From contig NZ_GL987994.1 of NCBI RefSeq assembly GCF_000158195.2, forward strand, positions 244,343-308,342: DNA of 64,000 bases, written 5' to 3'. Below are positions 1-64,000 of this stretch, one piece after another. Each line of letters starts with the position of its first letter. The stretch's first letter is position 1. The notes under the pieces are model-generated. The model had not been told where the DNA came from, did not search any database, and was given only the letters and a program-made list of their open reading frames with translations. The DNA comes from Fusobacterium mortiferum ATCC 9817. GTDB lineage: Bacteria > Fusobacteriota > Fusobacteriia > Fusobacteriales > Fusobacteriaceae. A program made the position numbers and the translations under genes.

Positions 1-1
1 T

Positions 2-1027
2 TTAATTAAGAAAATTTCAGACCATGAAATAGTAGCAGTCATTGGAGAGAGTATAGTCCCAAAAGTAGTTACTGGAATAATGATAGGAATTTATAAACAG
101 TATACTCTTTTTATTATTCCACTTCTCTTAATAGGCTCATATATTATTTCTAAAAATTTTTCTAAACCAATAGAAATATTAGAAAAAGTTTCTGCCCAAA
201 TATCTAATTCTGATTTTACAGAGGTAGTAGATATAAAATCTAAAAATGAGTTGGAAAGTTTAGGAAATAATATCAACAAGATGGCATCTAAATTAAAACA
301 AAATATTGAAGAGTTAAATGGCTTAAATGATAAACTAAAAATCGAGTTGAAGGAAAAAGAAAAGCTCTTAGAAACAGAGAAGACTTTTATGAGAGCAATA
401 GGGCATGAATTAAAGACACCAGTAGCAATAATAAATGGATATATAGAAGCTCTACAAGATGGAATTATAGAAGAAACTGAAAAAGAAAAAATATATGAAA
501 TTATTTATAACGAGGCTATGTCTATTGATAAACTTGTAAAAGATATAAATAGTTATTTAAAATCTGAATTTAAAGATTTAAAACCTACATTTGAAAAAAT
601 AAATATGAAAAAAGTTATAGAATTTGGATTAAAAAAATACTCTTTAGATATAGAGCAGAAAAAAGTAGATTTAAAATTGGAGCTAGAAGATTTGGAAATA
701 AAAACAGATGTAAAGATATTTAATATAATTTTAAATAACTTACTAACCAATGCTTTAACTTATATGAATGATGAGAAAAAGCTAGGAATATATCTAAGAG
801 ATAATAGTTTGGTAATAGAAAATAGTGCTGATACTATATCAGATGAGGTTATAGAAAAAATATTTAATCCTTTCTATAAAATAGATAGCTCTCGGAATAG
901 AAAGTATGGTGGAACAGGATTGGGATTATCAATTGTAAAAAATTTATTGGAAGCTTTAAACTTAAAATATAGTTTTACATATGACAAAGACAGAAAATTT
1001 GCGAAATTTACAATAATTTTTTTATAA
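2..1027 (+). CDS. Sensor histidine kinase, 5'-truncated by window edge
   Basis: Membrane sensor kinase of a two-component system. The frame is open back to the window edge, so the true start and most of the sensor domain lie upstream; the first ATG at position 80 is internal. After a transmembrane helix (IIPLLLIGSYII) comes a HAMP-type linker, then the H-box GHELKTP with the phospho-accepting His codon at 404-406, the N-box NNLLTNAL, an F-box FNPFYKID and the G2 box GGTGLGLSIV, which complete the HATPase_c domain. The cognate response regulator is not in the window and presumably lies upstream. Its closeness to the TetR-pump operon may be incidental, because a separate promoter follows. Confidence 0.93.
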   Translation, partial: LIKKISDHEIVAVIGESIVPKVVTGIMIGIYKQYTLFIIPLLLIGSYIISKNFSKPIEILEKVSAQISNSDFTEVVDIKSKNELESLGNNINKMASKLKQNIEELNGLNDKLKIELKEKEKLLETEKTFMRAIGHELKTPVAIINGYIEALQDGIIEETEKEKIYEIIYNEAMSIDKLVKDINSYLKSEFKDLKPTFEKINMKKVIEFGLKKYSLDIEQKKVDLKLELEDLEIKTDVKIFNIILNNLLTNALTYMNDEKKLGIYLRDNSLVIENSADTISDEVIEKIFNPFYKIDSSRNRKYGGTGLGLSIVKNLLEALNLKYSFTYDKDRKFAKFTIIFL

Positions 1028-1033
1028 AAAATA

Positions 1034-1064
1034 TTGACTCTCAAGTCACTTTATGGTTTATAAT
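1034..1064 (+). promoter_or_regulatory. Promoter of TetR-RND operon, 19-bp spacer with dyads
   Basis: TTGACT at 1034-1039 and TATAAT at 1059-1064 are separated by 19 bp. Two dyads lie in the spacer region: TGACT-CTCA-AGTCA (1035-1048) and AAGT-C-ACTT (1043-1051). A TetR dimer could bind the first. A 19-bp spacer with a central dyad is also the hallmark of MerR-activated promoters, and a MerR-family gene lies at 12005. Confidence 0.7.
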
Positions 1065-1103
1065 ATTTAAGTTAAGATAGATTGTAATATGGAGATGAGA
1101 GAG

Positions 1104-1724
1104 GTGGGAAAAAAGGAATTAATAGTATCCTCAGCTAAAAAAGTTATTTTAGAAAAGGGATATAAGAATATATCTGTAGAAGATATTACTAATGAAGCTG
1201 GGATAGCTAAGGGAAGTTTTTATACATATTTTAAAAGTAAAAATTTAGTAATTGATTATATTCTTGAAGAGGTAATAGCAAAAAGAAAAAATGAGTTTAA
1301 ATTAGATAAGAGAAAGTCTTTAGAAAATACTATAAAAAGTTTAGTAAGAACTAGAATAAAATTAGATGATGAAAAGTTGAAAGAGAATTTAGTGTTAGTT
1401 AATCTTTTTAGAAATGTAGCTTCTTTAGATGAAAAGACTTTGATGTTACTAAAGGAATTGGAAAAAGTTATAATAGAAAGGATGGAGAGTATAATATTAG
1501 CCTATCCAAAAGAGATAAAAATAGAGAGAAAGGATATAAAGTTTTACTCTAAAATGTTAAATAATATTATCTCTAATTATAAAACTTTTACTCTTTTTTT
1601 CTCAGAAAAAAGTAATCAATTTATTACTGATATAGAAGAGGTAAAGAAAAAATATCAAACAGAAGATTTTGAAAGAAATATAGAAATAATTTCAAAAAGT
1701 ATTTTAAAAATTTTAACATATTAG
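1104..1724 (+). CDS. TetR/AcrR-family transcriptional regulator
   Basis: 206-residue one-component regulator and first gene of an efflux operon. The N-terminal TetR helix-turn-helix is clear: KKVILEKGYKNISVEDIT, then AGIAKGSFYTYFKSKNLV, with the GSFYTYFKSK recognition-helix signature. The C-terminal ligand domain is diverged. The frame also has ATGs at 1089 and 1095, but GTG 1104 is preferred because GGAG at 1091-1094 lies nine bases ahead and translation then begins at the usual TetR position. The stop lies 10 bp before the TolC gene start. By analogy with AcrR-type repressors it probably represses its own operon; the dyad at 1035-1048 is the candidate operator. The ligand is unknown. Confidence 0.9.
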   Translation: MGKKELIVSSAKKVILEKGYKNISVEDITNEAGIAKGSFYTYFKSKNLVIDYILEEVIAKRKNEFKLDKRKSLENTIKSLVRTRIKLDDEKLKENLVLVNLFRNVASLDEKTLMLLKELEKVIIERMESIILAYPKEIKIERKDIKFYSKMLNNIISNYKTFTLFFSEKSNQFITDIEEVKKKYQTEDFERNIEIISKSILKILTY

Positions 1725-1734
1725 GAGGTAAGTT

Positions 1735-3036
1735 ATGAAAAAAACTTTAGGATTACTTTTACTTTTAAGTAGTTCAGTTTTTGCAAGAGAGCTAACTCTT
1801 GACCAAGCCATTCAAATGGCATTAGATAACAGTAAAGAGATGCAAATATCTCAAAGAGATGTAGAAACAGCTAAATTAAATGTGGGGATAGCATTTAAAA
1901 ATGCACTACCAAGTGTTGTGTATACTGGTTCATATACTAGAAGTGAGTATGATAGAAAAATAACTGCAGAAGAGAGACCAAATCACAGATTAGAAAAAAA
2001 TGGTTCTAGAGAAGTGGAAGCTAAAGGTGGATATACTCAAAAGATAACTATTTCTCAGCCAATCTTTCAAGGGGGAGCTATTTTAGGTGGTATTCAATAT
2101 GCAAAAGCATATAAAAGCGTTGCTAACCTTATGTATTTAAGTTCTCAGAGAGATGTAAGACTTGAAACTATTCAAATATACTCTGATATAGTGAAGAGTG
2201 AAAAAGATTTAGAAGCTCTTATGTCATCTAAAGAGGAGTTAAAAGCTACTTATGATAAACAAAAAGCTCAATTAGATTTAAGACTTATTACTAAAGCTGA
2301 TCTATTAAAAACTGAGTACTCTATGTTAGAGGTAGACTCTCAAATTATAGGAACTCAAAATCAAATTACAGTTCAAAAGGAAAATTTAAAATTAAAATTG
2401 GGATTACCTAAGACTGAAGATTTAACAGTAGTAGAGTTTGATGTTCCTATGTACTTAAGTAGAAATATTGATTTCCAAGCTGATTTGAATCAAGCTCTTA
2501 CAGAGAGTATAGATGCTATGGTAGCTAATAAGTATGTAGATATGGCTGATGCTCAAAGAAAAGTTGCTAGAGCAGATATGTTACCTCAAGTTAGCGCTTT
2601 TGCTAGTTATGGTGTAGATTCTGATAGAAGAAAATATAATGCTACAATGGATGATGCTGAGTGGAGAGGTGGAGTTCAAGTAACGTGGAATGTATTTGAA
2701 TTTGGAAAAAACTACGATACATATAAAACTGCAGCAATAGCTAAAGAACAAGAAGAGTTAAGAGAAAAAATATCAAAAGATACTATTGATATAAATGTAA
2801 CTGATGCGTATTTAGAGCTAGTTAGAATGGAAAAAGATAGAGATTCTAAGGGAAGAGCTTTAGAAGCTGCTATGGAAAACTATAAGATAGATAAGGAAAA
2901 ATATACTGCTGGTTTAATCTCTACTATAGATTTCTTAGCTTCAGAAACACAATTAAGAGAAGCTAAAGTAGCATACAATCAAGTAGTTATTGATTATCTA
3001 TATGCTTTTGAAAAATATAGAAGTATGTTAATTTAA
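1735..3036 (+). CDS. TolC-family outer-membrane efflux channel
   Basis: 433-residue outer-membrane factor of a tripartite pump. A Sec signal peptide is evident (MKKTLGLLLLLSSSVFA, cleavage before RE), followed by the duplicated TolC/OEP arrangement of long heptad-rich helices with short beta segments. It starts LTLDQAIQMALDNS, a typical OEP opening, with the second repeat beginning near LNQALTESIDAMVANK. The RBS GGAGG sits just before the ATG. Only one TolC gene is present although two adaptor-RND pairs follow, so it may serve both. Length and order (regulator, OMF, adaptor, RND) are normal for such operons. Confidence 0.93.
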   Translation: MKKTLGLLLLLSSSVFARELTLDQAIQMALDNSKEMQISQRDVETAKLNVGIAFKNALPSVVYTGSYTRSEYDRKITAEERPNHRLEKNGSREVEAKGGYTQKITISQPIFQGGAILGGIQYAKAYKSVANLMYLSSQRDVRLETIQIYSDIVKSEKDLEALMSSKEELKATYDKQKAQLDLRLITKADLLKTEYSMLEVDSQIIGTQNQITVQKENLKLKLGLPKTEDLTVVEFDVPMYLSRNIDFQADLNQALTESIDAMVANKYVDMADAQRKVARADMLPQVSAFASYGVDSDRRKYNATMDDAEWRGGVQVTWNVFEFGKNYDTYKTAAIAKEQEELREKISKDTIDINVTDAYLELVRMEKDRDSKGRALEAAMENYKIDKEKYTAGLISTIDFLASETQLREAKVAYNQVVIDYLYAFEKYRSMLI

Positions 3037-3066
3037 AAAATGAAATAGACTATCAGGAGGAAAAAG

Positions 3067-4140
3067 ATGAAAAAAGCTAAATATTTAGTATTTGTATTGA
3101 TGCTAATACTAGTAGGTTGTGGAAAAGAGGAAGAAACAAAAGTAATAGAAAAACCTGCTAAATATGTTGTAACTGAGGGAGTAAAAACAAGAACAATGAA
3201 TCAAATCTTTAGAAGTGATGCTGTTCTTGAACCTAAAGATAAGATTAACCATCAAACTGAAAAAGGTGGAACAATAGTAAAAATATTAAAGAAAAATGGG
3301 GATAAAGTAAAAAAAGGTGAATTAGTAATGGTACTATCTGATAGTGCTACTGAGTCAGCTTATTTCACATCAAAGGCTGATTATGCAGCTTCTAAAGCTT
3401 CTATGGAAATAGCTAAAAATAACTATGAAAAATTTAAAAAACTATATGATGAACAATTAGTTTCATACCTTGAGTATGTAAATTATGAAAATAACTACAT
3501 CAGCGCAAGAGGAGCTTATGAGTCAGCAAAAGCTAACTATGAATCAGCTAAATCTGATTATGATAAACTATATAGAAAAGCTGAGATAAGTGGAACAATA
3601 GGAAACTTATTTGATAAAGTTGGTAAAAAAGTTGCCGCTACAGATACAGTATTTACAGTGATAGATGATACTTCAATGGAAGCTTATGTAGGATTCCCAG
3701 CAGAGTGGTTAGATGAAATTAATTTAGGATTAGAAGTTCAAGTACAAGTACCAGCTATAGATAAAACTTTAACAGGAAAAATTGTGGAGATTAACCCAAT
3801 AGCTGAAAATGATACTAAGAAATTTAAAATAAAAGTAGCTGTTGATAATAAAGATAAAGTAGTAAAAGATGGAATGTATTCATTTGTAACTGTACCAGCA
3901 GGAAAAACAGAGGCATTATCAGTAAATGATGAAGCTATATTTGTAAGAAACTTACTTTCATATGTATACAAAGTAGAAGATGGAAAAGCTACTAGAATAG
4001 AGGTAAAAACAGGAGCTACTAACTTACCTTATACACAAATATCTTCTAACGAGATAAAAGAGGGAGATAGAATAGTAGTAAAAGGAGTATTTGGTCTTGA
4101 AGAGGGAGATAAAGTAGAAGAAAATACTCAAGCAAAATAA
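3067..4140 (+). CDS. RND efflux periplasmic adaptor lipoprotein (MFP)
   Basis: 357-residue membrane-fusion protein that bridges the RND pump and TolC. The N-terminus carries a lipoprotein signal with lipobox LVGC (Cys18), so it should be anchored to the inner membrane. The order is: lipoyl half (KILKKNGDKVKKGELV), an alpha-hairpin of repeated ALA-rich helices (about residues 95-165), the second lipoyl half (SGTIGNLFDKVGKKV), a beta-barrel, and a membrane-proximal domain. AGGAGG precedes the ATG. It lies 30 bp after the TolC gene and 31 bp before the RND gene, clearly in the same operon. Confidence 0.93.
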   Translation: MKKAKYLVFVLMLILVGCGKEEETKVIEKPAKYVVTEGVKTRTMNQIFRSDAVLEPKDKINHQTEKGGTIVKILKKNGDKVKKGELVMVLSDSATESAYFTSKADYAASKASMEIAKNNYEKFKKLYDEQLVSYLEYVNYENNYISARGAYESAKANYESAKSDYDKLYRKAEISGTIGNLFDKVGKKVAATDTVFTVIDDTSMEAYVGFPAEWLDEINLGLEVQVQVPAIDKTLTGKIVEINPIAENDTKKFKIKVAVDNKDKVVKDGMYSFVTVPAGKTEALSVNDEAIFVRNLLSYVYKVEDGKATRIEVKTGATNLPYTQISSNEIKEGDRIVVKGVFGLEEGDKVEENTQAK

Positions 4141-4171
4141 AATTAACGAGAATTAACGAGGTGAAATATAG

Positions 4172-7100
4172 ATGACACTAGCAGGTTTGTCAATACGTAG
4201 ACCAGTAGCAACAACAATGGTAATGATTTCCATTATGTTTATTGGGCTTATGGCAATGTTTACAATGAAATCTGAGCTACTTCCAAATATGGATATTCCA
4301 GTTGTTACAGTAACTACAACTTGGAATGGAGCAGTAGCTGAAGATGTAGAAACACAGATTACTAAAAAAATAGAGGAGATACTTCCTAACGTTGAGGGAA
4401 TAGATAAAATTTCATCAACATCTTCTTTTGAGCAATCACAAATAGTTATAGAATTTAACTTTGGAATAGATGCTGATGATAAAACAACAGAGATTCAAAG
4501 AGAGTTATCAAAAATAACTAATGATTTACCAGATGATGCTGATACTCCAGTAGCTAGAAAGGTAGAGGCTGGAGCAGGAAACTTAACAATGGTAATGATG
4601 TTCTCAGCACCAAATAGAGGAGAATTAAGTACATTTATAGATGAGTATTTAAAACCTAAATTTGAAAGCTTAACAGGGATAGGACAAGTAAATGTATTTG
4701 GTAACCCAGATAAACAGTTACAAATACAATTTGATAGTGATAAGTTAGCAGCATATAACTTATCTCCAGTAGAGCTATATAATCTGATCTCGATGTCTAG
4801 TAAAAATTTACCATTAGGAACTGTAAAAACAGGTAATAAAAATATAATTGCTAGATTTATGGGAGAGTTAAACTATATAGATGAATATGAAAATATGATT
4901 ATTCAAAGTAATGGTAATACATTAAAATTAAAGGATGTAGCTGATATAGTTTTAACAACAGAGGATTTTACAGATAAAGGGTTCTTATCAGGAAAGGAAT
5001 CAATAGTTGTTGCTGTTGAGAAATCTGCAGATGGAAGTACTATAGAGTTAAATAAAGCAGCAATAAAAGCTCTAGATAGTTTAAAATCAGTAATGCCTCC
5101 TGGAACAGAGTATAAGACACTACTAGATACATCAGAAGATATAGAGCAATCTATTTCAAGTGTTTCTAGTAATGCTGTGCAAGGACTTGTGTTAGCTACA
5201 ATAGTATTACTAGTATTCTTAAAAAATATCAGAGCAACATTTTTAGTTTCTGCAGCTCTACCAGTTGCAATAATATTTACATTTGCTTTCTTGGCATTAG
5301 CAGGAACATCTCTTAACCTAATCTCACTTATGGGGTTATCAATAGGGGTAGGAATGCTTACAGACAACTCCGTTGTTGTTGTGGATAATATATATCGTCA
5401 TATGACAGAGTTACACTCTCCAGTAATGGAAGCATCAGAAAATGGAGCTACAGAAGTAACACTATCAGTTATAGCATCAGCATTAACAACAATGGTAGTA
5501 TTTATACCTATACTATTTATACCAGGTATTGCAAGAGAGATATTTAGAGATCTATCATACTCTATTATATTCTCAAACGTAGCTGCATTACTAGTTTCTT
5601 TAACATTAATTCCAATGTTAGCAAGTAGATTTTTAACTAGTAAAATAGATATTACAGCTGAAGGAAAAATATTTACAAAGGTAAAAAGTACATATTTAAA
5701 AATTATAAATTGGGCTTTAGTAAATAGATTAAAAACTTTAGGTATTACAATTATTGTATTTATTTTAACTGTTATTGTAGGTGGAGGAATGCTTAAAGTA
5801 GAATTTATGCCTAAGCAAGACCAAGGAAGATACTCCATTGTTGCTGAACTTGGAAAAGGATTGGATTTAGATAAATCTGAATATATAGCTAGACAGATTG
5901 AAGAAATTGTAAAAAATGAACCTAATACAAAATTCTATTTTACAGTAGTAACTAATGATTTACTTTCAGTAAACGTAGACATTGGAAAGAAAGATATAAG
6001 AGATATTTCAGCATTTGAAATTATTGATAAAATTAGACCAATTGTTGAAAAAATTCCAGATACAAGAATAAGTGTATCAGAAGATTTTGCTATGAGAAGT
6101 CCATCAAGAGATGTGGAGTTTGATATAGTTGGAGCTAACTTAGAAGAATTAAAAACAGTTGGAAAAGCTGTATTAGATAAGATGAAATCATATCCAGGAG
6201 CAGTTGACGTAAAATCAACTCTTGATCCAGGTAACGTAGAGGCTAGAATTATTTTAGATAGAGATAAGATTAGAAGTTATGGAATAGACCCTGTAACAGT
6301 TGGACAAATAATGAGTTACTCTATACTTGGAGGAAATAGAGGAGATACTGTAACAGTAAAAACTGGTTCTGAAGAGATAGATGTTATGGTAAGACTTCCT
6401 AAAGATAAGAGAAAAGATATTAATGATATCCAAAATATTAATATCAAAATAGGAGATGGAAAATTTGTTAAGGTTTCTGATATATCTAATGTAATTTATG
6501 CTGAAGGTTCTTCTGAGATCAATAAGACAGATAGAATTTATAGTGTAACTGTTTCTGCTAATGATGGTGGAGTTGGTATTAGAGGATTACAAGAGCAAAT
6601 GGTAAAAGCATTTAACGAAGCTAATCCACCTGCTTCAGTTTCATATAGATGGGGAGGAGATTCAGAAAACTTACAAGATTCTACTCAACAACTAGGAATG
6701 GCACTAGGAATTTCTATTTTCTTAATTTATGCACTACTAGCTGCACAGTTTGAAAACTTCCTATTACCATTTATTATATTAGGTTCTGTACCATTATCAC
6801 TTATTGGAATAATAATAGGATTAGTTGTATTTGGACAACCAGTGGATGTAATGGTAATGGTTGGACTTATCCTACTAGCTGGAGTCGTTGTTAATAACGC
6901 TATTGTACTTATTGACTTTATTCAGTTGACTATTGAAAGAGGTAGTGGTAGAATAGAAGCAGTAGTAGAGTCTTGTAGAACAAGACTTAGACCAATACTA
7001 ATGACAACAATGACAACAGTATTAGGAATGTTACCACTATCTTTAGGAATTGGAGAAGGTTCTGAGATTTATAGAGGAATGGCTATAACAGTAATGTTTG

Positions 7101-7225
7101 GATTAAGTTTCTCAACTATACTAACTCTAGTAATTATCCCAATACTATTTACATTAGTAGAGGACTTTATAGAGAAGTTAGGAAAAGTATTGAAAAAGCT
7201 TTTTAATAGAAAATCTGCTGAATAG
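4172..7225 (+). CDS. RND multidrug efflux transporter (AcrB/HAE1 type)
   Basis: 1017-residue proton-driven exporter of the inner membrane. It starts with the typical LSIRRPVATTMVMI first helix and shows the two-fold repeat of six helices plus a large periplasmic loop. TM4 carries GMLTDNSVVVVDNI, where AcrB has two adjacent aspartates; here the second is Asn, a common variation in this branch. TM10-11 carries GVVVNNAIVLIDFI and RLRPILMTTMTTVLGMLP. The length is normal. The substrate cannot be read from the sequence; the TetR gene at the head of the operon suggests induction by a toxic compound. Confidence 0.95.
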   Translation: MTLAGLSIRRPVATTMVMISIMFIGLMAMFTMKSELLPNMDIPVVTVTTTWNGAVAEDVETQITKKIEEILPNVEGIDKISSTSSFEQSQIVIEFNFGIDADDKTTEIQRELSKITNDLPDDADTPVARKVEAGAGNLTMVMMFSAPNRGELSTFIDEYLKPKFESLTGIGQVNVFGNPDKQLQIQFDSDKLAAYNLSPVELYNLISMSSKNLPLGTVKTGNKNIIARFMGELNYIDEYENMIIQSNGNTLKLKDVADIVLTTEDFTDKGFLSGKESIVVAVEKSADGSTIELNKAAIKALDSLKSVMPPGTEYKTLLDTSEDIEQSISSVSSNAVQGLVLATIVLLVFLKNIRATFLVSAALPVAIIFTFAFLALAGTSLNLISLMGLSIGVGMLTDNSVVVVDNIYRHMTELHSPVMEASENGATEVTLSVIASALTTMVVFIPILFIPGIAREIFRDLSYSIIFSNVAALLVSLTLIPMLASRFLTSKIDITAEGKIFTKVKSTYLKIINWALVNRLKTLGITIIVFILTVIVGGGMLKVEFMPKQDQGRYSIVAELGKGLDLDKSEYIARQIEEIVKNEPNTKFYFTVVTNDLLSVNVDIGKKDIRDISAFEIIDKIRPIVEKIPDTRISVSEDFAMRSPSRDVEFDIVGANLEELKTVGKAVLDKMKSYPGAVDVKSTLDPGNVEARIILDRDKIRSYGIDPVTVGQIMSYSILGGNRGDTVTVKTGSEEIDVMVRLPKDKRKDINDIQNINIKIGDGKFVKVSDISNVIYAEGSSEINKTDRIYSVTVSANDGGVGIRGLQEQMVKAFNEANPPASVSYRWGGDSENLQDSTQQLGMALGISIFLIYALLAAQFENFLLPFIILGSVPLSLIGIIIGLVVFGQPVDVMVMVGLILLAGVVVNNAIVLIDFIQLTIERGSGRIEAVVESCRTRLRPILMTTMTTVLGMLPLSLGIGEGSEIYRGMAITVMFGLSFSTILTLVIIPILFTLVEDFIEKLGKVLKKLFNRKSAE

Positions 7226-7241
7226 TAAGGGGGATTAGCAT

Positions 7242-7628
7242 ATGAATAAATTTGACAACTATAAATTGATAATGATTTACATCAATGAATCTCATAAAAC
7301 TATGCTTGAAGATTTCTTTGATGATATACATTTTCATATGTATACAGTGCAAAGGAAGGCTGAAAGTGTATGGAGTGAGAAGTTAAAACATAAGAATAAT
7401 CAAATATGGCCAGGAACAGATTGTATATTTTTATTATCATTGCCAGGAGATAAAGTAGACAATATGTTAAAGATGTTAAAGACTTTTAGAGCTTCATTAC
7501 CATATGAGATAGTGATGGCAATAGGAGTAATTCCTATGGAGAGAACTATTCCAGATATATCTAGAGAAGATAGTGTAGGAATAGATGAGGCACTACTTGA
7601 AAGGTTAAAAAACAAAAAGAAAAAATAA
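7242..7628 (+). CDS. PG0541-like transporter-associated small protein
   Basis: 128-residue soluble protein without signal peptide or membrane helix, 17 bp after the RND gene with RBS AAGGGGG, so co-transcribed. It resembles the small PII-like or ferredoxin-fold proteins encoded after RND pumps in Bacteroidetes and Fusobacteria (the PG0541 family of transporter-associated proteins); this match is from memory of the family, not a search. Features are a charged N-terminal half with FFDDIHFHMYTVQ, a central PGTDCIFLLSLPGDKV and a C-terminal lysine tail. A regulatory role on the pump is inference only. Confidence 0.6.
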   Translation: MNKFDNYKLIMIYINESHKTMLEDFFDDIHFHMYTVQRKAESVWSEKLKHKNNQIWPGTDCIFLLSLPGDKVDNMLKMLKTFRASLPYEIVMAIGVIPMERTIPDISREDSVGIDEALLERLKNKKKK

Positions 7629-7673
7629 TATTTTCTAATTGAATCTCTTGGATGAAAATTAATTAGATAAAAG

Positions 7674-7724
7674 AAAAAGGAGAGAGTTTTGCTGTAATAA
7701 GTAAAATATATCTCCTTTTTTATT
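7674..7724 (+). terminator. Rho-independent terminator of the first RND operon
   Basis: AAAAAGGAGA (7674-7683) pairs perfectly with TCTCCTTTTT (7711-7720), with a 27-nt loop and a T-rich tail. It closes the TetR-TolC-adaptor-RND operon and separates it from the second pump. The loop is long for a classical terminator. Confidence 0.6.
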
Positions 7725-7833
7725 ATTCAAAAGATATTGTGATATTTAATGAAAATTATAAATTTTATAATCAATATATTATGGATAATAAAATAGATTA
7801 ATAATATATTACACTTGAAATCTTTCATTTACA

Positions 7834-7862
7834 TTGTGAATAAATTGTGTTAAGATTATAAC
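7834..7862 (+). promoter_or_regulatory. Candidate promoter of second RND operon
   Basis: TTGTGA (7834-7839) and TATAAC (7857-7862) are 17 bp apart, about 20 bp ahead of the start codon at 7884. The surrounding 7725-7870 stretch is AT-rich with no ORF. No clear operator dyad was seen here. Confidence 0.4.
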
Positions 7863-7883
7863 AGAAAATACTTGGAGGGGATT

Positions 7884-8948
7884 ATGGTGAAAAAGGTAGT
7901 AATATTATTAATTTTAGCTACTATTATTGGGTGTAGTGGAGAGAAAAAACAAAATACTACAACTCAAAAAGAGAATATAAAAATAGTAAAAAGTATAAAG
8001 TTGGAAGAAAAAACTATAGCTAATATAAAAAATTATAATGGGGAGTTAAAACCTCAACAGGAGATGAAAATAGTAACTACTACTGGTGGGGATATTGAAG
8101 AGATATATTTTAAAAATGGAGATAGAGTAAAAAAAGGGGAAGTAATAGCAAAAATATCTAATGCAGATGTAGAAGCAAGTTTTTTTGAGGCACAGGGGCA
8201 ACTTTTAAAGGCAAAATCTACATACTCAACTGAGAAGATTAGTTTTGAGAAATATAAAAAGCTCTATGAAAAAGAGATAATATCTGAAAATGATTATTTA
8301 GCTATAAAAAATAGATATGAAACTGCTCAAGGAGATTTAAAAATAGCAGAAGGGAAATTTTTAAAAGCTAAAGATGACTATGATAGATTGAGAGTTATAT
8401 CTAAAATAGATGGAGTAATTACAGATCTATTTGTAAAAAAATATGAGAGAGTAGAGAATGGAAAAGAGATAGTAACTATTGTAGATAGTTCTAAGATGGA
8501 AGTGGATATAGCAGTATCTGGAAATGATATAAAATATAGTAAGCTAGGAAATAAAGCTAAAATATATATAGAGGAACTTGGAATAAGTAGAGATGGAGTA
8601 ATAAGTGAGATAAATCTAAGCTCTGATAGTAATAGTAAAAAATACTCTTTAAGATTATTAGTGGATAATGGAGATAATAAAATTTTAAAGGGAATGTATG
8701 CAAAAGTAAATCTAGAACAGGGAGAGGTAAGTGGTATCTTTGTTCCTACTAAAGCTGTTATGATAAAGGATTTATACTCATATATAGCTATAGTGAGAGA
8801 TGAAAAAGCTACAATATATAGAGTAACACCTAAAGAAACTATTGGAGATATGCAACTAATAGAGTTTGAAGATTACAAAGCTGGAGATAGAGTAGTAGTA
8901 GAGGGACAATATCTATTAAATAATAATGACAAGGTAAAGGAGAATTAG
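7884..8948 (+). CDS. Second RND periplasmic adaptor lipoprotein (MFP)
   Basis: 354-residue membrane-fusion protein paralogous to the one at 3067. The reading frame opens at a TTG at 7872, but that TTG lies in the RBS (GGAGGGG at 7874-7880); ATG 7884 is the real start and gives a clean lipoprotein signal with lipobox ending IIGC (Cys17). Lipoyl halves are visible at IYFKNGDRVKKGEV and KIDGVITDLFVKKYERV, with a coiled-coil hairpin between them. The stop lies 1 bp before the ATG of the following RND gene, so translation is probably coupled. No TolC gene accompanies this pair. Confidence 0.92.
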   Translation: MVKKVVILLILATIIGCSGEKKQNTTTQKENIKIVKSIKLEEKTIANIKNYNGELKPQQEMKIVTTTGGDIEEIYFKNGDRVKKGEVIAKISNADVEASFFEAQGQLLKAKSTYSTEKISFEKYKKLYEKEIISENDYLAIKNRYETAQGDLKIAEGKFLKAKDDYDRLRVISKIDGVITDLFVKKYERVENGKEIVTIVDSSKMEVDIAVSGNDIKYSKLGNKAKIYIEELGISRDGVISEINLSSDSNSKKYSLRLLVDNGDNKILKGMYAKVNLEQGEVSGIFVPTKAVMIKDLYSYIAIVRDEKATIYRVTPKETIGDMQLIEFEDYKAGDRVVVEGQYLLNNNDKVKEN

Positions 8949-8949
8949 T

Positions 8950-11900
8950 ATGAAGTCGATACCAGAATTTTCAATAAGAAAGCCAGCTACTACAATAATG
9001 TTTCTAATCTCTATGATATTTTTTGGTTATCTAGGACTAAAAAAGATGCCAGTGGAGATGATGCCAAATATAAATAGACCTACTGTAAGAATAAGGGTAA
9101 AGTGGGATGGAGCAACTCCGTCTGATATGGATAAGATGATAACTAGAAAAATAGAAGAGATACTACCTAATGTTGAGGGAATAACAGAGTACAGCTCTGA
9201 ATCAACAGCTGAAACCTCAATGATATATGTAAAATTTAAATATGGTACTGATGTAGAAACAAAAATAACTTTGATACAAAATGAGATAAATCAAATAAGA
9301 AAAAAATTCCCAGAGGATATGGATGAGCCAATAATAAGAAAAAGTTCATCTTCTGATGTTCCAGCTCTTACTTTTTCTATGGCTGGTGGGGATTTAGTAG
9401 AGATGAGAAGTTATGTGGAAAGCACTCTTAAACCTATGCTAGAGAGAATAGAGGGAGTATCAGAGATAGAGGTATTTGGAGGAAGAGAGCAAGAGGTAGC
9501 AGTAGTAGTAGACCCAGATAAATTAGAAAACTACAATCTAGGTATTATGGATGTATATAACAAGATGGCTAGTGCCAGTGTAAATATTCCAGGAGGGATA
9601 CTTAGAGAGGGAGAGAAAGAGTACTTAATCAAAGTAGAAGCTGAGATAGAGAGAGCTGATGAGATTAAAGAGATAGTACTTTTAAATAGAGATGGTCATA
9701 TTTTAAAATTAAAGGATATAGCAGATATAAAAATCTCCCCTAAAGATAGAAGCTCTGTAAGTAGAAAAAATGGAAAGGAGAATATAGTTGTAATAGTTTC
9801 TAAAACAGATGAAGGAAATGCAGTTGGAATAGTAAAAAATGTAAAAAAAGTAATGGAGCAAGCTAAGGGCTCATTTCCTATCAATACAGTTATGAATTAT
9901 GAGTTTGATTCATCTATAACTATAATGAACTCTATAAAAAATGTTCAGTCTAGTGGAATAATGGGACTTTTACTAGCTTCTGGAATACTTTTTGTATTTT
10001 TAAAAAGTATATCAGCTACACTTATTATAGCTACTGCAATTCCAATATCTGTAATATTTACATTTTTCCTATTAAATGCTCAAGGGATAACTTTAAATCT
10101 GATGTCTTTAATGGGATTATCTCTAGGAATAGGAATGCTAGTAGATAACTCGGTTGTTGTTGTAGATAATATATTTAGACATATATCAGAGTTAGGGAAA
10201 AATAGAGTAGCAGCAGCTAGAGATGGAGCAGAGGAGATGGCTTTACCTGTACTTGCTTCTACACTGACTACTGTTGCAGCTTTTCTACCTTTGGTATTCC
10301 AAGAGGGGCTTGCTAAAGAGCAGTTCAATAATCTGTGTTATGCTATCTCATACTCATTGTTAGCTTCTCTAGTAATATCACTTACCTTTGTACCTATGAT
10401 ATCTAGTAAGATAATGAATGAGAATAAAAATCTTAATTCGGAAGGTAAATTCTTAAAATCTTTAAGAAAATGGTATGTGGTACTGCTTAAGTGGGCAGTG
10501 AGAAGAAGAGGAATAGTTGTGGTAATAATGATAGTACTTTTCTTAGGTTCGTTATATGTAGGAAGCAAATTAGGAGGAAGATTTATACCTACTGTGGATG
10601 AGGGAAGATTTGCTGTAGTGGCAAAGTTACCATCTGGAGCTGATGTAAATAAGGGAGATAGAATAGCTAAGATTTTAGAGGAGAGAGTTACAAGTTTTGA
10701 TTTTGTAAAAGATTTTACTGTTTCTGGAAGTGGAGCTAGAGCTATTTTAAATATCAATGGAGGATTGAAAACTACTAGAGATAAATCTATGAGTGATATA
10801 CTAAGAGAGCTGAGAAAAGTCTATGTAGATATACCAGATGTGGAGATAACTGTAACTCCAGGATATAAATTTGGAGTGAGGGGAATATATGATTTGGAGT
10901 TTGAGCTATATTCAGATAATGAGATACAACTTCAAGCTATAATTTCAGAATTAAAAGATAGAGTATCTAAAATAGATGGAATAAAAGATGTAACTACCTC
11001 TTTTGAAGGCGGAAAACCAGAGGGGAAATTCTATATAGATAGAGAGAAAGCTGAATACTATGGATTGAAAATCAGTGATATAGCTCGTATGATACAGGTA
11101 CAGATACAAGGTGGAGTTCCAATAAAAATAAACAGTGATAATGATGAGATAGATGTAACATTAAAACTTCAACAAATATATAGAGAGTCTACTCAATATA
11201 TTTTAGATTCTAGAATAACTTTACCTAATGGAAAAAATATAAAGATTTCAGATATAGCTACTTTTAAAGTAGAAGAGGGACCATCTAAGTTAGAGAAAAA
11301 AGATAAGAGAAAGAAAATAGTATTATATGCTAACCTTGATGATAACCTAGATTTAAAAACAGCACAAAATATGATAGTGGAAACTTTAGAAGAGATGGGA
11401 AAACCAGATAGTGTAACCTATGGATATGGTGGTAAGAGTGCTGATATGGCAGAGATGAGTGAGCAATTAATCTATACTTTTGGAATAGCAATATTCCTGA
11501 TCTATTTTATCTTAGTATGGCAATTTGAGTCATTTATTATGCCATTTATAATAATACTCTCTATTCCACTTTCTACTACAGGAGCTTTCTATGCTCTCTA
11601 TGGAGCTGGGCTAAGTATAGATGCTATGGTGTCAGTAGGATTTGTAATGCTAGCTGGTATAGTTGTAAATAATGCTATTGTGTTGATAGATTTTATCAAT
11701 CTTAGAAGAGAGGCAGGAGATAGTAAAAATAAAGCTATAATAACTTCTGGAAGAACAAGACTTCGTCCAATACTTATGACAACACTTACTACTGTACTTG
11801 GAATGCTACCACTTATGTTTAGTAATGGGGAGGGTTCAGAGATGTATAAGGGAATGTCATTTGTAGTGGTATTTGGACTCTCTACTGCAACACTGTTAAC

Positions 11901-11988
11901 ATTAATAGTTATTCCTGTATTTTATTATTTAATTGATGACTTTACAGGAGCTATAAAAAGAGTTAAAATATTGAGTAGAAAAAAATAG
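8950..11988 (+). CDS. Second RND efflux transporter (AcrB/HAE1 type)
   Basis: 1012-residue RND pump, full length, with opening FSIRKPATTIMFLISM. TM4 has GMLVDNSVVVVDNI (D-N pair as in the first pump) and the C-terminal half has GIVVNNAIVLIDFI and RLRPILMTTLTTVLGMLP. Divergence along most of its length shows that it is an old paralogue of the 4172 pump and not a recent duplicate. It is tightly linked to its adaptor (1-bp gap) and to the MerR-type regulator that follows, so substrate specificity probably differs from the TetR-linked system. Confidence 0.95.
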   Translation: MKSIPEFSIRKPATTIMFLISMIFFGYLGLKKMPVEMMPNINRPTVRIRVKWDGATPSDMDKMITRKIEEILPNVEGITEYSSESTAETSMIYVKFKYGTDVETKITLIQNEINQIRKKFPEDMDEPIIRKSSSSDVPALTFSMAGGDLVEMRSYVESTLKPMLERIEGVSEIEVFGGREQEVAVVVDPDKLENYNLGIMDVYNKMASASVNIPGGILREGEKEYLIKVEAEIERADEIKEIVLLNRDGHILKLKDIADIKISPKDRSSVSRKNGKENIVVIVSKTDEGNAVGIVKNVKKVMEQAKGSFPINTVMNYEFDSSITIMNSIKNVQSSGIMGLLLASGILFVFLKSISATLIIATAIPISVIFTFFLLNAQGITLNLMSLMGLSLGIGMLVDNSVVVVDNIFRHISELGKNRVAAARDGAEEMALPVLASTLTTVAAFLPLVFQEGLAKEQFNNLCYAISYSLLASLVISLTFVPMISSKIMNENKNLNSEGKFLKSLRKWYVVLLKWAVRRRGIVVVIMIVLFLGSLYVGSKLGGRFIPTVDEGRFAVVAKLPSGADVNKGDRIAKILEERVTSFDFVKDFTVSGSGARAILNINGGLKTTRDKSMSDILRELRKVYVDIPDVEITVTPGYKFGVRGIYDLEFELYSDNEIQLQAIISELKDRVSKIDGIKDVTTSFEGGKPEGKFYIDREKAEYYGLKISDIARMIQVQIQGGVPIKINSDNDEIDVTLKLQQIYRESTQYILDSRITLPNGKNIKISDIATFKVEEGPSKLEKKDKRKKIVLYANLDDNLDLKTAQNMIVETLEEMGKPDSVTYGYGGKSADMAEMSEQLIYTFGIAIFLIYFILVWQFESFIMPFIIILSIPLSTTGAFYALYGAGLSIDAMVSVGFVMLAGIVVNNAIVLIDFINLRREAGDSKNKAIITSGRTRLRPILMTTLTTVLGMLPLMFSNGEGSEMYKGMSFVVVFGLSTATLLTLIVIPVFYYLIDDFTGAIKRVKILSRKK

Positions 11989-12004
11989 AATGAAAGGGGC
12001 AGAG

Positions 12005-12823
12005 ATGAAAGATTATTTAACAATAGGAGAGGTATCAAAAATTACTAGCTTACCAATTTCAACTTTGAGATACTATGATAGTGAGGGAATAATATCTCCA
12101 AATTATAAAGATGAAAAAACCAATTATAGATATTATAGATTTTTTCAGATTCCTATTATTAAGATGATAGTTCATCTAAAAAAGTTAGGTTTTAGTAATG
12201 CTAAAATAAAAAGTCACTTAGAAAATGTAAGTTACTCTCATACTTTAGAGCTGATGAATAAGATGATAGAGCAAACTCAATCGGAGATAGCAAGACTCCA
12301 AAATTTAGAAAAAGAGTTGAAAGAGAATGCTATTCAGATGAAATATCTCATAACTTTAGAAAATAATATAGATAAATTTTTTATTGAAGAAGAGGAGATA
12401 AAGGGAGTGTATGCAGAGATTGATGATAGTGAAGGGTATGACGGAATATCTAAAGCATTTAAAGAGATAGATAATTTTTTAATTGCTACTAATCAAACTT
12501 TGGTTCCTGTCGGTATGTTTGCATTTACAATAAAAAAAGATGAGATAGAGAAAAAAACTTACAATTATAATAGATTGATACTTTTAAAAAATTATGAAGA
12601 TTATGAAAAGAGATGCCACTATCCAAAACAAAAGTATGCTTGTATGATATGTCAGAGTAAATTTGATGATATTGGACAGAGTGTAGAAAAAGTTGTGGAG
12701 TGGATGAAAAAAGAGGGAAGAGAGATAGGAGAGGATACTATTGTCCATATTCTTTCTGGTCCAGCTTTTGAAAAGGATCCCTCTGATGTAATGTATATTT
12801 TAAGAGTACCTATAAAAAGATAA
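12005..12823 (+). CDS. MerR-family regulator with GyrI-like effector domain
   Basis: 272-residue regulator. The N-terminal MerR winged helix is clear (LTIGEVSKITSLPISTLRYYD, then EGIISP and NYRYY), followed by a dimerising coiled coil (about residues 75-125) and a C-terminal GyrI-like/BmrR-like ligand domain ending in MYILRVPIKR. Such two-domain proteins sense hydrophobic cationic drugs in BmrR relatives. ATG 12005 is preferred over ATG 11990 because AAAGGGG (11993-11999) then serves as RBS. It follows the second RND gene directly and probably activates that operon; the 19-bp-spaced promoter at 1034 is another possible target. Confidence 0.87.
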   Translation: MKDYLTIGEVSKITSLPISTLRYYDSEGIISPNYKDEKTNYRYYRFFQIPIIKMIVHLKKLGFSNAKIKSHLENVSYSHTLELMNKMIEQTQSEIARLQNLEKELKENAIQMKYLITLENNIDKFFIEEEEIKGVYAEIDDSEGYDGISKAFKEIDNFLIATNQTLVPVGMFAFTIKKDEIEKKTYNYNRLILLKNYEDYEKRCHYPKQKYACMICQSKFDDIGQSVEKVVEWMKKEGREIGEDTIVHILSGPAFEKDPSDVMYILRVPIKR

Positions 12824-12836
12824 GAATGTTGCCATC

Positions 12837-12984
12837 TCTTAAATTGAAATCAAAAAAATAAAATAATTTAATAATACAAAAGGAAAAAAGTTTACTTCCA
12901 ATCGCTGGTGCTGACGCAATGCTCATTACAGTAAATTTTTTTCCTTTTCCTTTACTCTTTCTCTATCCTGATTTCAATTTAAGA
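12837..12984. repeat. R2 element, copy 1: 148-bp MITE-like repeat
   Basis: The element is bounded by a perfect 16-bp terminal inverted repeat (TCTTAAATTGAAATCA at 12837-12852 and its complement at 12969-12984). The interior contains GGAAAAAAGTTTACT facing AGTAAATTTTTTTCC, so most of it can fold into one long hairpin. A near-identical copy lies inverted at 55997-56143. No ORF is present. It begins 14 bp after the MerR gene and could also act as a transcription end. Confidence 0.85.
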
Positions 12985-13045
12985 AATATACTAGAGATAT
13001 AAAAATCAAGAGTGACAAAGAGTGATTAATTATATATCTTTACTA

Positions 13046-13211
13046 AAGAAAACTCAAAGAATTGTGTAATTTATGAAGAGAAGTTAGATTAACTTAGCGA
13101 AGAGGGACGCTAAAAAACACAATTGTTTGAGTGAAACGAGTTTTGTGTTTTTAGTCCAACAAGCTCTAGTTAATCAACTTCTTGGAATATGGAACAATTC
13201 TTAGTTTTCTT
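13046..13211. repeat. R1 element, copy A: nested palindrome downstream of rpoN
   Basis: Outer arms AAGAAAACT (13046-13054) and AGTTTTCTT (13203-13211) enclose further inverted segments. Inside are a TTAGCG/CGCTAA hairpin and a stem AAACACAA/TTGTGTTT around the conserved loop GTTTGAGTGAAACGAG. Five related copies occur in the window (A-E). The 12985-13045 stretch between R2 and this copy holds nothing recognisable. The R1 copy may also terminate rpoN, which ends at 13226 on the minus strand. Confidence 0.8.
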
Positions 13212-13225
13212 AAATTGTAGCAATT

Positions 13226-14467
13226 TTATTTTTTTCTTTCTCTAGTAGAACCAAAACCTAGTTCCTCTCTATATTTAGCCACAGTTCTTCTAGCTACAGA
13301 GTACCCTTTTTCCTTTAAAAGTAGTGATAATTTCTCATCAGAAAATGGATTTTTTTTATTTTCTTCAGTGATAAACTCCTCAATTAACTTTTTAATTATA
13401 ATAGTGCTACTGTCAATTACAAATAGAGATTTCATAGATATAATCCCCTGAGGAGTGTCTAGGTATTTATCTTTGATAGCCCTTGAGATAGTGGATTCGT
13501 GTAGATTAAGTTCATTGGCTATATCTTTTAGAATAAGCGAGTGTAGAAAATTTTCTCCCTTAAAGAAAAAGTCCTTTTGTTTAATAATAAGTAACTCCAA
13601 TATACCATTAAGAGTTTGATATCTTTTTTCTAGACATTTCATTATATTGATAGCATTGGCAATGGAGTTTTTATTAGCTGAGGGATTATCAGAATAGGAG
13701 CTATTTATATTTATCTTTGGAATAAGCTCCTCATTTATTTTAAAGGTTAGTTTATTGTCTTTTATCTCTATTTTAGCTTCTGGAACTATGTAGTTATTAC
13801 TAGTGCTGACTACATATCCTCTAGCTGGAATAGGGGAAAGAGTTCTGATTAAATCTAAATAATCTAAGATATCCTCTTTAGTAATATTTAACTCTTCCTC
13901 TATTAGAGAGAAATTTTGACTGGCTATCTCCTCAAGATAGTTATCAATAAGAGAGAAGAGAGTCTCATCAATAATATTTTTACTTCTAAGTTGTATTTTT
14001 AGACAATCTTTTAAATTTTCTGCACCTACTCCTATTGGGTCTAAGGTATAGATAATTTCAAAAGCTTCTTTTAACTGTTGGTTATTTATATTTAAAAGTT
14101 TTTTTATCTCTAATTTTGGTGTAGCAAGATAACCTCTAGCATCAAGGTTGTTGACAATAAATAGGCAGATATTTTTTATTTTGGATGAAATTTTTAGATA
14201 GCCAAGCTGTTCTTCTAAATAGTCAAAAAGAGTTTCCTCCTCACTTACAAGGTCTAGTGGAGAAAAATTATCCTCTGATGATGAAGGATTATAACTTTTA
14301 TATGTATAGTTATTGTATGTTATCTCAATGGCTGGATTAGTAACAGCCTCTTTTTCTAGGTACTCTTTTAGTTGAGATGAGGACATCTGTAAAATATTCA
14401 TAGATGTTTTCATCTCTTGAGTCAATATTAATTTTGTTTCCTGTTTAAGCTTTAAAGAAAAATCCAA
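13226..14467 (-). CDS. rpoN: RNA polymerase sigma-54 factor
   Basis: 413-residue alternative sigma factor that needs AAA+ enhancer-binding activators and recognises -24/-12 promoters. Region I is seen at the N-terminus (LKQETKLILTQEMKTSMNIL), then the core-binding domain, the HTH (LHESTISRAIKDKYLDTPQG) and the diagnostic RpoN box ARRTVAKYRE near the C-terminus. It is somewhat shorter than the usual 450-490 residues because acidic region II is small. The start is TTG at 14467 with a strong RBS (AGGGGGAG on the minus strand). It is monocistronic and flanked on both sides by R1 repeats in inverted orientation. No activator gene is in the window. Confidence 0.93.
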   Translation of the reverse strand: MDFSLKLKQETKLILTQEMKTSMNILQMSSSQLKEYLEKEAVTNPAIEITYNNYTYKSYNPSSSEDNFSPLDLVSEEETLFDYLEEQLGYLKISSKIKNICLFIVNNLDARGYLATPKLEIKKLLNINNQQLKEAFEIIYTLDPIGVGAENLKDCLKIQLRSKNIIDETLFSLIDNYLEEIASQNFSLIEEELNITKEDILDYLDLIRTLSPIPARGYVVSTSNNYIVPEAKIEIKDNKLTFKINEELIPKININSSYSDNPSANKNSIANAINIMKCLEKRYQTLNGILELLIIKQKDFFFKGENFLHSLILKDIANELNLHESTISRAIKDKYLDTPQGIISMKSLFVIDSSTIIIKKLIEEFITEENKKNPFSDEKLSLLLKEKGYSVARRTVAKYREELGFGSTRERKK

Positions 14468-14514
14468 ATAAACTCCCCCTTATATTTAACTTTATACTTC
14501 AAGAATGATTTAAA

Positions 14515-14680
14515 AAGAAAACTAAGAATTGTTTTATATTTCAAGAAGTTGATTAACTACGAGCTTATCTCATTAAAAATGCAAGGGTTAAGTCTTCGAC
14601 TTATTGTATTTTTTAGCATTCGATTTCGCTGAGTTAATCTAACTTCTCTTCATAAATTACACAATTCTTTAAGTTTTTTA
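14515..14680. repeat. R1 element, copy B: nested palindrome upstream of rpoN
   Basis: It begins AAGAAAACTAAGAATTGT and ends ACACAATTCTTTAAGTTTTTT. Compared with copy A it is in reverse-complement orientation, so rpoN sits between inverted copies. The central loop is replaced (GGGTTAAGTCTTCGACT), but the stem persists as AATGCAA/TTGTATT. It lies between rpoN and the pssA terminator. Confidence 0.75.
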
Positions 14681-14720
14681 AATTAATTTACTAATTGAAT
14701 AGTTACTTTTTATTTTAGTT

Positions 14721-14753
14721 AAAAATAGGCTATTACAAATTCTGTAATAGCCT
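14721..14753 (-). terminator. Terminator of pssA
   Basis: An 11-bp perfect stem, AGGCTATTACA (14727-14737) and TGTAATAGCCT (14743-14753), has a 5-nt loop. On the minus strand it is followed by a T run (complement of the AAAAA at 14721-14725). It lies 25 bp past the pssA stop. Confidence 0.85.
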
Positions 14754-14777
14754 AAGTACAATTATTTCTGTATATTT

Positions 14778-15554
14778 TTATTTCTTTTCTTTTTCTTCCT
14801 CTTCACTTTCCTCTTCAATAACATCAACTAACTCTTTATCATTATCATCATTAGAGCTATCAAAGATTTTTGTAGCAAAGTTCATAAGGTTTATAATTAC
14901 ATAGAAGAATGAAACCACAAATAAACTATATTTTAATGTTACGATAACCACTAAAATAAATAAACCAGCAAACTTTTTAGGAATAAATGAGAAAGCTTTA
15001 TCAGGAGTTTTAAATTTTATTGTACTAACCATTAATATAGCAGCTATAATTGTTATAGCCATAAAGATATCTAAGTTAAAAAGATTAATATCAAAATTCT
15101 TTTGTAGGTAGTAACATACTAAATAGTAAGAACAAACCATAGCAGCAGCGTTAGGGATAGGCATACCACTGAAGTCTCCCTTCTCATTAGAAGCCACTGT
15201 AATAATATTAAATTTTACAAGTCTCATTACTCCACAAAGAGCATATATAAATGAAACTGGAACTATGAAAGCACTAGCAGAAGCATATTGCATAAGGATA
15301 GAATATACTAAGATACTTGGTGCCAATCCAAATGATATAGCATCACAAAATGAGTCGAACTCTTTTCCAAACTCACTGAAAGCATCTAGTTTTCTAGCTG
15401 TTTTTCCATCTAGTCCATCACAAACCATAGCCAGTATAATAAACCAAATAGCTTGAATAAAATTTCCTTTAATAGAAGCTGTAATACTAAGGTATCCTAG
15501 GAACATATTAGCAGCTGTAATTGCATTAGGTGCAATATATTTTCTTTTAACCAT
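14778..15554 (-). CDS. pssA: CDP-diacylglycerol-serine O-phosphatidyltransferase
   Basis: 258-residue integral membrane enzyme that makes phosphatidylserine from CDP-diacylglycerol and serine, the first step toward phosphatidylethanolamine. The CDP-alcohol phosphotransferase signature is intact: DGLDGKTAR, then FGKEFDSFCD, giving the DGxxAR-G-D-D pattern near residues 48-70. Several hydrophobic helices follow, and the C-terminus is a highly acidic tail (EEESEEEEKEKK). RBS AGGGAGA precedes the ATG at 15554. It is monocistronic with its own terminator. The companion decarboxylase psd is not in the window. Confidence 0.9.
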   Translation of the reverse strand: MVKRKYIAPNAITAANMFLGYLSITASIKGNFIQAIWFIILAMVCDGLDGKTARKLDAFSEFGKEFDSFCDAISFGLAPSILVYSILMQYASASAFIVPVSFIYALCGVMRLVKFNIITVASNEKGDFSGMPIPNAAAMVCSYYLVCYYLQKNFDINLFNLDIFMAITIIAAILMVSTIKFKTPDKAFSFIPKKFAGLFILVVIVTLKYSLFVVSFFYVIINLMNFATKIFDSSNDDNDKELVDVIEEESEEEEKEKK

Positions 15555-15707
15555 TTTAATTCATCTCCCTTAATAACCATTATCTTTAGATTTTAGCACA
15601 AAAATATGTTTTTTTCAATATCTCAAAAATAATAACTAAAAAATAGTTTGCTATTTTGATGAAAATTGTATAAAATCAGAGTATAATATATATGAGAGGA
15701 GAGTAAG

Positions 15708-16481
15708 TTGGACAGAAAAAAATTTCAGAATATGTTTGTAGAGATAGATGAATTTTTAATAGGGGCTATCTGTGATGATATAGAGCTATGTGAAGAGATA
15801 GAGTACCCTGTATATAGTAAATACTTTTATCCACCACAGGTGTGTAAAAAACTTTCTCAGATGAATATAGGAAGTATAGATTTTTCTCTATGTGGAATCA
15901 GTGAAGGTTGTGAAAAAAATATGATAGCTGTAAAACCTAAGAATTTTCCACAAGAGGAGCTATACTTTCCAGTGAAATATTTTAAGGTAACTAACAGATC
16001 AAAATTTAAGGAGCTAGAGCATAAACACTACCTTGGTACAATAATGTCCCTTGGAATAAAAAGGGAGTTGATGGGAGATTTGATAGTAGAAGATGACTCT
16101 TGCTATGGAATAGTTAGTGAGGAGATTTTTGATTTCTTAGTGGACAATCTAAAAGAGGTAGGAAGAAATCCTGTAACAGTAGAAGAGGTAAATAGAAGTC
16201 AAGTTCCCAGTCTGAAATTTGAAGAGTTAATAGACAGTGTAAGCTCTGTAAGATTAGACAATATTGTTTCTGTGATGATTAATAACTCAAGGAGCAAAGG
16301 GCTAGAGTTGATAGAAACTGGAGAGGTATCTGTAAACTATGTGGTAGATAAGGAGAAAAATAGTCCCTTAAAAGAGGGGGATATAGTTACCATAAGAAAA
16401 AAAGGGAAGTTCATATTTGAAAAGATATTGGGGGAGAATAAAAAAGGAAAAATAAGAGTACTGATAAAGAGATTTATCTAG
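15708..16481 (+). CDS. S4-domain RNA-binding protein (YlmH-like)
   Basis: 257-residue cytoplasmic protein. The C-terminal S4 fold is recognisable (SSVRLDNIVSVMINNSRSKGLELIETGEVSVN, positions about 185-235, here split for brevity), and the N-terminal two thirds match the layout of YlmH-type proteins, which act in ribosome-associated processes and sit in cell-division clusters in Firmicutes. The start is a TTG at 15708 with RBS GAGAGGAGAG just upstream; no better ATG exists. It is followed 17 bp later by the membrane-anchored protein at 16499, so they are probably co-transcribed. The exact function is unknown. Confidence 0.8.
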   Translation: MDRKKFQNMFVEIDEFLIGAICDDIELCEEIEYPVYSKYFYPPQVCKKLSQMNIGSIDFSLCGISEGCEKNMIAVKPKNFPQEELYFPVKYFKVTNRSKFKELEHKHYLGTIMSLGIKRELMGDLIVEDDSCYGIVSEEIFDFLVDNLKEVGRNPVTVEEVNRSQVPSLKFEELIDSVSSVRLDNIVSVMINNSRSKGLELIETGEVSVNYVVDKEKNSPLKEGDIVTIRKKGKFIFEKILGENKKGKIRVLIKRFI

Positions 16482-16498
16482 AAGATGAGGTGATGTTT

Positions 16499-18193
16499 AT
16501 GAAGAAAAAGATAGGAATAGCAGTTGGGATACTTGTAGTTCTATTGGGAGGAGTATATTTTTCTAAAGACTATATAATAAAGAAGGTATTAGAAAATAAA
16601 TTAACAGAGATAAATAAAGGTAAGGTAGATATAGGAAGTGTAGACTTCTCTCCATTTAGTAAAAAGATAGTGATAGAGGATATAGATATTACAAGTAGAA
16701 AAGATGGAATGAAAAACTTTATATCAATAGGAAAATTTGAAACAGATTATGATATCTATTTTAAAGATAAAAAGGTTTTAGTAAGTAGAGCTGACTTCAG
16801 TGATGTAAAATTTATGACTCCTAGAGATAGTGATGGTAGTACAGGATATGTAGTAGAGGAAAAAAATGATGTAGTCATAGACAAAACAGGAGTAGAAGAG
16901 AAGAAAAATGATGGGGTACAAGATTTAGAAGAGCTTATAAGAGCTAGAGCTATGGTAAACAAGATGACTCTTCAAAATATGTTACAACTTCAATATGAGG
17001 AGATAGAGGGAAAACTAAAAGAGAAGAGAGAGTATTGGAATGGTAAAATAGAGGAATTAGAAAAAACTCCTGAGTATATGATACTTAAACAAAACTATGA
17101 AAAGATATCTCAAGAGAAAAATCCATTGAAGATAATCAGAATGGAGAAAGAGATAAAAAATATGGTGGCAGCTTTTAAAACTTTGAGCAAAGAGTTTTTA
17201 AGTGATAGAAAAGCTATGAAAGAGGATTTTAAAAGTGTTCTAAGTGTCAATGATATGGATAAAAAACTTGAAACTACTGTAAATGAGTTAGTAGGAAGAG
17301 GGGAGTTTGTAATCAATGACTTAGACTCTATTATCAATTATTACCTAAATGAAATCTATGGAGAAAAGATAAAGGATATGGTAGTAAAATATAGAAATGT
17401 TATGAGAGAGGTGGAGCTAAGAAAAGATGAAGATGCAAAACTTCAAGATAAGTGGGAAGTATTTGCTGAGGAGATTACAGTAAACTCTAAAATCTATGGA
17501 ATAGAGTTAAAGGGTGGAATAAAAAATATCTCAAGTAGACTCTCAAGAAACAAGACAAATATAGGAATCTATTTGACAGCTGACTCAGATATAAGCCACG
17601 GAGAAGCCTATGGATATATTGATTTAAATAAGATTCAAGGAAAGATAAATGTAAAAATTCCTAATTTTAACTTTAAAGATTTAGAAGATATGGAGGCTTT
17701 ACATAAATATGTAGAGGAAGGAGAAGCGTCTTTAGATAAAGAGGTACTTCTTAGCAGAGATAATATAGATATCATTGGAGATGTGGAGATACAGGATATG
17801 TCTTTAAATAGTGATGAGATAACAGGAAAATTAAATATAGATAGTCCTCTTTTAAAGGCTATGATAAATCCTCTATTAAAAGATTTGAGAAGTGGAAATG
17901 TAAAATATAGCTATAATTCATTAGATGAGAAATTAGTAGTAGAGAGTGATTTATCTCAAGAGATAATGAATATATTAAATGATAAGGATGGAAGTGTAAA
18001 GAAAAAAATAGTAGAGGATATGATAAAAGAGGGTAAAGAGGAGATAAAAAACTATAGAGATACTTTGGATAAGGATAATCAAAATAGTTTAGAAGAGCTA
18101 GAAGAGAAATTAAATGAAAAATCAAAGTACTTGGATAAGGTGCAAGAAATTTTAGATAAATTCAATATTGGAGGAATATTGGATAATATTTAG
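16499..18193 (+). CDS. Membrane-anchored AsmA/TIGR03545-like protein
   Basis: 564-residue protein with one N-terminal signal anchor (IGIAVGILVVLLGGVYF) and a large periplasmic part. After the anchor comes an AsmA-like opening (KVLENKLTEINKGKVDIGSVDFSPFSK), then a long charged coiled-coil middle (about residues 140-290), then beta-rich AsmA-like sequence. The layout recalls TIGR03545 and AsmA/DUF748 proteins thought to act in envelope lipid or LPS homeostasis; this is family memory, not a search. GTG 16490 and ATG 16493 are in frame, but ATG 16499 fits the GAGGTGA ribosome-binding site better. The SRP RNA promoter follows almost immediately. Confidence 0.6.
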   Translation: MKKKIGIAVGILVVLLGGVYFSKDYIIKKVLENKLTEINKGKVDIGSVDFSPFSKKIVIEDIDITSRKDGMKNFISIGKFETDYDIYFKDKKVLVSRADFSDVKFMTPRDSDGSTGYVVEEKNDVVIDKTGVEEKKNDGVQDLEELIRARAMVNKMTLQNMLQLQYEEIEGKLKEKREYWNGKIEELEKTPEYMILKQNYEKISQEKNPLKIIRMEKEIKNMVAAFKTLSKEFLSDRKAMKEDFKSVLSVNDMDKKLETTVNELVGRGEFVINDLDSIINYYLNEIYGEKIKDMVVKYRNVMREVELRKDEDAKLQDKWEVFAEEITVNSKIYGIELKGGIKNISSRLSRNKTNIGIYLTADSDISHGEAYGYIDLNKIQGKINVKIPNFNFKDLEDMEALHKYVEEGEASLDKEVLLSRDNIDIIGDVEIQDMSLNSDEITGKLNIDSPLLKAMINPLLKDLRSGNVKYSYNSLDEKLVVESDLSQEIMNILNDKDGSVKKKIVEDMIKEGKEEIKNYRDTLDKDNQNSLEELEEKLNEKSKYLDKVQEILDKFNIGGILDNI

Positions 18194-18202
18194 AAAAAAT
18201 TA

Positions 18203-18231
18203 TTGACGTAATCTAAATTTATTGATATAAT
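18203..18231 (+). promoter_or_regulatory. Sigma-70 promoter of the SRP RNA gene
   Basis: TTGACG (18203-18208) and TATAAT (18226-18231) are 17 bp apart, which puts the start of transcription near 18238, where the SRP RNA begins. Confidence 0.85.
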
Positions 18232-18237
18232 GAATTG

Positions 18238-18362
18238 TCATGGAAATCAGAGAGGAATCTTATGGCGTAATAGTATCGAACCGTGTCAGGTCTGGAAGGA
18301 AGCAGCACTAAGGTATTTATTATGGGTATAGGATCTACTTTTTTGGTTTTCATGGCTTTTTT
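18238..18362 (+). ncRNA. ffs: Signal recognition particle RNA (4.5S type)
   Basis: The conserved domain IV loop is present almost unchanged (GTCAGGTCTGGAAGGAAGCA near 18285-18304), with the asymmetric and symmetric loops bound by Ffh. The 5' arm GTCATGGAAA can pair with the 3' arm TTTTCATG(GC), giving the usual long hairpin of about 115-120 nt. A T run at 18357-18363 ends the transcript. It lacks the Alu domain, so it is the short bacterial form. It is flanked by an ideal promoter and lies 20 bp before the GNAT-CDF gene, which may be read by read-through. Confidence 0.93.
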
Positions 18363-18382
18363 TATAAATAGGGGGATTTTCT

Positions 18383-19609
18383 ATGTATAAAATATACACT
18401 TTAGAAGAATTAGAAGAGAATTTTGGTAAAATGAAGGATATAGATGAGGACTTTATAGAGGATAAAGATGGAGAGTACTTTGTTATAAAAGTTCAAGATA
18501 GCTTGGTAGGATATATCTTAGTAGATGAGGATGAGAGATGCTATCTTATTAGAAGGATTTTTGTAAGAGCTGGAATGAGATATAAGTCTTATGGAATGAA
18601 GCTTATAAAATTTTTGGTAAATCATGGGATAGAACAGAAAAAAGAGAAGATAATATGTATAGATTTTTCTAAGCAGGATTTTTTTAAGAAAAATGGATTT
18701 AAAGAAAATGATGGAGTTTTGGAGATAGATAATATTCAAAGGGAAACTTTGAGAATGAAAGAGGGAAAAAAAGTTGTAATCTCTTCAATACTTCAAAATA
18801 TCTTTCTTGCAGTTATAAAAATTCTAGGGGGAATATATGGAAATTCTAGAGCTTTAGTATCAGATGGAATAAACTCTCTATCAGATGTGGGAAGCTCTTT
18901 TGGAATTTTATTAGGAATATATTTTAGTAACAAGCCAGCAGATGAGGAACATCCATATGGACATGAAAAAATTGAGAGTATAATAGGAAACATGTTAGGG
19001 GTATTTTTACTTCTTACAGCTTTTGAATTGGGAAAGGGAAGTGTGGAACTACTTATCAGTGGAGAGTACACTAACACTCCAGCTTATACTACAATTATCT
19101 GGGCTGGAATCTCTATGGTAGTGAAATTTTTTATGTATAGATATAAGCTAAAAGTGGGAATGGCAACAGATAACAGTGCACTGATAGCTGATGCTAAGGA
19201 TAGTAAAAGTGATGTCTACTCATCTGGAGGAGTAATATTTGGAATACTTCTATCTATATGGGTATCTCCAATATTTGACATCATACTAAGTTTGATAGTG
19301 GCTCTTTTAATATTTAAAGAGGGTATCTCTATAATATTTGAAACTTCTGACTTGATACTAGATAAACAAGATGAGGAGTTTATAGGAGAGATAGAGAGAT
19401 ATCTAAATGAAAACGAAAATATAAAAAATGTACATGATATCTTTATGAGAAAATCTGGAGATAAGGTATTTCTATCTATGCATATAAGAGTACCTAAGGA
19501 GATGACTGTCTATGAGGCTCACAATATGATAGATAGTATCAGAGAGGGAATAGTTTTAGATTTTGAAAATGTAAAAGATGTAATGATACATGTGGATTAT
19601 TTACACTAA
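18383..19609 (+). CDS. GNAT acetyltransferase fused to a cation diffusion facilitator
   Basis: 408-residue fusion. Residues 1-115 look like a GNAT N-acetyltransferase (VGYILVDEDERCYLIRRIFV, then RYKSYGMKLIKFLV as a degenerate acetyl-CoA loop). Residues about 128-408 form a complete CDF transporter with six helices and the cytoplasmic domain. The metal-site residues are N164xxxD168 in TM2 (NSLSD) and D273xxxD277 in TM5 (DSKSD). This Asn/Asp pattern is the one described for Mn-type CDF exporters, in contrast with the D-D/H-D site of zinc/iron FieF. Hence a manganese exporter is predicted. The role of the acetyltransferase half is unknown. Confidence 0.85.
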   Translation: MYKIYTLEELEENFGKMKDIDEDFIEDKDGEYFVIKVQDSLVGYILVDEDERCYLIRRIFVRAGMRYKSYGMKLIKFLVNHGIEQKKEKIICIDFSKQDFFKKNGFKENDGVLEIDNIQRETLRMKEGKKVVISSILQNIFLAVIKILGGIYGNSRALVSDGINSLSDVGSSFGILLGIYFSNKPADEEHPYGHEKIESIIGNMLGVFLLLTAFELGKGSVELLISGEYTNTPAYTTIIWAGISMVVKFFMYRYKLKVGMATDNSALIADAKDSKSDVYSSGGVIFGILLSIWVSPIFDIILSLIVALLIFKEGISIIFETSDLILDKQDEEFIGEIERYLNENENIKNVHDIFMRKSGDKVFLSMHIRVPKEMTVYEAHNMIDSIREGIVLDFENVKDVMIHVDYLH

Positions 19610-19656
19610 AATTGTAAAGATAATTACTTTAAAATTTTTTCAAAACTTATTAAAAA

Positions 19657-19686
19657 TAGACATAATAACAGTTGTTATGGTATAAT
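19657..19686 (+). promoter_or_regulatory. Promoter of pcrA with a dyad between the boxes
   Basis: TAGACA (19657-19662) and an extended -10 TGGTATAAT (TATAAT at 19681-19686) are 18 bp apart. ATAACA-GT-TGTTAT at 19665-19678 lies exactly between the boxes and could be an operator, possibly for a DNA-damage regulator. Confidence 0.55.
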
Positions 19687-19713
19687 TATTAATTAGAAGG
19701 AGTTGAAAAATTA

Positions 19714-21894
19714 ATGAGTATATTAGATAAATTAAATGATAAGCAGAGGGAGGCTGCTGCTAAGATAGAGGGAGCTCTTCTTATATTAGCAGGGGCAGGT
19801 TCTGGAAAGACTAGAACTATTACCTATAGGATAGCTCATATGATAGATGAGATAGGGATATCTCCTTATAAAATCCTAGCTGTAACATTTACTAATAAGG
19901 CAGCTAAGGAGATGAAGGAGAGAGTGGAATCTCTAGTGGGAGAGGACGCTAAAAGAGTTATGATATCTACATTCCACTCATTTGGACTTAGACTGCTAAG
20001 AGTGTATGGAGATAGATTAGGATACAATGCTAACTTTACTATCTATGATACAGATGACCAAAAGAGAGTAGCTAAAAATATAATGAAAGATTTGGTAGTA
20101 AAGGATAAAAGTTTAAAAGAGGGATTGGTAGCCTCTATTATCTCAAAATTAAAAGAGGACGGAATATCTCCTGATGAGTATGAGACAACTGAAAAGTATA
20201 ATGACAATGGAAAGATAGTAGCAGAGGTATATAGAAGATATAACTCTGTACTTAAAAATAATAATGCAATGGACTTTTCAGATATCCTAGTAAATACAGA
20301 TAGGTTATTAGATATTCCAGATGTACTAGATAAGGTACAGGAGAAATTTAGATATATAATGGTAGATGAGTACCAAGATACAAATAATATTCAGTATAAG
20401 ATAGTGAATAAGATAGCTAAAAAATATGGGAATATCTGTGTAGTAGGAGATGAAAACCAAAGTATCTATGGATTTAGAGGGGCAAATATCCAAAATATCC
20501 TAGATTTTGAAAAGGATTATCCAAATGCAACAGTGGTAAAGCTAGAAGAGAACTATCGCTCTACCTCTGTAATACTAGATGCTGCTAACTCTGTAATCAG
20601 AAACAACTCAAGTGCTAGAGATAAAAAGCTATGGACTAAGAAGACAGTGGGAGAAAAAATCACTGTGGAAGGTTGTTATGATGGAAGAGAGGAAGCTGGA
20701 TTTGTAGTTGGAGAGATAATCAAAGGAAAGGCTAAGGGAGCTAAGTACAAAGATTTTACAATCCTATATAGAACCAATGCTCAATCGAGAATGTTTGAGG
20801 AAAAACTACTTCGTGAAAATATCCCTTATAAGATTTTTGGTGGAATGCAATTCTATCAAAGAGCAGAGATAAAAGATATTGTAGCTTATCTAGCTGTAAT
20901 CAATAATACTACTGATAATCTAAACCTAGCAAGAATCTTAAATGTACCAAAAAGAAAGATAGGAGATAAGACAGTAGAGAAGATAGAGGATTTTGCTAAA
21001 GAACAAAATCTTTCACTATTCAGTGCACTGGGAAGAGCTAATGAGATAGCTGGACTAAGTGCTAATCTTAAGATAACTCTTTTAGATTTTTACAATATGA
21101 TGAGGGAGTTTATTGAGCTAAGTGAAGGGATAAATGTTTCTGAGCTATTTGATACAATAGTTAGAGAGATAAAATACAGTGATTATCTAATAGCTAACTA
21201 TGAGGACTATGAAGCTAGAAAAGAGAATATAGAGGAGTTGAAAAACTCAATAGTGGAGTTGGAAAAGGTAGTAGAAAATCTTACTTTGAGAGAGTATCTT
21301 GAGAATATCTCACTAGTCAGTGCAACAGATAACCTTGAAGATGAAAAAGATTATGTAAAACTTATGACTATACATAACTCTAAGGGATTGGAGTTTCCTA
21401 CTGTATTTGTAGTTGGAGTAGAGGAAGGACTGTTCCCTGGAAGTAGAGCAGACTTTGATAGCAATGAGCTAGAGGAAGAGAGAAGACTTTGTTATGTAGC
21501 TATCACTAGAGCAGAGGATAAACTCTATATGACATATGCTAAGAGTAGAATGATGTATGGAAATGAAGATTGGGGCAGAGAGCCATCAAGATTTTTAGAT
21601 GAGATACCTAAGGAGCTAATAGAGAGAGCAACTCCAGCAGTTACTGAGTATGTACCTAAAACTGAGAAGGGAAGCTTTATTACAGAGAGAGCTTTCAAAA
21701 AGATGATAACTATTGAAGATTTAAACAAAACAGCTAAAAACTTCCCATACTCTGTGGGAGAGAAGGTTATGCATAAAAAATTTGGTCTAGGAGTAGTTAA
21801 AGCTGTAAATGATAAAAAAGTTGAGATAAACTTTGTAGATGGAAAAAGAGAGATTGCTATGGCAGTAGCTGAAAAATTCTTAACTAAGTGTTAA
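19714..21894 (+). CDS. pcrA: UvrD/PcrA-family 3'-5' DNA helicase
   Basis: 726-residue SF1A helicase used in nucleotide excision repair, replication restart and removal of transcription blocks. Motif Q/I is LNDKQREAA with P-loop AGAGSGKTRT, motif II VDEYQDTN, motif III GDENQSIYGFRGA, motif IV YRTNAQSR, motif V HNSKGLEFPTVFVVGVEEG and motif VI RRLCYVAITRAE. The C-terminus carries a Tudor-like RNA-polymerase-binding domain (VMHKKFGLGVVKAV). The length is typical of PcrA. A good RBS (AGAAGGAG) precedes the ATG. It is monocistronic and followed by repeat R1-C. Confidence 0.95.
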   Translation: MSILDKLNDKQREAAAKIEGALLILAGAGSGKTRTITYRIAHMIDEIGISPYKILAVTFTNKAAKEMKERVESLVGEDAKRVMISTFHSFGLRLLRVYGDRLGYNANFTIYDTDDQKRVAKNIMKDLVVKDKSLKEGLVASIISKLKEDGISPDEYETTEKYNDNGKIVAEVYRRYNSVLKNNNAMDFSDILVNTDRLLDIPDVLDKVQEKFRYIMVDEYQDTNNIQYKIVNKIAKKYGNICVVGDENQSIYGFRGANIQNILDFEKDYPNATVVKLEENYRSTSVILDAANSVIRNNSSARDKKLWTKKTVGEKITVEGCYDGREEAGFVVGEIIKGKAKGAKYKDFTILYRTNAQSRMFEEKLLRENIPYKIFGGMQFYQRAEIKDIVAYLAVINNTTDNLNLARILNVPKRKIGDKTVEKIEDFAKEQNLSLFSALGRANEIAGLSANLKITLLDFYNMMREFIELSEGINVSELFDTIVREIKYSDYLIANYEDYEARKENIEELKNSIVELEKVVENLTLREYLENISLVSATDNLEDEKDYVKLMTIHNSKGLEFPTVFVVGVEEGLFPGSRADFDSNELEEERRLCYVAITRAEDKLYMTYAKSRMMYGNEDWGREPSRFLDEIPKELIERATPAVTEYVPKTEKGSFITERAFKKMITIEDLNKTAKNFPYSVGEKVMHKKFGLGVVKAVNDKKVEINFVDGKREIAMAVAEKFLTKC

Positions 21895-21903
21895 GGTAAA
21901 TTG

Positions 21904-22132
21904 GAGAAAACTAAAAGAATTGTGTTATTTAAGAGAGTTAAAATCGTAGAATAACGAAGATTGAAAAGAATAATTAGAGTAGCTTAGCGAGAACGAACGC
22001 TAAAAAACGCAACTGTTTGAACGAAGTGAGTTTTGCGTTTTTAGTGAGTACAGCTCTAGCTAATCTTTATTCTTTGAACGAGAGTTATTCACGATTTTAA
22101 ATCAAAACAGTTTAACAATTCTTAGTTTTCTC
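21904..22132. repeat. R1 element, copy C: 229-bp nested palindrome
   Basis: This is the longest R1 copy, from GAGAAAACT to AGTTTTCTC, in the same orientation as copy A. The inner stem is AACGCAA/TTGCGTT and the side hairpin TTAGCG/CGCTAA. An extra arm pair is present (TAGAATAACGAAGATT against AATCTTTATTCTTTGAACG). It fills nearly all of the pcrA-lpxC gap; no ORF is present. Confidence 0.8.
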
Positions 22133-22159
22133 AGAGATTAGGTAAGTGAGGAGGGAGCA

Positions 22160-22984
22160 ATGAAAAGAAAAACAATAGCTAAAGAGATAGAATATATTGG
22201 TATTGGACTCCACAAAGGAGAGAATATAAAGATGAGATTACTTCCAAGTGAAAATGGAATAATCTTTAAAAGAGTGGATTTAGAAGAGGGAAAAAATGAG
22301 ATAACTTTAGATATAGCTAATACCTTTGATTTAACTCGTGGAACAAATCTACAAAATGAATATGGAGCAAAAGTACATACAATAGAGCATTTTCTATCAG
22401 CTCTTTATGCATTAGATATTACAGACTTAGTGGTGGAATTAGATGGAAATGAGCTACCTATCTGTGATGGAAGTGCAAGAGTATTTATAGAGATATTTGA
22501 AGAGGCAGGACTAAAGGAGTTAGACTCAGAAGTAGAACCATTAGTAGTAAAAGAGCCTATCTATTTGACAGTTGGGGATAAAAATGTAATAGCTCTACCA
22601 TATGATGGGTATAAGCTAACTTATGCTATTAGATTTGAGCACACATTTTTAAAATCTCAATTGGCAGAGTTTGAAGTAAACTTAGAAAACTATAAAAAAG
22701 AGATAGCTCCAGCTAGAACTTTTGGTTTTGATTATGAGATAGAGTATCTAAAGAAAAATAATCTAGCACTAGGTGGAACATTGGATAATGCCATTGTTAT
22801 AAAAAAAGATGGGGTATTAAATCCAAGTGGACTTAGATTTGAAGATGAGTTTGTAAGACATAAGATGTTGGATATTATTGGAGATTTAAAAATATTGAAT
22901 AGACCAATAAGAGCACATATCATAGCTATAAAAGCTGGACACGCTTTAGATATAGAGTTTGCAAAATTACTAAAAAACATGTAA
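22160..22984 (+). CDS. lpxC: UDP-3-O-acyl-N-acetylglucosamine deacetylase
   Basis: 274-residue zinc deacetylase that performs the committed step of lipid A synthesis. The Zn ligands are visible: His in HTIEHFLSALYAL, and His plus Asp in HKMLDIIGDL near residue 234. The catalytic-base motif is KAGHALD (usually GG/AGH) near the C-terminus. The GDVxL-type loop DGSARVF and the family opening IGIGLHKGE are intact. The length is normal, without fusion to FabZ. It is the first gene of a continuous lipid A operon; RBS GGAGGGAG sits before the ATG. Confidence 0.95.
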   Translation: MKRKTIAKEIEYIGIGLHKGENIKMRLLPSENGIIFKRVDLEEGKNEITLDIANTFDLTRGTNLQNEYGAKVHTIEHFLSALYALDITDLVVELDGNELPICDGSARVFIEIFEEAGLKELDSEVEPLVVKEPIYLTVGDKNVIALPYDGYKLTYAIRFEHTFLKSQLAEFEVNLENYKKEIAPARTFGFDYEIEYLKKNNLALGGTLDNAIVIKKDGVLNPSGLRFEDEFVRHKMLDIIGDLKILNRPIRAHIIAIKAGHALDIEFAKLLKNM

Positions 22985-23017
22985 AATATAAATAAGACAA
23001 TTTGAGGAGGAAAAAAT

Positions 23018-23443
23018 ATGTTAAATACTTTAGAAATAATGGAAAGAATCCCACACAGATATCCATTCCTATTAGTGGATAGAATCATTGATGTAAACAA
23101 AGAGGAGCAAAAAATAAGAGGACTTAAAAATGTAACTATCAATGAGGAGTTCTTCAATGGACACTTTCCAGGACATCCTATTATGCCAGGAGTACTAATA
23201 GTAGAGGGAATGGCTCAATGTTTAGGAGTACTTGTAATGGAAGGAGTAGAGGGAAAAGTTCCTTACTTCGTAGGTGTAGAGAGTGCAAAATTCAAAAATC
23301 CAATCAGACCTGGAGACCAAATTATATATGAAGTAGAAGTAGAAAAAATCAAAAGAAACTTCGTAAAAGCTCACGGAAAAGCTTTAGTAGATGGAAATGT
23401 TGCTTGTGAAGCAAGCTTTACTTTCTGTATAGCAGATAAATAA
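23018..23443 (+). CDS. fabZ: (3R)-hydroxyacyl-ACP dehydratase
   Basis: 141-residue hot-dog-fold dehydratase of type II fatty acid synthesis. It opens with MERIPHRYPFLLVDRI and has the catalytic His in FNGHFPGHPIMPGVL followed by the catalytic Glu in VEGMAQ. It lies 33 bp after lpxC and 16 bp before lpxA, the usual place for fabZ in Gram-negative lipid A operons, since it competes with LpxA for hydroxyacyl-ACP. RBS GAGGAGG is strong. Confidence 0.95.
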   Translation: MLNTLEIMERIPHRYPFLLVDRIIDVNKEEQKIRGLKNVTINEEFFNGHFPGHPIMPGVLIVEGMAQCLGVLVMEGVEGKVPYFVGVESAKFKNPIRPGDQIIYEVEVEKIKRNFVKAHGKALVDGNVACEASFTFCIADK

Positions 23444-23459
23444 TAGACGGGAGGCAATT

Positions 23460-24233
23460 ATGATAGATATTCATAATACTGCTATAATTGAAGAGGGTGC
23501 TATAATAGAAGATGGAGTAAAGATAGGACCATATTGTATAATCGGTAAAGATGTAAAAATTGGTAAAAATACTACAATCCAATCTCATGTTGTAATAGAA
23601 GGGATAACAGAGATAGGAGAAAATAATACTATCTACTCTTTTGTTTCTATAGGAAAAGCATCTCAAGACTTAAAATATAAAGGGGAACCTACTAAAACTA
23701 TAATTGGAAACAATAATACTATCAGAGAGTTTGTAACTATTCATAGAGGAACAGATGACAGATGGGAAACTAGAATAGGAAATGGAAATCTTATTATGGC
23801 ATATGTCCATGTGGCACATGATGTTATTATAGGAGATGGTTGTATATTCTCTAACAATGCTACACTAGCAGGGCATGTGGTAGTAGATAGCTATGCAATA
23901 GTAGGAGGACTTACACCAATACACCAATTTTGTAGAATAGGTTCTTACTCTATGACAGGGGGAGCTAGTGCTGTAAACCAAGATATATGTCCATTTATAT
24001 TAGCCGAGGGTAACAAAGCTATACCTAGAGGGCTAAATAGTGTAGGACTTAGAAGAAGAGGATTTACAGATGAGGAGATAAGCAGACTTAAAAAAGCTTA
24101 TAAGATAGTGTTCAGAAGTGGACTTCCTCTAAAAGATGCTCTTGCTCAAATAGAGGCAGAGATAGAACAAGATAAAAATATAACATACTTTGTGGATTTT
24201 ATAAAAAATAGTAATAGAGGTATAGCTAGATAA
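23460..24233 (+). CDS. lpxA: UDP-N-acetylglucosamine acyltransferase
   Basis: 257-residue left-handed beta-helix acyltransferase, first enzyme of lipid A synthesis. The hexapeptide repeats run from the N-terminus (IEEGAIIEDGVKIGPYCIIG) to about residue 190, with the catalytic His in the HVAHDV segment and the conserved GLNSVGLRRRGF stretch before the helical C-terminus. The length is typical. The stop overlaps the next start by one base (taATG), so LpxI should be translationally coupled. Confidence 0.95.
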   Translation: MIDIHNTAIIEEGAIIEDGVKIGPYCIIGKDVKIGKNTTIQSHVVIEGITEIGENNTIYSFVSIGKASQDLKYKGEPTKTIIGNNNTIREFVTIHRGTDDRWETRIGNGNLIMAYVHVAHDVIIGDGCIFSNNATLAGHVVVDSYAIVGGLTPIHQFCRIGSYSMTGGASAVNQDICPFILAEGNKAIPRGLNSVGLRRRGFTDEEISRLKKAYKIVFRSGLPLKDALAQIEAEIEQDKNITYFVDFIKNSNRGIAR

Positions 24234-25036
24234 TGAAAAAAGTAGGAATAATAGTAGGTAATGGGAAATTACCCCTCTATTTTCTTGAAGAGGCTGAAAA
24301 ACAGAATATTGATGTTTTTCCCCTAGGGCTATTTGATACCATAGATGATAGGATAAAGGCTCATAAAAATTTTGTGTCTTTTAATATTGGAGAGGTGGGA
24401 AGTATTGTAAAGTACTTCCTGCTAAATGGTATTGATGAGATAGTTATGTTGGGAAAAGTTGAAAAAGATATAATATTTAAAGATATGAAATTAGATAGAT
24501 TTGGAGAGGAACTTCTGAAGAGATTGCCAGATAGAAAAGATGAAACTCTCCTTTTTGCAGTTATAGGATTTTTTAGATTAAATGGAATAAAGGTGTTACC
24601 TCAAAATCATCTTTTGAAAGACTTTATGTTTAGAGATGAGTGTTATACTAAGATAGTACCTAGTGATGAGGATAGAAAAACTATAAAGATAGGAATAGAG
24701 GCAGCTAAGGCTCTAAGTGAGGTAGATGCTGGACAGACTGTGGTGTGTAAAGATTCATCAGTAGTGGCACTAGAGGGGATAGAGGGAACAGATAAAACAA
24801 TAAAAAGAGCTGGAGAGCTAGCTGGTAGTGGGTGTATTGTTGTGAAGATGTCAAGACCTCAACAGGATATGAGGGTAGATATACCAGCTGTAGGAATAGA
24901 GACAATAAAAAGGGCTGTAGAGATAGGAGCTAGAGGAATTGTTGGAGAAGCAGGGAGAATGCTTTTTTTAAATAGAGATGAGGCTATAAGATTAGCAGAG
25001 GAAAACTCTCTATTTATCCTCGGAATAAAAGTTTGA
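24233..25036 (+). CDS. lpxI: UDP-2,3-diacylglucosamine pyrophosphatase LpxI
   Basis: 267-residue enzyme of the LpxI (DUF1009) family that hydrolyses UDP-2,3-diacylglucosamine to 2,3-diacylglucosamine 1-phosphate, replacing the non-homologous LpxH. Conserved pieces include the N-terminal GIIVGNGKLPLYF, the VEKDIIFKDM region, DAGQTVVCKDSSVVALEGIEG split across residues 165-185, and the C-terminal GRMLFLNRDEAI. The position between lpxA and lpxB fits. LpxI is best known from Alphaproteobacteria, and its use here is in line with other fusobacteria. Confidence 0.92.
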   Translation: MKKVGIIVGNGKLPLYFLEEAEKQNIDVFPLGLFDTIDDRIKAHKNFVSFNIGEVGSIVKYFLLNGIDEIVMLGKVEKDIIFKDMKLDRFGEELLKRLPDRKDETLLFAVIGFFRLNGIKVLPQNHLLKDFMFRDECYTKIVPSDEDRKTIKIGIEAAKALSEVDAGQTVVCKDSSVVALEGIEGTDKTIKRAGELAGSGCIVVKMSRPQQDMRVDIPAVGIETIKRAVEIGARGIVGEAGRMLFLNRDEAIRLAEENSLFILGIKV

Positions 25037-25048
25037 TAGGAGATAGTT

Positions 25049-26122
25049 ATGAAATTTTTTGTATCAACTGGGGAAGTTTCTGGGGACTTACATCTTTCAT
25101 ATTTAGTGGAAGCTATCAAGAAAAAATATAGAGATGTAGAGTTTTATGGAGTTGCAGGTAGACATAGTAGAAATGTTGGAGTAGAGGTTATCCAAGATAT
25201 AGATGAGCTTGCAATAATGGGATTTACTGAGGTGTTGAAAAAATATAGCTTTTTGAAGAGAAAAGCTAATGAGTATATAGATTTTATAAAAAAAGAGAAT
25301 ATAAAAAAGGTTATCCTAGTAGATTACGGAGGATTTAACCTAAAATTTTTGGAGCTATTAAAGCAGGAGATAGAGGATATAGAGGTGTACTACTATATTC
25401 CACCAAAGCTTTGGATATGGGGAGAGAAGAGAATAAAAAAACTTATAAAAGCTGACCATATTATGGTAATCTTTCCTTGGGAGGTAGATTTCTATAAAAA
25501 GCACGGGGTAGATGCTATATATTATGGAAATCCTTTTGTAGATAAATACATAGTGGAAAAAAGAAGTGAGGAGTATATCCTTCTTTTACCAGGAAGTAGA
25601 AAGCAGGAGATAAAGACTCTTTTACCTACTATGTTGGAGATAGTAAAAAGAGATGAAAATAGAAAATTTTTACTAAAGCTTTCAAGTAGAGAGCATCTAA
25701 AATGGATAGATGAGGATTTGACAAAATATCCTAATCTTACTCTTGAGTTTGAGAAAAAACTTCCAGAGTGTGTAAAAAAATCTAAGGTAGCTATAGCTGC
25801 TTCTGGAACTGTAACTTTAGAACTTGCTCTTATGGGATTACCTACAATAGTGGTGTATAAGACAGGATTTATCAATGCATTTATAGCTAGACATATTTTA
25901 AAAATTGGTTTTGTTTCTCTACCAAATCTCACTTTGGATAGAGAGGTATTTCCAGAACTTCTACAAGAGAGATGCAGTGTGGAAGAGATAGAAAAATATC
26001 TAAAAAAGATAGAAGATAATAGAGAGAAAATCCAAAAGGATATAGAAGAGGTAAGGGAAAGACTTTCAGGAAAAAATGTAGTGGAAAGTTATGGAGACTT
26101 TCTAGTGAAAGGAGAGAAATGA
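25049..26122 (+). CDS. lpxB: Lipid-A-disaccharide synthase
   Basis: 357-residue GT19 glycosyltransferase that condenses 2,3-diacylglucosamine 1-phosphate with its UDP-activated form. The family opening FVSTGEVSGDLH, the central YYIPPKLWIWGEKR, FPWEVDFYKKHG, LLPGSRKQEI and the late AASGTVTLELALMGLPTIVVYK are all in place. The last four bases overlap the start of msbA (ATGA), consistent with coupled translation. Confidence 0.95.
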   Translation: MKFFVSTGEVSGDLHLSYLVEAIKKKYRDVEFYGVAGRHSRNVGVEVIQDIDELAIMGFTEVLKKYSFLKRKANEYIDFIKKENIKKVILVDYGGFNLKFLELLKQEIEDIEVYYYIPPKLWIWGEKRIKKLIKADHIMVIFPWEVDFYKKHGVDAIYYGNPFVDKYIVEKRSEEYILLLPGSRKQEIKTLLPTMLEIVKRDENRKFLLKLSSREHLKWIDEDLTKYPNLTLEFEKKLPECVKKSKVAIAASGTVTLELALMGLPTIVVYKTGFINAFIARHILKIGFVSLPNLTLDREVFPELLQERCSVEEIEKYLKKIEDNREKIQKDIEEVRERLSGKNVVESYGDFLVKGEK

Positions 26123-27894
26123 AACTAAATTTATTTCAAAATAAATCATTAAACACATTCTTAAGATACAGTTTTAAATATAAGTGGGCTATGGTAGCTG
26201 TAATACTTATGTCTGTACTCACTTCATCAATGGGAGCTGTGCCAGCGTGGCTTAGTAAATATTTGATAGATGATGTACTAGTAAAAAAAGACCCTAAGAT
26301 GATGGTACTTGTAATATCAGCAATTTTTATATCTACAGTTATAAAGGTAGTATCTGCTTACTATGCTAGTATCTCATCTAACTATGTAACTGAAACTATT
26401 AAAAGGGATATAAAAATAGATGTTTTTAATCATTTGCAAAAACTTCCTATCTCTTACTTTAGAAAAAATAAGTTAGGAGATATAATGGCAAGACTTTCTG
26501 GAGATTCATCTACTTTAGGAAGAATTGGATTTATGCTTTTTGATATGTTAAAGGAGTTTATAACAGTTGTAGCCTTAGTATTTAGAATGTTTCAAGTGGA
26601 TTGGATATTGGCTTTGGTATCACTTACAGTTATGCCATTTATTATTTCTACTGTAAAAAAATATACTAAGAAGATTAGAAAATCTGGAAGAATTAGACAG
26701 GATACCTCAGGAGCTGTTGCAGCTTTTATTCAAGAGAGCTTATCTGGAATATTTGTAATCAAAGCTTTTAATAATAGTGATATGATTATTGATAGATTTA
26801 AAGAGATAAGTATGGACGAGTTCCAAAAATCATATAAGAGTACTAAGATAAAGGCAAAAGTATCTCCAATAAATGAGGTAATAACTACTCTTATGGTTGT
26901 ATTAGTAGCTGCCTATGGAGGATATCAGATAGTTGTTACTAAAACTATGTCCCCAGGGGATTTAATATCTTTCGTTACAGCTATGGGACTTATGAGCCAA
27001 CCTCTAAAGAGATTAATCTCTAAAAATAATGATGTACAAGAAGCTATTCCATCAGCTGACAGGGTAATAGAGATATTGGATATACCTATTGAAACAGATT
27101 ACTATGGAGAAGAGGCAGAGTTAAAAGGAAAGATAGAGGAGATAAAATTTGAAAATGTATCTTTTGCTTATGATGATGCTAAGAGTAATGCTCTAAAAAA
27201 TATAGATCTGGAGATAAAAGCTGGAGATGTTGTAGCCTTTGTAGGTAAGAGTGGAAGTGGAAAGACTACAATAGTAAATCTTATCCCTAGATTTTTTGAA
27301 ACTACTGAAGGAAGACTTCTTATCAATGGACATGATATAAAAAATATCTCTTTGAAAAAATATAGAGATTTAATAGGTATAGTTCCTCAAGAGAGTTTTC
27401 TATTCTCTGGAACAATATCTGAAAATATCTCCTTTGGTAAGGAAAATGTATCTCAAGAGGAGATAGTAAAAGCAGCTAAGATGGCAAATGCTTATGAATT
27501 TATAAAAGAGTTGCCTGAAGGGCTTGAGACTGAAGTAGGAGAGAGGGGAGTAATGCTATCTGGAGGACAAAAACAGAGAATAGCAATAGCTAGAGCCCTA
27601 ATTCAAAATCCAGAGATACTTATACTAGATGAGGCAACATCTGCCCTAGATACTGAGTCTGAAAGACTTGTACAAGATGCCCTAGATAGACTTATGGTAA
27701 ATAGAACAACATTTGTAATAGCTCATAGACTTTCTACTATTATCAATGCTGATAAGATAGTGGTAATGGAAAATGGTAGAATAAAAGAGGTTGGAAGACA
27801 CCAAGATTTATTAGATAAAAATGGACTTTATAAACATTTTTATGATATACAGTTTGGAAAAGAAGTAAAACAAAGAGATGAGATGAAGATATAG
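26119..27894 (+). CDS. msbA: MsbA-type lipid A/LPS flippase (ABC half-transporter)
   Basis: 591-residue ABC exporter, with membrane domain (about 1-320) fused to the ATPase domain. The ATPase has Walker [11 protein letters not shown]-loop [10 protein letters not shown], signature [15 protein letters not shown], Walker [12 protein letters not shown] and H-loop AHRLST. The position immediately after lpxB, with a 4-bp overlap, supports transport of lipid A core across the inner membrane rather than a drug. The two monomers act as a homodimer in known relatives. Confidence 0.9.
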
Positions 27895-27902
27895 GAGATA
27901 GA

Positions 27903-28670
27903 ATGAATATGATAAAAGAGATGATAATTGAAGCTGATATGAGAACAAAAAAACTTAGAGAAGATGGAAGAGATGTAGATGAGCTAAGAGTATTAAAGGC
28001 TACTAAGGATTTTAACCTATATGCTGAAGGGTCTGTACTTATGGAGTGTGGAAATACAAAGGTAATATGTACAGCTACTGTAAGTGATAAGGTACCACCA
28101 TTTTTAAAAAATCAAGGGAAAGGTTGGCTTACAGCTGAGTACTCTATGATACCTAGAGCTACTGGAGAGAGAAACCAAAGAGAATCAGCTAAGGGAAAAT
28201 TAACAGGTAGAACTATGGAGATACAAAGACTTATAGGTAGAGCTCTTAGAACTGCTGTGGATTTAGAAAAGTTAGGAGAGAGAACTATAACTATCGACTG
28301 TGATGTAATACAAGCTGATGGGGGAACAAGAACTACTTCTATAACTGGTGGATATATAGCTCTAGCCCTTGCTATGAAAAAACTTGTAGCTGAGGGAGTG
28401 TTAGCAGAAAATCCAATCATCTCTAATGTGGCAGCTATCAGTGTGGGTATTGTAAATGGAACACCTGTACTAGACCTTAAATATACTGAAGATTCAGCAG
28501 CAGAGGTAGATATGAATGTTGTTATGAATGGAGAGGGAAAATTTGTAGAGGTACAAGGTACTGGAGAAGAGGCTACTTATACAAGAAAAGAGCTAAATGA
28601 GATGTTAGATTTAGCTGAAAAGGGATTAAAGGAGATAATGGAGCTACAAAATAGAATAATTGGAGAATAG
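27903..28670 (+). CDS. rph: Ribonuclease PH
   Basis: 255-residue phosphorolytic exoribonuclease that trims tRNA 3' ends. Family marks are [11 protein letters not shown] near the N-terminus, [18 protein letters not shown], the phosphate/RNA site [39 protein letters not shown] and the later [18 protein letters not shown]. It is 8 bp after msbA with RBS AGGAGA. The N-terminus is about ten residues longer than usual; ATG 27909 is a possible alternative start. It forms a pair with rdgB, as in many bacteria. Confidence 0.95.
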
Positions 28671-28681
28671 GAGAGGAAAAT

Positions 28682-29272
28682 ATGAAAATATTTTTAGCTA
28701 CTGGAAATAAACATAAAATAGATGAGATAAAAGCAATATTTGCCAATGTAAAAGATGTAGAGATACTATCTATAAAAGATGGTATAGAGATACCTGAAGT
28801 AGTAGAAGATGGGGATACTTTTGAAGCAAATTCTGCAAAAAAAGCTTTGGAGATAGCAAAGTTTACAGGAATGATAACTATTGCTGATGATTCTGGACTT
28901 TGTGTAGATGCACTAGGGGGAGCACCTGGAGTGTACTCAGCTAGATATTCTGGCGAGAATGCTACTGATGAATCAAATAATGCTAAGCTTATGGAAGTAA
29001 TGAAAGATGAAAAAAATAGAAAGTGCCACTTTGTAAGTGTAATAACTCTTGGAAAACCTGATGGAAGAGCTTACTCTTTTAGAGGGGAGATAGAGGGAGA
29101 GTTACTATGTGAACCAAAGGGAAAAGATGGATTTGGATATGACCCTTACTTCTATGTAGCTGAGTATGGAAAATCTTTAGCTGAGATGCCAGAGATAAAA
29201 AACAGGATTAGTCATAGAGCCAATGCTTTGAAAAAATTGGAAAAAGAGTTAGATAGAGTATTAGCTGATTAA
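28682..29272 (+). CDS. rdgB: Non-canonical purine NTP pyrophosphatase (RdgB/HAM1)
   Basis: 196-residue house-cleaning enzyme that hydrolyses dITP, XTP and ITP to the monophosphates. Motifs: LATGNKHKIDEIKAIF at the N-terminus, EDGDTFEANSAKKA, IADDSGLCVDALGGAPGVYSAR and the C-terminal GKDGFGYDP and SHRANAL. It is 11 bp after rph and ends the operon that began with lpxC. Length and motifs are normal. Confidence 0.95.
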   Translation: MKIFLATGNKHKIDEIKAIFANVKDVEILSIKDGIEIPEVVEDGDTFEANSAKKALEIAKFTGMITIADDSGLCVDALGGAPGVYSARYSGENATDESNNAKLMEVMKDEKNRKCHFVSVITLGKPDGRAYSFRGEIEGELLCEPKGKDGFGYDPYFYVAEYGKSLAEMPEIKNRISHRANALKKLEKELDRVLAD

Positions 29273-29359
29273 TTATCAACAAAATTTGTAAGTAACTTTA
29301 CTTATTTTGAAAAATATATTATAATATACTATGTATTATATTTTGTAAGGAGAGATTAA

Positions 29360-30235
29360 ATGAAAAAGATATTGTTACTTTCATTATTAGTAGCAGCTAC
29401 TGTTTTTGCAGAAACACCTAAAAAGCCAGAGTTAGAGTATAGTGCTCAACCAAAACTTGGAATTATAAAAGGAGATTACTACAAAAATGAAAAAAGATTC
29501 CGTCAAGGACATCTAGGAACATTAGAAGTAGTAAAAGATAATGGGAAAATTGTACTAGTAGAGTTTAATGAATTGACTAGACCTAACTACTACAATCGTT
29601 ATTTCCAAAATGTATCTAAACGTTACTCTTCATATAACTTCAAAATGTTTGAAGGAAAGGGAGCAGCTTGGATTCAAGGAGTTTTAAAGGCTGAAAAACA
29701 AATGTTAGATGAGCAGAGATTAACAGGGGAGTTTGACCTTGTAGCTGGAGCGTCAAATAGTATAGAACAGTCAATGTTACCATTAGCAGCAGAGTTAGAA
29801 CCTGCAACTCACAACTCATCTTCTCAAAAATACTACAGCATAGCTGAGGTATTAGGAAATGGTGTAACAGGAAGATTAAAAGTGATAGTAGAAGATGGAA
29901 AGATAATCTCATGTAGATATGATGAGATATTTGCAGATTCTCCTAAGGATATCAAACCAGGAAAATTTAAAAAATATTTTAAACAATCTAAATATGAGAG
30001 TGTAGATTATGATGAACCATCACGTATAGGATTTAATATACAGATGGATGCTTTAAATGAGAAAGTTGTAAAAACTCAGGATATGTTTGATTTAACAGGA
30101 CTTCCTGCTACTGAAGATAGTGGAGATTATAAAAAATCTGGATATACAACTAGAAATACTGCTTGGGATAATTATTTAAAATTAGCAGAAAAACTACATG
30201 CTGAGATGTTAAAAGATAAAGTTATAGCAAAATAG
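29360..30235 (+). CDS. Exported protein, possible FMN-binding-like repeats
   Basis: 291-residue secreted or periplasmic protein. The Sec signal is MKKILLLSLLVAATVFA with cleavage before ETP; there is no lipobox. The mature part has two related halves, each with a segment like GDYY..N.KRFRQGHLGTLEVVKDNGKIV and VTGRLKVIVEDGKIISCRYDEIF, the kind of beta-hairpin seen in FMN_bind domains of major membrane immunogen-like proteins. No flavinylation motif is clear, so the FMN assignment is weak. It is monocistronic, with a terminator 6 bp after the stop. Confidence 0.5.
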   Translation: MKKILLLSLLVAATVFAETPKKPELEYSAQPKLGIIKGDYYKNEKRFRQGHLGTLEVVKDNGKIVLVEFNELTRPNYYNRYFQNVSKRYSSYNFKMFEGKGAAWIQGVLKAEKQMLDEQRLTGEFDLVAGASNSIEQSMLPLAAELEPATHNSSSQKYYSIAEVLGNGVTGRLKVIVEDGKIISCRYDEIFADSPKDIKPGKFKKYFKQSKYESVDYDEPSRIGFNIQMDALNEKVVKTQDMFDLTGLPATEDSGDYKKSGYTTRNTAWDNYLKLAEKLHAEMLKDKVIAK

Positions 30236-30240
30236 AGTTT

Positions 30241-30279
30241 ATAAAATAGTGAGGATAAGTTCTTCACTATTTTTTATTT
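30241..30279 (+). terminator. Terminator, copy 1 of a 39-bp direct repeat
   Basis: AAATAGTGA (30244-30252) pairs with TCACTATTT (30264-30272), with a T-rich tail. The whole 39-bp block is repeated without a mismatch at 32021-32059, so the ATPase-nuclease gene lies between two direct copies. Confidence 0.8.
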
Positions 30280-30340
30280 GGGGTATTTTTAATGATAGTT
30301 AAGATTAGAATGAAATAAAATAGAGATTTAACAGGGAATA

Positions 30341-30349
30341 TGTTATAAT
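30341..30349 (+). promoter_or_regulatory. Extended -10 promoter of the ATPase-nuclease gene
   Basis: TGTTATAAT gives a TG-extended -10 box (TATAAT at 30344-30349) without a good -35. The three paralogues at 50.6-54.1 kb use the same kind of element (TGGTATAAT). Confidence 0.5.
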
Positions 30350-30385
30350 ATTAATAATTAGATTATTGAATAGAGAGGTGAGAGC

Positions 30386-32029
30386 ATGTTAAAAGGAATA
30401 CCAATAGGAAGAGAAGATTTTAGAGATATAAGAGAAAATAATTTATACTACATAGATAAAACTAAATTTATAGAAGATATTCTATTAGATGGAACACAAG
30501 TAAAATTATTTTGCCGTCCAAGAAGATTTGGAAAAACTCTTAACATGTCTACTCTTAAATACTTCTTTGATATAAAAGATAAGGAGAAAAATAGAAAATT
30601 ATTTGATGGATTGTATATAGAAAACTCTCCTTTAATAAAGGAACAAGGGAAATATCCTGTTATATTTATTAGTATGAAAGGAATAACAGGACTAAGCTGG
30701 AAAGAGAGTTTCAGTGAAATTAAACTTAAAGTAAAAGAATTATTTAGAGATTATAGTAGTTTGGTAGATAAATTTGATAAATATGATAAAGGAGATTTTG
30801 AAAAGTATATATTAGACATAGAGAATATTGGAGAAGCTGAGTTAAAAAAATCCTTACATATGCTAACAAAATTATTATATAAATACTATGATCAAAAGGT
30901 AGTAGTATTAATAGATGAATATGATTCTCCAATAATGACAGCTTATGAAAAAGGTTACTATACAGAGATGATAAATTTTTTTAAAGCATTTTATGGAGAT
31001 GTACTTAAAACTAATGAGTATCTACATATAGGGGTACTTACAGGAATAGTTAGAGTGGCACAAGCAGGGATATTTTCTGATTTAAATAACTTTATAAGCT
31101 ATACAGTTTTGGATGATAATTATAACCAAGCATTTGGATTAGTAGAGAAAGAGGTTAAAGATATTTTAGAATATTATCAAATTGGATATGAGATGCCAGA
31201 AGTAAAAGAGTGGTACGATGGTTATAACTTTGGAAATGTAGATATCTATAATCCTTGGAGTATATTAAATTTTGTAAAAAATAAAAAGGTAAAATCATAC
31301 TGGGTAAATTCCTCAGGAAATGCAGTGATACTAAATATGTTATTATTATCAGATGGAGCAGTATTTAGTAGTTTAGAAGATTTGATAAAAGATAGAGATG
31401 TAATAATATATATTAATGAAAGTATAAGGATGGGGGATAATCTCTCTCCTAATAATATATGGGAATTGATGCTGTTTTCAGGATATTTAACAGTAAAAGA
31501 GGAACTAGATAGTACTACATATATAGTGAAGATACCTAATATGGAAGTTAGAAAACTGTTTAAAGCACTATTTGTAGATTCAGTATTTAGAGGACAAAAT
31601 AATATAGGAAATATGATACAAGCTCTTCTAAGTAAAGATGCAAATCAGGTGGTTAATATTTTTGAAGAGGTAGTTATAAATGCAATGAGTTACTATGATG
31701 CAAGTAAAAAGTATGAAAATCCTTATCAAACATTGCTAGGAGGATTTTTGTATGGACTTGATAATTACTATATTATGTATCCCAATATAGAAAGTGGGTA
31801 TGGAAGAGCAGATATAGTGTTGAATCCAAGAAATAAAAATTGGGTAGGATATATATTGGAATTAAAAAGAGGAATTAGTAGTGATGATAAAAAAGAAGCT
31901 GACAGAGCTCTAAATCAAATAGCTGAAAATAAATATGAAACTATATTAAAACGAGATGGAGTAAAAGAAATAATTAAAATAGGATTAGTATTTGATGGAA
32001 AAAAGATAATAAGTAGTTATATAAAATAG
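30386..32029 (+). CDS. AAA-ATPase-like / PD-(D/E)XK nuclease protein (solitary copy)
   Basis: 547-residue protein of the AAA-ATPase_like plus PDDEXK_9 (DUF1703) type, expanded in fusobacteria and Bacteroidetes. The N-terminal ATPase has a P-loop-like RPRRFGKT (residues about 36-43) and Walker B VVVLIDEYDSPI. The C-terminal nuclease has GRADIVL followed by YILELKRG, i.e. the D...ExK core. RBS GAGAGGTGAG precedes the ATG. The cellular role of the family is unsettled; mobile-element or defence functions have been suggested. Its residues 95-185 resemble those of the 50618 paralogue, and its first 45 those of the 52382 paralogue. Confidence 0.85.
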   Translation: MLKGIPIGREDFRDIRENNLYYIDKTKFIEDILLDGTQVKLFCRPRRFGKTLNMSTLKYFFDIKDKEKNRKLFDGLYIENSPLIKEQGKYPVIFISMKGITGLSWKESFSEIKLKVKELFRDYSSLVDKFDKYDKGDFEKYILDIENIGEAELKKSLHMLTKLLYKYYDQKVVVLIDEYDSPIMTAYEKGYYTEMINFFKAFYGDVLKTNEYLHIGVLTGIVRVAQAGIFSDLNNFISYTVLDDNYNQAFGLVEKEVKDILEYYQIGYEMPEVKEWYDGYNFGNVDIYNPWSILNFVKNKKVKSYWVNSSGNAVILNMLLLSDGAVFSSLEDLIKDRDVIIYINESIRMGDNLSPNNIWELMLFSGYLTVKEELDSTTYIVKIPNMEVRKLFKALFVDSVFRGQNNIGNMIQALLSKDANQVVNIFEEVVINAMSYYDASKKYENPYQTLLGGFLYGLDNYYIMYPNIESGYGRADIVLNPRNKNWVGYILELKRGISSDDKKEADRALNQIAENKYETILKRDGVKEIIKIGLVFDGKKIISSYIK

Positions 32030-32059
32030 TGAGGATAAGTTCTTCACTATTTTTTATTT
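32021..32059 (+). terminator. Terminator, copy 2 of the 39-bp direct repeat
   Basis: It is identical to 30241-30279 and overlaps the last codons and stop (TAG 32027-32029) of the ATPase-nuclease gene. The stem is 32024-32032 with 32044-32052. It marks the right edge of the repeated unit. Confidence 0.8.
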
Positions 32060-32110
32060 TTTGTATTAGAACAGATAGGAACCTGTTACATTTATTTCCT
32101 CTAAATAAGA

Positions 32111-32119
32111 TGCTACAAT
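32111..32119 (+). promoter_or_regulatory. Extended -10 promoter of the replication islet
   Basis: TGCTACAAT (TACAAT at 32114-32119) lies 30 bp before the initiator gene. An imperfect dyad AACAG-ATAGGAAC-CTGTT lies upstream at about 32070-32087 and may be an operator. Confidence 0.45.
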
Positions 32120-32150
32120 ATAATTAAATCTAAAAAGAGGAGGAGATAGT

Positions 32151-33224
32151 ATGGAAAAATTAAATTATTTTGCAATAATGCCAGCGAAGGTGAGATATGA
32201 TGAAAATTTAAAACCTATGGAGAAGCTTATCTATTCTGAGATAACTGTTTTAACAAATTTTAAAGGTTATTGTTATGCTACTAACTCTTACTTTGCAAAA
32301 TTATATGGGGTACATAAAAACTCTATCTGTGCTTGGATAAGTAATCTTGTCAAATATGGATATCTAAAAGTGGAATATGTGTTGAAGGAGATAGATGGAG
32401 AGAAAAAACAGGAGAGAAGAATATATATTGTAGATATAAAGGAGATAAATCAAGCTAAGAAAGAAGTAGTGGAAAAAATCTTAGAGAGAAAAGTAAAAGA
32501 GAGTAAAAAGGAAGAAGAGAGAGAAGTAATAGAAAAAGATGTAGAGGTAGAAGAGAAAGTAGGGACAAAAAAAGAGATAGAGGATACAAATTTTTGTGAG
32601 GGGGTATCACAAAAAACTGTGATGGTCACAGAAAATACTGAGGGACCCTCACAAAAAAATGTGAGGGGGTATCAATCAAATTTGGGAGACCCTCTTAATG
32701 AAAAGACGGAGGAGAATAATACAAGTAGAATAATAAAAGAGAATAATTATTATATATATACATATAGGGGAGAGGAAAATCTTCCTGTTGTAAGAGAGAT
32801 TTTGAAAAAGTATAGTGAGCTAGGATTACCACCATATGAATATCCACCAGAGAAGAATCTAGTGATGAAAGCCTATGGAGAATTAGGAGCAAAGGGAGTA
32901 TTCAAAGCTTTAGAGATAATGTCAAAATCTAATTTTGTTATGGAGAAGATGTGTGTAGATACAATTTTAAAAGTGGAGAATCTAAAGAAAGCTCTCAATG
33001 GGAACTTTAAAGCTGATGTAGAGGAAAAAAGTGTTGAGCTAGTAGGTAAAAAGAGAGAAAGCATTAAGAAATCAGGAGATGAGAAAAAATTTGAAGAGAG
33101 TGAAGAGGGTAAGCAGTGGAAAGAGGAGCAGAAGAGAAAGATATCTGAACTTTTAGAAAAAGATGTGGAAGAGGAAGATACACCAGAGTTGTTTAGTGTA
33201 GAGGAGTTATTTGGAAAGAGATAG
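32151..33224 (+). CDS. Phage-type replication initiator with HTH domain
   Basis: 357-residue protein. The N-terminal ~90 residues form a winged-helix domain (MPAKVRYDENLKPMEKLIYSE, then NSYFAKLYGVHKNSICAWIS with the recognition helix), like phage and plasmid initiators of the HTH_36/RepA-N sort. A charged low-complexity linker (110-205) follows, and then a DnaD-like helical part (YGELGAKGVFKALEIM) near 240-290. The linker DNA holds an iteron-like repeat cluster (32595-32674). The next gene is a DnaC-type helicase loader, so this is a classic phage initiator-loader pair. RBS AGGAGG precedes the ATG. Confidence 0.75.
   Translation: MEKLNYFAIMPAKVRYDENLKPMEKLIYSEITVLTNFKGYCYATNSYFAKLYGVHKNSICAWISNLVKYGYLKVEYVLKEIDGEKKQERRIYIVDIKEINQAKKEVVEKILERKVKESKKEEEREVIEKDVEVEEKVGTKKEIEDTNFCEGVSQKTVMVTENTEGPSQKNVRGYQSNLGDPLNEKTEENNTSRIIKENNYYIYTYRGEENLPVVREILKKYSELGLPPYEYPPEKNLVMKAYGELGAKGVFKALEIMSKSNFVMEKMCVDTILKVENLKKALNGNFKADVEEKSVELVGKKRESIKKSGDEKKFEESEEGKQWKEEQKRKISELLEKDVEEEDTPELFSVEELFGKR
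32595..32674. other. Putative replication origin inside the initiator gene
   Basis: Two exact 15-bp direct repeats TGTGAGGGGGTATCA lie at 32595-32609 and 32660-32674. Between and around them are dyads: CTGTGA-TGG-TCACAG near 32618-32632 and CCCTCACA-AAAAAA-TGTGAGGG near 32646-32667. An A/T-rich tract follows (ATAATAAAAGAGAATAATTA). Iterons in the linker region of the initiator gene are the lambda O / lactococcal phage arrangement. Confidence 0.6.
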
Positions 33225-33243
33225 AGAGTGGGAGGAGTAACAT

Positions 33244-34050
33244 ATGAAGTGTCAATATTGTGGGAAGGAGTATGTAAAAAATGAAGCTGAAGGATTAGAA
33301 TACTTACCAGAATTTATTAGACAACATATAGAGTATATTCCAGCTTGTGATTGTTTGGAAAAGAAAAGACTAGAGGAGATGGAAGAGGAAAAGAGAAGAC
33401 AGGAAGCAGAGTCCATACGAAATAGGGTAAAAAGATATAGGGATATATCTGTAATGGATAGTAGATTTTTAAAGAGCAATTTTGAGGGAGCAGATATGAG
33501 TGGAGAGTATATGAAATTAGCTCTTCGTTATGCTAAAAGTTTTATGAAAAAGAGGATGGATATAGGGATAATATTTTATGGGGGAGTAGGTACAGAGAAG
33601 ACATTTGCTAGTGGCTGTATAGCTAATTACCTAATGAGTAGAGGAAAGAGTGTACTTGTGATAAATCTAGGATTATATCTACTAAAAATCACTAAGGAGT
33701 GGGGAGAAGCAGAGAGTGAGGTTTTAAAGGTTGTAGAAAGTTGTGATTTACTCATAATAGATGACTTTGGAATGGAAAAATCCCTTGAGGATAAAAATAG
33801 TGCTTGGAGAGGAGAGAAGATATATAATCTCATAGATAGTAGGTATAGATGTGAAAAACCTCTGATTATTACTACAAATTTGGAGTTTAGCAAAGATGAG
33901 AGTAGATGTGAGATAGCTAAGAAATTCTCTATGGGAGGAAAAAATAGGATAAGGGATAGGATAGTGGAGATGTGTTATCCTGTGGAAGTAAAGGGAAAGA
34001 GTAGAAGAGAGATAGATGAGAAGAGATTTTTTAAGCTACTGGAGATATAA
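33244..34050 (+). CDS. DnaC-like helicase loader ATPase with altered Walker A
   Basis: 268-residue AAA+ protein related to DnaC/IstB and phage loaders. The N-terminal zinc-binding segment is CQYCGKEY ... CDCLEKKR; the ATPase core begins near residue 80. The P-loop reads GGVGTEKT, with Glu118 (GAG, 33595-33597) replacing the Gly before the catalytic Lys, which should impair nucleotide binding. Walker B is LLIIDDFGMEK and sensor 1 is LIITTNL. It lies 20 bp downstream of the initiator and has a good RBS (GGGAGGAG), so it is one operon with it. It was probably functional until recently. Confidence 0.85.
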   Translation: MKCQYCGKEYVKNEAEGLEYLPEFIRQHIEYIPACDCLEKKRLEEMEEEKRRQEAESIRNRVKRYRDISVMDSRFLKSNFEGADMSGEYMKLALRYAKSFMKKRMDIGIIFYGGVGTEKTFASGCIANYLMSRGKSVLVINLGLYLLKITKEWGEAESEVLKVVESCDLLIIDDFGMEKSLEDKNSAWRGEKIYNLIDSRYRCEKPLIITTNLEFSKDESRCEIAKKFSMGGKNRIRDRIVEMCYPVEVKGKSRREIDEKRFFKLLEI

Positions 34051-34082
34051 AAAAAATAGAGAAAATTATAGCCAACCTATGC

Positions 34083-34142
34083 TAACACTAGTGTTATTTT
34101 ATAATAAAAAATGGTACTCTATATACATAGGGAATCGCGATT
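34083..34142. promoter_or_regulatory. Two perfect palindromes, likely operators
   Basis: TAACACTAGTGTTA (14 bp, 34083-34096) and AATCGCGATT (10 bp, 34133-34142) lie in the 127-bp gap before the 34178 gene. The second contains CGCG, rare in this AT-rich DNA. Phage repressor or partition-type sites are possible; no regulator gene is adjacent. Confidence 0.4.
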
Positions 34143-34177
34143 ATCTAACAAATCTAAAAATAAAGGGAGGAATAGAA

Positions 34178-34477
34178 ATGTCAGTAGTAACAACAGTTCA
34201 AAAGGAGATTGAGAGTTTAAAAAATTCTATAAAAAGAGAGAAAGCAATAGAGTCAAATATATTTGATATGACAGCAGTGATAGAACATATAGCAGAGTTG
34301 AAAGAAGCCTCAGAACCTATGGCAGAGGAAAGTCCATACGAATCATATGAGGAGTGGCAAGCAGCAGCAGAAAAAGAACTAAAAGGATATCAAAGCTCAT
34401 TGGCAACAATAGCAGAGAACAAGGAGATATTAGTAGCATTGGAGACTTATATATCTGAGCATCCAGAAGGGGTGTAG
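34178..34477 (+). CDS. Small acidic hypothetical protein (phage islet)
   Basis: 99-residue soluble, mostly helical protein of unknown function. The frame is open further upstream, to 34016, but ATG 34178 has an excellent RBS (GGGAGG at 34165-34170) and gives a compact protein, while the upstream part overlaps the DnaC-like gene. Features are an N-terminal coiled-coil-like stretch (VQKEIESLKNSIKREKA) and a middle acidic SPYESYEEWQAAAEKELK. Its place between replication and lysis genes suggests a phage accessory protein. No motif was recognised. Confidence 0.6.
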   Translation: MSVVTTVQKEIESLKNSIKREKAIESNIFDMTAVIEHIAELKEASEPMAEESPYESYEEWQAAAEKELKGYQSSLATIAENKEILVALETYISEHPEGV

Positions 34478-34481
34478 AAGT

Positions 34482-34634
34482 TATAAGAGTTATTTCATAT
34501 GTAAAGAACTTGATTAACTATGGCTTACTTCACTAAAAATGCAAAACTCGTTTCACTCAAACAGTTGCATTTTTGGTCGTTCAGTTTCGCTGAGTTAATC
34601 TAAATTCTTTTCATAATTTTCATAACTCTTAATA
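34482..34634. repeat. R1 element, copy D: nested palindrome
   Basis: Outer arms TAAGAGTTAT and ATAACTCTTA enclose the core CTCGTTTCACTCAAAC with stem AATGCAA/TTGCATT. The orientation matches copies B and E. It separates the replication genes from the lysis genes of the islet. No ORF is inside. Confidence 0.75.
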
Positions 34635-34660
34635 AATTTCTGTATTAATTTTAGGTAAGG

Positions 34661-34719
34661 AAGGGAGAAATTACTTGAAGTGTAGAGCAAAACTCACTTA
34701 GGAAATTTCTCCCTTTTGT
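34661..34719 (+). terminator. Hairpin terminator before the endolysin gene
   Basis: AAGGGAGAAATT (34661-34672) pairs perfectly with AATTTCTCCCTT (34704-34715) over a 31-nt loop, followed by TTG TT. The T run is short, so termination is uncertain. It ends just upstream of the endolysin RBS. Confidence 0.45.
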
Positions 34720-34735
34720 TATGTAGGAGGGGTAT

Positions 34736-35110
34736 ATGAATAAGGCAAGTGTAAGGAGTAAGAAAAAATTAGAGGGAGTAGATAGTAGGTTAGTACTGTT
34801 GGTAGGATATGCTTTGGCAATATCTCCAGTGGATTTTTTTGTAAATGAGGGGGTAAGAAGTGAGAAAAAACAAAAGGAGTACTATAAGCAGGGAAAAAGT
34901 AAATGTGATGGGGTAGTAAATAGAAGTAAACATCAAGATGGAAAGGCAATAGATGTGTATTATGTGGGATGGGAGAGTGATGATAGTTTAACAGATGACA
35001 GATGGTATATTTTAATAGAGAGTTTTAAAAAGGCTGGTAAGATGTTGGGATTGAAGTTAGAGTTTGGATATGATTGGGGCTGGGATAATCCCCATATAGA
35101 GTTAAGGTAG
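34736..35110 (+). CDS. Phage endolysin, M15 (VanY-like) peptidase
   Basis: 124-residue zinc peptidase that cleaves peptidoglycan stem peptides, similar in layout to phage L-alanyl-D-glutamate peptidases. The M15 zinc motifs are present: SKHQDGKAIDV (SxHxxGxAxD) and WDNPHIEL (WDxPHxE) at the C-terminus. There is no signal peptide, so it needs a holin or similar for export, fitting the two small membrane proteins downstream. RBS TAGGAGGGG precedes the ATG. It is shorter than most M15 peptidases but has all metal ligands. Confidence 0.88.
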   Translation: MNKASVRSKKKLEGVDSRLVLLVGYALAISPVDFFVNEGVRSEKKQKEYYKQGKSKCDGVVNRSKHQDGKAIDVYYVGWESDDSLTDDRWYILIESFKKAGKMLGLKLEFGYDWGWDNPHIELR

Positions 35111-35111
35111 C

Positions 35112-35140
35112 ACAAAAAATAAAAAGACCCCGAAGGGTTC
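35112..35140 (-). terminator. Terminator of the minus-strand toxin-like gene
   Basis: On the minus strand ACCC-TTCG-GGGT forms a short stem with a C(UUCG)G tetraloop, followed by TCTTTTTATTTTTT. It lies nine bases past the stop of the 35149 gene and just after the endolysin stop on the other strand, so it may work in both directions. Confidence 0.65.
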
Positions 35141-35148
35141 GAGGAACA

Positions 35149-35238
35149 CTATCTGTTCTTATACCACCACCAAACAATGATAAGTAGAACAATGAAAGTT
35201 CCACCTTCAATAGAATTGATGTTGATTGTGATGTACAT
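35149..35238 (-). CDS. 29-residue hydrophobic peptide, type I toxin candidate
   Basis: A tiny gene hidden opposite the endolysin-holin gap. Translation from ATG 35238 gives 29 residues: a polar start (MYITINI), GG, one transmembrane helix (FIVLLIIV) and a WWWYKNR end. The Trp-rich, positively charged tail after a single helix is the pattern of Fst/Ldr-type toxins (LdrD ends WWRNRK). A perfect Shine-Dalgarno (AAAGGAGG on the minus strand) is spaced 8 bases from the ATG. It has its own sigma-70 promoter, a ~170-nt folded leader and a terminator. Function is inferred from architecture only; no antisense antitoxin RNA was identified with confidence. Confidence 0.7.
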   Translation of the reverse strand: MYITININSIEGGTFIVLLIIVWWWYKNR

Positions 35239-35409
35239 ATAGTGTACCTCCTTTGAAATATGCTCGACTATTTATAAGGCTCGTTACACCTTATAAATAT
35301 GAAATAAGCCTCCACCGAAGTGAAAGCTTAATTCATAACGAATTTTTGCATATTTCAAAGTCCCCAACAGAGTGTCAATCAAAGATTGACTTATGTAGCT
35401 CTATTAAGT
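35239..35409 (-). ncRNA. Structured mRNA leader of the toxin candidate
   Basis: The minus-strand leader folds into stacked hairpins: GTCAATC-TTT-GATTGAC (35374-35390), a 9-bp stem with a C(UUCG)G loop (35307-35328), TATTTATAAGG/CCTTATAAATA (35269-35299), and a 13-bp enclosing pair CTTTGAAATATGC/GCATATTTCAAAG (35348-35360 with 35251-35263) that covers part of the Shine-Dalgarno. Two pairs in the UUCG stem are G-U wobbles only on the minus strand, so this strand is the folded RNA. A 7-codon uORF (35328-35351, ATGCAAAAATTC...) starts inside the sequestering arm. Confidence 0.7.
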
Positions 35410-35415
35410 AACTAG

Positions 35416-35444
35416 ATTATAGCATAAAAATGACAAAAAGTCAA
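35416..35444 (-). promoter_or_regulatory. Strong minus-strand promoter of the toxin candidate
   Basis: On the minus strand TTGACT (35439-35444) and TATAAT (35416-35421) are exactly 17 bp apart, with a TG extension before the -10. Transcription would start near 35409. It is divergent from the 35464 gene. Confidence 0.85.
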
Positions 35445-35463
35445 AAAGGAGAGGAGGGAGAGA

Positions 35464-35646
35464 ATGGGAAAAGTATTGGGTATGGTAATCAAATTTGTAA
35501 AGTATTTTATCTGTAAATGGTTTGCAACAAGAGTGATAGAAAAGATAGTGATACTATTACTAGAGGAGCTAGTAAAAAGAACAGATAGTAAATTAGATGA
35601 TAAAATCTATCAAGCAGTATTTGAAGAAGTAGAAAATAGAGCATAG
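35464..35646 (+). CDS. Small amphipathic/membrane protein of the lysis cluster
   Basis: 60-residue protein with a hydrophobic N-terminal half (GMVIKFVKYFICKWFATRVIEKIVILLLEEL, about residues 6-36, here cited only for position) and a charged C-terminal third. RBS GGAGGGAG is strong. It lies between the endolysin and the holin-like gene, so a role in lysis or membrane association is plausible, but no family was recognised. Conservation would have to be tested. Confidence 0.6.
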   Translation: MGKVLGMVIKFVKYFICKWFATRVIEKIVILLLEELVKRTDSKLDDKIYQAVFEEVENRA

Positions 35647-35685
35647 GGTAAGAAGATGACAAAGGGAATAGAAAAGGGGGGCTAA

Positions 35686-35751
35686 ATGAAAAAGCATAGC
35701 TATATAAAGTATATGATGTGGATAGGGAGAAGGGCAAATGAGTGGGGGTAA
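35686..35751 (+). CDS. Possible 21-codon ORF coupled to the holin-like gene
   Basis: ATG 35686 follows GGGGGG, a strong RBS, and gives a 21-residue basic peptide (MKKHSYIKYMMWIGRRANEW then G) ending 2 bp before the next start. It may be a leader peptide or a small lysis component. Only the RBS and the coupling support it. Confidence 0.3.
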   Translation: MKKHSYIKYMMWIGRRANEWG

Positions 35752-35753
35752 GC

Positions 35754-35972
35754 ATGGAGTATATAAAAATAATTAGTGGAGTTTTAGCAATATTTATAGG
35801 GTATCACAAATTTATACTCTCTCTACTAGATAGAAAGATAGACAAAGAGATCTGGGAAAGAGAGAAAAAACTTTTAGAGAGATTAGAGGAGGAGAATAGA
35901 AGGAATATGGTAGATGGAATAAAGAGAATAGAGGAGAGGATGGTGAGGATAGAGGAAAAATTAATGAGATAA
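35754..35972 (+). CDS. Holin-like protein: one TM helix plus coiled coil
   Basis: 72-residue protein with an N-terminal transmembrane helix (IISGVLAIFIGYHKFIL) and a long charged coiled coil (EREKKLLERLEEENRRNM and RIEERMVRIEEKLM). The layout resembles XhlA-like and other small holin-associated proteins, with the order reversed. The frame opens at GTG 35742, but ATG 35754 fits the GGGGG RBS at 35744-35748. It is paired with the M15 endolysin 0.6 kb upstream. A genuine holin activity is inference. Confidence 0.6.
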   Translation: MEYIKIISGVLAIFIGYHKFILSLLDRKIDKEIWEREKKLLERLEEENRRNMVDGIKRIEERMVRIEEKLMR

Positions 35973-36049
35973 AATTTGAAAAAGTACAAAAAATATAGTA
36001 TATATTGATTAAGGCATATTTTATTATAAAATTAAAAGGGGGCTATTCT

Positions 36050-36331
36050 ATGGTAAATATACAAAATCCAACTGAACTTTATATTTTAAAAAGATTAAAG
36101 GAACTTTCTGAAGAAGACCAATTATTGGCAGAAGAGATGGTAAGAAGTTTAGGTGAGTGGTGTAGAGTAGAGGAAGTAGCTAGCTATCTAAAGAAAAGTA
36201 CTAGGTCCATATACCAAAGGATAGCTAATGATGAGATAATAAGTAGGCATTATGGAAATAGTGTAATTATTTTTACTAGAAGTTTAATCTTTATTTTGGA
36301 AAAAAGAGAAAATTGGAAGCGATCTAAATAA
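36050..36331 (+). CDS. Excisionase-like helix-turn-helix protein
   Basis: 93-residue DNA-binding protein with an HTH_17/Xis-type motif (CRVEEVASYLKKSTRSIYQRI, then the wing ISRHYGNSVIIF). The upstream in-frame ATG at 36005 lacks an RBS, while ATG 36050 follows AAAGGGGG. Such proteins direct excision or regulate phage genes. No integrase accompanies it in the window. A terminator follows at 36360. It is the last phage-like gene before the TnpB homologue. Confidence 0.7.
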   Translation: MVNIQNPTELYILKRLKELSEEDQLLAEEMVRSLGEWCRVEEVASYLKKSTRSIYQRIANDEIISRHYGNSVIIFTRSLIFILEKRENWKRSK

Positions 36332-36359
36332 AAAAATTAAATCACTTCCGTAGATAAAG

Positions 36360-36404
36360 GATAGATTATGTAAAATTTGAAAGGTGCATAATCTATCTTT
36401 TTTT
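36360..36404 (+). terminator. Strong terminator ending the phage islet
   Basis: GATAGATTATG (36360-36370) pairs perfectly with CATAATCTATC (36387-36397), followed by TTTTTTTATTTTTT. A second, imperfect hairpin (GGAAG...CTTCC, 36315-36349) lies just before it. Confidence 0.85.
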
Positions 36405-36427
36405 ATTTTTTGTAAAAGTACATATTT

Positions 36428-36581
36428 TACTGAAAAAGCGTACTTTAAGTATATGTAATCAATTTATTTTACCCTTTTTTCTATTTTATGTCAATAGCCT
36501 TAACCTAAATAAGTAGAACTTTTTTTAAAAAATTATAATTTTTAAAACAAATTTTTAATACGTAAATTCGCTTTTTCAGTA
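36428..36581. repeat. 13-bp inverted repeats bracketing the TnpB-like leader
   Basis: TACTGAAAAAGCG (36428-36440) and its perfect complement CGCTTTTTCAGTA (36569-36581) enclose 128 bp of AT-rich, gene-free DNA. The left arm lies inside a second palindrome (AAAGTA...TACTTT, TACATA...TATGTA). It could be a remnant of an IS200/605-type left end or a regulatory hairpin for the TnpB-like gene, which starts 31 bp later. Confidence 0.55.
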
Positions 36582-36611
36582 TAAAAAGAACTCAAAAAAG
36601 GAGGAGTTTTT

Positions 36612-37712
36612 TTGGCTAACTATATAGTTCAATTTCCTTTGAAAGTAGAGAAGTATCAAGAGGATGTCCTTGAAAAAAGATTTAGGATAGGTAGGGATAT
36701 ATACAACTCTCTTTTGAGAAAGATGATGAAAAAATATGATGAGATGAGAAAGCAAAGAGTATATAGGGAGCTACTCCATGAGATAGCTAATACTGAGAAG
36801 AAAAAACCACTGTATAAAAAGCTAGAAACAATTAGAAAAGAGAGTGGATTTACAGAGTATGCTTTTCATAAAGAGGTAAAGGATATGCAGAAATTTTTTA
36901 AGCAGAATATAGATTCCTTTACAGCTCAAAAGATAGCTTCACAGGTGTGGAGAGCTTTTGAAAAGATGATGTATGGAAGCGGTCAGAGGGTACATTTTAA
37001 ACAGGAAGATGATTTCAAATCTCTTGAGGGAAAATCCAATGGAACAGGGATTAGATATATAGATGGATATATAGATTGGAAAGGACTTAGATTAAAAGTT
37101 CTAATTGATGAGGAAAACCACTATGAGAAAGAGGCTCTTAAAAGTGAGATAGCCTATTGTAGACTTATTAGAAAAAATATTCGTGGAAAACTCAAGTACT
37201 ATACACAGATAGTTTTTAAAGGTATGCCACCTAGAGAGATAGATAAGAAAACTGGAGAGTATAGAAAAAGAGTAGGTAGTGGAGAGGTAAAGGTAAAGAT
37301 AGGTAAGGAGTACCTTGTCTATGAAAAAGATGGGGAGTCTAAAGAGATAGAGCTAGCTGATAAAATTTACTCACTAGAGGTAAGAAGAAGAGAGCTCATC
37401 GAGAAGATAAATAGAAGAAAAAGAGAGGGGCTATCAACACTCAGTGTAAGACATAGAAAACTAGTAGAGGAGTTAAAAGAGGTATATAGAAAACAAAGTG
37501 ATGTGAGAAAGTACCAACATGAGTGCTTGAGTAATGAGATACTAAGCCTTGGAGATAGGGTAGAGATAGAGGAACTAGAGAGTGTACAAGAGGAGATTTA
37601 CTCTAAGGGAAAAGAGAGAAGAGTGAAGATAACTAGAAGTGGTAAGAGAGGAAATAGGGCTCCTAGAATGCTTGTGGAGATAATTGAAAGAAAACTAGAT
37701 TATAAAGAGTAA
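36612..37712 (+). CDS. Truncated, nuclease-dead TnpB homologue (TldR-like)
   Basis: 366-residue TnpB/IS605-OrfB relative. The N-terminal RNA-binding half is well kept (KRFRIGRDIYNSLL, FHKEVKDMQKFFKQNIDSF, KSNGTGIRYI, QIVFKG). The RuvC-I motif, normally VGIDLG, reads VKVKIG, so Lys229 replaces the catalytic Asp. RuvC-II keeps IEEL (Glu320). The protein stops at RKLDYKE, before the zinc finger and RuvC-III Asp; no remnant follows. Start is TTG 36612 after a near-perfect RBS (AAGGAGGAG). An open frame with two catalytic losses resembles the TldR guide-RNA repressors derived from TnpB. No TnpA is present. Confidence 0.75.
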   Translation: MANYIVQFPLKVEKYQEDVLEKRFRIGRDIYNSLLRKMMKKYDEMRKQRVYRELLHEIANTEKKKPLYKKLETIRKESGFTEYAFHKEVKDMQKFFKQNIDSFTAQKIASQVWRAFEKMMYGSGQRVHFKQEDDFKSLEGKSNGTGIRYIDGYIDWKGLRLKVLIDEENHYEKEALKSEIAYCRLIRKNIRGKLKYYTQIVFKGMPPREIDKKTGEYRKRVGSGEVKVKIGKEYLVYEKDGESKEIELADKIYSLEVRRRELIEKINRRKREGLSTLSVRHRKLVEELKEVYRKQSDVRKYQHECLSNEILSLGDRVEIEELESVQEEIYSKGKERRVKITRSGKRGNRAPRMLVEIIERKLDYKE

Positions 37713-37757
37713 ATTATTAGGTTTTGACATGAACCTAACTAGTAATAGTGAAAACTT

Positions 37758-37846
37758 CAAATGAAAAAGATTGGGCTATCACTCTTTAGAGAGGGATAGA
37801 AAGTCTTGAGTAGTGAGGAGTAAGAAGTGTCAGTACTTTTCATTTG
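37758..37846 (+). ncRNA. Structured segment after the TnpB-like gene, candidate guide RNA
   Basis: CAAATGAAAA (37758-37767) pairs perfectly with TTTTCATTTG (37837-37846), enclosing a hairpin CTATCACTCT-TTA-GAGAGGGATAG near 37776-37799. A smaller hairpin AGGTT...AACCT lies at 37720-37735. Position directly downstream of the gene is where TnpB/TldR guide RNAs lie. Scaffold end and guide cannot be fixed by eye. The 37713-37894 gap holds no ORF and may also carry the promoter of the polysaccharide operon, which I could not place. Confidence 0.5.
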
Positions 37847-37894
37847 TTTAAAAAAATATTTAACAGATAAATTGGGAATTGGAGAGAATTTTTT

Positions 37895-39259
37895 ATGAAA
37901 AGACAGGTAGCAAAAGTTGTAATGATAATAATGCAGTTTATTTTCTATTTTGTAGTGAATGAACTGTTTGATGTGCCAGATAGGATAATGTATAATACAT
38001 TTTTTATTTATCTGGCTTTAAATTTAACCAAAAATATGTATTCTTTTAAAACTATTCTAATATGGGAAGAATTGAGAAAACTCCTATTAGTTCATGCTGA
38101 GTATCTAATAATTATGCTTATTAATGACTTGGCTTTCTGGGGTATGAAATTTATTCCTGTACACCTTTTTGTAGGACTTACTTTTACATTCTTTAATATT
38201 TTCATAATTAGGTTTATAAGAACAGTATTTAGAAAAAATCTTGAGAAGAGCTTATTGATAATAGGGATAGGAAATACTGCTAATCAGATAACAAGGATAA
38301 TAAGAGATAATAATACCTTTACTATGTATAAACTACTTGGATATATCTCAGCTAATAGTATAGAGGGGGTAAATCAAGAGGTACATGTAGAAAAAGATAG
38401 AGTGATAGGTACTTATGAGGATTTGGATAAAATCCTAGATGAAAATAAGGTGAATGAGGTACTGATAGCTTTACCACTAGCAGATAATGAACAGATGGAA
38501 GAGATAATTAATAAGTTAGATGGTAGAGTGGATAAAATTAAGTTTATTCCAAGATTAAATGGCACATATACACTTAACTCAACAGTAGAGGACTATGATG
38601 GAATGATGGTGTTATCTACTTACAATGGAATGAATAAGAAAAGATATAAGATACTGAAAAGATGCTTTGATATCTTTGCTGGTAGTGTAGGTTGTGTAGT
38701 ATTAGGACTACTTTATTTAATCTTTGCTCCTAAGATAAAAAAAGATGGTGGAAAAGCAATATTTACTCAAAATAGAATTGGTAAAGATGTAAAACCATTT
38801 AAGATGTATAAGTTTAGAAGTATGTATGTAGATGCAGAAGAAAGATTACAAGAGTTATTAGAAAAAGATGAGAAGAAAAGAGAGGAATTCTATAGAACTT
38901 TCAAACTGAAAGATGACCCAAGAATAACTAAGGTAGGGGAGTTTTTAAGAAAAACTTCATTAGATGAGTTTCCACAGTTCTTGAATGTGATAAAGGGAGA
39001 GATGTCCTTTGTAGGACCTAGACCAGTGGTACAAAAAGAAGTAGATATGTACTATGGAAAAGAGAACGCAAGAAAGATATTTATGGTAAAACCAGGAATA
39101 ACTGGAATGTGGCAAGCTAATGGAAGGTCAGATGTAGAGGATTATGATTCAAGAATAGCTTTAGACTTATACTACATACGTAACTGGTCATTGTGGCTAG
39201 ATGTGATAATAACAGTTAAGACAATAAAGAATGTTATATATAGGAAGGGTGCATATTGA
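37895..39259 (+). CDS. Polyprenyl glycosylphosphotransferase (WbaP/CpsE type)
   Basis: 454-residue initiating enzyme of a surface polysaccharide; it loads a sugar-1-phosphate onto undecaprenyl phosphate. The N-terminal half has four or five membrane helices and a nucleotide-binding-like CoA_binding_3 domain (LLIIGIGNTANQITRII). The C-terminal half is the bacterial sugar transferase: KRCFDIFAGSVGCVVLGLL, IGKDVKPFKMYKFRSM, LRKTSLDEFPQFLNV, MSFVGPRP and PGITGMWQANGRSD. The sugar cannot be deduced. It opens the locus and overlaps the next start by one base. Confidence 0.92.
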   Translation: MKRQVAKVVMIIMQFIFYFVVNELFDVPDRIMYNTFFIYLALNLTKNMYSFKTILIWEELRKLLLVHAEYLIIMLINDLAFWGMKFIPVHLFVGLTFTFFNIFIIRFIRTVFRKNLEKSLLIIGIGNTANQITRIIRDNNTFTMYKLLGYISANSIEGVNQEVHVEKDRVIGTYEDLDKILDENKVNEVLIALPLADNEQMEEIINKLDGRVDKIKFIPRLNGTYTLNSTVEDYDGMMVLSTYNGMNKKRYKILKRCFDIFAGSVGCVVLGLLYLIFAPKIKKDGGKAIFTQNRIGKDVKPFKMYKFRSMYVDAEERLQELLEKDEKKREEFYRTFKLKDDPRITKVGEFLRKTSLDEFPQFLNVIKGEMSFVGPRPVVQKEVDMYYGKENARKIFMVKPGITGMWQANGRSDVEDYDSRIALDLYYIRNWSLWLDVIITVKTIKNVIYRKGAY

Positions 39260-40071
39260 TGAAAGAAAAAGTTTCAGTCTTGATGTCAATATATTTTAAG
39301 GAAAAGCCAGAATATTTTAGGGAGAGTTTAGAAAGTATAAAAAATCAAACATATGAAATAGATGAATTGGTTTTAGTAAAAGATGGTGCTTTAACAGATG
39401 GACTAGAAGAAGTAATAAAAAAGTATAAGGATGTATTAAATATAAAAGAAGTCCCTCTAGAAAAAAATGTAGGATTAGGATTAGCTTTAAGAGAAGGAAT
39501 ATTACATTGTTCTAATGAAATAGTAATTAGAATGGATAGCGATGATATTATGGATAATTCTAAAATAGAAGAGCAGATAAAAATATTTAAAGAAAATCCA
39601 GATTATATTTTAGTTGGAACAAATGCATATGATTTTAATAAAAATATAAAGGATATTTTATCAGAAAGAATTCTCCCAGAAAAAAATGATGAAATACTAA
39701 AATTTTCTAAAAGAAGATGTCCTTTTATACATGCAGGAATAGGATTTAAAAAAAGTTATGTATTAAAAGCTGGAAATTATGAAGATTGTTATTGGTTTGA
39801 AGATTATGATTTATTCCTAAGAATGTTAAAGTTGGGTAAAAGTTACAATATTCAAAAAAATCTTTTATATATTAGAAGTAATTTAGATGTTTATAAAAGA
39901 CGAGGCGGTTTAATTTATATAAAAAGAGAAATTAAAGCACTAACTAAATTTTATAAACGAGGGGATATTAATTTTTATTATTATATAACAAATATGATAA
40001 TAAGAATTGGAATTAGAGTTTGTGGAAATAAATTGAGAAGTTTGATATATAAGAAATTATTAAGGAGATAA
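39259..40071 (+). CDS. Family 2 glycosyltransferase (AmsE-like)
   Basis: 270-residue GT-A-fold glycosyltransferase. The N-terminal VSVLMSIYFKEKPEYFRESL, nucleotide-binding VKDGALTDGL and the metal-binding DSDD (RMDSDDIM, near residue 95) are typical of the AmsE-like branch of GT2. A TTG at 39256 is in frame, but ATG 39259, overlapping the upstream stop (tgATG), is the natural start. Donor and acceptor sugars are unknown. From this gene on, codon use becomes more A/T-rich. Confidence 0.88.
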   Translation: MKEKVSVLMSIYFKEKPEYFRESLESIKNQTYEIDELVLVKDGALTDGLEEVIKKYKDVLNIKEVPLEKNVGLGLALREGILHCSNEIVIRMDSDDIMDNSKIEEQIKIFKENPDYILVGTNAYDFNKNIKDILSERILPEKNDEILKFSKRRCPFIHAGIGFKKSYVLKAGNYEDCYWFEDYDLFLRMLKLGKSYNIQKNLLYIRSNLDVYKRRGGLIYIKREIKALTKFYKRGDINFYYYITNMIIRIGIRVCGNKLRSLIYKKLLRR

Positions 40072-40076
40072 ATATA

Positions 40077-41183
40077 ATGAAAATAATAGGAAAGATACTT
40101 TTAATCTTAATATTTAAAATATTTAATCTGTTTCCTATTAATAGGAAAAAAGTTATATTAGGGGAGTGTCCTGGAATAGGATTTGATGGAAATGTAAAGA
40201 GGGTATATGAAGAATTAAAAAAAAATAAAGATTTACAATTTATTTGTATTTCTTTAAAGAAACAAAAATTTGAATTTTGTGTAAAAGAAAAATTGAAACA
40301 ATACTCTGTATTGGAAATAAAAGGAATTTGGCATTTAGCAACCTCTGGATTTTGGTTTTCAGACTCTGTATTTTTTTCTTTTTTCCCACTAAAAAAAGAA
40401 CAAAACAACATACAACTTTGGCATGGAGCAGGTGCTTTTAAAAAATTTGGAAGAGATGTTAGTAGTGGGCTTAAGTATTACATTACTTTTTTGAGCGTTA
40501 GTTCAAATGAAGTAATTGATATTTATGCAAATGCTTTTAGAATTTCAAAAGAAAAAGTGAGAAATTTAGGTATACCAAGAGCAGACATCTTTTTTAGAGA
40601 AGAAGAAAAACAAAGGATAAGGGAAGAATTTTATAAGAATTATCCAGAATTAAAAAACAAAAAGATAATTCTATATGCACCAACTTTTAGAGATAATGAA
40701 AAAAATAAATTTAATTTAAAATTGGATATAGAATTAATGAAAGAAAATTTAGAAGGATTAAATTATATATTGTTATTAAAACTACATCCAGGAATAAAAA
40801 GTAAAGATATTCAAGTTGATAATAAATTTTCATATAATTTTTCTGATTATTCTAATACAGCAAATTTGTTAATCATTTCAGATATTTTGATAAGTGATTA
40901 TTCATCGATAATATTTGAATTTTCAATAATGAAGAAACCAATATTATTCTATGCGTATGATGTAGAAGAATATATAAGTGATAGAGGATTTTATTATAAT
41001 TATTATGATTTTATTCCTAATAAAATAAGTTATACAACAGAAGAAATAATAAAAGCAATTATAAATCAAGAGTGGGATTTAGAAAGAATAGAAAAATTTG
41101 CAAGATATTTCTTTAATCCTTTTGATGGGAACTCAACTGAGAGAGTTCTTAAAGAAGTTGGTTTATGGGAGGAAAATAAATGA
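40077..41183 (+). CDS. CDP-glycerol/ribitol glycerophosphotransferase-family protein
   Basis: 368-residue enzyme of the TagB/TagF (Glyphos_transf) family, which moves glycerol- or ribitol-phosphate from CDP onto an acceptor. Diagnostic pieces: IQLWHGAGAFKKFGRD, ILYAPTFRD, LLLKLHP, and ILISDYSSIIFEFSIMKKP with the following DRGFYY. The two genes that follow make CDP-ribitol, so ribitol phosphate is the likely substrate. The N-terminus is hydrophobic, in keeping with membrane attachment. It is 6 bp after the glycosyltransferase and overlaps tarI by four bases. Confidence 0.85.
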   Translation: MKIIGKILLILIFKIFNLFPINRKKVILGECPGIGFDGNVKRVYEELKKNKDLQFICISLKKQKFEFCVKEKLKQYSVLEIKGIWHLATSGFWFSDSVFFSFFPLKKEQNNIQLWHGAGAFKKFGRDVSSGLKYYITFLSVSSNEVIDIYANAFRISKEKVRNLGIPRADIFFREEEKQRIREEFYKNYPELKNKKIILYAPTFRDNEKNKFNLKLDIELMKENLEGLNYILLLKLHPGIKSKDIQVDNKFSYNFSDYSNTANLLIISDILISDYSSIIFEFSIMKKPILFYAYDVEEYISDRGFYYNYYDFIPNKISYTTEEIIKAIINQEWDLERIEKFARYFFNPFDGNSTERVLKEVGLWEENK

Positions 41184-41902
41184 TATTTGGAGCAATTTTA
41201 GCAGGTGGAACTGGAAGTAGAATGGGTTTAACTAATATGCCTAAGCAATTTTTAGAATTAGGAGATAAGCCTATTATTATTCATACATTACAAAAATTTT
41301 TATTAAATCTAAAGTTTGATGTTATATATTTAGGAGTTCATGAAAATTGGACTGGGTATATGGAGGATTTAATAGAAAAATATATAGTAGATGAAGAAAA
41401 TAAAAATAGAATAAAAATTATAAGTGGTGGAGCTGATAGAAACTCTACAATTATGAATATAGTAGAAGATATAGAAAAAAATTATATTTTGACTAATGAA
41501 GACATAATAGTAACACATGATGCAGTAAGACCATTTATCACATCAAGAATACTAGAAGAAAATATAGAAATATCGTTGAAATATGGAGCATGTGATACAG
41601 TAATTCCAGCAATAGATACAATAGTAGTTTCAGAAAATAATGAGATAATAAAAGAAATACCTAACAGACAATATATGTACCAAGGACAAACACCACAAAG
41701 TTTCAAGATATTAGAATTAAAAAATTTATATAATGAACTTTCTAAAGAGGAAAAAGAAATTTTAACAGATGCATGTAAAATTTTTGTGATAAAAGGTAAG
41801 GAGGTTCATTTAGTAAGAGGAGAAATTTCTAATTTGAAGATCACTACTCAAGAAGATTATAAAATAGCTCAAGCAATGATAGGAGTGAAATTAAATGATT
41901 AA
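41180..41902 (+). CDS. tarI: Ribitol-5-phosphate cytidylyltransferase
   Basis: 240-residue IspD-like cytidylyltransferase that makes CDP-ribitol. The motif AGGTGSRMG, LPKQF-like MPKQFLELGDKPIIIHT, GGADRNS and THDAVRPFI are intact, and the C-terminal ILTDACKIFVIKGKEVHLVRGE segment closely follows staphylococcal TarI rather than IspD. The adjacent TarJ-type reductase supports TarI over an isoprenoid role. It overlaps both neighbours by a few bases. Confidence 0.9.
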   Translation: MIFGAILAGGTGSRMGLTNMPKQFLELGDKPIIIHTLQKFLLNLKFDVIYLGVHENWTGYMEDLIEKYIVDEENKNRIKIISGGADRNSTIMNIVEDIEKNYILTNEDIIVTHDAVRPFITSRILEENIEISLKYGACDTVIPAIDTIVVSENNEIIKEIPNRQYMYQGQTPQSFKILELKNLYNELSKEEKEILTDACKIFVIKGKEVHLVRGEISNLKITTQEDYKIAQAMIGVKLND

Positions 41903-42908
41903 TTATGTATATCAATTAATATCTCCTAGGGTAATTTCTATAAAATATGAGAATTTAAATTTAGATGATAAAGTAATAGTAAAACCTTTATATATGGCTA
42001 TATGTCATGCTGACCAAAGATATTATACAGGTAATAGAGATAAAAAAGTATTAAGTAAAAAATTACCAATGGCTCTTATACATGAATGTTGTGGAGAGGT
42101 AGTAATTGATAGAAGTGGGAAATTTAAAAAAGGACAGAAAGTAGTCTTAATTCCAAATGTACCAGGACAATATAATAATGAAATATATGAAAATTATGGA
42201 GAGGGAGCTAAATTTTTATCGAGTGGTTATGATGGATTTATGAGAGAATATATAGATTTATCTAGTGATAGAATAGTTCCTTTTGATAATATTCCATTAG
42301 AAATAGCAACTATAACAGAGTTTGTAAGTGTAAGTGTTCATGCAACAGAAAGGTTTAAAAATATTTCTCACTCTAACAAAGAAGGGATAGGAATTTGGGG
42401 AGATGGAAGTTTAGCTTTTGTAACAGCGAATGTATTAAAAAAAGAATTTCCTAATTCTAAGATAATAGTATTTGGAAAAAATAGGGATAAGCTTTCTTTA
42501 TTTTCTTTTGTAGATAAGACAATATTAATTGATGAAATTCCAGTTGATTTAAAAATAAATCATGCTTTTGAATGTGTTGGAGGAGAAGGAAGTTTTTATG
42601 CTATTGATGATATCATAAAATATATAAAACCTCAAGGAACAGTTATGTTAATGGGGGTAAGTGAGAATAAGGTTGGAATAAATACAAGAGATATTTTAGA
42701 AAAAGGTTTAACTTTTGTAGGAAGTAGTCGTTCTGGATATCAAGATTTTGTAAGAGCTATAGAGATATTACAAGATGAAAAAGTTCAAAAAAGATTAAAA
42801 CTTATAATAGAAAATTATGGAGTAATAAAAAAGATTGAAGATATACACAAAGTATTTAATTTTGATTTAAATACTCCATTCAAAACTGTATTTAGATGGG
42901 AGATATAG
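41895..42908 (+). CDS. tarJ: Ribulose-5-phosphate reductase (TarJ)
   Basis: 337-residue zinc alcohol-dehydrogenase-like enzyme that reduces ribulose 5-phosphate to ribitol 5-phosphate with NADPH. It matches TarJ in MINYVYQLISPR, YMAICHADQRYYTGNRD, LIHECCGEVV, the Rossmann segment GIWGDGSLAFVTANVL and the late FECVGGEGS and LTFVGSSRSG. Cys/His metal ligands are present (CHAD, HECC). It overlaps tarI by eight bases, matching the paired tarIJ order of Gram-positive teichoic acid loci. Confidence 0.92.
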   Translation: MINYVYQLISPRVISIKYENLNLDDKVIVKPLYMAICHADQRYYTGNRDKKVLSKKLPMALIHECCGEVVIDRSGKFKKGQKVVLIPNVPGQYNNEIYENYGEGAKFLSSGYDGFMREYIDLSSDRIVPFDNIPLEIATITEFVSVSVHATERFKNISHSNKEGIGIWGDGSLAFVTANVLKKEFPNSKIIVFGKNRDKLSLFSFVDKTILIDEIPVDLKINHAFECVGGEGSFYAIDDIIKYIKPQGTVMLMGVSENKVGINTRDILEKGLTFVGSSRSGYQDFVRAIEILQDEKVQKRLKLIIENYGVIKKIEDIHKVFNFDLNTPFKTVFRWEI

Positions 42909-42910
42909 AA

Positions 42911-43906
42911 GTGCAAGAGATAAAAGTAAGTGTAATAGTGCCAATATATAATACAGAAAAATTTTTAAAAAAATGTATAGATAGTATAGTAAATCAAACT
43001 TTAGAAGAAATAGAAATAATACTAATAAATGATGGCTCAACAGATAATAGTCATAATATTTGTGAAGAGTATAGCAAAAAATATCCTCAAAAAATAAGAT
43101 ATATAAATAATAAAAATATAGGATGTAGTGCTAGTAGAAATTTAGGAATGAGTTTAGCTCAAGGAGAATATATAGCTTTTGTAGATAGTGATGATTATAT
43201 TGATAAAGAAATGTATCAAGAAATGTATGAAAAAGCTAAGAAAGAAAATTTAGATATAGTTGTTTGTGGAATAACTTATGTAAATCAAGAAACTAAAAAA
43301 AGAATATCATCTATTCCAAGTAATATAAGTAAAAAAAGTGACTATTTAATTTATAAAAATAGGATGGCTAATCCTGTAAATAAATTATATAGAAAAAACA
43401 TAATAAAAAATATATTATTTCCAATAGATACTCATTCAGGAGAAGATATAGTATTTTGTTATAAAAGTATATTGAAAGCTAAAAAGATAAATCATATAGA
43501 GAAATCATATTATTATTATATTTATCATGGAAATAATTCAATCTTTAATTTAGAAAAAAGATTAGGTATTTTTATTGCTTTCAAGGAGCTTTATATTTAT
43601 CTAAAAGATAATGATTATCTAAAAAATAAGGAGATAATAAAAAAGTTTTATGAGAATTTTAATTTTTATGCAATAAGAGGAGCATTTTTTATGTTATTAA
43701 ATCCTAAATTAGTATCGAATGAAGAATATGAAAAGTATGACAAGTTATTTTATAAAGAATTAAAAAAGATAAAGTTTCTTCCATTTAAATCAAAAGTATT
43801 AGTATATTATTATAGAAATATTATTTGGGGAATTAGAAAATTTAATTTATATGATATTTTAAAAAAAATTAAAAATAAAGTTGGAGAATTTTATGAAAGA
43901 AACTAA
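42911..43906 (+). CDS. Family 2 glycosyltransferase
   Basis: 331-residue GT2 enzyme with VSVIVPIYNTEKFLKKCIDS, INDGSTDNS and the metal motif FVDSDDY (GEYIAFVDSDDYID). The frame is open from ATG 42896 inside tarJ, but GTG 42911 fits the GGGAGA ribosome-binding site and starts at the usual distance from VSVIVP. The C-terminal part is helical and very Lys/Asn/Tyr-rich. Sugar specificity is not inferable. Its 3' end overlaps the Wzy gene by 14 bases. Confidence 0.87.
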   Translation: MQEIKVSVIVPIYNTEKFLKKCIDSIVNQTLEEIEIILINDGSTDNSHNICEEYSKKYPQKIRYINNKNIGCSASRNLGMSLAQGEYIAFVDSDDYIDKEMYQEMYEKAKKENLDIVVCGITYVNQETKKRISSIPSNISKKSDYLIYKNRMANPVNKLYRKNIIKNILFPIDTHSGEDIVFCYKSILKAKKINHIEKSYYYYIYHGNNSIFNLEKRLGIFIAFKELYIYLKDNDYLKNKEIIKKFYENFNFYAIRGAFFMLLNPKLVSNEEYEKYDKLFYKELKKIKFLPFKSKVLVYYYRNIIWGIRKFNLYDILKKIKNKVGEFYERN

Positions 43907-44969
43907 ATTTTTATTTATAGGTATCCTATTTTTTATTTTTTTAGGATATTATAGTTCAAATAGATATAATGTAACATATATAAAAGAAGGAAGTATACTT
44001 TTTATATTAGGTTTAACATTAATTTATGGGCTGATAAATTATAAAAAATTATCTAAAAAAGATTTTAAGTTAATTATTGGTATATTTTTTAATTTAATTT
44101 TTATTTTAAAATATTATTTAAGTTTTTATTTAATTATAATTTCGAAAGGTATAAAACGAAAAAAAAGAATTTTTTATTTTTTATTAATAAGTATATTTTT
44201 TTATTTATTAACATTTTTATTAGATAGAATGAATTTAATTTCTAATAAAGAATTTTATAGAAAAACATTAGAAGGAATTATAAATAGAAATGATTTAGGA
44301 TTTGGGCATCCAAATACAGCTATGATGTCATTATTACCAATTTTCTTTTCAATATATTATTTATGGTATGAAAAAAATAAAATAAAAGTAATAGGAGTAA
44401 TCCTAATTTTATCTCAACTAACATATAAAGTAACTAATTCTAGGACTGGATATATTTTGATATTTATTTTCTTAATTTTAATTCTAATAAAAGATAAATT
44501 TTTATATAAATTGAGATATTTTATATATGGAGAATTTTTTTTCTTACTATATTTTAGTATAGTATTACCTTCAAAATTAAAAGCAACTGTTTATAATAAA
44601 TTATTAAGTGGAAGATTTTGGTTATTTGATTATTATTTAAATAATCAAGAAATAACATTATTAGGAAAAAGAGAGATAGAAAAACTATATAAAATTTTAC
44701 CTTTAGATAATACTTATATTAGAGTTTTATTTGAACACGGAATAATAGGTCTGATTATTTCTATATGTTTAATTTTATATGTATTTAAATTATTATATAG
44801 ATATAAAGATTATAAAGCTATAAGAATTTTTATAGTTGTTTTAATTTTTGGAATAATGGAGGGACAAGCACTTTATTATCACTTTAATATTATTTATTTA
44901 ATAATTTATGAATATTTAATAAAAAAGGAGAAAAATGAAAAAAATAAGCATATTAATTCCAGTATATAA
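43893..44969 (+). CDS. O-antigen/capsule repeat-unit polymerase (Wzy-like)
   Basis: 358-residue integral membrane protein with about ten helices and the usual large periplasmic loop. Conserved traces of the Wzy/O-antigen ligase superfamily are GFGHPNTAMMSL, TNSRTGYIL and, after the loop, DNTYIRVLFEHGIIGLII. Start ATG 43893 follows TTGGAGA; the TTG at 43881 is part of that RBS region. It is extremely A/T-rich, much more so than the lpx genes. It would link undecaprenyl-bound repeat units in the periplasm, with Wzx at 47015. Confidence 0.8.
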   Translation: MKETKFLFIGILFFIFLGYYSSNRYNVTYIKEGSILFILGLTLIYGLINYKKLSKKDFKLIIGIFFNLIFILKYYLSFYLIIISKGIKRKKRIFYFLLISIFFYLLTFLLDRMNLISNKEFYRKTLEGIINRNDLGFGHPNTAMMSLLPIFFSIYYLWYEKNKIKVIGVILILSQLTYKVTNSRTGYILIFIFLILILIKDKFLYKLRYFIYGEFFFLLYFSIVLPSKLKATVYNKLLSGRFWLFDYYLNNQEITLLGKREIEKLYKILPLDNTYIRVLFEHGIIGLIISICLILYVFKLLYRYKDYKAIRIFIVVLIFGIMEGQALYYHFNIIYLIIYEYLIKKEKNEKNKHINSSI

Positions 44970-45954
44970 TACAAGTAAATATTTAGAAAGATGTTTGAAT
45001 AGTATTATTAATCAAAATTTAAAAGAAATAGAAATAATTTGTATAAATGATGGTTCAACAGATAATAGTTTAGAGATTTTAAATAGTTTTGTTCAAAAGG
45101 ATAGTAGGATAAAAATTATAAATAAAAATAATGGTGGATTAACTACAGCAAGAAATGTAGGAATAAAAAATGCTACTGGAGAGTATTGTTTAAATATAGA
45201 TAGTGATGATTGGATAGAGCAGGGATACTTAGAGGAAATATATAAAAAGGCTAAAAAAGAAAATTTGGATATGGTTATTTCAGATATTATTTTTGATTAT
45301 GAGTATAAGAAAGAGGAAATTATAAAAAAAGATTTAAATATAGAAGAAAATAAAATTTTAACTGGTAAGGAGTATTTAAAAATTTTTTTAAGTAAAAATT
45401 TTTATGGTTATACTTGGAATAAACTAATAAAAAAAGAAATTTATGAGAAATTTGGAATAGAATATGATGAAGAAATTTTTTTATATGAAGATGTTGAAGT
45501 TATAGCTAAATTAGCACTTCATATGAAAAGAATAGGGAAGATAAATAAAGCATACTATCATTATATTCAAGGAGAAAATAATGGAAGTAGAGTTATTAAA
45601 TTTAAAAATTATTTAGATATGGAAAGATGTTTTAATGAAATAAAAAAATATTATTTAAAAAGTAATATTGAGAAAGAAGTAATGAACTTTTTAGAATTTC
45701 GTGAAGAGTATAGCTTGTTTAAAAATTTACTATTTTCATCTTATAAAAAAAATAATGATTATTATGAAAGGGTAAATAAAGTTTTATTCAAAATAGAAAT
45801 AATGAAAAAGTATAATGATTTGTTGGAAGAGAAAAGTGTTATATTATTTTTTAAATTAGAAAAAAAAGTGAGAACATTAAAAAATAAAGTAATAATTTTT
45901 GAAATTATTAAAAAACTAATTTGGGTTAAACAAAAATTAAAGAGGAGTAAGTAA
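44935..45954 (+). CDS. Family 2 glycosyltransferase
   Basis: 339-residue GT2 enzyme, related to the 42911 gene (ISILIPVYNTSKYLERCLNS, INDGSTDNSLEIL, NIDSDDWIEQGYLEEIYKKA). It begins 35 bases inside the Wzy gene, after RBS AAGGAG. The C-terminal half is helical. It probably adds another sugar of the repeat unit. Confidence 0.87.
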   Translation: MKKISILIPVYNTSKYLERCLNSIINQNLKEIEIICINDGSTDNSLEILNSFVQKDSRIKIINKNNGGLTTARNVGIKNATGEYCLNIDSDDWIEQGYLEEIYKKAKKENLDMVISDIIFDYEYKKEEIIKKDLNIEENKILTGKEYLKIFLSKNFYGYTWNKLIKKEIYEKFGIEYDEEIFLYEDVEVIAKLALHMKRIGKINKAYYHYIQGENNGSRVIKFKNYLDMERCFNEIKKYYLKSNIEKEVMNFLEFREEYSLFKNLLFSSYKKNNDYYERVNKVLFKIEIMKKYNDLLEEKSVILFFKLEKKVRTLKNKVIIFEIIKKLIWVKQKLKRSK

Positions 45955-45960
45955 AATTTT

Positions 45961-46998
45961 ATGAGTATAAAATCAATAGTTGGATTAAATTTAAGAAAAA
46001 TATTAGAAAAAAATGAAATAAGTAAGTTAATAAAAAATTATCAAAATATAGAAAAAATTATATATTTTTCAACACCAGAGCACAATAATTTAGGAGACCA
46101 AGCAATAGCGATAGCAATAGAAAAAATACTAAAAGATAAATATAAAGATAAATTAATTTTAGAATTTTCATACAATAAATATAATAGAAATAAAAAAATG
46201 ATAAGAAAGTTATTAAATGAAAATGATATTATAGTAACAATTGGTGGAGGAAATTTTGGAAATTTATATTTATATGAGGAAGAACAAAGAAGGGATATAG
46301 TAGAAAGATTTCCAAATAATAAAATTATAGTTATGCCCCAAAGTATATCTTTCACAAATGACGAAATTGGAAAAAAAGAAATAGAAAAAAGTAATAGTAT
46401 TTATTCAAAGCATAAAAATTTTAATATAATAACAAGAGATAGAAAAAGTTATAAATATGGAAAAGAGTATTTTCCAAATAATAATGTGTATTTAACTCCA
46501 GATAGTGTGTTATATTTAGAAGATTGGTATAGAAATGATGCTGATAGGAAAGATGTTATTTTGACGTTAAGAAGTGATAAAGAAAAAGCATTAGATAATG
46601 AAAAAGTAGATAGAATAATAAAGCATTTGGAGTCAAAAAAAATAAATTTTAGAAGAGATGATACTATTCAAAAATATTCTGTGAATAAAGAAACTAGAGA
46701 GTATGAAGTAAAAAATATGTTAAGAAAAATTTCATCAGCTAAATTAAATATAACTGATAGATTTCATGGGGTAATTTTTTCTGTAATTACAAATACACCA
46801 GTAATTGTTTTTAAATCATTAGATCATAAAATAGAAGAGGGAGTAAAATGGTTTAAACATTTAGATTGGGTTCACTATGTTACAACAGTAGAAGAGGCAG
46901 AAAAGTTGATAGATAAATACATGAATTCTGAATATAAAGTAGAAAAAGAAAAATATGAGTTAAAAGAGAAATTAAAAGAAGTATTTTTTAATATTTAA
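45961..46998 (+). CDS. Polysaccharide pyruvyl transferase-family protein
   Basis: 345-residue cytoplasmic protein of the PS_pyruv_trans family, which adds pyruvate ketals to sugars using phosphoenolpyruvate or, in some members, transfers sugars. Signature pieces are FSTPEHNNLGDQAIAIAIEK, VTIGGGNFGNLY, VMPQSISF, ITRDRKSYKY, LTPDSVLYL and ITDRFHGVIFSVI with the conserved RFHG. It lies 6 bp after the glycosyltransferase. A pyruvylated polymer would carry a negative charge in addition to ribitol phosphate. Confidence 0.85.
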   Translation: MSIKSIVGLNLRKILEKNEISKLIKNYQNIEKIIYFSTPEHNNLGDQAIAIAIEKILKDKYKDKLILEFSYNKYNRNKKMIRKLLNENDIIVTIGGGNFGNLYLYEEEQRRDIVERFPNNKIIVMPQSISFTNDEIGKKEIEKSNSIYSKHKNFNIITRDRKSYKYGKEYFPNNNVYLTPDSVLYLEDWYRNDADRKDVILTLRSDKEKALDNEKVDRIIKHLESKKINFRRDDTIQKYSVNKETREYEVKNMLRKISSAKLNITDRFHGVIFSVITNTPVIVFKSLDHKIEEGVKWFKHLDWVHYVTTVEEAEKLIDKYMNSEYKVEKEKYELKEKLKEVFFNI

Positions 46999-47014
46999 GA
47001 TTTTTGGAGAATAA

Positions 47015-48424
47015 ATGAATAAATATAAAAAATTAGGATATAATACATTATTTATATTAATAGGAAATATTGGTTCAAAGTTAGTAAGTTTTTTATTATT
47101 ACCATTTTATACAGCTTATTTATCTCCAGAGCTTTATGGAGAGTTAAATATGATAACAATGGCAATAACTTTTTTAACTCCATTATTAACTTTACAATTT
47201 GCTACTACTGTTTTTAGATTTGCTAATCATCAACCAGAAGAAAAGCAAAATATGATAACTTTTATAGCGTTATCAAGCGTAATTCCTATAATATTAATAG
47301 TAAGTATATTTTCAAAAAATATTATAGAATATTTTAGGATAGATTATATAACTAGATATTATAAATATATTTTAATAATTTTTATATTTTCATATTTAAA
47401 TAGTGTATTGAAAGAAAAAATTAGAACAAATTCAAGAGTAAAATTATATTCTGTTATTGGAATAATAGAAACATTTATAACAGTTAGTCTAAATGTTTAT
47501 TTAGTTCCAAAATATCTGGTATTAGGAATGATAATGTCTATGACCTATTCAGCAATTATAATTTCTATAATTTTAGCTTATTTTTCAAGATTAGATAAAA
47601 TTATAAGAATAAAATATTGGAATAAAGATGTTTTTAAAGAAATGTTAAGGTATTCGATTCCTTTGATTCCTAATGCTATTATATGGAGTATATTAGCCTT
47701 AGCTGATAGAATATTTTTAAAATATTATTATGGATTGGAAGAAGTAGGTTTATATTCAGTAGCAAGTAAAATTCCTATGATATTAACAGTAATTTTTAAT
47801 ATTTTTTATAATTCTTTGCAAATTTCTATGTTAGATGAGTATAAAAAAGAGGGATTTGATAAATTTTTTCATAATATTTTTTATAATATTAGTTTAATCC
47901 AAATGTTTGGTGCAATAGGAATAACAATTTTAATAAAACCAATGATTAGATTTATTGTAGCAGATACTTATATTGAAATTTGGAAATATATTCCATTATT
48001 TTTATTAACTATTCTATTCAATAATTATTCAGCAATATTAGGAATAAAGTATTTGTTAAAAAAAGATACAAAAAATTTATTAAAAAGTTCATTTATAGCA
48101 AGTATAGCTAATATAGGTTTTAATTATTTATTAGTTCCGAGATATGGAATTTTTGGAGCTATAATAGCTACAGTGATATCATATATAGTATTATTTTATA
48201 TGAGAAAAAAAGATACAGAAGATATGATAAATATTGAAAAGTCTTTCTATCTAGGAAATATAATTATTTTATTACTAAGTTTATTACCTATATTTGAGAG
48301 CCTAGAAAATTATAGATTATATATAAGTTTCGTTTTAATTTTTTTATTTATAATAATACAAAAAAATTATTTATTATCTCTATATGATTTTGTTTTAAAA
48401 AGATTTAATAGAAGGAGAGTATAA
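47015..48424 (+). CDS. Polysaccharide repeat-unit flippase (Wzx)
   Basis: 469-residue MATE-like (MOP superfamily) transporter with about 14 membrane helices. The N-terminus YNTLFILIGNIGSKLVSFLLLPFYTAYLSPELYGE is typical of Wzx (positions about 8-42). It moves undecaprenyl-linked repeat units to the periplasmic face for Wzy. It ends 3 bp before galU and is the last gene of the strongly A/T-rich block. Confidence 0.9.
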   Translation: MNKYKKLGYNTLFILIGNIGSKLVSFLLLPFYTAYLSPELYGELNMITMAITFLTPLLTLQFATTVFRFANHQPEEKQNMITFIALSSVIPIILIVSIFSKNIIEYFRIDYITRYYKYILIIFIFSYLNSVLKEKIRTNSRVKLYSVIGIIETFITVSLNVYLVPKYLVLGMIMSMTYSAIIISIILAYFSRLDKIIRIKYWNKDVFKEMLRYSIPLIPNAIIWSILALADRIFLKYYYGLEEVGLYSVASKIPMILTVIFNIFYNSLQISMLDEYKKEGFDKFFHNIFYNISLIQMFGAIGITILIKPMIRFIVADTYIEIWKYIPLFLLTILFNNYSAILGIKYLLKKDTKNLLKSSFIASIANIGFNYLLVPRYGIFGAIIATVISYIVLFYMRKKDTEDMINIEKSFYLGNIIILLLSLLPIFESLENYRLYISFVLIFLFIIIQKNYLLSLYDFVLKRFNRRRV

Positions 48425-48427
48425 TTT

Positions 48428-49291
48428 ATGAAAGTAACAAAAGCAGTCATACCAGCAGCAGGACTTGGTACTAGGGTATTGCCTGCAACTAAGGCACAGC
48501 CTAAAGAGATGTTAGTAATAGTAGATAAACCGTCATTACAATATATCATAGAAGAACTTGTAGAGTCTGGAATAAAAGATATAATCATAATTACTGGTAG
48601 AAATAAGAATAGTATTGAAGACCATTTTGATTACTCTTATGAATTAGAAGATACTCTTAAAAAAGATGGAAAAGATAAGTTACTAGGAAAAGTAGAGAGT
48701 ATATCATCTATGGCTAATATCTGTTATGTTAGACAAAATCATCCAAAGGGATTAGGACATGCTATATTAAAAGCTAAATCTTTTGTAGGAGATGAGCCAT
48801 TTGTAATAGCTCTAGGAGATGATATAGTGTACAATGATAAACCAGTAGCTAAGCAGCTAATAGAAAACTATTCTAAATATCAATCTAGTATAGTAGGTTG
48901 TCAAGAGGTAAAGGAATCTGATGTTTCTAAGTATGGAATAGTAAAACCATCTAAATCATTAGATGAAAAAACTGTAGAGATGGTAGATTTTATAGAAAAA
49001 CCTAGTATAGAGGAAGTTCCATCAAGACTTGCCTGTCTTGGAAGATATCTACTTACTCCAAAAATATTTGAATACTTAGAAAAAACAGAACCAGGAAAAG
49101 GTGGAGAGATACAGCTTACAGATGCCATAGTAGCTATGATGAAAGATGGAGAAAAGGTATTAGCTTATAACTTTGATGGAAAAAGATATGATATAGGTAA
49201 TAAGTTTGGATTACTTAAAGCAAATATAGAGTTTGGACTAAGAAATGAGGAGACAAGAGAGGAATTATTAGAATATCTTAAAAATATCTAG
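48428..49291 (+). CDS. galU: UTP-glucose-1-phosphate uridylyltransferase
   Basis: 287-residue enzyme forming UDP-glucose for polysaccharide synthesis. Motifs: AVIPAAGLGTRVLPATKAQPKEML, IIITGRNKNSIEDHFD, GLGHAILKAKSFVGDEPF, ALGDDI and late LTDAIVAM and DIGNKFGLLKANIE. It is intact and of normal length. Base composition returns to that of the housekeeping genes, so galU probably marks the conserved right flank of the cassette. Confidence 0.95.
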   Translation: MKVTKAVIPAAGLGTRVLPATKAQPKEMLVIVDKPSLQYIIEELVESGIKDIIIITGRNKNSIEDHFDYSYELEDTLKKDGKDKLLGKVESISSMANICYVRQNHPKGLGHAILKAKSFVGDEPFVIALGDDIVYNDKPVAKQLIENYSKYQSSIVGCQEVKESDVSKYGIVKPSKSLDEKTVEMVDFIEKPSIEEVPSRLACLGRYLLTPKIFEYLEKTEPGKGGEIQLTDAIVAMMKDGEKVLAYNFDGKRYDIGNKFGLLKANIEFGLRNEETREELLEYLKNI

Positions 49292-49300
49292 GAGCAACTT

Positions 49301-50539
49301 ATGTTTAAAATCAACCAAAGCATATACAACCAAATAGGAGAGTTAGGTGTATATATCTACACCCTCTCTCTTTTTATATCCAAGTCAGGTGTAAATATAG
49401 GGTTAGGATTTTTAGCTCTAGCCTTTTTACTCTATCTTTGGGATAGGAGAAAAATTAAATTGACAACAGAGGAAAAATATATATTGGTTATCCTTATTCT
49501 ACTACCAATATTTAGCTTTTTCTCAGCAGGTGGAATACACTCTTTTCAAAGAGCTTTAGAAAAATCATACAGATATATTGGACTCTTTTTTATGCCTTAC
49601 TTTCTTTATAAGGATAGAGTTGTAAAAATAGTACTATCACTTTTTTCCCTTAGTATAATAATATCTTTTATCAATGGTATTCTATACTACAAAAAACTTA
49701 AATGGAATTTTAATGTAAGATTTCTCAGTTTCTCAAGTAATACCTTAGATGAGGCACACATATTAGCTATGGGGAGTATGCTGATTTTAGTAGCCATTAT
49801 CTACTATATCAAAGGAGGAAAATATATAACCTTACTATATACATTTACCCTTATCTTAGCAGTAGCAGCCTTAGTGATGACACAGGGAAGGGGAGCATGG
49901 TTAGGTTTTGGAGCTAGTCTATTTGTAGTTTCTTTCTTTCTCTTTAGAAGTAAAAAAATCTTTATAGCTATAACTATTCTTACTCTGCTTTTAGGTTATG
50001 GGGGTATCAATAGTAAGGCTTTAGAAAATAATAAATATATCAAGAGAATAGAGAGTATAACTAATACAGAAGCAACGTCTCCAAAGGTAAGGCTTCTTCT
50101 ATGGGAAAGCTCAATAGATATGTTTAAAAATAACCTTCCCTTTGGAGTGGGAAGAGATAATGCTAGTAAGTATGCTTTAGAGTATATGGAGAAGAACCAT
50201 AAATATGATGAGATGAAGTATAAATGGGCAAAGGCTCATCTTAAAGAGATAGCTGGCTCTGGTAATCTTCACAGTATGTACTTCACAAGTCTTGCTGAGG
50301 AAGGGATACTAGCTTTTCCTTTTATAGGGATGTTTCTATTTATCCTATACAGACAATTTAGATACTGTATAGCTAGAGAAAGAGATTTGAATTTCTATCT
50401 AGTAGTAGGTACAATGGGTATGCTTGTAGCCTTTTTAGTAGGTGGGCTTACTGAGAATGTATGGAGAGAGATATGGAAATCCAATATGTTGGTATTCTCT
50501 TTAGGGCTATATCTATCCAGAGTAAAGAGTGAGAATTAG
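49301..50539 (+). CDS. O-antigen ligase-like membrane protein (WaaL/RfaL family)
   Basis: 412-residue membrane protein with ten or more helices and the Wzy_C-like signature around LVMTQGRGAWLGF and a periplasmic loop ending with GSGNLHSMYFTSLAEEGILAF (His in the NLHSMY segment, a conserved ligase position). It would transfer polymer from undecaprenyl pyrophosphate to lipid A core. Start ATG 49301 with RBS AGGAGCA, 9 bp after galU. Its stop codon overlaps the first copy of the terminator-promoter spacer repeat. Confidence 0.82.
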   Translation: MFKINQSIYNQIGELGVYIYTLSLFISKSGVNIGLGFLALAFLLYLWDRRKIKLTTEEKYILVILILLPIFSFFSAGGIHSFQRALEKSYRYIGLFFMPYFLYKDRVVKIVLSLFSLSIIISFINGILYYKKLKWNFNVRFLSFSSNTLDEAHILAMGSMLILVAIIYYIKGGKYITLLYTFTLILAVAALVMTQGRGAWLGFGASLFVVSFFLFRSKKIFIAITILTLLLGYGGINSKALENNKYIKRIESITNTEATSPKVRLLLWESSIDMFKNNLPFGVGRDNASKYALEYMEKNHKYDEMKYKWAKAHLKEIAGSGNLHSMYFTSLAEEGILAFPFIGMFLFILYRQFRYCIARERDLNFYLVVGTMGMLVAFLVGGLTENVWREIWKSNMLVFSLGLYLSRVKSEN

Positions 50540-50617
50540 AGAGTTTAGGCTCTCTATTTTTTTTACACATATTATGGTATAATATATGAGAGATAAGGGA
50601 AAAAGAGAGGTGTGGAT
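50537..50617 (+). repeat. Spacer repeat 1: terminator, extended -10 promoter, RBS
   Basis: The stem TAGAGAG/CTCTCTA (50537-50543, 50550-50556) with loop TTTAGG and eight Ts ends transcription; TGGTATAAT (TATAAT at 50578-50583) and GAGAGGTG follow. Near-identical blocks precede the two other paralogues. The stop codon of the ligase gene (TAG) is the first three bases of the block. Confidence 0.9.
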
Positions 50618-52303
50618 ATGTTAAAGGGATTACCAATAGGAGTAGAAGATTTTAAGAAAATAAGGGAAACAGACTGTTACTATATAGATAAAACTAAATT
50701 AATAGAAGATTTACTAATAGATAAGACAGAGGTAAAGCTTTTTTGTCGTCCAAGAAGATTTGGAAAGACTTTGAGTATGTCAACACTAAGATATTTCTTT
50801 GATATAAAGAATGGAGAGGAGAATAGGAAACTCTTTGATGGGCTATATATATCTAACTCTCCACTGATGTCAGAACAGGGAAAATACCCAGTAATATTTA
50901 TCAGTATGAAAGGAATTACAGGTCATACTTGGAAATCAAGTTTTAGTGATATTAAATTAAAAATTAAAGAGTTATTTAAAGATTATAGCTACTTAGTAGA
51001 TAGTTTTGATAAATATGATAAGCTAGATTTTGAAAAATATATTTTAGATATTGAAAGTTTGGAAGAGGCAGATTTAAAAAAATCATTACATATACTGACA
51101 AAGTTATTATGTAAATACTACAACCAAAAAGTAATTCTTTTAATAGATGAATATGATTCTCCAATTCTTTCAGCTGTAGAAAAAGGTTACTATACAGAGA
51201 TGAAGGATTTCTTGAGAGCTTTCTATGGAGATGCACTAAAAACTAATGAGTACTTACAGATGGGGGTACTAACTGGAATAATTAGAGTAACACAGGCAGG
51301 AATATTTTCAGACTTAAATAATATAGAGAACTACACAATATTAAAAAAATCTTACTCTCAATATTTTGGACTATTAGAAGCTGAGGTAGAGGAAGCCTTA
51401 AGATATTATGGAATAGAGTATAAGCTAGATGAGGTAAGAGCTTGGTATGATGGGTATAATTTTGCAGGAACAGAGGTATATAATCCATTGAGTATCTTAA
51501 AGTATATTAAGGAAAAAGAGTTAGAATCATACTGGATAAATACTTCAGGAAATGCACTAATTATGGAGATAATAGCCAATAGTGATGATAGAGTAATCAA
51601 GGATTTAGAGAAGCTATTTGAAGAGAAAGAGTTAGAAACAACAGTAGATCTAGAGCTAGATATGGGAAAAAGTTTGTTAGAGAGTGATATATGGAGCTTG
51701 ATGCTGTCATCTGGATATCTGACAATAAAAGAGAAGATAGATAGAAAAAATTATATAATCAAAATACCTAATAAGGAGATAAGAACATTCTTTAAGGATG
51801 CTTTTATCAAAATGGTATTTAAAGGAACAAGATATGTAGAGGATGTAAAAAGAGCACTACTAACTAAAGATTTAGAATCCTTTGAGATAGCTTTTCAAAA
51901 TATGGTGTTAGAAAGTATAAGTTTCCACAACACTACTCTGAATATGAAAAAAGAGGAAGGAAAAGAGATAGATGAACTTGCCTACTCAGAGGTACCATAC
52001 CAAATGTTTATGTTGGGCTTTTTAACATCAATGCAGGATAAATTTTTTGTAACACCAGAACAGGAGAGTGGCTTAGGCAGGGCAGATATCTTGCTAGAAC
52101 CAAAGAATAAAAATGGAGTAGGATATATATTAGAGATAAAGGCAACTAGAAAGAATAATAGAATAAGTAACTTAGCTAAGAGAGCTCATAAGCAGATAGA
52201 TAGCAAGATATATGAGACAGAGCTAAGAAAAAGAGGAGTAGTAGACATAGTAAAAATAGGGATAGCCTTTAGAGGAAAAGAGGTAGAGTTTCATTATGAA
52301 TAG
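50618..52303 (+). CDS. AAA-ATPase-like / PD-(D/E)XK protein, tandem paralogue 1
   Basis: 561-residue protein with the same architecture as the 30386 gene: ATPase with RPRRFGKT and VILLIDEYDSPIL, PD-(D/E)XK with GLGRADILL and YILEIKAT. From about residue 185 to the C-terminus it is almost identical to paralogue 2 (one visible difference, ETT versus ETA). Residues about 95-180 are quite different from paralogue 2 and resemble the 30386 gene (KYDKLDFEKYILDIES against KYDKGDFEKYILDIEN). ATG 50618 is preferred to GTG 50612, which lies in the RBS. The role is unknown; defence or mobile-element functions are guesses. Confidence 0.85.
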   Translation: MLKGLPIGVEDFKKIRETDCYYIDKTKLIEDLLIDKTEVKLFCRPRRFGKTLSMSTLRYFFDIKNGEENRKLFDGLYISNSPLMSEQGKYPVIFISMKGITGHTWKSSFSDIKLKIKELFKDYSYLVDSFDKYDKLDFEKYILDIESLEEADLKKSLHILTKLLCKYYNQKVILLIDEYDSPILSAVEKGYYTEMKDFLRAFYGDALKTNEYLQMGVLTGIIRVTQAGIFSDLNNIENYTILKKSYSQYFGLLEAEVEEALRYYGIEYKLDEVRAWYDGYNFAGTEVYNPLSILKYIKEKELESYWINTSGNALIMEIIANSDDRVIKDLEKLFEEKELETTVDLELDMGKSLLESDIWSLMLSSGYLTIKEKIDRKNYIIKIPNKEIRTFFKDAFIKMVFKGTRYVEDVKRALLTKDLESFEIAFQNMVLESISFHNTTLNMKKEEGKEIDELAYSEVPYQMFMLGFLTSMQDKFFVTPEQESGLGRADILLEPKNKNGVGYILEIKATRKNNRISNLAKRAHKQIDSKIYETELRKRGVVDIVKIGIAFRGKEVEFHYE

Positions 52304-52381
52304 AGAGTTTAGGCTCTCTATTTTTTTTACATATATTATGGTATAATATATGAAAGATAAGAGAAGAAGAGAGGTGTAGAT
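52301..52381 (+). repeat. Spacer repeat 2: terminator, extended -10 promoter, RBS
   Basis: Stem 52301-52307 with 52314-52320, T run, then TGGTATAAT (TATAAT at 52342-52347) and GAGAGGTG. It differs from copies 1 and 3 at only a few positions. The stop of paralogue 1 lies in the stem. Confidence 0.9.
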
Positions 52382-54061
52382 ATGTTAAAGGGATTACCAA
52401 TAGGAAGAGAAGATTTTAAAGAGATAAGAGAAAATAGTTTTTATTATGTAGATAAGACAAAATATATAGAGGAGTTATTACTAGATGGAACACAGGTAAA
52501 ATTATTTTGTCGTCCAAGAAGATTTGGAAAGACTTTGAGTATGTCTACCTTAAGATATTTCTTTGATATAAAGAATGGAGAGGAGAATAGGAAACTCTTT
52601 GATGGGCTATATATATCTAACTCTCCAATGATGTCAGAACAGGGAAAATACCCAGTAATATTTATAACTATGAAGGGGATTATTGGAAGAGATTTAGAAG
52701 AAGTAATAAAAGATATAGAAGTAAAAATCTATGAACTATACAATAGATATTTTTTTATAGAAGAGAGATTAAATCCAAATGCTAGAGAGGTTTTTAATAG
52801 ATTAGCAAGAAAAGAGGGAAGTATTGCTGAGATAAAAAGCTCTTTGAGATTTTTAACACAGTTCCTATATGAGTACTATAACCAAAAAGTAGTTCTTTTA
52901 ATAGATGAGTATGATTCTCCCCTACTTAATGCCGTTGAAAAAGGTTACTATACAGAGATGAAGGATTTCTTGAGAGCTTTTTATGGAGATGCCCTAAAGA
53001 CAAATGAGTACTTACAGATGGGAGTACTTACAGGAATAATTAGAGTAACACAGGCAGGAATATTTTCAGACTTAAATAATATAGAGAACTATACAATATT
53101 AAAAAAATCTTACTCTCAATATTTTGGACTATTAGAAGCTGAGGTAGAGGAAGCCTTAAGATACTATGGAATAGAGTATAAGCTAGATGAGGTAAGAGCT
53201 TGGTATGATGGGTATAACTTTGCAGGAACTGAAGTCTACAATCCACTAAGTATCTTAAAATATATCAAAGAAAAAGAGTTAGAGTCATACTGGATAAATA
53301 CCTCAGGAAATGCACTAATTATGGAGATAATAGCCAATAGTGATGATAGAGTAATCAAAGATTTAGAAAAGCTATTTGAAGAGAAAGAGTTAGAGACAGC
53401 AGTGGACTTAGAGCTAGATATGGGAAAAAGTTTGTTAGAGAGTGATATATGGAGTTTGATGCTGTCATCTGGATATCTGACAATAAAAGAGAAGATAGAT
53501 AGAAAAAATTACATAATCAAAATACCTAATAAGGAGATAAGAACATTCTTTAAGGATGCTTTTATCAAAATGGTATTCAAAGGAACAAGATATGTAGAGG
53601 ATGTAAAGAGAGCACTACTGACTAAAGATTTAGAATCCTTTGAGATAGCTTTTCAAAATATGGTGCTAGAGAGCATAAGTTTCCACAATACTACTCTGAA
53701 TATGAAAAAAGAGGAAGGAAAAGAGATAGATGAACTTGCCTACTCAGAGGTACCATACCAAATGTTTATGTTGGGCTTTTTAACATCAATGCAGGATAAA
53801 TTTTTTGTAACACCAGAACAGGAGAGTGGCTTAGGAAGGGCAGATATCTTACTAGAGCCAAAGAACAAAAATGGAGTGGGATATATATTAGAGATAAAGG
53901 CAACTAGAAAGAATAATAGAATAAGTAACTTAGCTAAGAGAGCTCATAAGCAGATAGATAGTAAGATATATGAGACAGAGCTAAGAAAAAGAGGAGTAGT
54001 AGACATAGTAAAAATAGGGATAGCCTTTAGAGGAAAAGAGGTAGAATTTCATTATGAATAG
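52382..54061 (+). CDS. AAA-ATPase-like / PD-(D/E)XK protein, tandem paralogue 2
   Basis: 559-residue paralogue with RPRRFGKT (P-loop-like), VVLLIDEYDSPLL and the nuclease core ADILL/ILEIK. Residues 1-46 resemble the 30386 protein (IGREDFKEIRENSFYYVDKTK against IGREDFRDIRENNLYYIDKTK, compared in part), residues about 47-90 match paralogue 1, residues about 95-180 are unique, and the rest is nearly identical to paralogue 1. This patchwork indicates repeated gene conversion. ATG start with GAGAGGTG ahead. Confidence 0.85.
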   Translation: MLKGLPIGREDFKEIRENSFYYVDKTKYIEELLLDGTQVKLFCRPRRFGKTLSMSTLRYFFDIKNGEENRKLFDGLYISNSPMMSEQGKYPVIFITMKGIIGRDLEEVIKDIEVKIYELYNRYFFIEERLNPNAREVFNRLARKEGSIAEIKSSLRFLTQFLYEYYNQKVVLLIDEYDSPLLNAVEKGYYTEMKDFLRAFYGDALKTNEYLQMGVLTGIIRVTQAGIFSDLNNIENYTILKKSYSQYFGLLEAEVEEALRYYGIEYKLDEVRAWYDGYNFAGTEVYNPLSILKYIKEKELESYWINTSGNALIMEIIANSDDRVIKDLEKLFEEKELETAVDLELDMGKSLLESDIWSLMLSSGYLTIKEKIDRKNYIIKIPNKEIRTFFKDAFIKMVFKGTRYVEDVKRALLTKDLESFEIAFQNMVLESISFHNTTLNMKKEEGKEIDELAYSEVPYQMFMLGFLTSMQDKFFVTPEQESGLGRADILLEPKNKNGVGYILEIKATRKNNRISNLAKRAHKQIDSKIYETELRKRGVVDIVKIGIAFRGKEVEFHYE

Positions 54062-54139
54062 AGAGTTTAGGCTCTCTATTTTTTTTACACATATTATGGT
54101 ATAATATATGAAAGATAAGAGAAGAAGAGAGGTGTGGAT
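54059..54139 (+). repeat. Spacer repeat 3: terminator, extended -10 promoter, RBS
   Basis: Stem 54059-54065 with 54072-54078, T run, then TGGTATAAT (TATAAT at 54100-54105) and GAGAGGTG. It overlaps the stop of paralogue 2 and drives paralogue 3. Confidence 0.9.
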
Positions 54140-55798
54140 ATGAGACCAATAGCAATAGGAGTATCAGATTTTAGAAATATTATAGCAAACAATTGTTTTT
54201 ATGTGGACAAAACAAAATTTATAGAAGAGCTAGTAAATGATATGACAGCTGTTCATCTGATAACAAGACCAAGAAGATTTGGAAAGACACTAAACCTATC
54301 TATGCTCAAATATTTCTATGATATAGAAGGAAATACTGAAAATAGAAAACTCTTTGATGGACTATATATATCTAACTCTCTAGCAATGTCAGAACAGGGG
54401 AAGTATCCAGTAATATTTTTATCATTTAAAGATGTAAAGGCTGATAGCAGTCTGGAGATGATGGAAAATATAGCAATACTTATGAAAAACCTATATGATA
54501 AATTTGAATATATTAGAGAGAAGTTAAATCAGAGCAACTTAATGGAGTTTGATGAGATTTGGTTAAAGAAAGACAATGCAAATTTAAGAGGTGCTCTTTT
54601 AAATCTATGTAGTTACTTAAAAGAGTATTACAATCAAGATGTAATCTTACTAATAGATGAGTATGACACACCAATGGTATCAGCTTATGAGCATGGATAT
54701 TATGATGAGATAAAGATGTTTTTTACTACCCTATATGGAAGTGCCTTAAAGGAAAACCCAGCTTTGAAAAAAGCAGTACTTACAGGGATAATGAGGATAT
54801 CTAAGGAAAATATCTTCTCTGGGCTAAATAATGTAAAGGTAAACTCAATATTAGAAGATGATTTTGCTGAGTATTTTGGAATAACAGAGAAAGAGGTGGA
54901 GAAATCTCTAATAGAGTATGGATTAGAAGAGAGATTACCAGAGGTACAGAAGTGGTATAATGGATATATCTTTGGTGGGGTGAGAGTCTATAATCCATTT
55001 AGTATAACAAATTTCTTAGATAGAAAAAAAATCATGCCATACTGGGTAAATACTTCAAGCAATACACTAATTAATAAGGTGTTAAAGGAAGCAAGTAGCT
55101 CAATATTTGAAGAGCTATCTAAATTATTTCAAAGAGAAACAATAAATAAAACAATAGATGTATATTCAAATTTTAATGAGCTAAAAAATACAGAGCAAAT
55201 TTGGTATCTACTAACAAATGCTGGATATCTAACACCAGTAGAGGAGATAGATTTTGGAAAGTACAGTATAAGGATACCAAATGAAGAGGTGCACTATTTC
55301 TTTGAAAGAGATTTTATTCGTAATTTTTTAGGAAGCGTAGATAATTTCGATAGAACATTGAGCTATCTATTAGAGGGAGATTTTGATAACTTTACCTATG
55401 AATTAGAAAACATTATGTTAAATAGTGTAAGTTGTTTTGATTTTAATTCTAACTCAAAGGAGAGCCACTACCATGTATTTATCTTAGGAATGCTGTTAGG
55501 ACTTAGAAGAAGATACTACATACACTCTAATAGAGAGGGTGGAAGAGGAAGGTATGACTTAGTAGTAGAGCCAATGGATAAGAGCAAAAATGGACTGGTG
55601 ATAGAGTTTAAGGTGGCAAAAGAAAAAGAGGAGCTAGAGAAAGCAAGTGAGGAAGCCTTAGCTCAGATAGAGGAGAAGAGATACTATGAGGGGCTAAGAG
55701 ATAGAGGAGTAGAGAGGATAATCTTAGTGGGAATATCTTTTTACCAGAGGGATTTTAAGTTACAAGGAAAGATTATAAAGGGAGTTGTTGCAATTTAA
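54140..55798 (+). CDS. AAA-ATPase-like / PD-(D/E)XK protein, tandem paralogue 3
   Basis: 552-residue, more diverged member of the family. It has RPRRFGKTLNLSMLKYF, VILLIDEYDTPMV and the nuclease core GRGRYDLVV followed by LVIEFKVA, so catalytic residues are kept. Only short stretches (for example NRKLFDGLYISNS, MSEQGKYPVIF) match the other two closely. ATG 54140 is the start; GTG 54134 is in the RBS. There is no spacer-type terminator behind it; repeats R1-E and R2 follow. Confidence 0.85.
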   Translation: MRPIAIGVSDFRNIIANNCFYVDKTKFIEELVNDMTAVHLITRPRRFGKTLNLSMLKYFYDIEGNTENRKLFDGLYISNSLAMSEQGKYPVIFLSFKDVKADSSLEMMENIAILMKNLYDKFEYIREKLNQSNLMEFDEIWLKKDNANLRGALLNLCSYLKEYYNQDVILLIDEYDTPMVSAYEHGYYDEIKMFFTTLYGSALKENPALKKAVLTGIMRISKENIFSGLNNVKVNSILEDDFAEYFGITEKEVEKSLIEYGLEERLPEVQKWYNGYIFGGVRVYNPFSITNFLDRKKIMPYWVNTSSNTLINKVLKEASSSIFEELSKLFQRETINKTIDVYSNFNELKNTEQIWYLLTNAGYLTPVEEIDFGKYSIRIPNEEVHYFFERDFIRNFLGSVDNFDRTLSYLLEGDFDNFTYELENIMLNSVSCFDFNSNSKESHYHVFILGMLLGLRRRYYIHSNREGGRGRYDLVVEPMDKSKNGLVIEFKVAKEKEELEKASEEALAQIEEKRYYEGLRDRGVERIILVGISFYQRDFKLQGKIIKGVVAI

Positions 55799-55819
55799 GA
55801 AATTAAAGTTATTATAAAT

Positions 55820-55974
55820 AATTCAAGAATGACTTTCGTTCGAAGAATAAAGAGCAAGTAGGCTTATCTCACTAAAAACACAAAACTCGTTTCACTCAAA
55901 CAGTTGTGTTTTTTAGTGTTCGATTTCGCTGACTTGCTCTACTTATTCTCCTCAATCTTCGTCATTCTTGAATT
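55820..55974. repeat. R1 element, copy E: nested palindrome
   Basis: AATTCAAGAATGAC (55820-55833) and its complement GTCATTCTTGAATT (55961-55974) form the outer arms. Inside are GAATAAAGAGCAAGTAGGC against CTTGCTCTACTTATTC, and the core CTCGTTTCACTCAAAC with stem AAACACAA/TTGTGTTT. The orientation is opposite to copy A. Confidence 0.82.
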
Positions 55975-55996
55975 TTATTCTCTCTCCTAGTAAATT

Positions 55997-56143
55997 TCTT
56001 AAATTGAAATCAGGGGAAAAGAAGAGTAAAGGAAAAGGGAAAAAATTTACTGTAATGAGCATTGCGTAAGCACTAGCGATTGGAAGTAAACTTTTTTCCT
56101 TTTATATTGTTAAATATTTTTATTTTTTGATTTCAATTTAAGA
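55997..56143. repeat. R2 element, copy 2: inverted relative to copy 1
   Basis: Perfect 16-bp terminal inverted repeats lie at 55997-56012 and 56128-56143. The interior, read on the minus strand, matches copy 1 almost base for base. The right end overlaps the last codons and the stop of the EamA gene (stop at 56138-56140), so the repeat supplies the end of that coding frame. Confidence 0.85.
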
Positions 56144-57046
56144 ATTTGCAACAGCCTCTTTCAAACTAAGTATAGCTAAAGCAATTAAAGTAATAACTAA
56201 TCCAACTAAAGATAAAATAGTGGGAATCTCATTATAGAATATAAGGCCAAATACAGTAGCAGCTATAGGTTCACAAGAGCAAAGTATAGATGCCTTACCA
56301 GTGTCCATATATTTCAAAGAGATAGTGTAAAGAGCATATGGAAATATACAGGTACAAAGGGAGTGTGCCAACATAAAAATTGACATCTCCAAAGGGCTAC
56401 TACTGATTATCTCCCCTACAAATCTCCAATCATTCATAGGAAAAAGAACTATGGTAATAGCCACAGTACTATATAGTGTTATAGTAAGAGCATCATATTT
56501 TTTCTCCATAGCAATTTTAGAAAAAATACTATATAAAGAGTAGAAAATAGCAGCAAAAAGTCCTACCACTATCCCTTTAAATGACCAATGCATAGTAGAG
56601 GCACTTTCAAAAACACCACTAGCCAAGGCACAACCTAAGATAGCTAAAAGCATACAAAATACTTTTGTACCTGTAATCTTCTCTTTAAATAGAAAAAATG
56701 AGAATATTACAACAAATATAGGTGCTAGGCTTAAAAGTACAGCTGATAGTGAAAGAGATAGCTCTGTGATAGAGTAGTTATAGCTGAGATTTAATCCCAA
56801 AGTACCAAGGACACCAGCTCCAAAAAATACCCAAATATCTTTAAGCTTTATGTAGAAAAGTTTTTTATCAGCTACAAAGAGCCAAAAGATAAGTATAGGT
56901 AGAGCTAGAAAGACTCTTAAAAATACAACAGAGTAGCTATCTATTCCCAATTCAATCAATCTTCTTATAAATATTCACCCTGAACCAAAAAATATTCCAG
57001 ATAAGATAGGAAAGATAGAGATAAAATTATTAGTTTTTTTAATCAT
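56138..57046 (-). pseudogene. EamA/DMT-family transporter gene with an in-frame TGA
   Basis: Reading from ATG 57046, with RBS GGGGAGA and a good promoter, codon 24 is TGA (56975-56977), in the context FFGSG-stop-IFIRRL where the family usually has Trp. After it the frame continues for 278 codons with ten predicted helices and two EamA halves, a normal length of about 302 residues. A TTG at 56959 could restart translation without the first helix. EamA proteins export metabolites or amino acids. A TGG to TGA mutation is the simplest explanation; a sequencing error is possible. Confidence 0.85.
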
Positions 57047-57088
57047 AATGATGTTTCTCCCCTTGTTATTAAAATATATACCTTTGAT

Positions 57089-57117
57089 ATTATAGTATTA
57101 CTTTTTACAAATATCAA
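57089..57117 (-). promoter_or_regulatory. Promoter of the EamA gene
   Basis: On the minus strand TTGATA (57112-57117) and TATAAT (57089-57094) are 17 bp apart, some 40 bp before ATG 57046. Promoter and RBS are intact although the gene is interrupted. Confidence 0.75.
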
Positions 57118-57146
57118 GTTTTTCTCTTCTAATCTCCAATGCTATA

Positions 57147-57175
57147 TTGAAAAAATGTCATAAATATGGTAAAAT
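57147..57175 (+). promoter_or_regulatory. Promoter of dusB-mutS-lpt operon
   Basis: TTGAAA (57147-57152) and TAAAAT (57170-57175) are 17 bp apart, 48 bp before dusB. It is divergent from the EamA promoter. Confidence 0.65.
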
Positions 57176-57222
57176 TTTTAGATTGAGATATCTTTTCAAT
57201 AAGAGATGGAGGAATAAAATTT

Positions 57223-58179
57223 ATGACGAAAATATATATAGCTCCAATAGCTGGAGTTACAGATTATACGTATAGAGGAATATTGAAAGAGTTTAATCCA
57301 GATATGCTATTTACAGAGATGGTAAGTATCAATGCTATGGAGTGTGCTTCTGAAAAAACTCTAAAGGTTATTCTAAGACTTAGAGAGGGAGATTCTGTAC
57401 AGCTGTTTGGTAAGGATATTCCAAAGATGGTAGAGAGTGCAAAGTTTGTAGAGAGATTAGGAGTTAAGCATATAGATATCAACTCTGGATGTCCTATGAA
57501 AAAAATTACAAGTAATGGGTATGGTTCAGCACTTATGGCAAATCCAGAGCATATAAAGGCTATGTTATCAGAGTTAAGAAGTGCTTTAAATGATGATACA
57601 GGATTATCTATAAAGATAAGAGCTGGATATAAGGAGTTTAAAAACCCTGTGGAGATAGCAAAAATTGCTGAAGAGGTAGGATGTAAACATATCACTGTCC
57701 ACGGAAGAACTAGAGAGCAGATGTATACTGGTAAAGCTGACTGGAGTATAATCAAAGCTGTAAAGGAGAGTGTAGGTATTCCTGTAATAGGAAATGGAGA
57801 TATATTTACAGCAGAGGATGCCAAAGAGAGAATAGATTATTCTGGAGTAGATGGAATAATGTTAGCTAGAGGAATATTTGGAAATCCTTGGTTAATAAGA
57901 GATATTAGAGAGTATTTAGAGTATGGGAAAATTTTAAATCCTGTAACTCCATTAGATAGAATAAATATGGCAATAGAGCATACTAGAAGAACTCAGATAG
58001 AGCATCCAGAGAGAGATTTTATATTTGAGCTTAGAAAACATATTTGTTGGTATTTAAAAGGTATAAGAAACTCAAATCCAATCAAGGATAAGATAAATCA
58101 TACAGATAAGTATGAAGAGGTATTGGAGTTACTGAATATATTAAAAGTGGGAATTGAGCAAGAGGGAGTTGAAGAGTAA
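57223..58179 (+). CDS. dusB: tRNA-dihydrouridine synthase
   Basis: 318-residue FMN enzyme that reduces uridine in the D-loop of tRNA. The TIM-barrel motifs are IAPIAGVTDYTYR at the N-terminus, the catalytic Cys in INSGCPMKKI, RAGYKE, HGRTREQMYTG, and the FMN-phosphate site GNGDIF and GIMLARGIFGNPWL. It resembles DusB most, but subfamily assignment without a tree is tentative. Its stop overlaps the mutS start by one base. Confidence 0.92.
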   Translation: MTKIYIAPIAGVTDYTYRGILKEFNPDMLFTEMVSINAMECASEKTLKVILRLREGDSVQLFGKDIPKMVESAKFVERLGVKHIDINSGCPMKKITSNGYGSALMANPEHIKAMLSELRSALNDDTGLSIKIRAGYKEFKNPVEIAKIAEEVGCKHITVHGRTREQMYTGKADWSIIKAVKESVGIPVIGNGDIFTAEDAKERIDYSGVDGIMLARGIFGNPWLIRDIREYLEYGKILNPVTPLDRINMAIEHTRRTQIEHPERDFIFELRKHICWYLKGIRNSNPIKDKINHTDKYEEVLELLNILKVGIEQEGVEE

Positions 58180-60790
58180 TGGCAGAAACGCCACTTATGA
58201 GTCAGTACAGAGAGATAAAATCTCAATACACTGACAGTATACTATTTTTTAGGCTTGGGGATTTTTATGAGATGTTTTTTGAGGATGCAGTTACAGCATC
58301 AAAGGAGCTAGGACTTACTCTTACTAGTAGAAATAGAGAAAAGGGAATAGATGTGCCACTAGCAGGGATACCCTATCACTCTGTGGCTTCATATATAGCA
58401 AAGTTAGTAAATAAAGGATACAAGGTAGCTATATGTGACCAAGTAGAAGACCCAAAGGCAGCTAAAGGAATAGTAAAAAGAGAGGTAACAAGGGTAATAA
58501 CTCCAGGAACTATAATTGATACAGATTTTCTTGACGAGAAGAGTAATAACTACCTAATGGGAATAAAGATAACAGATGAGGTAGGAGCCATAGCTTATAT
58601 AGATATTACTACTGGAGAGTTTAAGGCTAGTGAGATAGTTGGAGAGGATATTTTGTTTAGACTTCTAGGGGAGATAAACAAGATAGCTCCTAAGGAGATA
58701 CTACTAGATGAAAAAACTTATGACAGCTATATAGATGAGTTTAAAAAACACAACTCTCTCAGTGATATAAAATTTACTAAAACTGTAGAGAGAAGAAAGG
58801 CTGAAGATTATCTAAAGGATTATTTTAAGGTAATATCTTTAGAGAGCTTTGGAATGAAGGATAAAAAATCAGCTATTACAGTATCTACAATGGTATTAGA
58901 GTATGTTGTAGACTTACAAAAGGGAAAAGAACTACCTATTACCAATATAAGCTATGTAAATAGTGAAAATGTAATGGAGCTAAATATAACTACTCAAAGA
59001 AATCTGGATATAATAGATAATCAGAGAGAGAAAAATAGTGCAGGAACTCTACTTTGGGTAATGGATAACTGTATGACCTCTATGGGAAGTAGACTGCTTA
59101 AGAAATTTATAAAAAATCCTCTTTTAGATGTAGAGAAGATAAAAGAGAGACAAAAAGATGTGGGATTTTTTATAGAAAATGTACTTCTTAGAGAGGAGAT
59201 AAGAGAAAAATTAAAGGATATCTATGATATAGAGAGAATAATAGGAAAGCTTATCTTAGAGACAGAAAATGGAAGGGATTTAATAGCACTTAAGACTTCG
59301 ATAAAAAACTCTTTGGAGATTTATAAGCTTTTAAAAGGAAATCCTCTTTTTGAGATAGAGGTAAAAACTCTTATAGAGATTTATAATATGATAGAGAAGG
59401 CTATTGTAGATGAGCCACCATTTTCTATAAGAGAGGGAGGAGTAATAAAATCTGGGTATAACTCTGATTTAGATGAGTTACACAATATCTCTAAAGATGG
59501 AAAAGATTATATCTTAGAGATAGAGAAAGAACAGGAATAAAGGGGCTAAAGATAAAATATAACAAGGTATTTGGATATTTTATTGAGGTAACTAAGGCAA
59601 ATACATCTCTAGTACCAGAGGACTATATCAGAAAACAGACTCTAGCCAATGCAGAGAGATACATAGTTGCAGATCTAAAAGAGTATGAGGAAAAAGTACT
59701 GAATGCCAAGGAGAGAATAGAGTCTTTAGAGTACTATCTATTTAAAAAGTTGACAACAGAGATAAAAAAATATAGAGAGGAATTACAAAATCTAGCCTAT
59801 AAGGTAGCTTATCTAGATGTAATTACAGATTTTGCTCATATAGCTGTAAAAAACTCCTATGTACAACCAGAGGTAAATGATGGGGAGGATATAGAGATAA
59901 TAGCAGGAAGACATCCAGTAGTAGAAAAGCTTATACCAGCTGGGGAGTTTGTAAAAAATAATATAGTCTTTGATGATAAGAGAGAGATAATAATCCTCAC
60001 TGGTCCAAATATGTCTGGTAAATCTACCTATATGAAGCAGACAGCTCTTATAATAATAATGGCACATATAGGTTCATATGTTCCAGCTAACTATGCAAAA
60101 ATTGGACTTGTGGATAAAATATTTACAAGGGTAGGAGCTAGTGACGATCTGCTTACTGGACAATCTACATTTATGTTGGAGATGAGTGAGGTAGCTAATA
60201 TAGTAAATAGTGCTACAAAAAAATCTTTTATTATCTTAGATGAGATAGGAAGAGGGACATCTACCTTTGATGGTATCTCAATAGCCACTGCTATCACTGA
60301 GTATATCCACGAAAAAATTGGAGCTAAGACAATATTTGCTACACACTACCACGAACTTACTCAACTAGAAGAGAAGCTTGAAAAAGCTGAAAACTTTAGG
60401 ATAGAGGTAAAGGAAGATGAGAATGAGATAATTTTCCTAAGAGAGATAGTAAAAGGTGGAGCAGATAAGTCTTATGGAATAGAGGTAGCAAGACTTGCAG
60501 GACTACCTAAGGAGATACTAGATAGGTCAAAGGCTATTTTAAAAAGATTAGAGGAGAGAAAGGAGATAGTTGAAAAAAATCTAGGTGGAGAACAGCTACT
60601 TCTTTTTGGAAATATGGCTCCTAAAGAGGGAGAGTGTCAATGTAAAAAGGAATCTCTAAAAGGGAAGGAGCTAACAAAAGAGCAAAAAATAGTGATGAGG
60701 GTACTAGATGAGATAGAACCAGAGAGATTAACACCATTAGAAGCATTGTTAAAACTGAATGAGTTGAAAAAAATATTGAATGGGAGTTAA
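58179..60790 (+). pseudogene. mutS: DNA mismatch repair protein MutS, frameshifted
   Basis: The full gene would encode about 870 residues. The first frame (58179-59540) gives domains I-III: the mismatch-recognition FYEMFFEDA motif (the F-x-E of MutS) is intact, and reading stops after ILEIEKEQE. The second frame is open from about 59522 to 60790 and continues the family sequence without a gap (RERTGIKGLKIKYNKVFGYF, then Walker A GPNMSGKSTY, DEIGRGTSTFDG and ATHYHEL). One base is missing at about 59523-59530, in a GAGAAAGAACAGG context. Hence a single-base deletion breaks the gene before the clamp and ATPase; an assembly error is an alternative. Confidence 0.88.
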
Positions 60791-60793
60791 AAT

Positions 60794-63478
60794 ATGAATA
60801 AGAAAAAGATAGTTTATGGAATTATTTTTATTGTAGTAATTGTGTTGGGATATCTTAACTATTTTGGAGATGAGGGAGAGCTAGGAAAGACAGAGCAAGT
60901 AATAGAGACTAGCAATGTAACCTATAAAAATGAAGACTATGTGGTGGAAGCTCAGCTACAAAAGGATTATATAAAAGAGAATGAAACAGGATTTGAAAAA
61001 GCAAAAGCTAAGGTAAATGATATGCTTATCAGTGGAGATAATGTCTTTATTGATAAGGTAAGAAACTTAGCTTTAAAAAACAATATCCTTGGAATAAGTC
61101 CTAATGGGTGGAGCTTTAAGGCAGAGAGTGTAGATTATAATAAGTTAAAAGATGAGATAAAATCTACTACTGGAGTAACTGCTATCAATGAGGAGCAGGG
61201 AATAAAAATCTCTGGGCAAAACTTTACTACTGACTCAAAGATGAGCTATATAGAGTTGACTCAAGATGTAGTACTAGAAAATGAAAGTATAGCTCTAAAG
61301 GGGGATAAGGGTGAGTATGATGATTTGACTAAGATAGTAGTACTTTCTAATAATATCACTCTTGAGGGTAGAGGAGAAAATGTAGGTTTAGTAGATGGAC
61401 ACTTTAAAACTTTAAGATATAATTCAGATAGTAGAATATTAGAAGCTTGGGAACCTTTTGATACAACTTACAAAGAGGTAAAGTTATCAGCAGAATCTCT
61501 ATATTTCAAAGAGGATACAGAGGCATTAAAAGTTTCTAAAAATGTTGTAATAGAGGCAAATGGATTTAAAATCTATGTGGATAGAGTGGACAAAGCTGGA
61601 AATAGTAATATATTAAAAATTGCTGGTAAGATAAAAGGTAGTGATGGAACTTATTCCTTTGAGGGAGATAAGGGAGAGTACAATACTGAGAGTAAAGTCT
61701 TGACTATCTTAGGAAATATAAAGGGAAGCTCTACTAAGGGAGAGAAAATAGCAGGAGATAGATTGGTATATGATACTAACAGCAAGCTTATGACTCTCTC
61801 TGGAGATAAAAATGTAAAATACTCGTCAGCAGATGGAGAGCTAATTACAAAAGTTTTCAACTATAATAGTGAAACAAAAGAGATGAGTACAAGTGGAGCT
61901 TACACTTTCTCTGGAACTAAGTATGAAAGTAAGGGAAAAAATCTTTATTACAACGGAGAGAGTAAAGATGTAAAGATAACTGAGGGTTATCTGTTAGATA
62001 AAGAGAAAAAGCAAAGACTTAGTGGAGATAAGATAGCCTATAATACAGATACACAGGATAGCTCTGTAATAGGAAAAGCCTTTATGGAAGATGAAAAATA
62101 TTCTCTTTCAAGTGAGAGTATCATCTATACAGGAGCAGATAAAAATGCTAAAATAAATGGTAACTATATAGTAAAAGCTCAAGATAGTGGAATGAAATTT
62201 CAAGGAAAAGATGCTACTTATAACCAAGAGAGTGGAGAGTTTTTAAGTGCTGGTAGTGTAAAATTACAAAATGAAAACTATATAGCTAATGGAACTGATC
62301 TTACTTATAATACAAAAACTGGATTGGGAAAATTGGGAAGTAGTATAGAGATAGTAAATCCTAAAGACAATATAAGAATAACTGGGGATACTTTCTCTTT
62401 CAAAAATGGGGAGTATTTAGAGATAGCTGGAAATCTTCATATGGAAGGGGAAGATGTCATTGTAGATTCTGAGAGAGCTAGATATAGTTTAAAAGATAAA
62501 AATATCTATATTCCAGAAAAAATAGATTTTAAGTCAAAAGATGGCAAAACTTATGGTATAATGAGTAAAGGAGTTTATTATACAGAGAGTTCAAAATTTG
62601 TTGGAGATAATTTCAATGGTAAGAGTAATACAGCTACTCTTACAAGTAGAAAGATGACATATTTCTCTCAAGGAGAAAAAGCTCTATTCCAAGGTAAAGT
62701 GGTCATGAAGGACACTGACTCTACATTTAGAGGAGAGAGTGTGGAATATTATCCTAAAACAGAAACAGTAAAATCTTTAGAGAAGTATACTATTAATTAT
62801 AAAGATTTTACATTTAAAGGGGATAATGGAGTTTTCAATAATAAAAGTGGAATATTAGATGGAAATAGATCTGATATTACAACTGCAAATGGAGATAGAT
62901 TTATCTCTGATAAAGTTCATGGAAACTTAAATGAGATGATAATGGATTTTACTGGTAATGTAAATGGACATGTAAATGACAATGGAGTTATCACTACATT
63001 TAGTGGAGAATTTTCAAGAGTATACTTCAAAAATAGTGGAAAATATGAGATACTAAGAAGTGAAGTAAGAGAGAATGCTGTCTTTATTCAAGGGGATAAA
63101 AAGCTTAAATCTGACTATATAGAGATAGATTCTAATAGAAGATTAGTTTTCTCTAAAGAGAATACAGAGCTTACATTAGTTGATGCAGTCAATGGAGAGA
63201 CAGTTATAAAATCGGCAGTTGCTGAGGTAGACATAGATAAGGATATGGCTACACTTATAGGAAATGTACAGATTAAAAATAATAACTCTGAATATGGACT
63301 AACTAATGTAACTGCAGATAGAGGAATAATTAGACAAAAAGCTGGAACTGTGGAGTTAATAGGTCATGTGGAGATTGAAAATAATGAGTCAATAGTTCAA
63401 GCAGACAGAGGAATATATGATATGAACAGTAAGAAGATAAAAGCCTCTGGAAATGTCTATGTAGACTACAAAAAATAA
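60794..63478 (+). CDS. Giant LptC/LptA-like LPS-transport protein (OstA repeats)
   Basis: 894-residue protein with a single N-terminal membrane anchor (IVYGIIFIVVIVLGYLNYF) and a periplasmic body of about 870 residues built of short beta-strand repeats (for instance LSGDKIAYNTDTQ, FKGDNGVFNNKSG, VQADRGIYDMNSKKI). The anchor plus first domain match LptC, the rest the OstA/LptA beta-jellyroll family. LptA and LptC of Proteobacteria are under 200 residues each, so the whole LPS bridge may be one polypeptide here. lptB follows 11 bp later, supporting an LPS export role. Confidence 0.85.
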   Translation: MNKKKIVYGIIFIVVIVLGYLNYFGDEGELGKTEQVIETSNVTYKNEDYVVEAQLQKDYIKENETGFEKAKAKVNDMLISGDNVFIDKVRNLALKNNILGISPNGWSFKAESVDYNKLKDEIKSTTGVTAINEEQGIKISGQNFTTDSKMSYIELTQDVVLENESIALKGDKGEYDDLTKIVVLSNNITLEGRGENVGLVDGHFKTLRYNSDSRILEAWEPFDTTYKEVKLSAESLYFKEDTEALKVSKNVVIEANGFKIYVDRVDKAGNSNILKIAGKIKGSDGTYSFEGDKGEYNTESKVLTILGNIKGSSTKGEKIAGDRLVYDTNSKLMTLSGDKNVKYSSADGELITKVFNYNSETKEMSTSGAYTFSGTKYESKGKNLYYNGESKDVKITEGYLLDKEKKQRLSGDKIAYNTDTQDSSVIGKAFMEDEKYSLSSESIIYTGADKNAKINGNYIVKAQDSGMKFQGKDATYNQESGEFLSAGSVKLQNENYIANGTDLTYNTKTGLGKLGSSIEIVNPKDNIRITGDTFSFKNGEYLEIAGNLHMEGEDVIVDSERARYSLKDKNIYIPEKIDFKSKDGKTYGIMSKGVYYTESSKFVGDNFNGKSNTATLTSRKMTYFSQGEKALFQGKVVMKDTDSTFRGESVEYYPKTETVKSLEKYTINYKDFTFKGDNGVFNNKSGILDGNRSDITTANGDRFISDKVHGNLNEMIMDFTGNVNGHVNDNGVITTFSGEFSRVYFKNSGKYEILRSEVRENAVFIQGDKKLKSDYIEIDSNRRLVFSKENTELTLVDAVNGETVIKSAVAEVDIDKDMATLIGNVQIKNNNSEYGLTNVTADRGIIRQKAGTVELIGHVEIENNESIVQADRGIYDMNSKKIKASGNVYVDYKK

Positions 63479-63489
63479 GGAGATAAAGT

Positions 63490-64000
63490 ATGATAAATTT
63501 ATCAGCTCAAAACCTATGTAAAAGTTATAAGAAGAGAAAAGTTGTAGATAATGTAAGTCTAGAAGTAAAAAAAGGAGAGATAGTGGGACTACTAGGACCA
63601 AATGGTGCTGGAAAGACAACTACTTTCTATATGATTACAGGAATAGTAAAACCTGAAAGTGGAAAAGTATTTTGTGACAATATGGAAGTTACAGACTATC
63701 CAATGTATAAAAGAGCTAATATGGGTATAGGATATCTTGCCCAAGAGCCATCAATTTTTAGAAATTTGACAGTTGAAGAAAATATCGCTGCTGTACTTGA
63801 GATGAAGGGAATAAGTAAAATTGAGCAAAAAGAGACAATAGATAAACTTCTTGAGGAGTTTAAGCTAACTCATGTTCAAAAATCTTTAGGATTCTCTCTT
63901 TCTGGTGGAGAGAGAAGAAGGGTAGAGATAGCTAGAACAATAGCTAATAATCCTAGCTTTATCTTACTAGATGAGCCTTTTGCTGGAGTTGACCCAATAG
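63490..64000 (+). CDS. lptB: LPS export ABC ATPase LptB, 3'-truncated by window edge
   Basis: The ATPase that powers LPS extraction from the inner membrane by LptB2FGC. The visible 170 residues contain Walker A GPNGAGKTTT, Q-loop YLAQEPSIF, signature LSGGERRRVEIARTIA and Walker B FILLDEPFAGVDPI; the C-terminal H-loop part is outside the window. The GLLGPNGAGKTTTFYMITG stretch is typical of LptB rather than other ABC ATPases. RBS AAGGAGA precedes ATG 63490. Confidence 0.93.
   Translation, partial: MINLSAQNLCKSYKKRKVVDNVSLEVKKGEIVGLLGPNGAGKTTTFYMITGIVKPESGKVFCDNMEVTDYPMYKRANMGIGYLAQEPSIFRNLTVEENIAAVLEMKGISKIEQKETIDKLLEEFKLTHVQKSLGFSLSGGERRRVEIARTIANNPSFILLDEPFAGVDPI

What the first reader, a model, noticed from the sequence alone, without database searches (positions are those of the whole stretch)
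36612..37712. TldR-like TnpB with dead RuvC and clean C-terminal loss
The RuvC-I aspartate is replaced by Lys229 (VKVKIG for VGIDLG), and the protein ends before the zinc finger and RuvC-III. Yet the RNA-binding half, an uninterrupted frame and a very strong RBS are kept, so this is not simple decay. Naturally nuclease-dead TnpBs (TldR) act as RNA-guided transcriptional repressors. It stands immediately upstream of a surface polysaccharide operon and downstream of phage genes, the settings in which guided repression of surface or phage genes would make sense.
Basis: partly seen in the sequence, partly recalled or inferred. Interest (0 to 1): 0.87.

Follow-up and report, generated by a model that had tools for sequence, protein, structure and literature searches.

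The report
Dead TnpB on phase-variable polysaccharide operons
In a group of Fusobacterium species, a transposon's RNA-guided DNA cutter has lost its cutting part but kept its RNA partner and a fixed guide, and it now sits as a conserved gene between a promoter that flips on and off and a set of surface-sugar operons, probably as an RNA-guided switch for surface coats.

Summary
ORF 36612-37712 encodes a 366-aa TnpB-fold protein (Foldseek best hit TnpB, E 1e-9). RuvC-I Asp is Lys229, and the protein ends before RuvC-III. It is not decay: seven copies in five Fusobacterium genomes (69-97% identical) share the dead site, truncation and two internal deletions, with pairwise dN/dS about 0.08-0.22.

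Three things go beyond the finding. (1) All seven copies head a surface-polysaccharide operon, at several chromosomal sites. (2) Each is paired 1:1 with a structured RNA absent from Rfam (window 37719-37833, compensatory pairs). It is a shortened TnpB guide RNA whose GTGTCAG end, placed by homology, is followed by a 15-nt guide (37834-37848), identical in 6 of 7 copies. (3) Upstream is an invertible sigma-70 promoter between inverted repeats (36428-36581). Near-identical genomes carry it in opposite orientations, and the window's own assembly holds both; in the window it is OFF.

Best reading: a TldR-type RNA-guided regulator domesticated for phase-variable surface glycans, probably repressing competing glycan genes. 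No conserved target was found. The only perfect non-self guide match lies in an LPS/O-antigen operon of one relative (chance expectation about 0.05), a lead only. A leader-RNA antiterminator remains a serious rival.

The parts
36360..36405 (+). Terminator-like hairpin (GATAGATTATG...CATAATCTATC followed by a T run) upstream of the switch; similar hairpins in L030, L032 and L034
   Evidence: Folded (-14.6 kcal/mol in the window); its function is inferred, and the consensus scan did not list it because its stem is A+T-rich and its loop long
36428..36440 (.). Left inverted repeat TACTGAAAAAGCG
   Evidence: position -184 to -172 from the start codon; same relative place in the other loci
36466..36494 (-). 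Sigma-70 promoter TTGACA-17-TAAAAT inside the invertible segment; points away from tldR here (OFF)
   Evidence: 11 of 12 consensus bases; opposite orientation in L032 and L034
36569..36581 (.). Right inverted repeat CGCTTTTTCAGTA
   Evidence: inversion of the segment between such repeats shown
36600..36606 (+). Ribosome binding site GGAGGAG
   Evidence: Read
36612..37712 (+). tldR-like gene: nuclease-dead, C-terminally truncated TnpB descendant, 366 aa
37719..37833 (+). Reduced TnpB guide-RNA scaffold (reRNA-like), ending in GTGTCAG
37834..37848 (+). Predicted fixed 15-nt guide TACTTTTCATTTGTT
   Evidence: Boundary by homology; identical in 6 of 7 copies
37895..39259 (+). Sugar transferase (Bac_transf), first polysaccharide gene behind the RNA
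39256..50539 (+). Rest of the apparent surface polysaccharide gene cluster (glycosyltransferases, glycerophosphotransferase and others)
   Evidence: only the first three genes were checked with Pfam, operon structure inferred from spacing

Best explanation
A domesticated, nuclease-dead TnpB ribonucleoprotein of the TldR type, built into phase-variable surface polysaccharide operons of the Fusobacterium mortiferum group. When the ~150-bp promoter segment flips ON, one transcript should carry tldR, its guide RNA and the polysaccharide genes. TldR would bind the RNA processed from that transcript and, with its fixed 15-nt guide, bind DNA without cutting and silence a competing surface-glycan gene, so that a cell shows one coat at a time. 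Shown: a dead and truncated but selected protein; a structured RNA found only together with it; a fixed candidate guide; an invertible promoter; a constant position at the head of polysaccharide operons. Inferred: co-transcription, RNP formation, DNA binding, repression, and the identity of the targets.
For: TnpB fold with RuvC-I and RuvC-III lost in all seven copies under purifying selection; RNA with compensatory pairs, 1:1 with tldR in 61 genomes; GTGTCAG scaffold end shared with active relatives and directly followed by the guide or spacer there; guide kept even where the following gene is unrelated; promoter inversion between near-identical genomes and within the own assembly; polysaccharide genes downstream in 7 of 7; precedent of csrA-tldR loci with an invertible promoter and targets inside alternative flagellin ORFs (PMC13418256); the single perfect non-self guide match lies in an LPS/O-antigen operon of G018.
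Against: No target conserved between genomes. The G018 match is expected 0.05 times by chance in that genome and its preceding bases GATTAA differ from TTTAT inferred for two active G037 elements. In L030 and L032 the RNA stays with the glycan genes, separated from tldR by an acyltransferase gene, which suits a leader role as well. Nothing here shows RNA or DNA binding.
Confidence: 0.5

Rival explanations
1. Cis-acting elongation control: the TnpB descendant binds the reRNA-derived leader in the nascent transcript just ahead of the glycan genes and promotes read-through (or attenuation) of the long operon, a functional replacement for UpxY, LoaP or RfaH. No DNA guide is used.
For: RNA lies in the 5' leader of the first glycan gene in all loci and stays there when an acyltransferase gene stands between it and tldR; invertible promoter, regulator and polysaccharide genes in the order of Bacteroides capsule loci (general knowledge); no conserved DNA target.
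Against: The 15 nt behind the scaffold, where active relatives carry the guide, are invariant; no NusG-like domain; no terminator was found between the RNA and the glycan gene; no known TnpB acts on RNA polymerase elongation.
Confidence: 0.27
2. RNA-guided binding against mobile DNA or phage: the fixed guide points at a foreign sequence, and the unit rides on polysaccharide loci because both vary under phage pressure.
For: No conserved chromosomal target; nuclease-dead Cas12m defends by binding alone (PMC11013384, seen) and is among the fold matches.
Against: Only chance-level matches of the guide in viral contigs (13 with a loose TAM-like prefix, about as many as estimated by hand beforehand); one fixed guide in all five species is unlike defence; the strict link to polysaccharide genes is left unexplained.
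Confidence: 0.1
3. Local feedback: the RNP binds its own promoter segment or inverted repeats and tunes expression or inversion of the switch.
For: Constant place of the switch just upstream of tldR; the repeat arms share a short TTTTCA string with the guide.
Against: No guide-length match in the switch of any locus; the repeat arms vary between loci whereas the guide does not.
Confidence: 0.08
4. A decaying transposon remnant without function.
For: Loss of catalytic residues, of the C-terminal part and of the transposon right-end hairpin.
Against: Open frames in seven copies, dN/dS 0.08-0.22 at dS up to 1.7, compensatory changes in the RNA, invariant guide.
Confidence: 0.02

Closest known systems
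TldR (TnpB-like nuclease-dead repressors), above all the csrA-tldR loci of gut Clostridia (PMC13418256)
   Same: Nuclease-dead TnpB with a retained guide-RNA scaffold, linked to genes of a variable surface structure; those loci too have a promoter inversion (~120 bp) upstream of tldR
   Different: Linked to polysaccharide operons instead of flagellin; the C-terminal part and RuvC-III are gone; a different bacterial phylum; target not identified; no hin-type recombinase seen next to the locus
Active TnpB / IS605-type relatives (Cetobacterium L035, viral contig L103, Ruminococcus L025/L026)
   Same: 45-49% identity over the shared part; the same kind of RNA with the same 5' hairpin, and in L103 and the L025/L026 repeats the same GTGTCAG end
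   Different: Those keep the D-E-D triad and about 490 aa, and have transposon ends or a repeat-spacer array
Bacteroides capsule loci (invertible promoter - UpxY - polysaccharide genes)
   Same: The same order: phase-variable promoter, regulator as first gene, polysaccharide genes
   Different: The regulator is a TnpB descendant with its own RNA, not a NusG paralogue; antitermination not shown
Cas12m (nuclease-deficient type V effector)
   Same: Class of RNA-guided proteins that act by binding DNA without cutting; among the fold matches
   Different: Cas12m belongs to CRISPR arrays and is much larger; here one fixed guide and no array

Membership tests
TldR | TnpB homologue by sequence and fold | tested here: met
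TldR | RuvC active site inactivated | tested here: met
   RuvC-I Asp lost and RuvC-III absent in all seven copies; RuvC-II acid retained
TldR | Guide-RNA scaffold retained 3' of the gene | tested here: met
   in L030 and L032 behind one inserted gene
TldR | No longer a mobile IS element (no tnpA partner, transposon ends lost) | tested here: met
   No tnpA between the switch and the glycan genes in any copy; right-end hairpin missing. An unrelated-looking IS605 copy stands upstream in L029
TldR | Stable link to non-transposon genes | tested here: met
   7 of 7 with polysaccharide genes
TldR | Guide matches a TAM-flanked genomic target | tested here: inconclusive
   No conserved target; one perfect match in an O-antigen operon of G018, chance 0.05; TAM of this clade not established
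TldR | RNA-guided DNA binding and transcriptional repression | not testable with these tools
   Needs RIP-seq, ChIP-seq and reporter assays
Active TnpB nuclease | Complete RuvC D-E-D triad | tested here: not met
UpxY/NusG-type antiterminator | NusG-like domain | tested here: not met
   No such Pfam match; TnpB fold instead
UpxY/NusG-type antiterminator | Promotes read-through of a polysaccharide operon | not testable with these tools
   Only the gene order fits
Phase-variable invertible promoter (inverton) | Promoter between inverted repeats, found in both orientations | tested here: met

The most novel reading that the evidence does not exclude
A TnpB that has lost its C-terminal part has become the dedicated RNA-guided switch of phase-variable surface polysaccharides, an RNA-guided counterpart of the Bacteroides capsule control: the coat that is flipped ON silences rival glycan operons through one fixed 15-nt guide.
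Probability: 0.45. Interest if true: 0.9.

Novelty: new variant of a known kind. Interest (0 to 1): 0.82.

Why it matters
It would be a further exaptation of TnpB, outside flagellar control, joining RNA-guided regulation to DNA inversion and to the surface coats that govern phage and immune recognition of a gut commensal. It would also show that the C-terminal part of TnpB, including RuvC-III, is dispensable for a selected function, giving a smaller natural RNA-binding and perhaps RNA-guided protein to study. It puts a precise question within reach: does the flipped-ON coat silence the others through a 15-nt guide, or does a TnpB remnant steer RNA polymerase on its own leader?

Tried and rejected
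Guide registers tried before the scaffold end was known (starting TTG.. or TTC..) gave hits that were almost all intragenic in unrelated genes, none a conserved promoter. A 10-mer match in IS110-like elements of the own genome is expected by chance. A match in the core sugar transferase gene of G018 is not shared by its orthologues. One- and two-mismatch matches to the final guide are mostly intragenic, in prmA and other unrelated genes. A third copy of the switch on contig C4 proved to be the flank of the second locus with the segment inverted, at a contig end. Phage and plasmid records hold only distant TnpBs. Resolvase-family genes exist in each of the five genomes, but none near the two loci of the own genome; tyrosine recombinases were not searched. 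The PDB sequence search found nothing; the fold search did. MAFFT put the GTGTCAG of the Tld RNAs against another part of the L103 reRNA; the boundary rests on the exact GAAGTGTCAG match and on the repeat ends of L025/L026. Inverted-repeat scores of single loci are not far above those of A+T-rich shuffles, so the inversion claim rests on the comparisons.

Full report
Observation. ORF 36612-37712 is intact, begins with TTG after a strong GGAGGAG ribosome site and is TnpB-derived: NCBIfam guided_TnpB E 1.3e-7, below its cut-off; AlphaFold model with mean pLDDT 71.5 and pTM 0.56, the C-terminal part poorly predicted; Foldseek best hits TnpB 8h1j, 8iaz, 8exa, then Cas12f and Cas12m2. Against full-length relatives the RuvC-I Asp is Lys229, the RuvC-II acid remains (Glu, or Asp in three copies), RuvC-III and about 110 C-terminal residues are gone, and two internal stretches are deleted.

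Not decay. The own genome has a second copy, 97% identical. Four of the other 60 genomes of the family carry further copies of about the same length, 69-87% identical. All seven share the dead site and the truncation. Pairwise dN/dS is 0.08-0.22 with dS up to 1.7.

Neighbourhood. In every copy the genes that follow make a surface polysaccharide: usually a Bac_transf sugar transferase comes first, a 608-aa polysaccharide-type protein followed by a sugar transferase in L034, and in L030 and L032 an acyltransferase-like gene stands in front. The upstream neighbours differ (a Rep/DnaC-like stretch in the window; phoH-like, rbsC-like and cobQ-like genes elsewhere, named from sequence appearance only), so the unit has moved or been duplicated, and the phage-like genes of the window are incidental.

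RNA. Between tldR (or the acyltransferase gene) and the glycan genes lies a conserved RNA, scaffold at window 37719-37833. Seven of 37 predicted pairs have compensatory changes and 98% of cells pair; no shuffle of 500 reaches either value, and slid controls lose the signal. The outermost helix of that model does not vary and is not supported by covariation. A covariance model finds the RNA only at the seven tldR loci in 61 genomes. It has no Rfam match at the family thresholds. It is a reduced TnpB reRNA: active relatives have the same 5' hairpin (GGTTTTGA...) and a similar fold, and L103 shares GAAGTGTCAG. In Ruminococcus L025/L026 28-nt repeats with a 61-bp period also end in GTGTCAG before the spacer. 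The guide should therefore start at 37834: TACTTTTCATTTGTT, identical in six copies and with one change in L029, whereas the bases beyond it diverge and the gene behind it is different in L030 and L034.

Switch. Upstream of tldR a TTGACA-17-TAAAAT promoter lies between inverted repeats, 36428-36440 and 36569-36581. The repeat scores themselves are not far above A+T-rich shuffles; the proof is comparative. L032 and L033 have 98% identical flanks and a 97% identical 156-bp segment in opposite orientation. The end of contig C4 of the window's own genome repeats the flank of the second locus at 99.5% with the segment inverted at 99.4%, either the same locus in a mixed culture or a further copy. 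The promoter points to tldR in L032 and L034 and away from it in the window, L029, L030, L031 and L033. A terminator-like hairpin stands upstream in the four loci folded.

Targets. Pattern searches with the final guide found no conserved site. The only perfect non-self match seen is in G018, on the coding strand of a GT9 glycosyltransferase gene in a 13-gene LPS/O-antigen-type operon; 0.05 perfect matches are expected by chance in that genome, about 0.25 in the five together by extrapolation. The bases before it, GATTAA, differ from the TTTAT inferred from two active G037 elements. This is a lead, not evidence of targeting. TldR seeds are only about 6 nt and natural mismatches are tolerated (PMC13418256), so failure to find a long match does not exclude a target.

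Mechanism. The anatomy fits an RNA-guided transcription factor expressed together with the coat that it accompanies and acting against others. The nearest precedent, csrA-tldR loci with hin and a ~120-bp invertible promoter, targets alternative flagellins inside their ORFs (PMC13418256). The other serious reading is a leader-bound elongation factor, since the layout equals that of Bacteroides capsule loci (UpxY; general knowledge) and the RNA stays with the glycan genes. Which of the two is right cannot be settled from sequence.

Literature. No paper held links TldR or dead TnpB to polysaccharide operons, and none was found that describes this inversion in Fusobacterium. The original TldR paper (Wiegand 2024) and Altae-Tran 2023 are not held, so prior mention there cannot be excluded.

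Noticed in passing
L025:4780-5000 and L026:1500-1800: Ruminococcus MAG contigs with a full-length TnpB relative carry, just upstream, a tracr-like copy of the reRNA scaffold and a short CRISPR-like array (28-nt repeats ending GTGTCAG, 61-bp period, 3-4 repeats), as in transposon-CRISPR intermediates (TranC).
   Followed up: partly
G000:C4:15791-15947 (L116) and G000:C8:43170-43362 (L029): The window's own assembly holds the same flank with the promoter segment in both orientations; C4 ends inside the switch, so the switch probably broke the assembly.
   Followed up: partly
L030:7607-9890 and L032:7502-9770 (in the reading direction of tldR): Two only distantly related acyltransferase-like genes (30% identity) stand at exactly the same place between tldR and the RNA, which suggests cassette exchange at this point.
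   Followed up: no
L219:6971-8005 (minus strand): Perfect 15-nt match of the guide in a GT9 gene of an O-antigen-type operon in G018, a genome with two tldR loci.
   Followed up: partly
window 30386-32029 and 50612-52303: Two similar-looking AAA-ATPase_like proteins (the first with a PDDEXK_9 domain by Pfam) flank the whole region on both sides.
   Followed up: no
window 32151-36331: Replication-like genes (HTH_36, IstB/DnaC-like ATPase, M15-type peptidase, HTH_17); relatives of some recur near tldR in L029 and L030, so a mobile element may have carried the unit.
   Followed up: no
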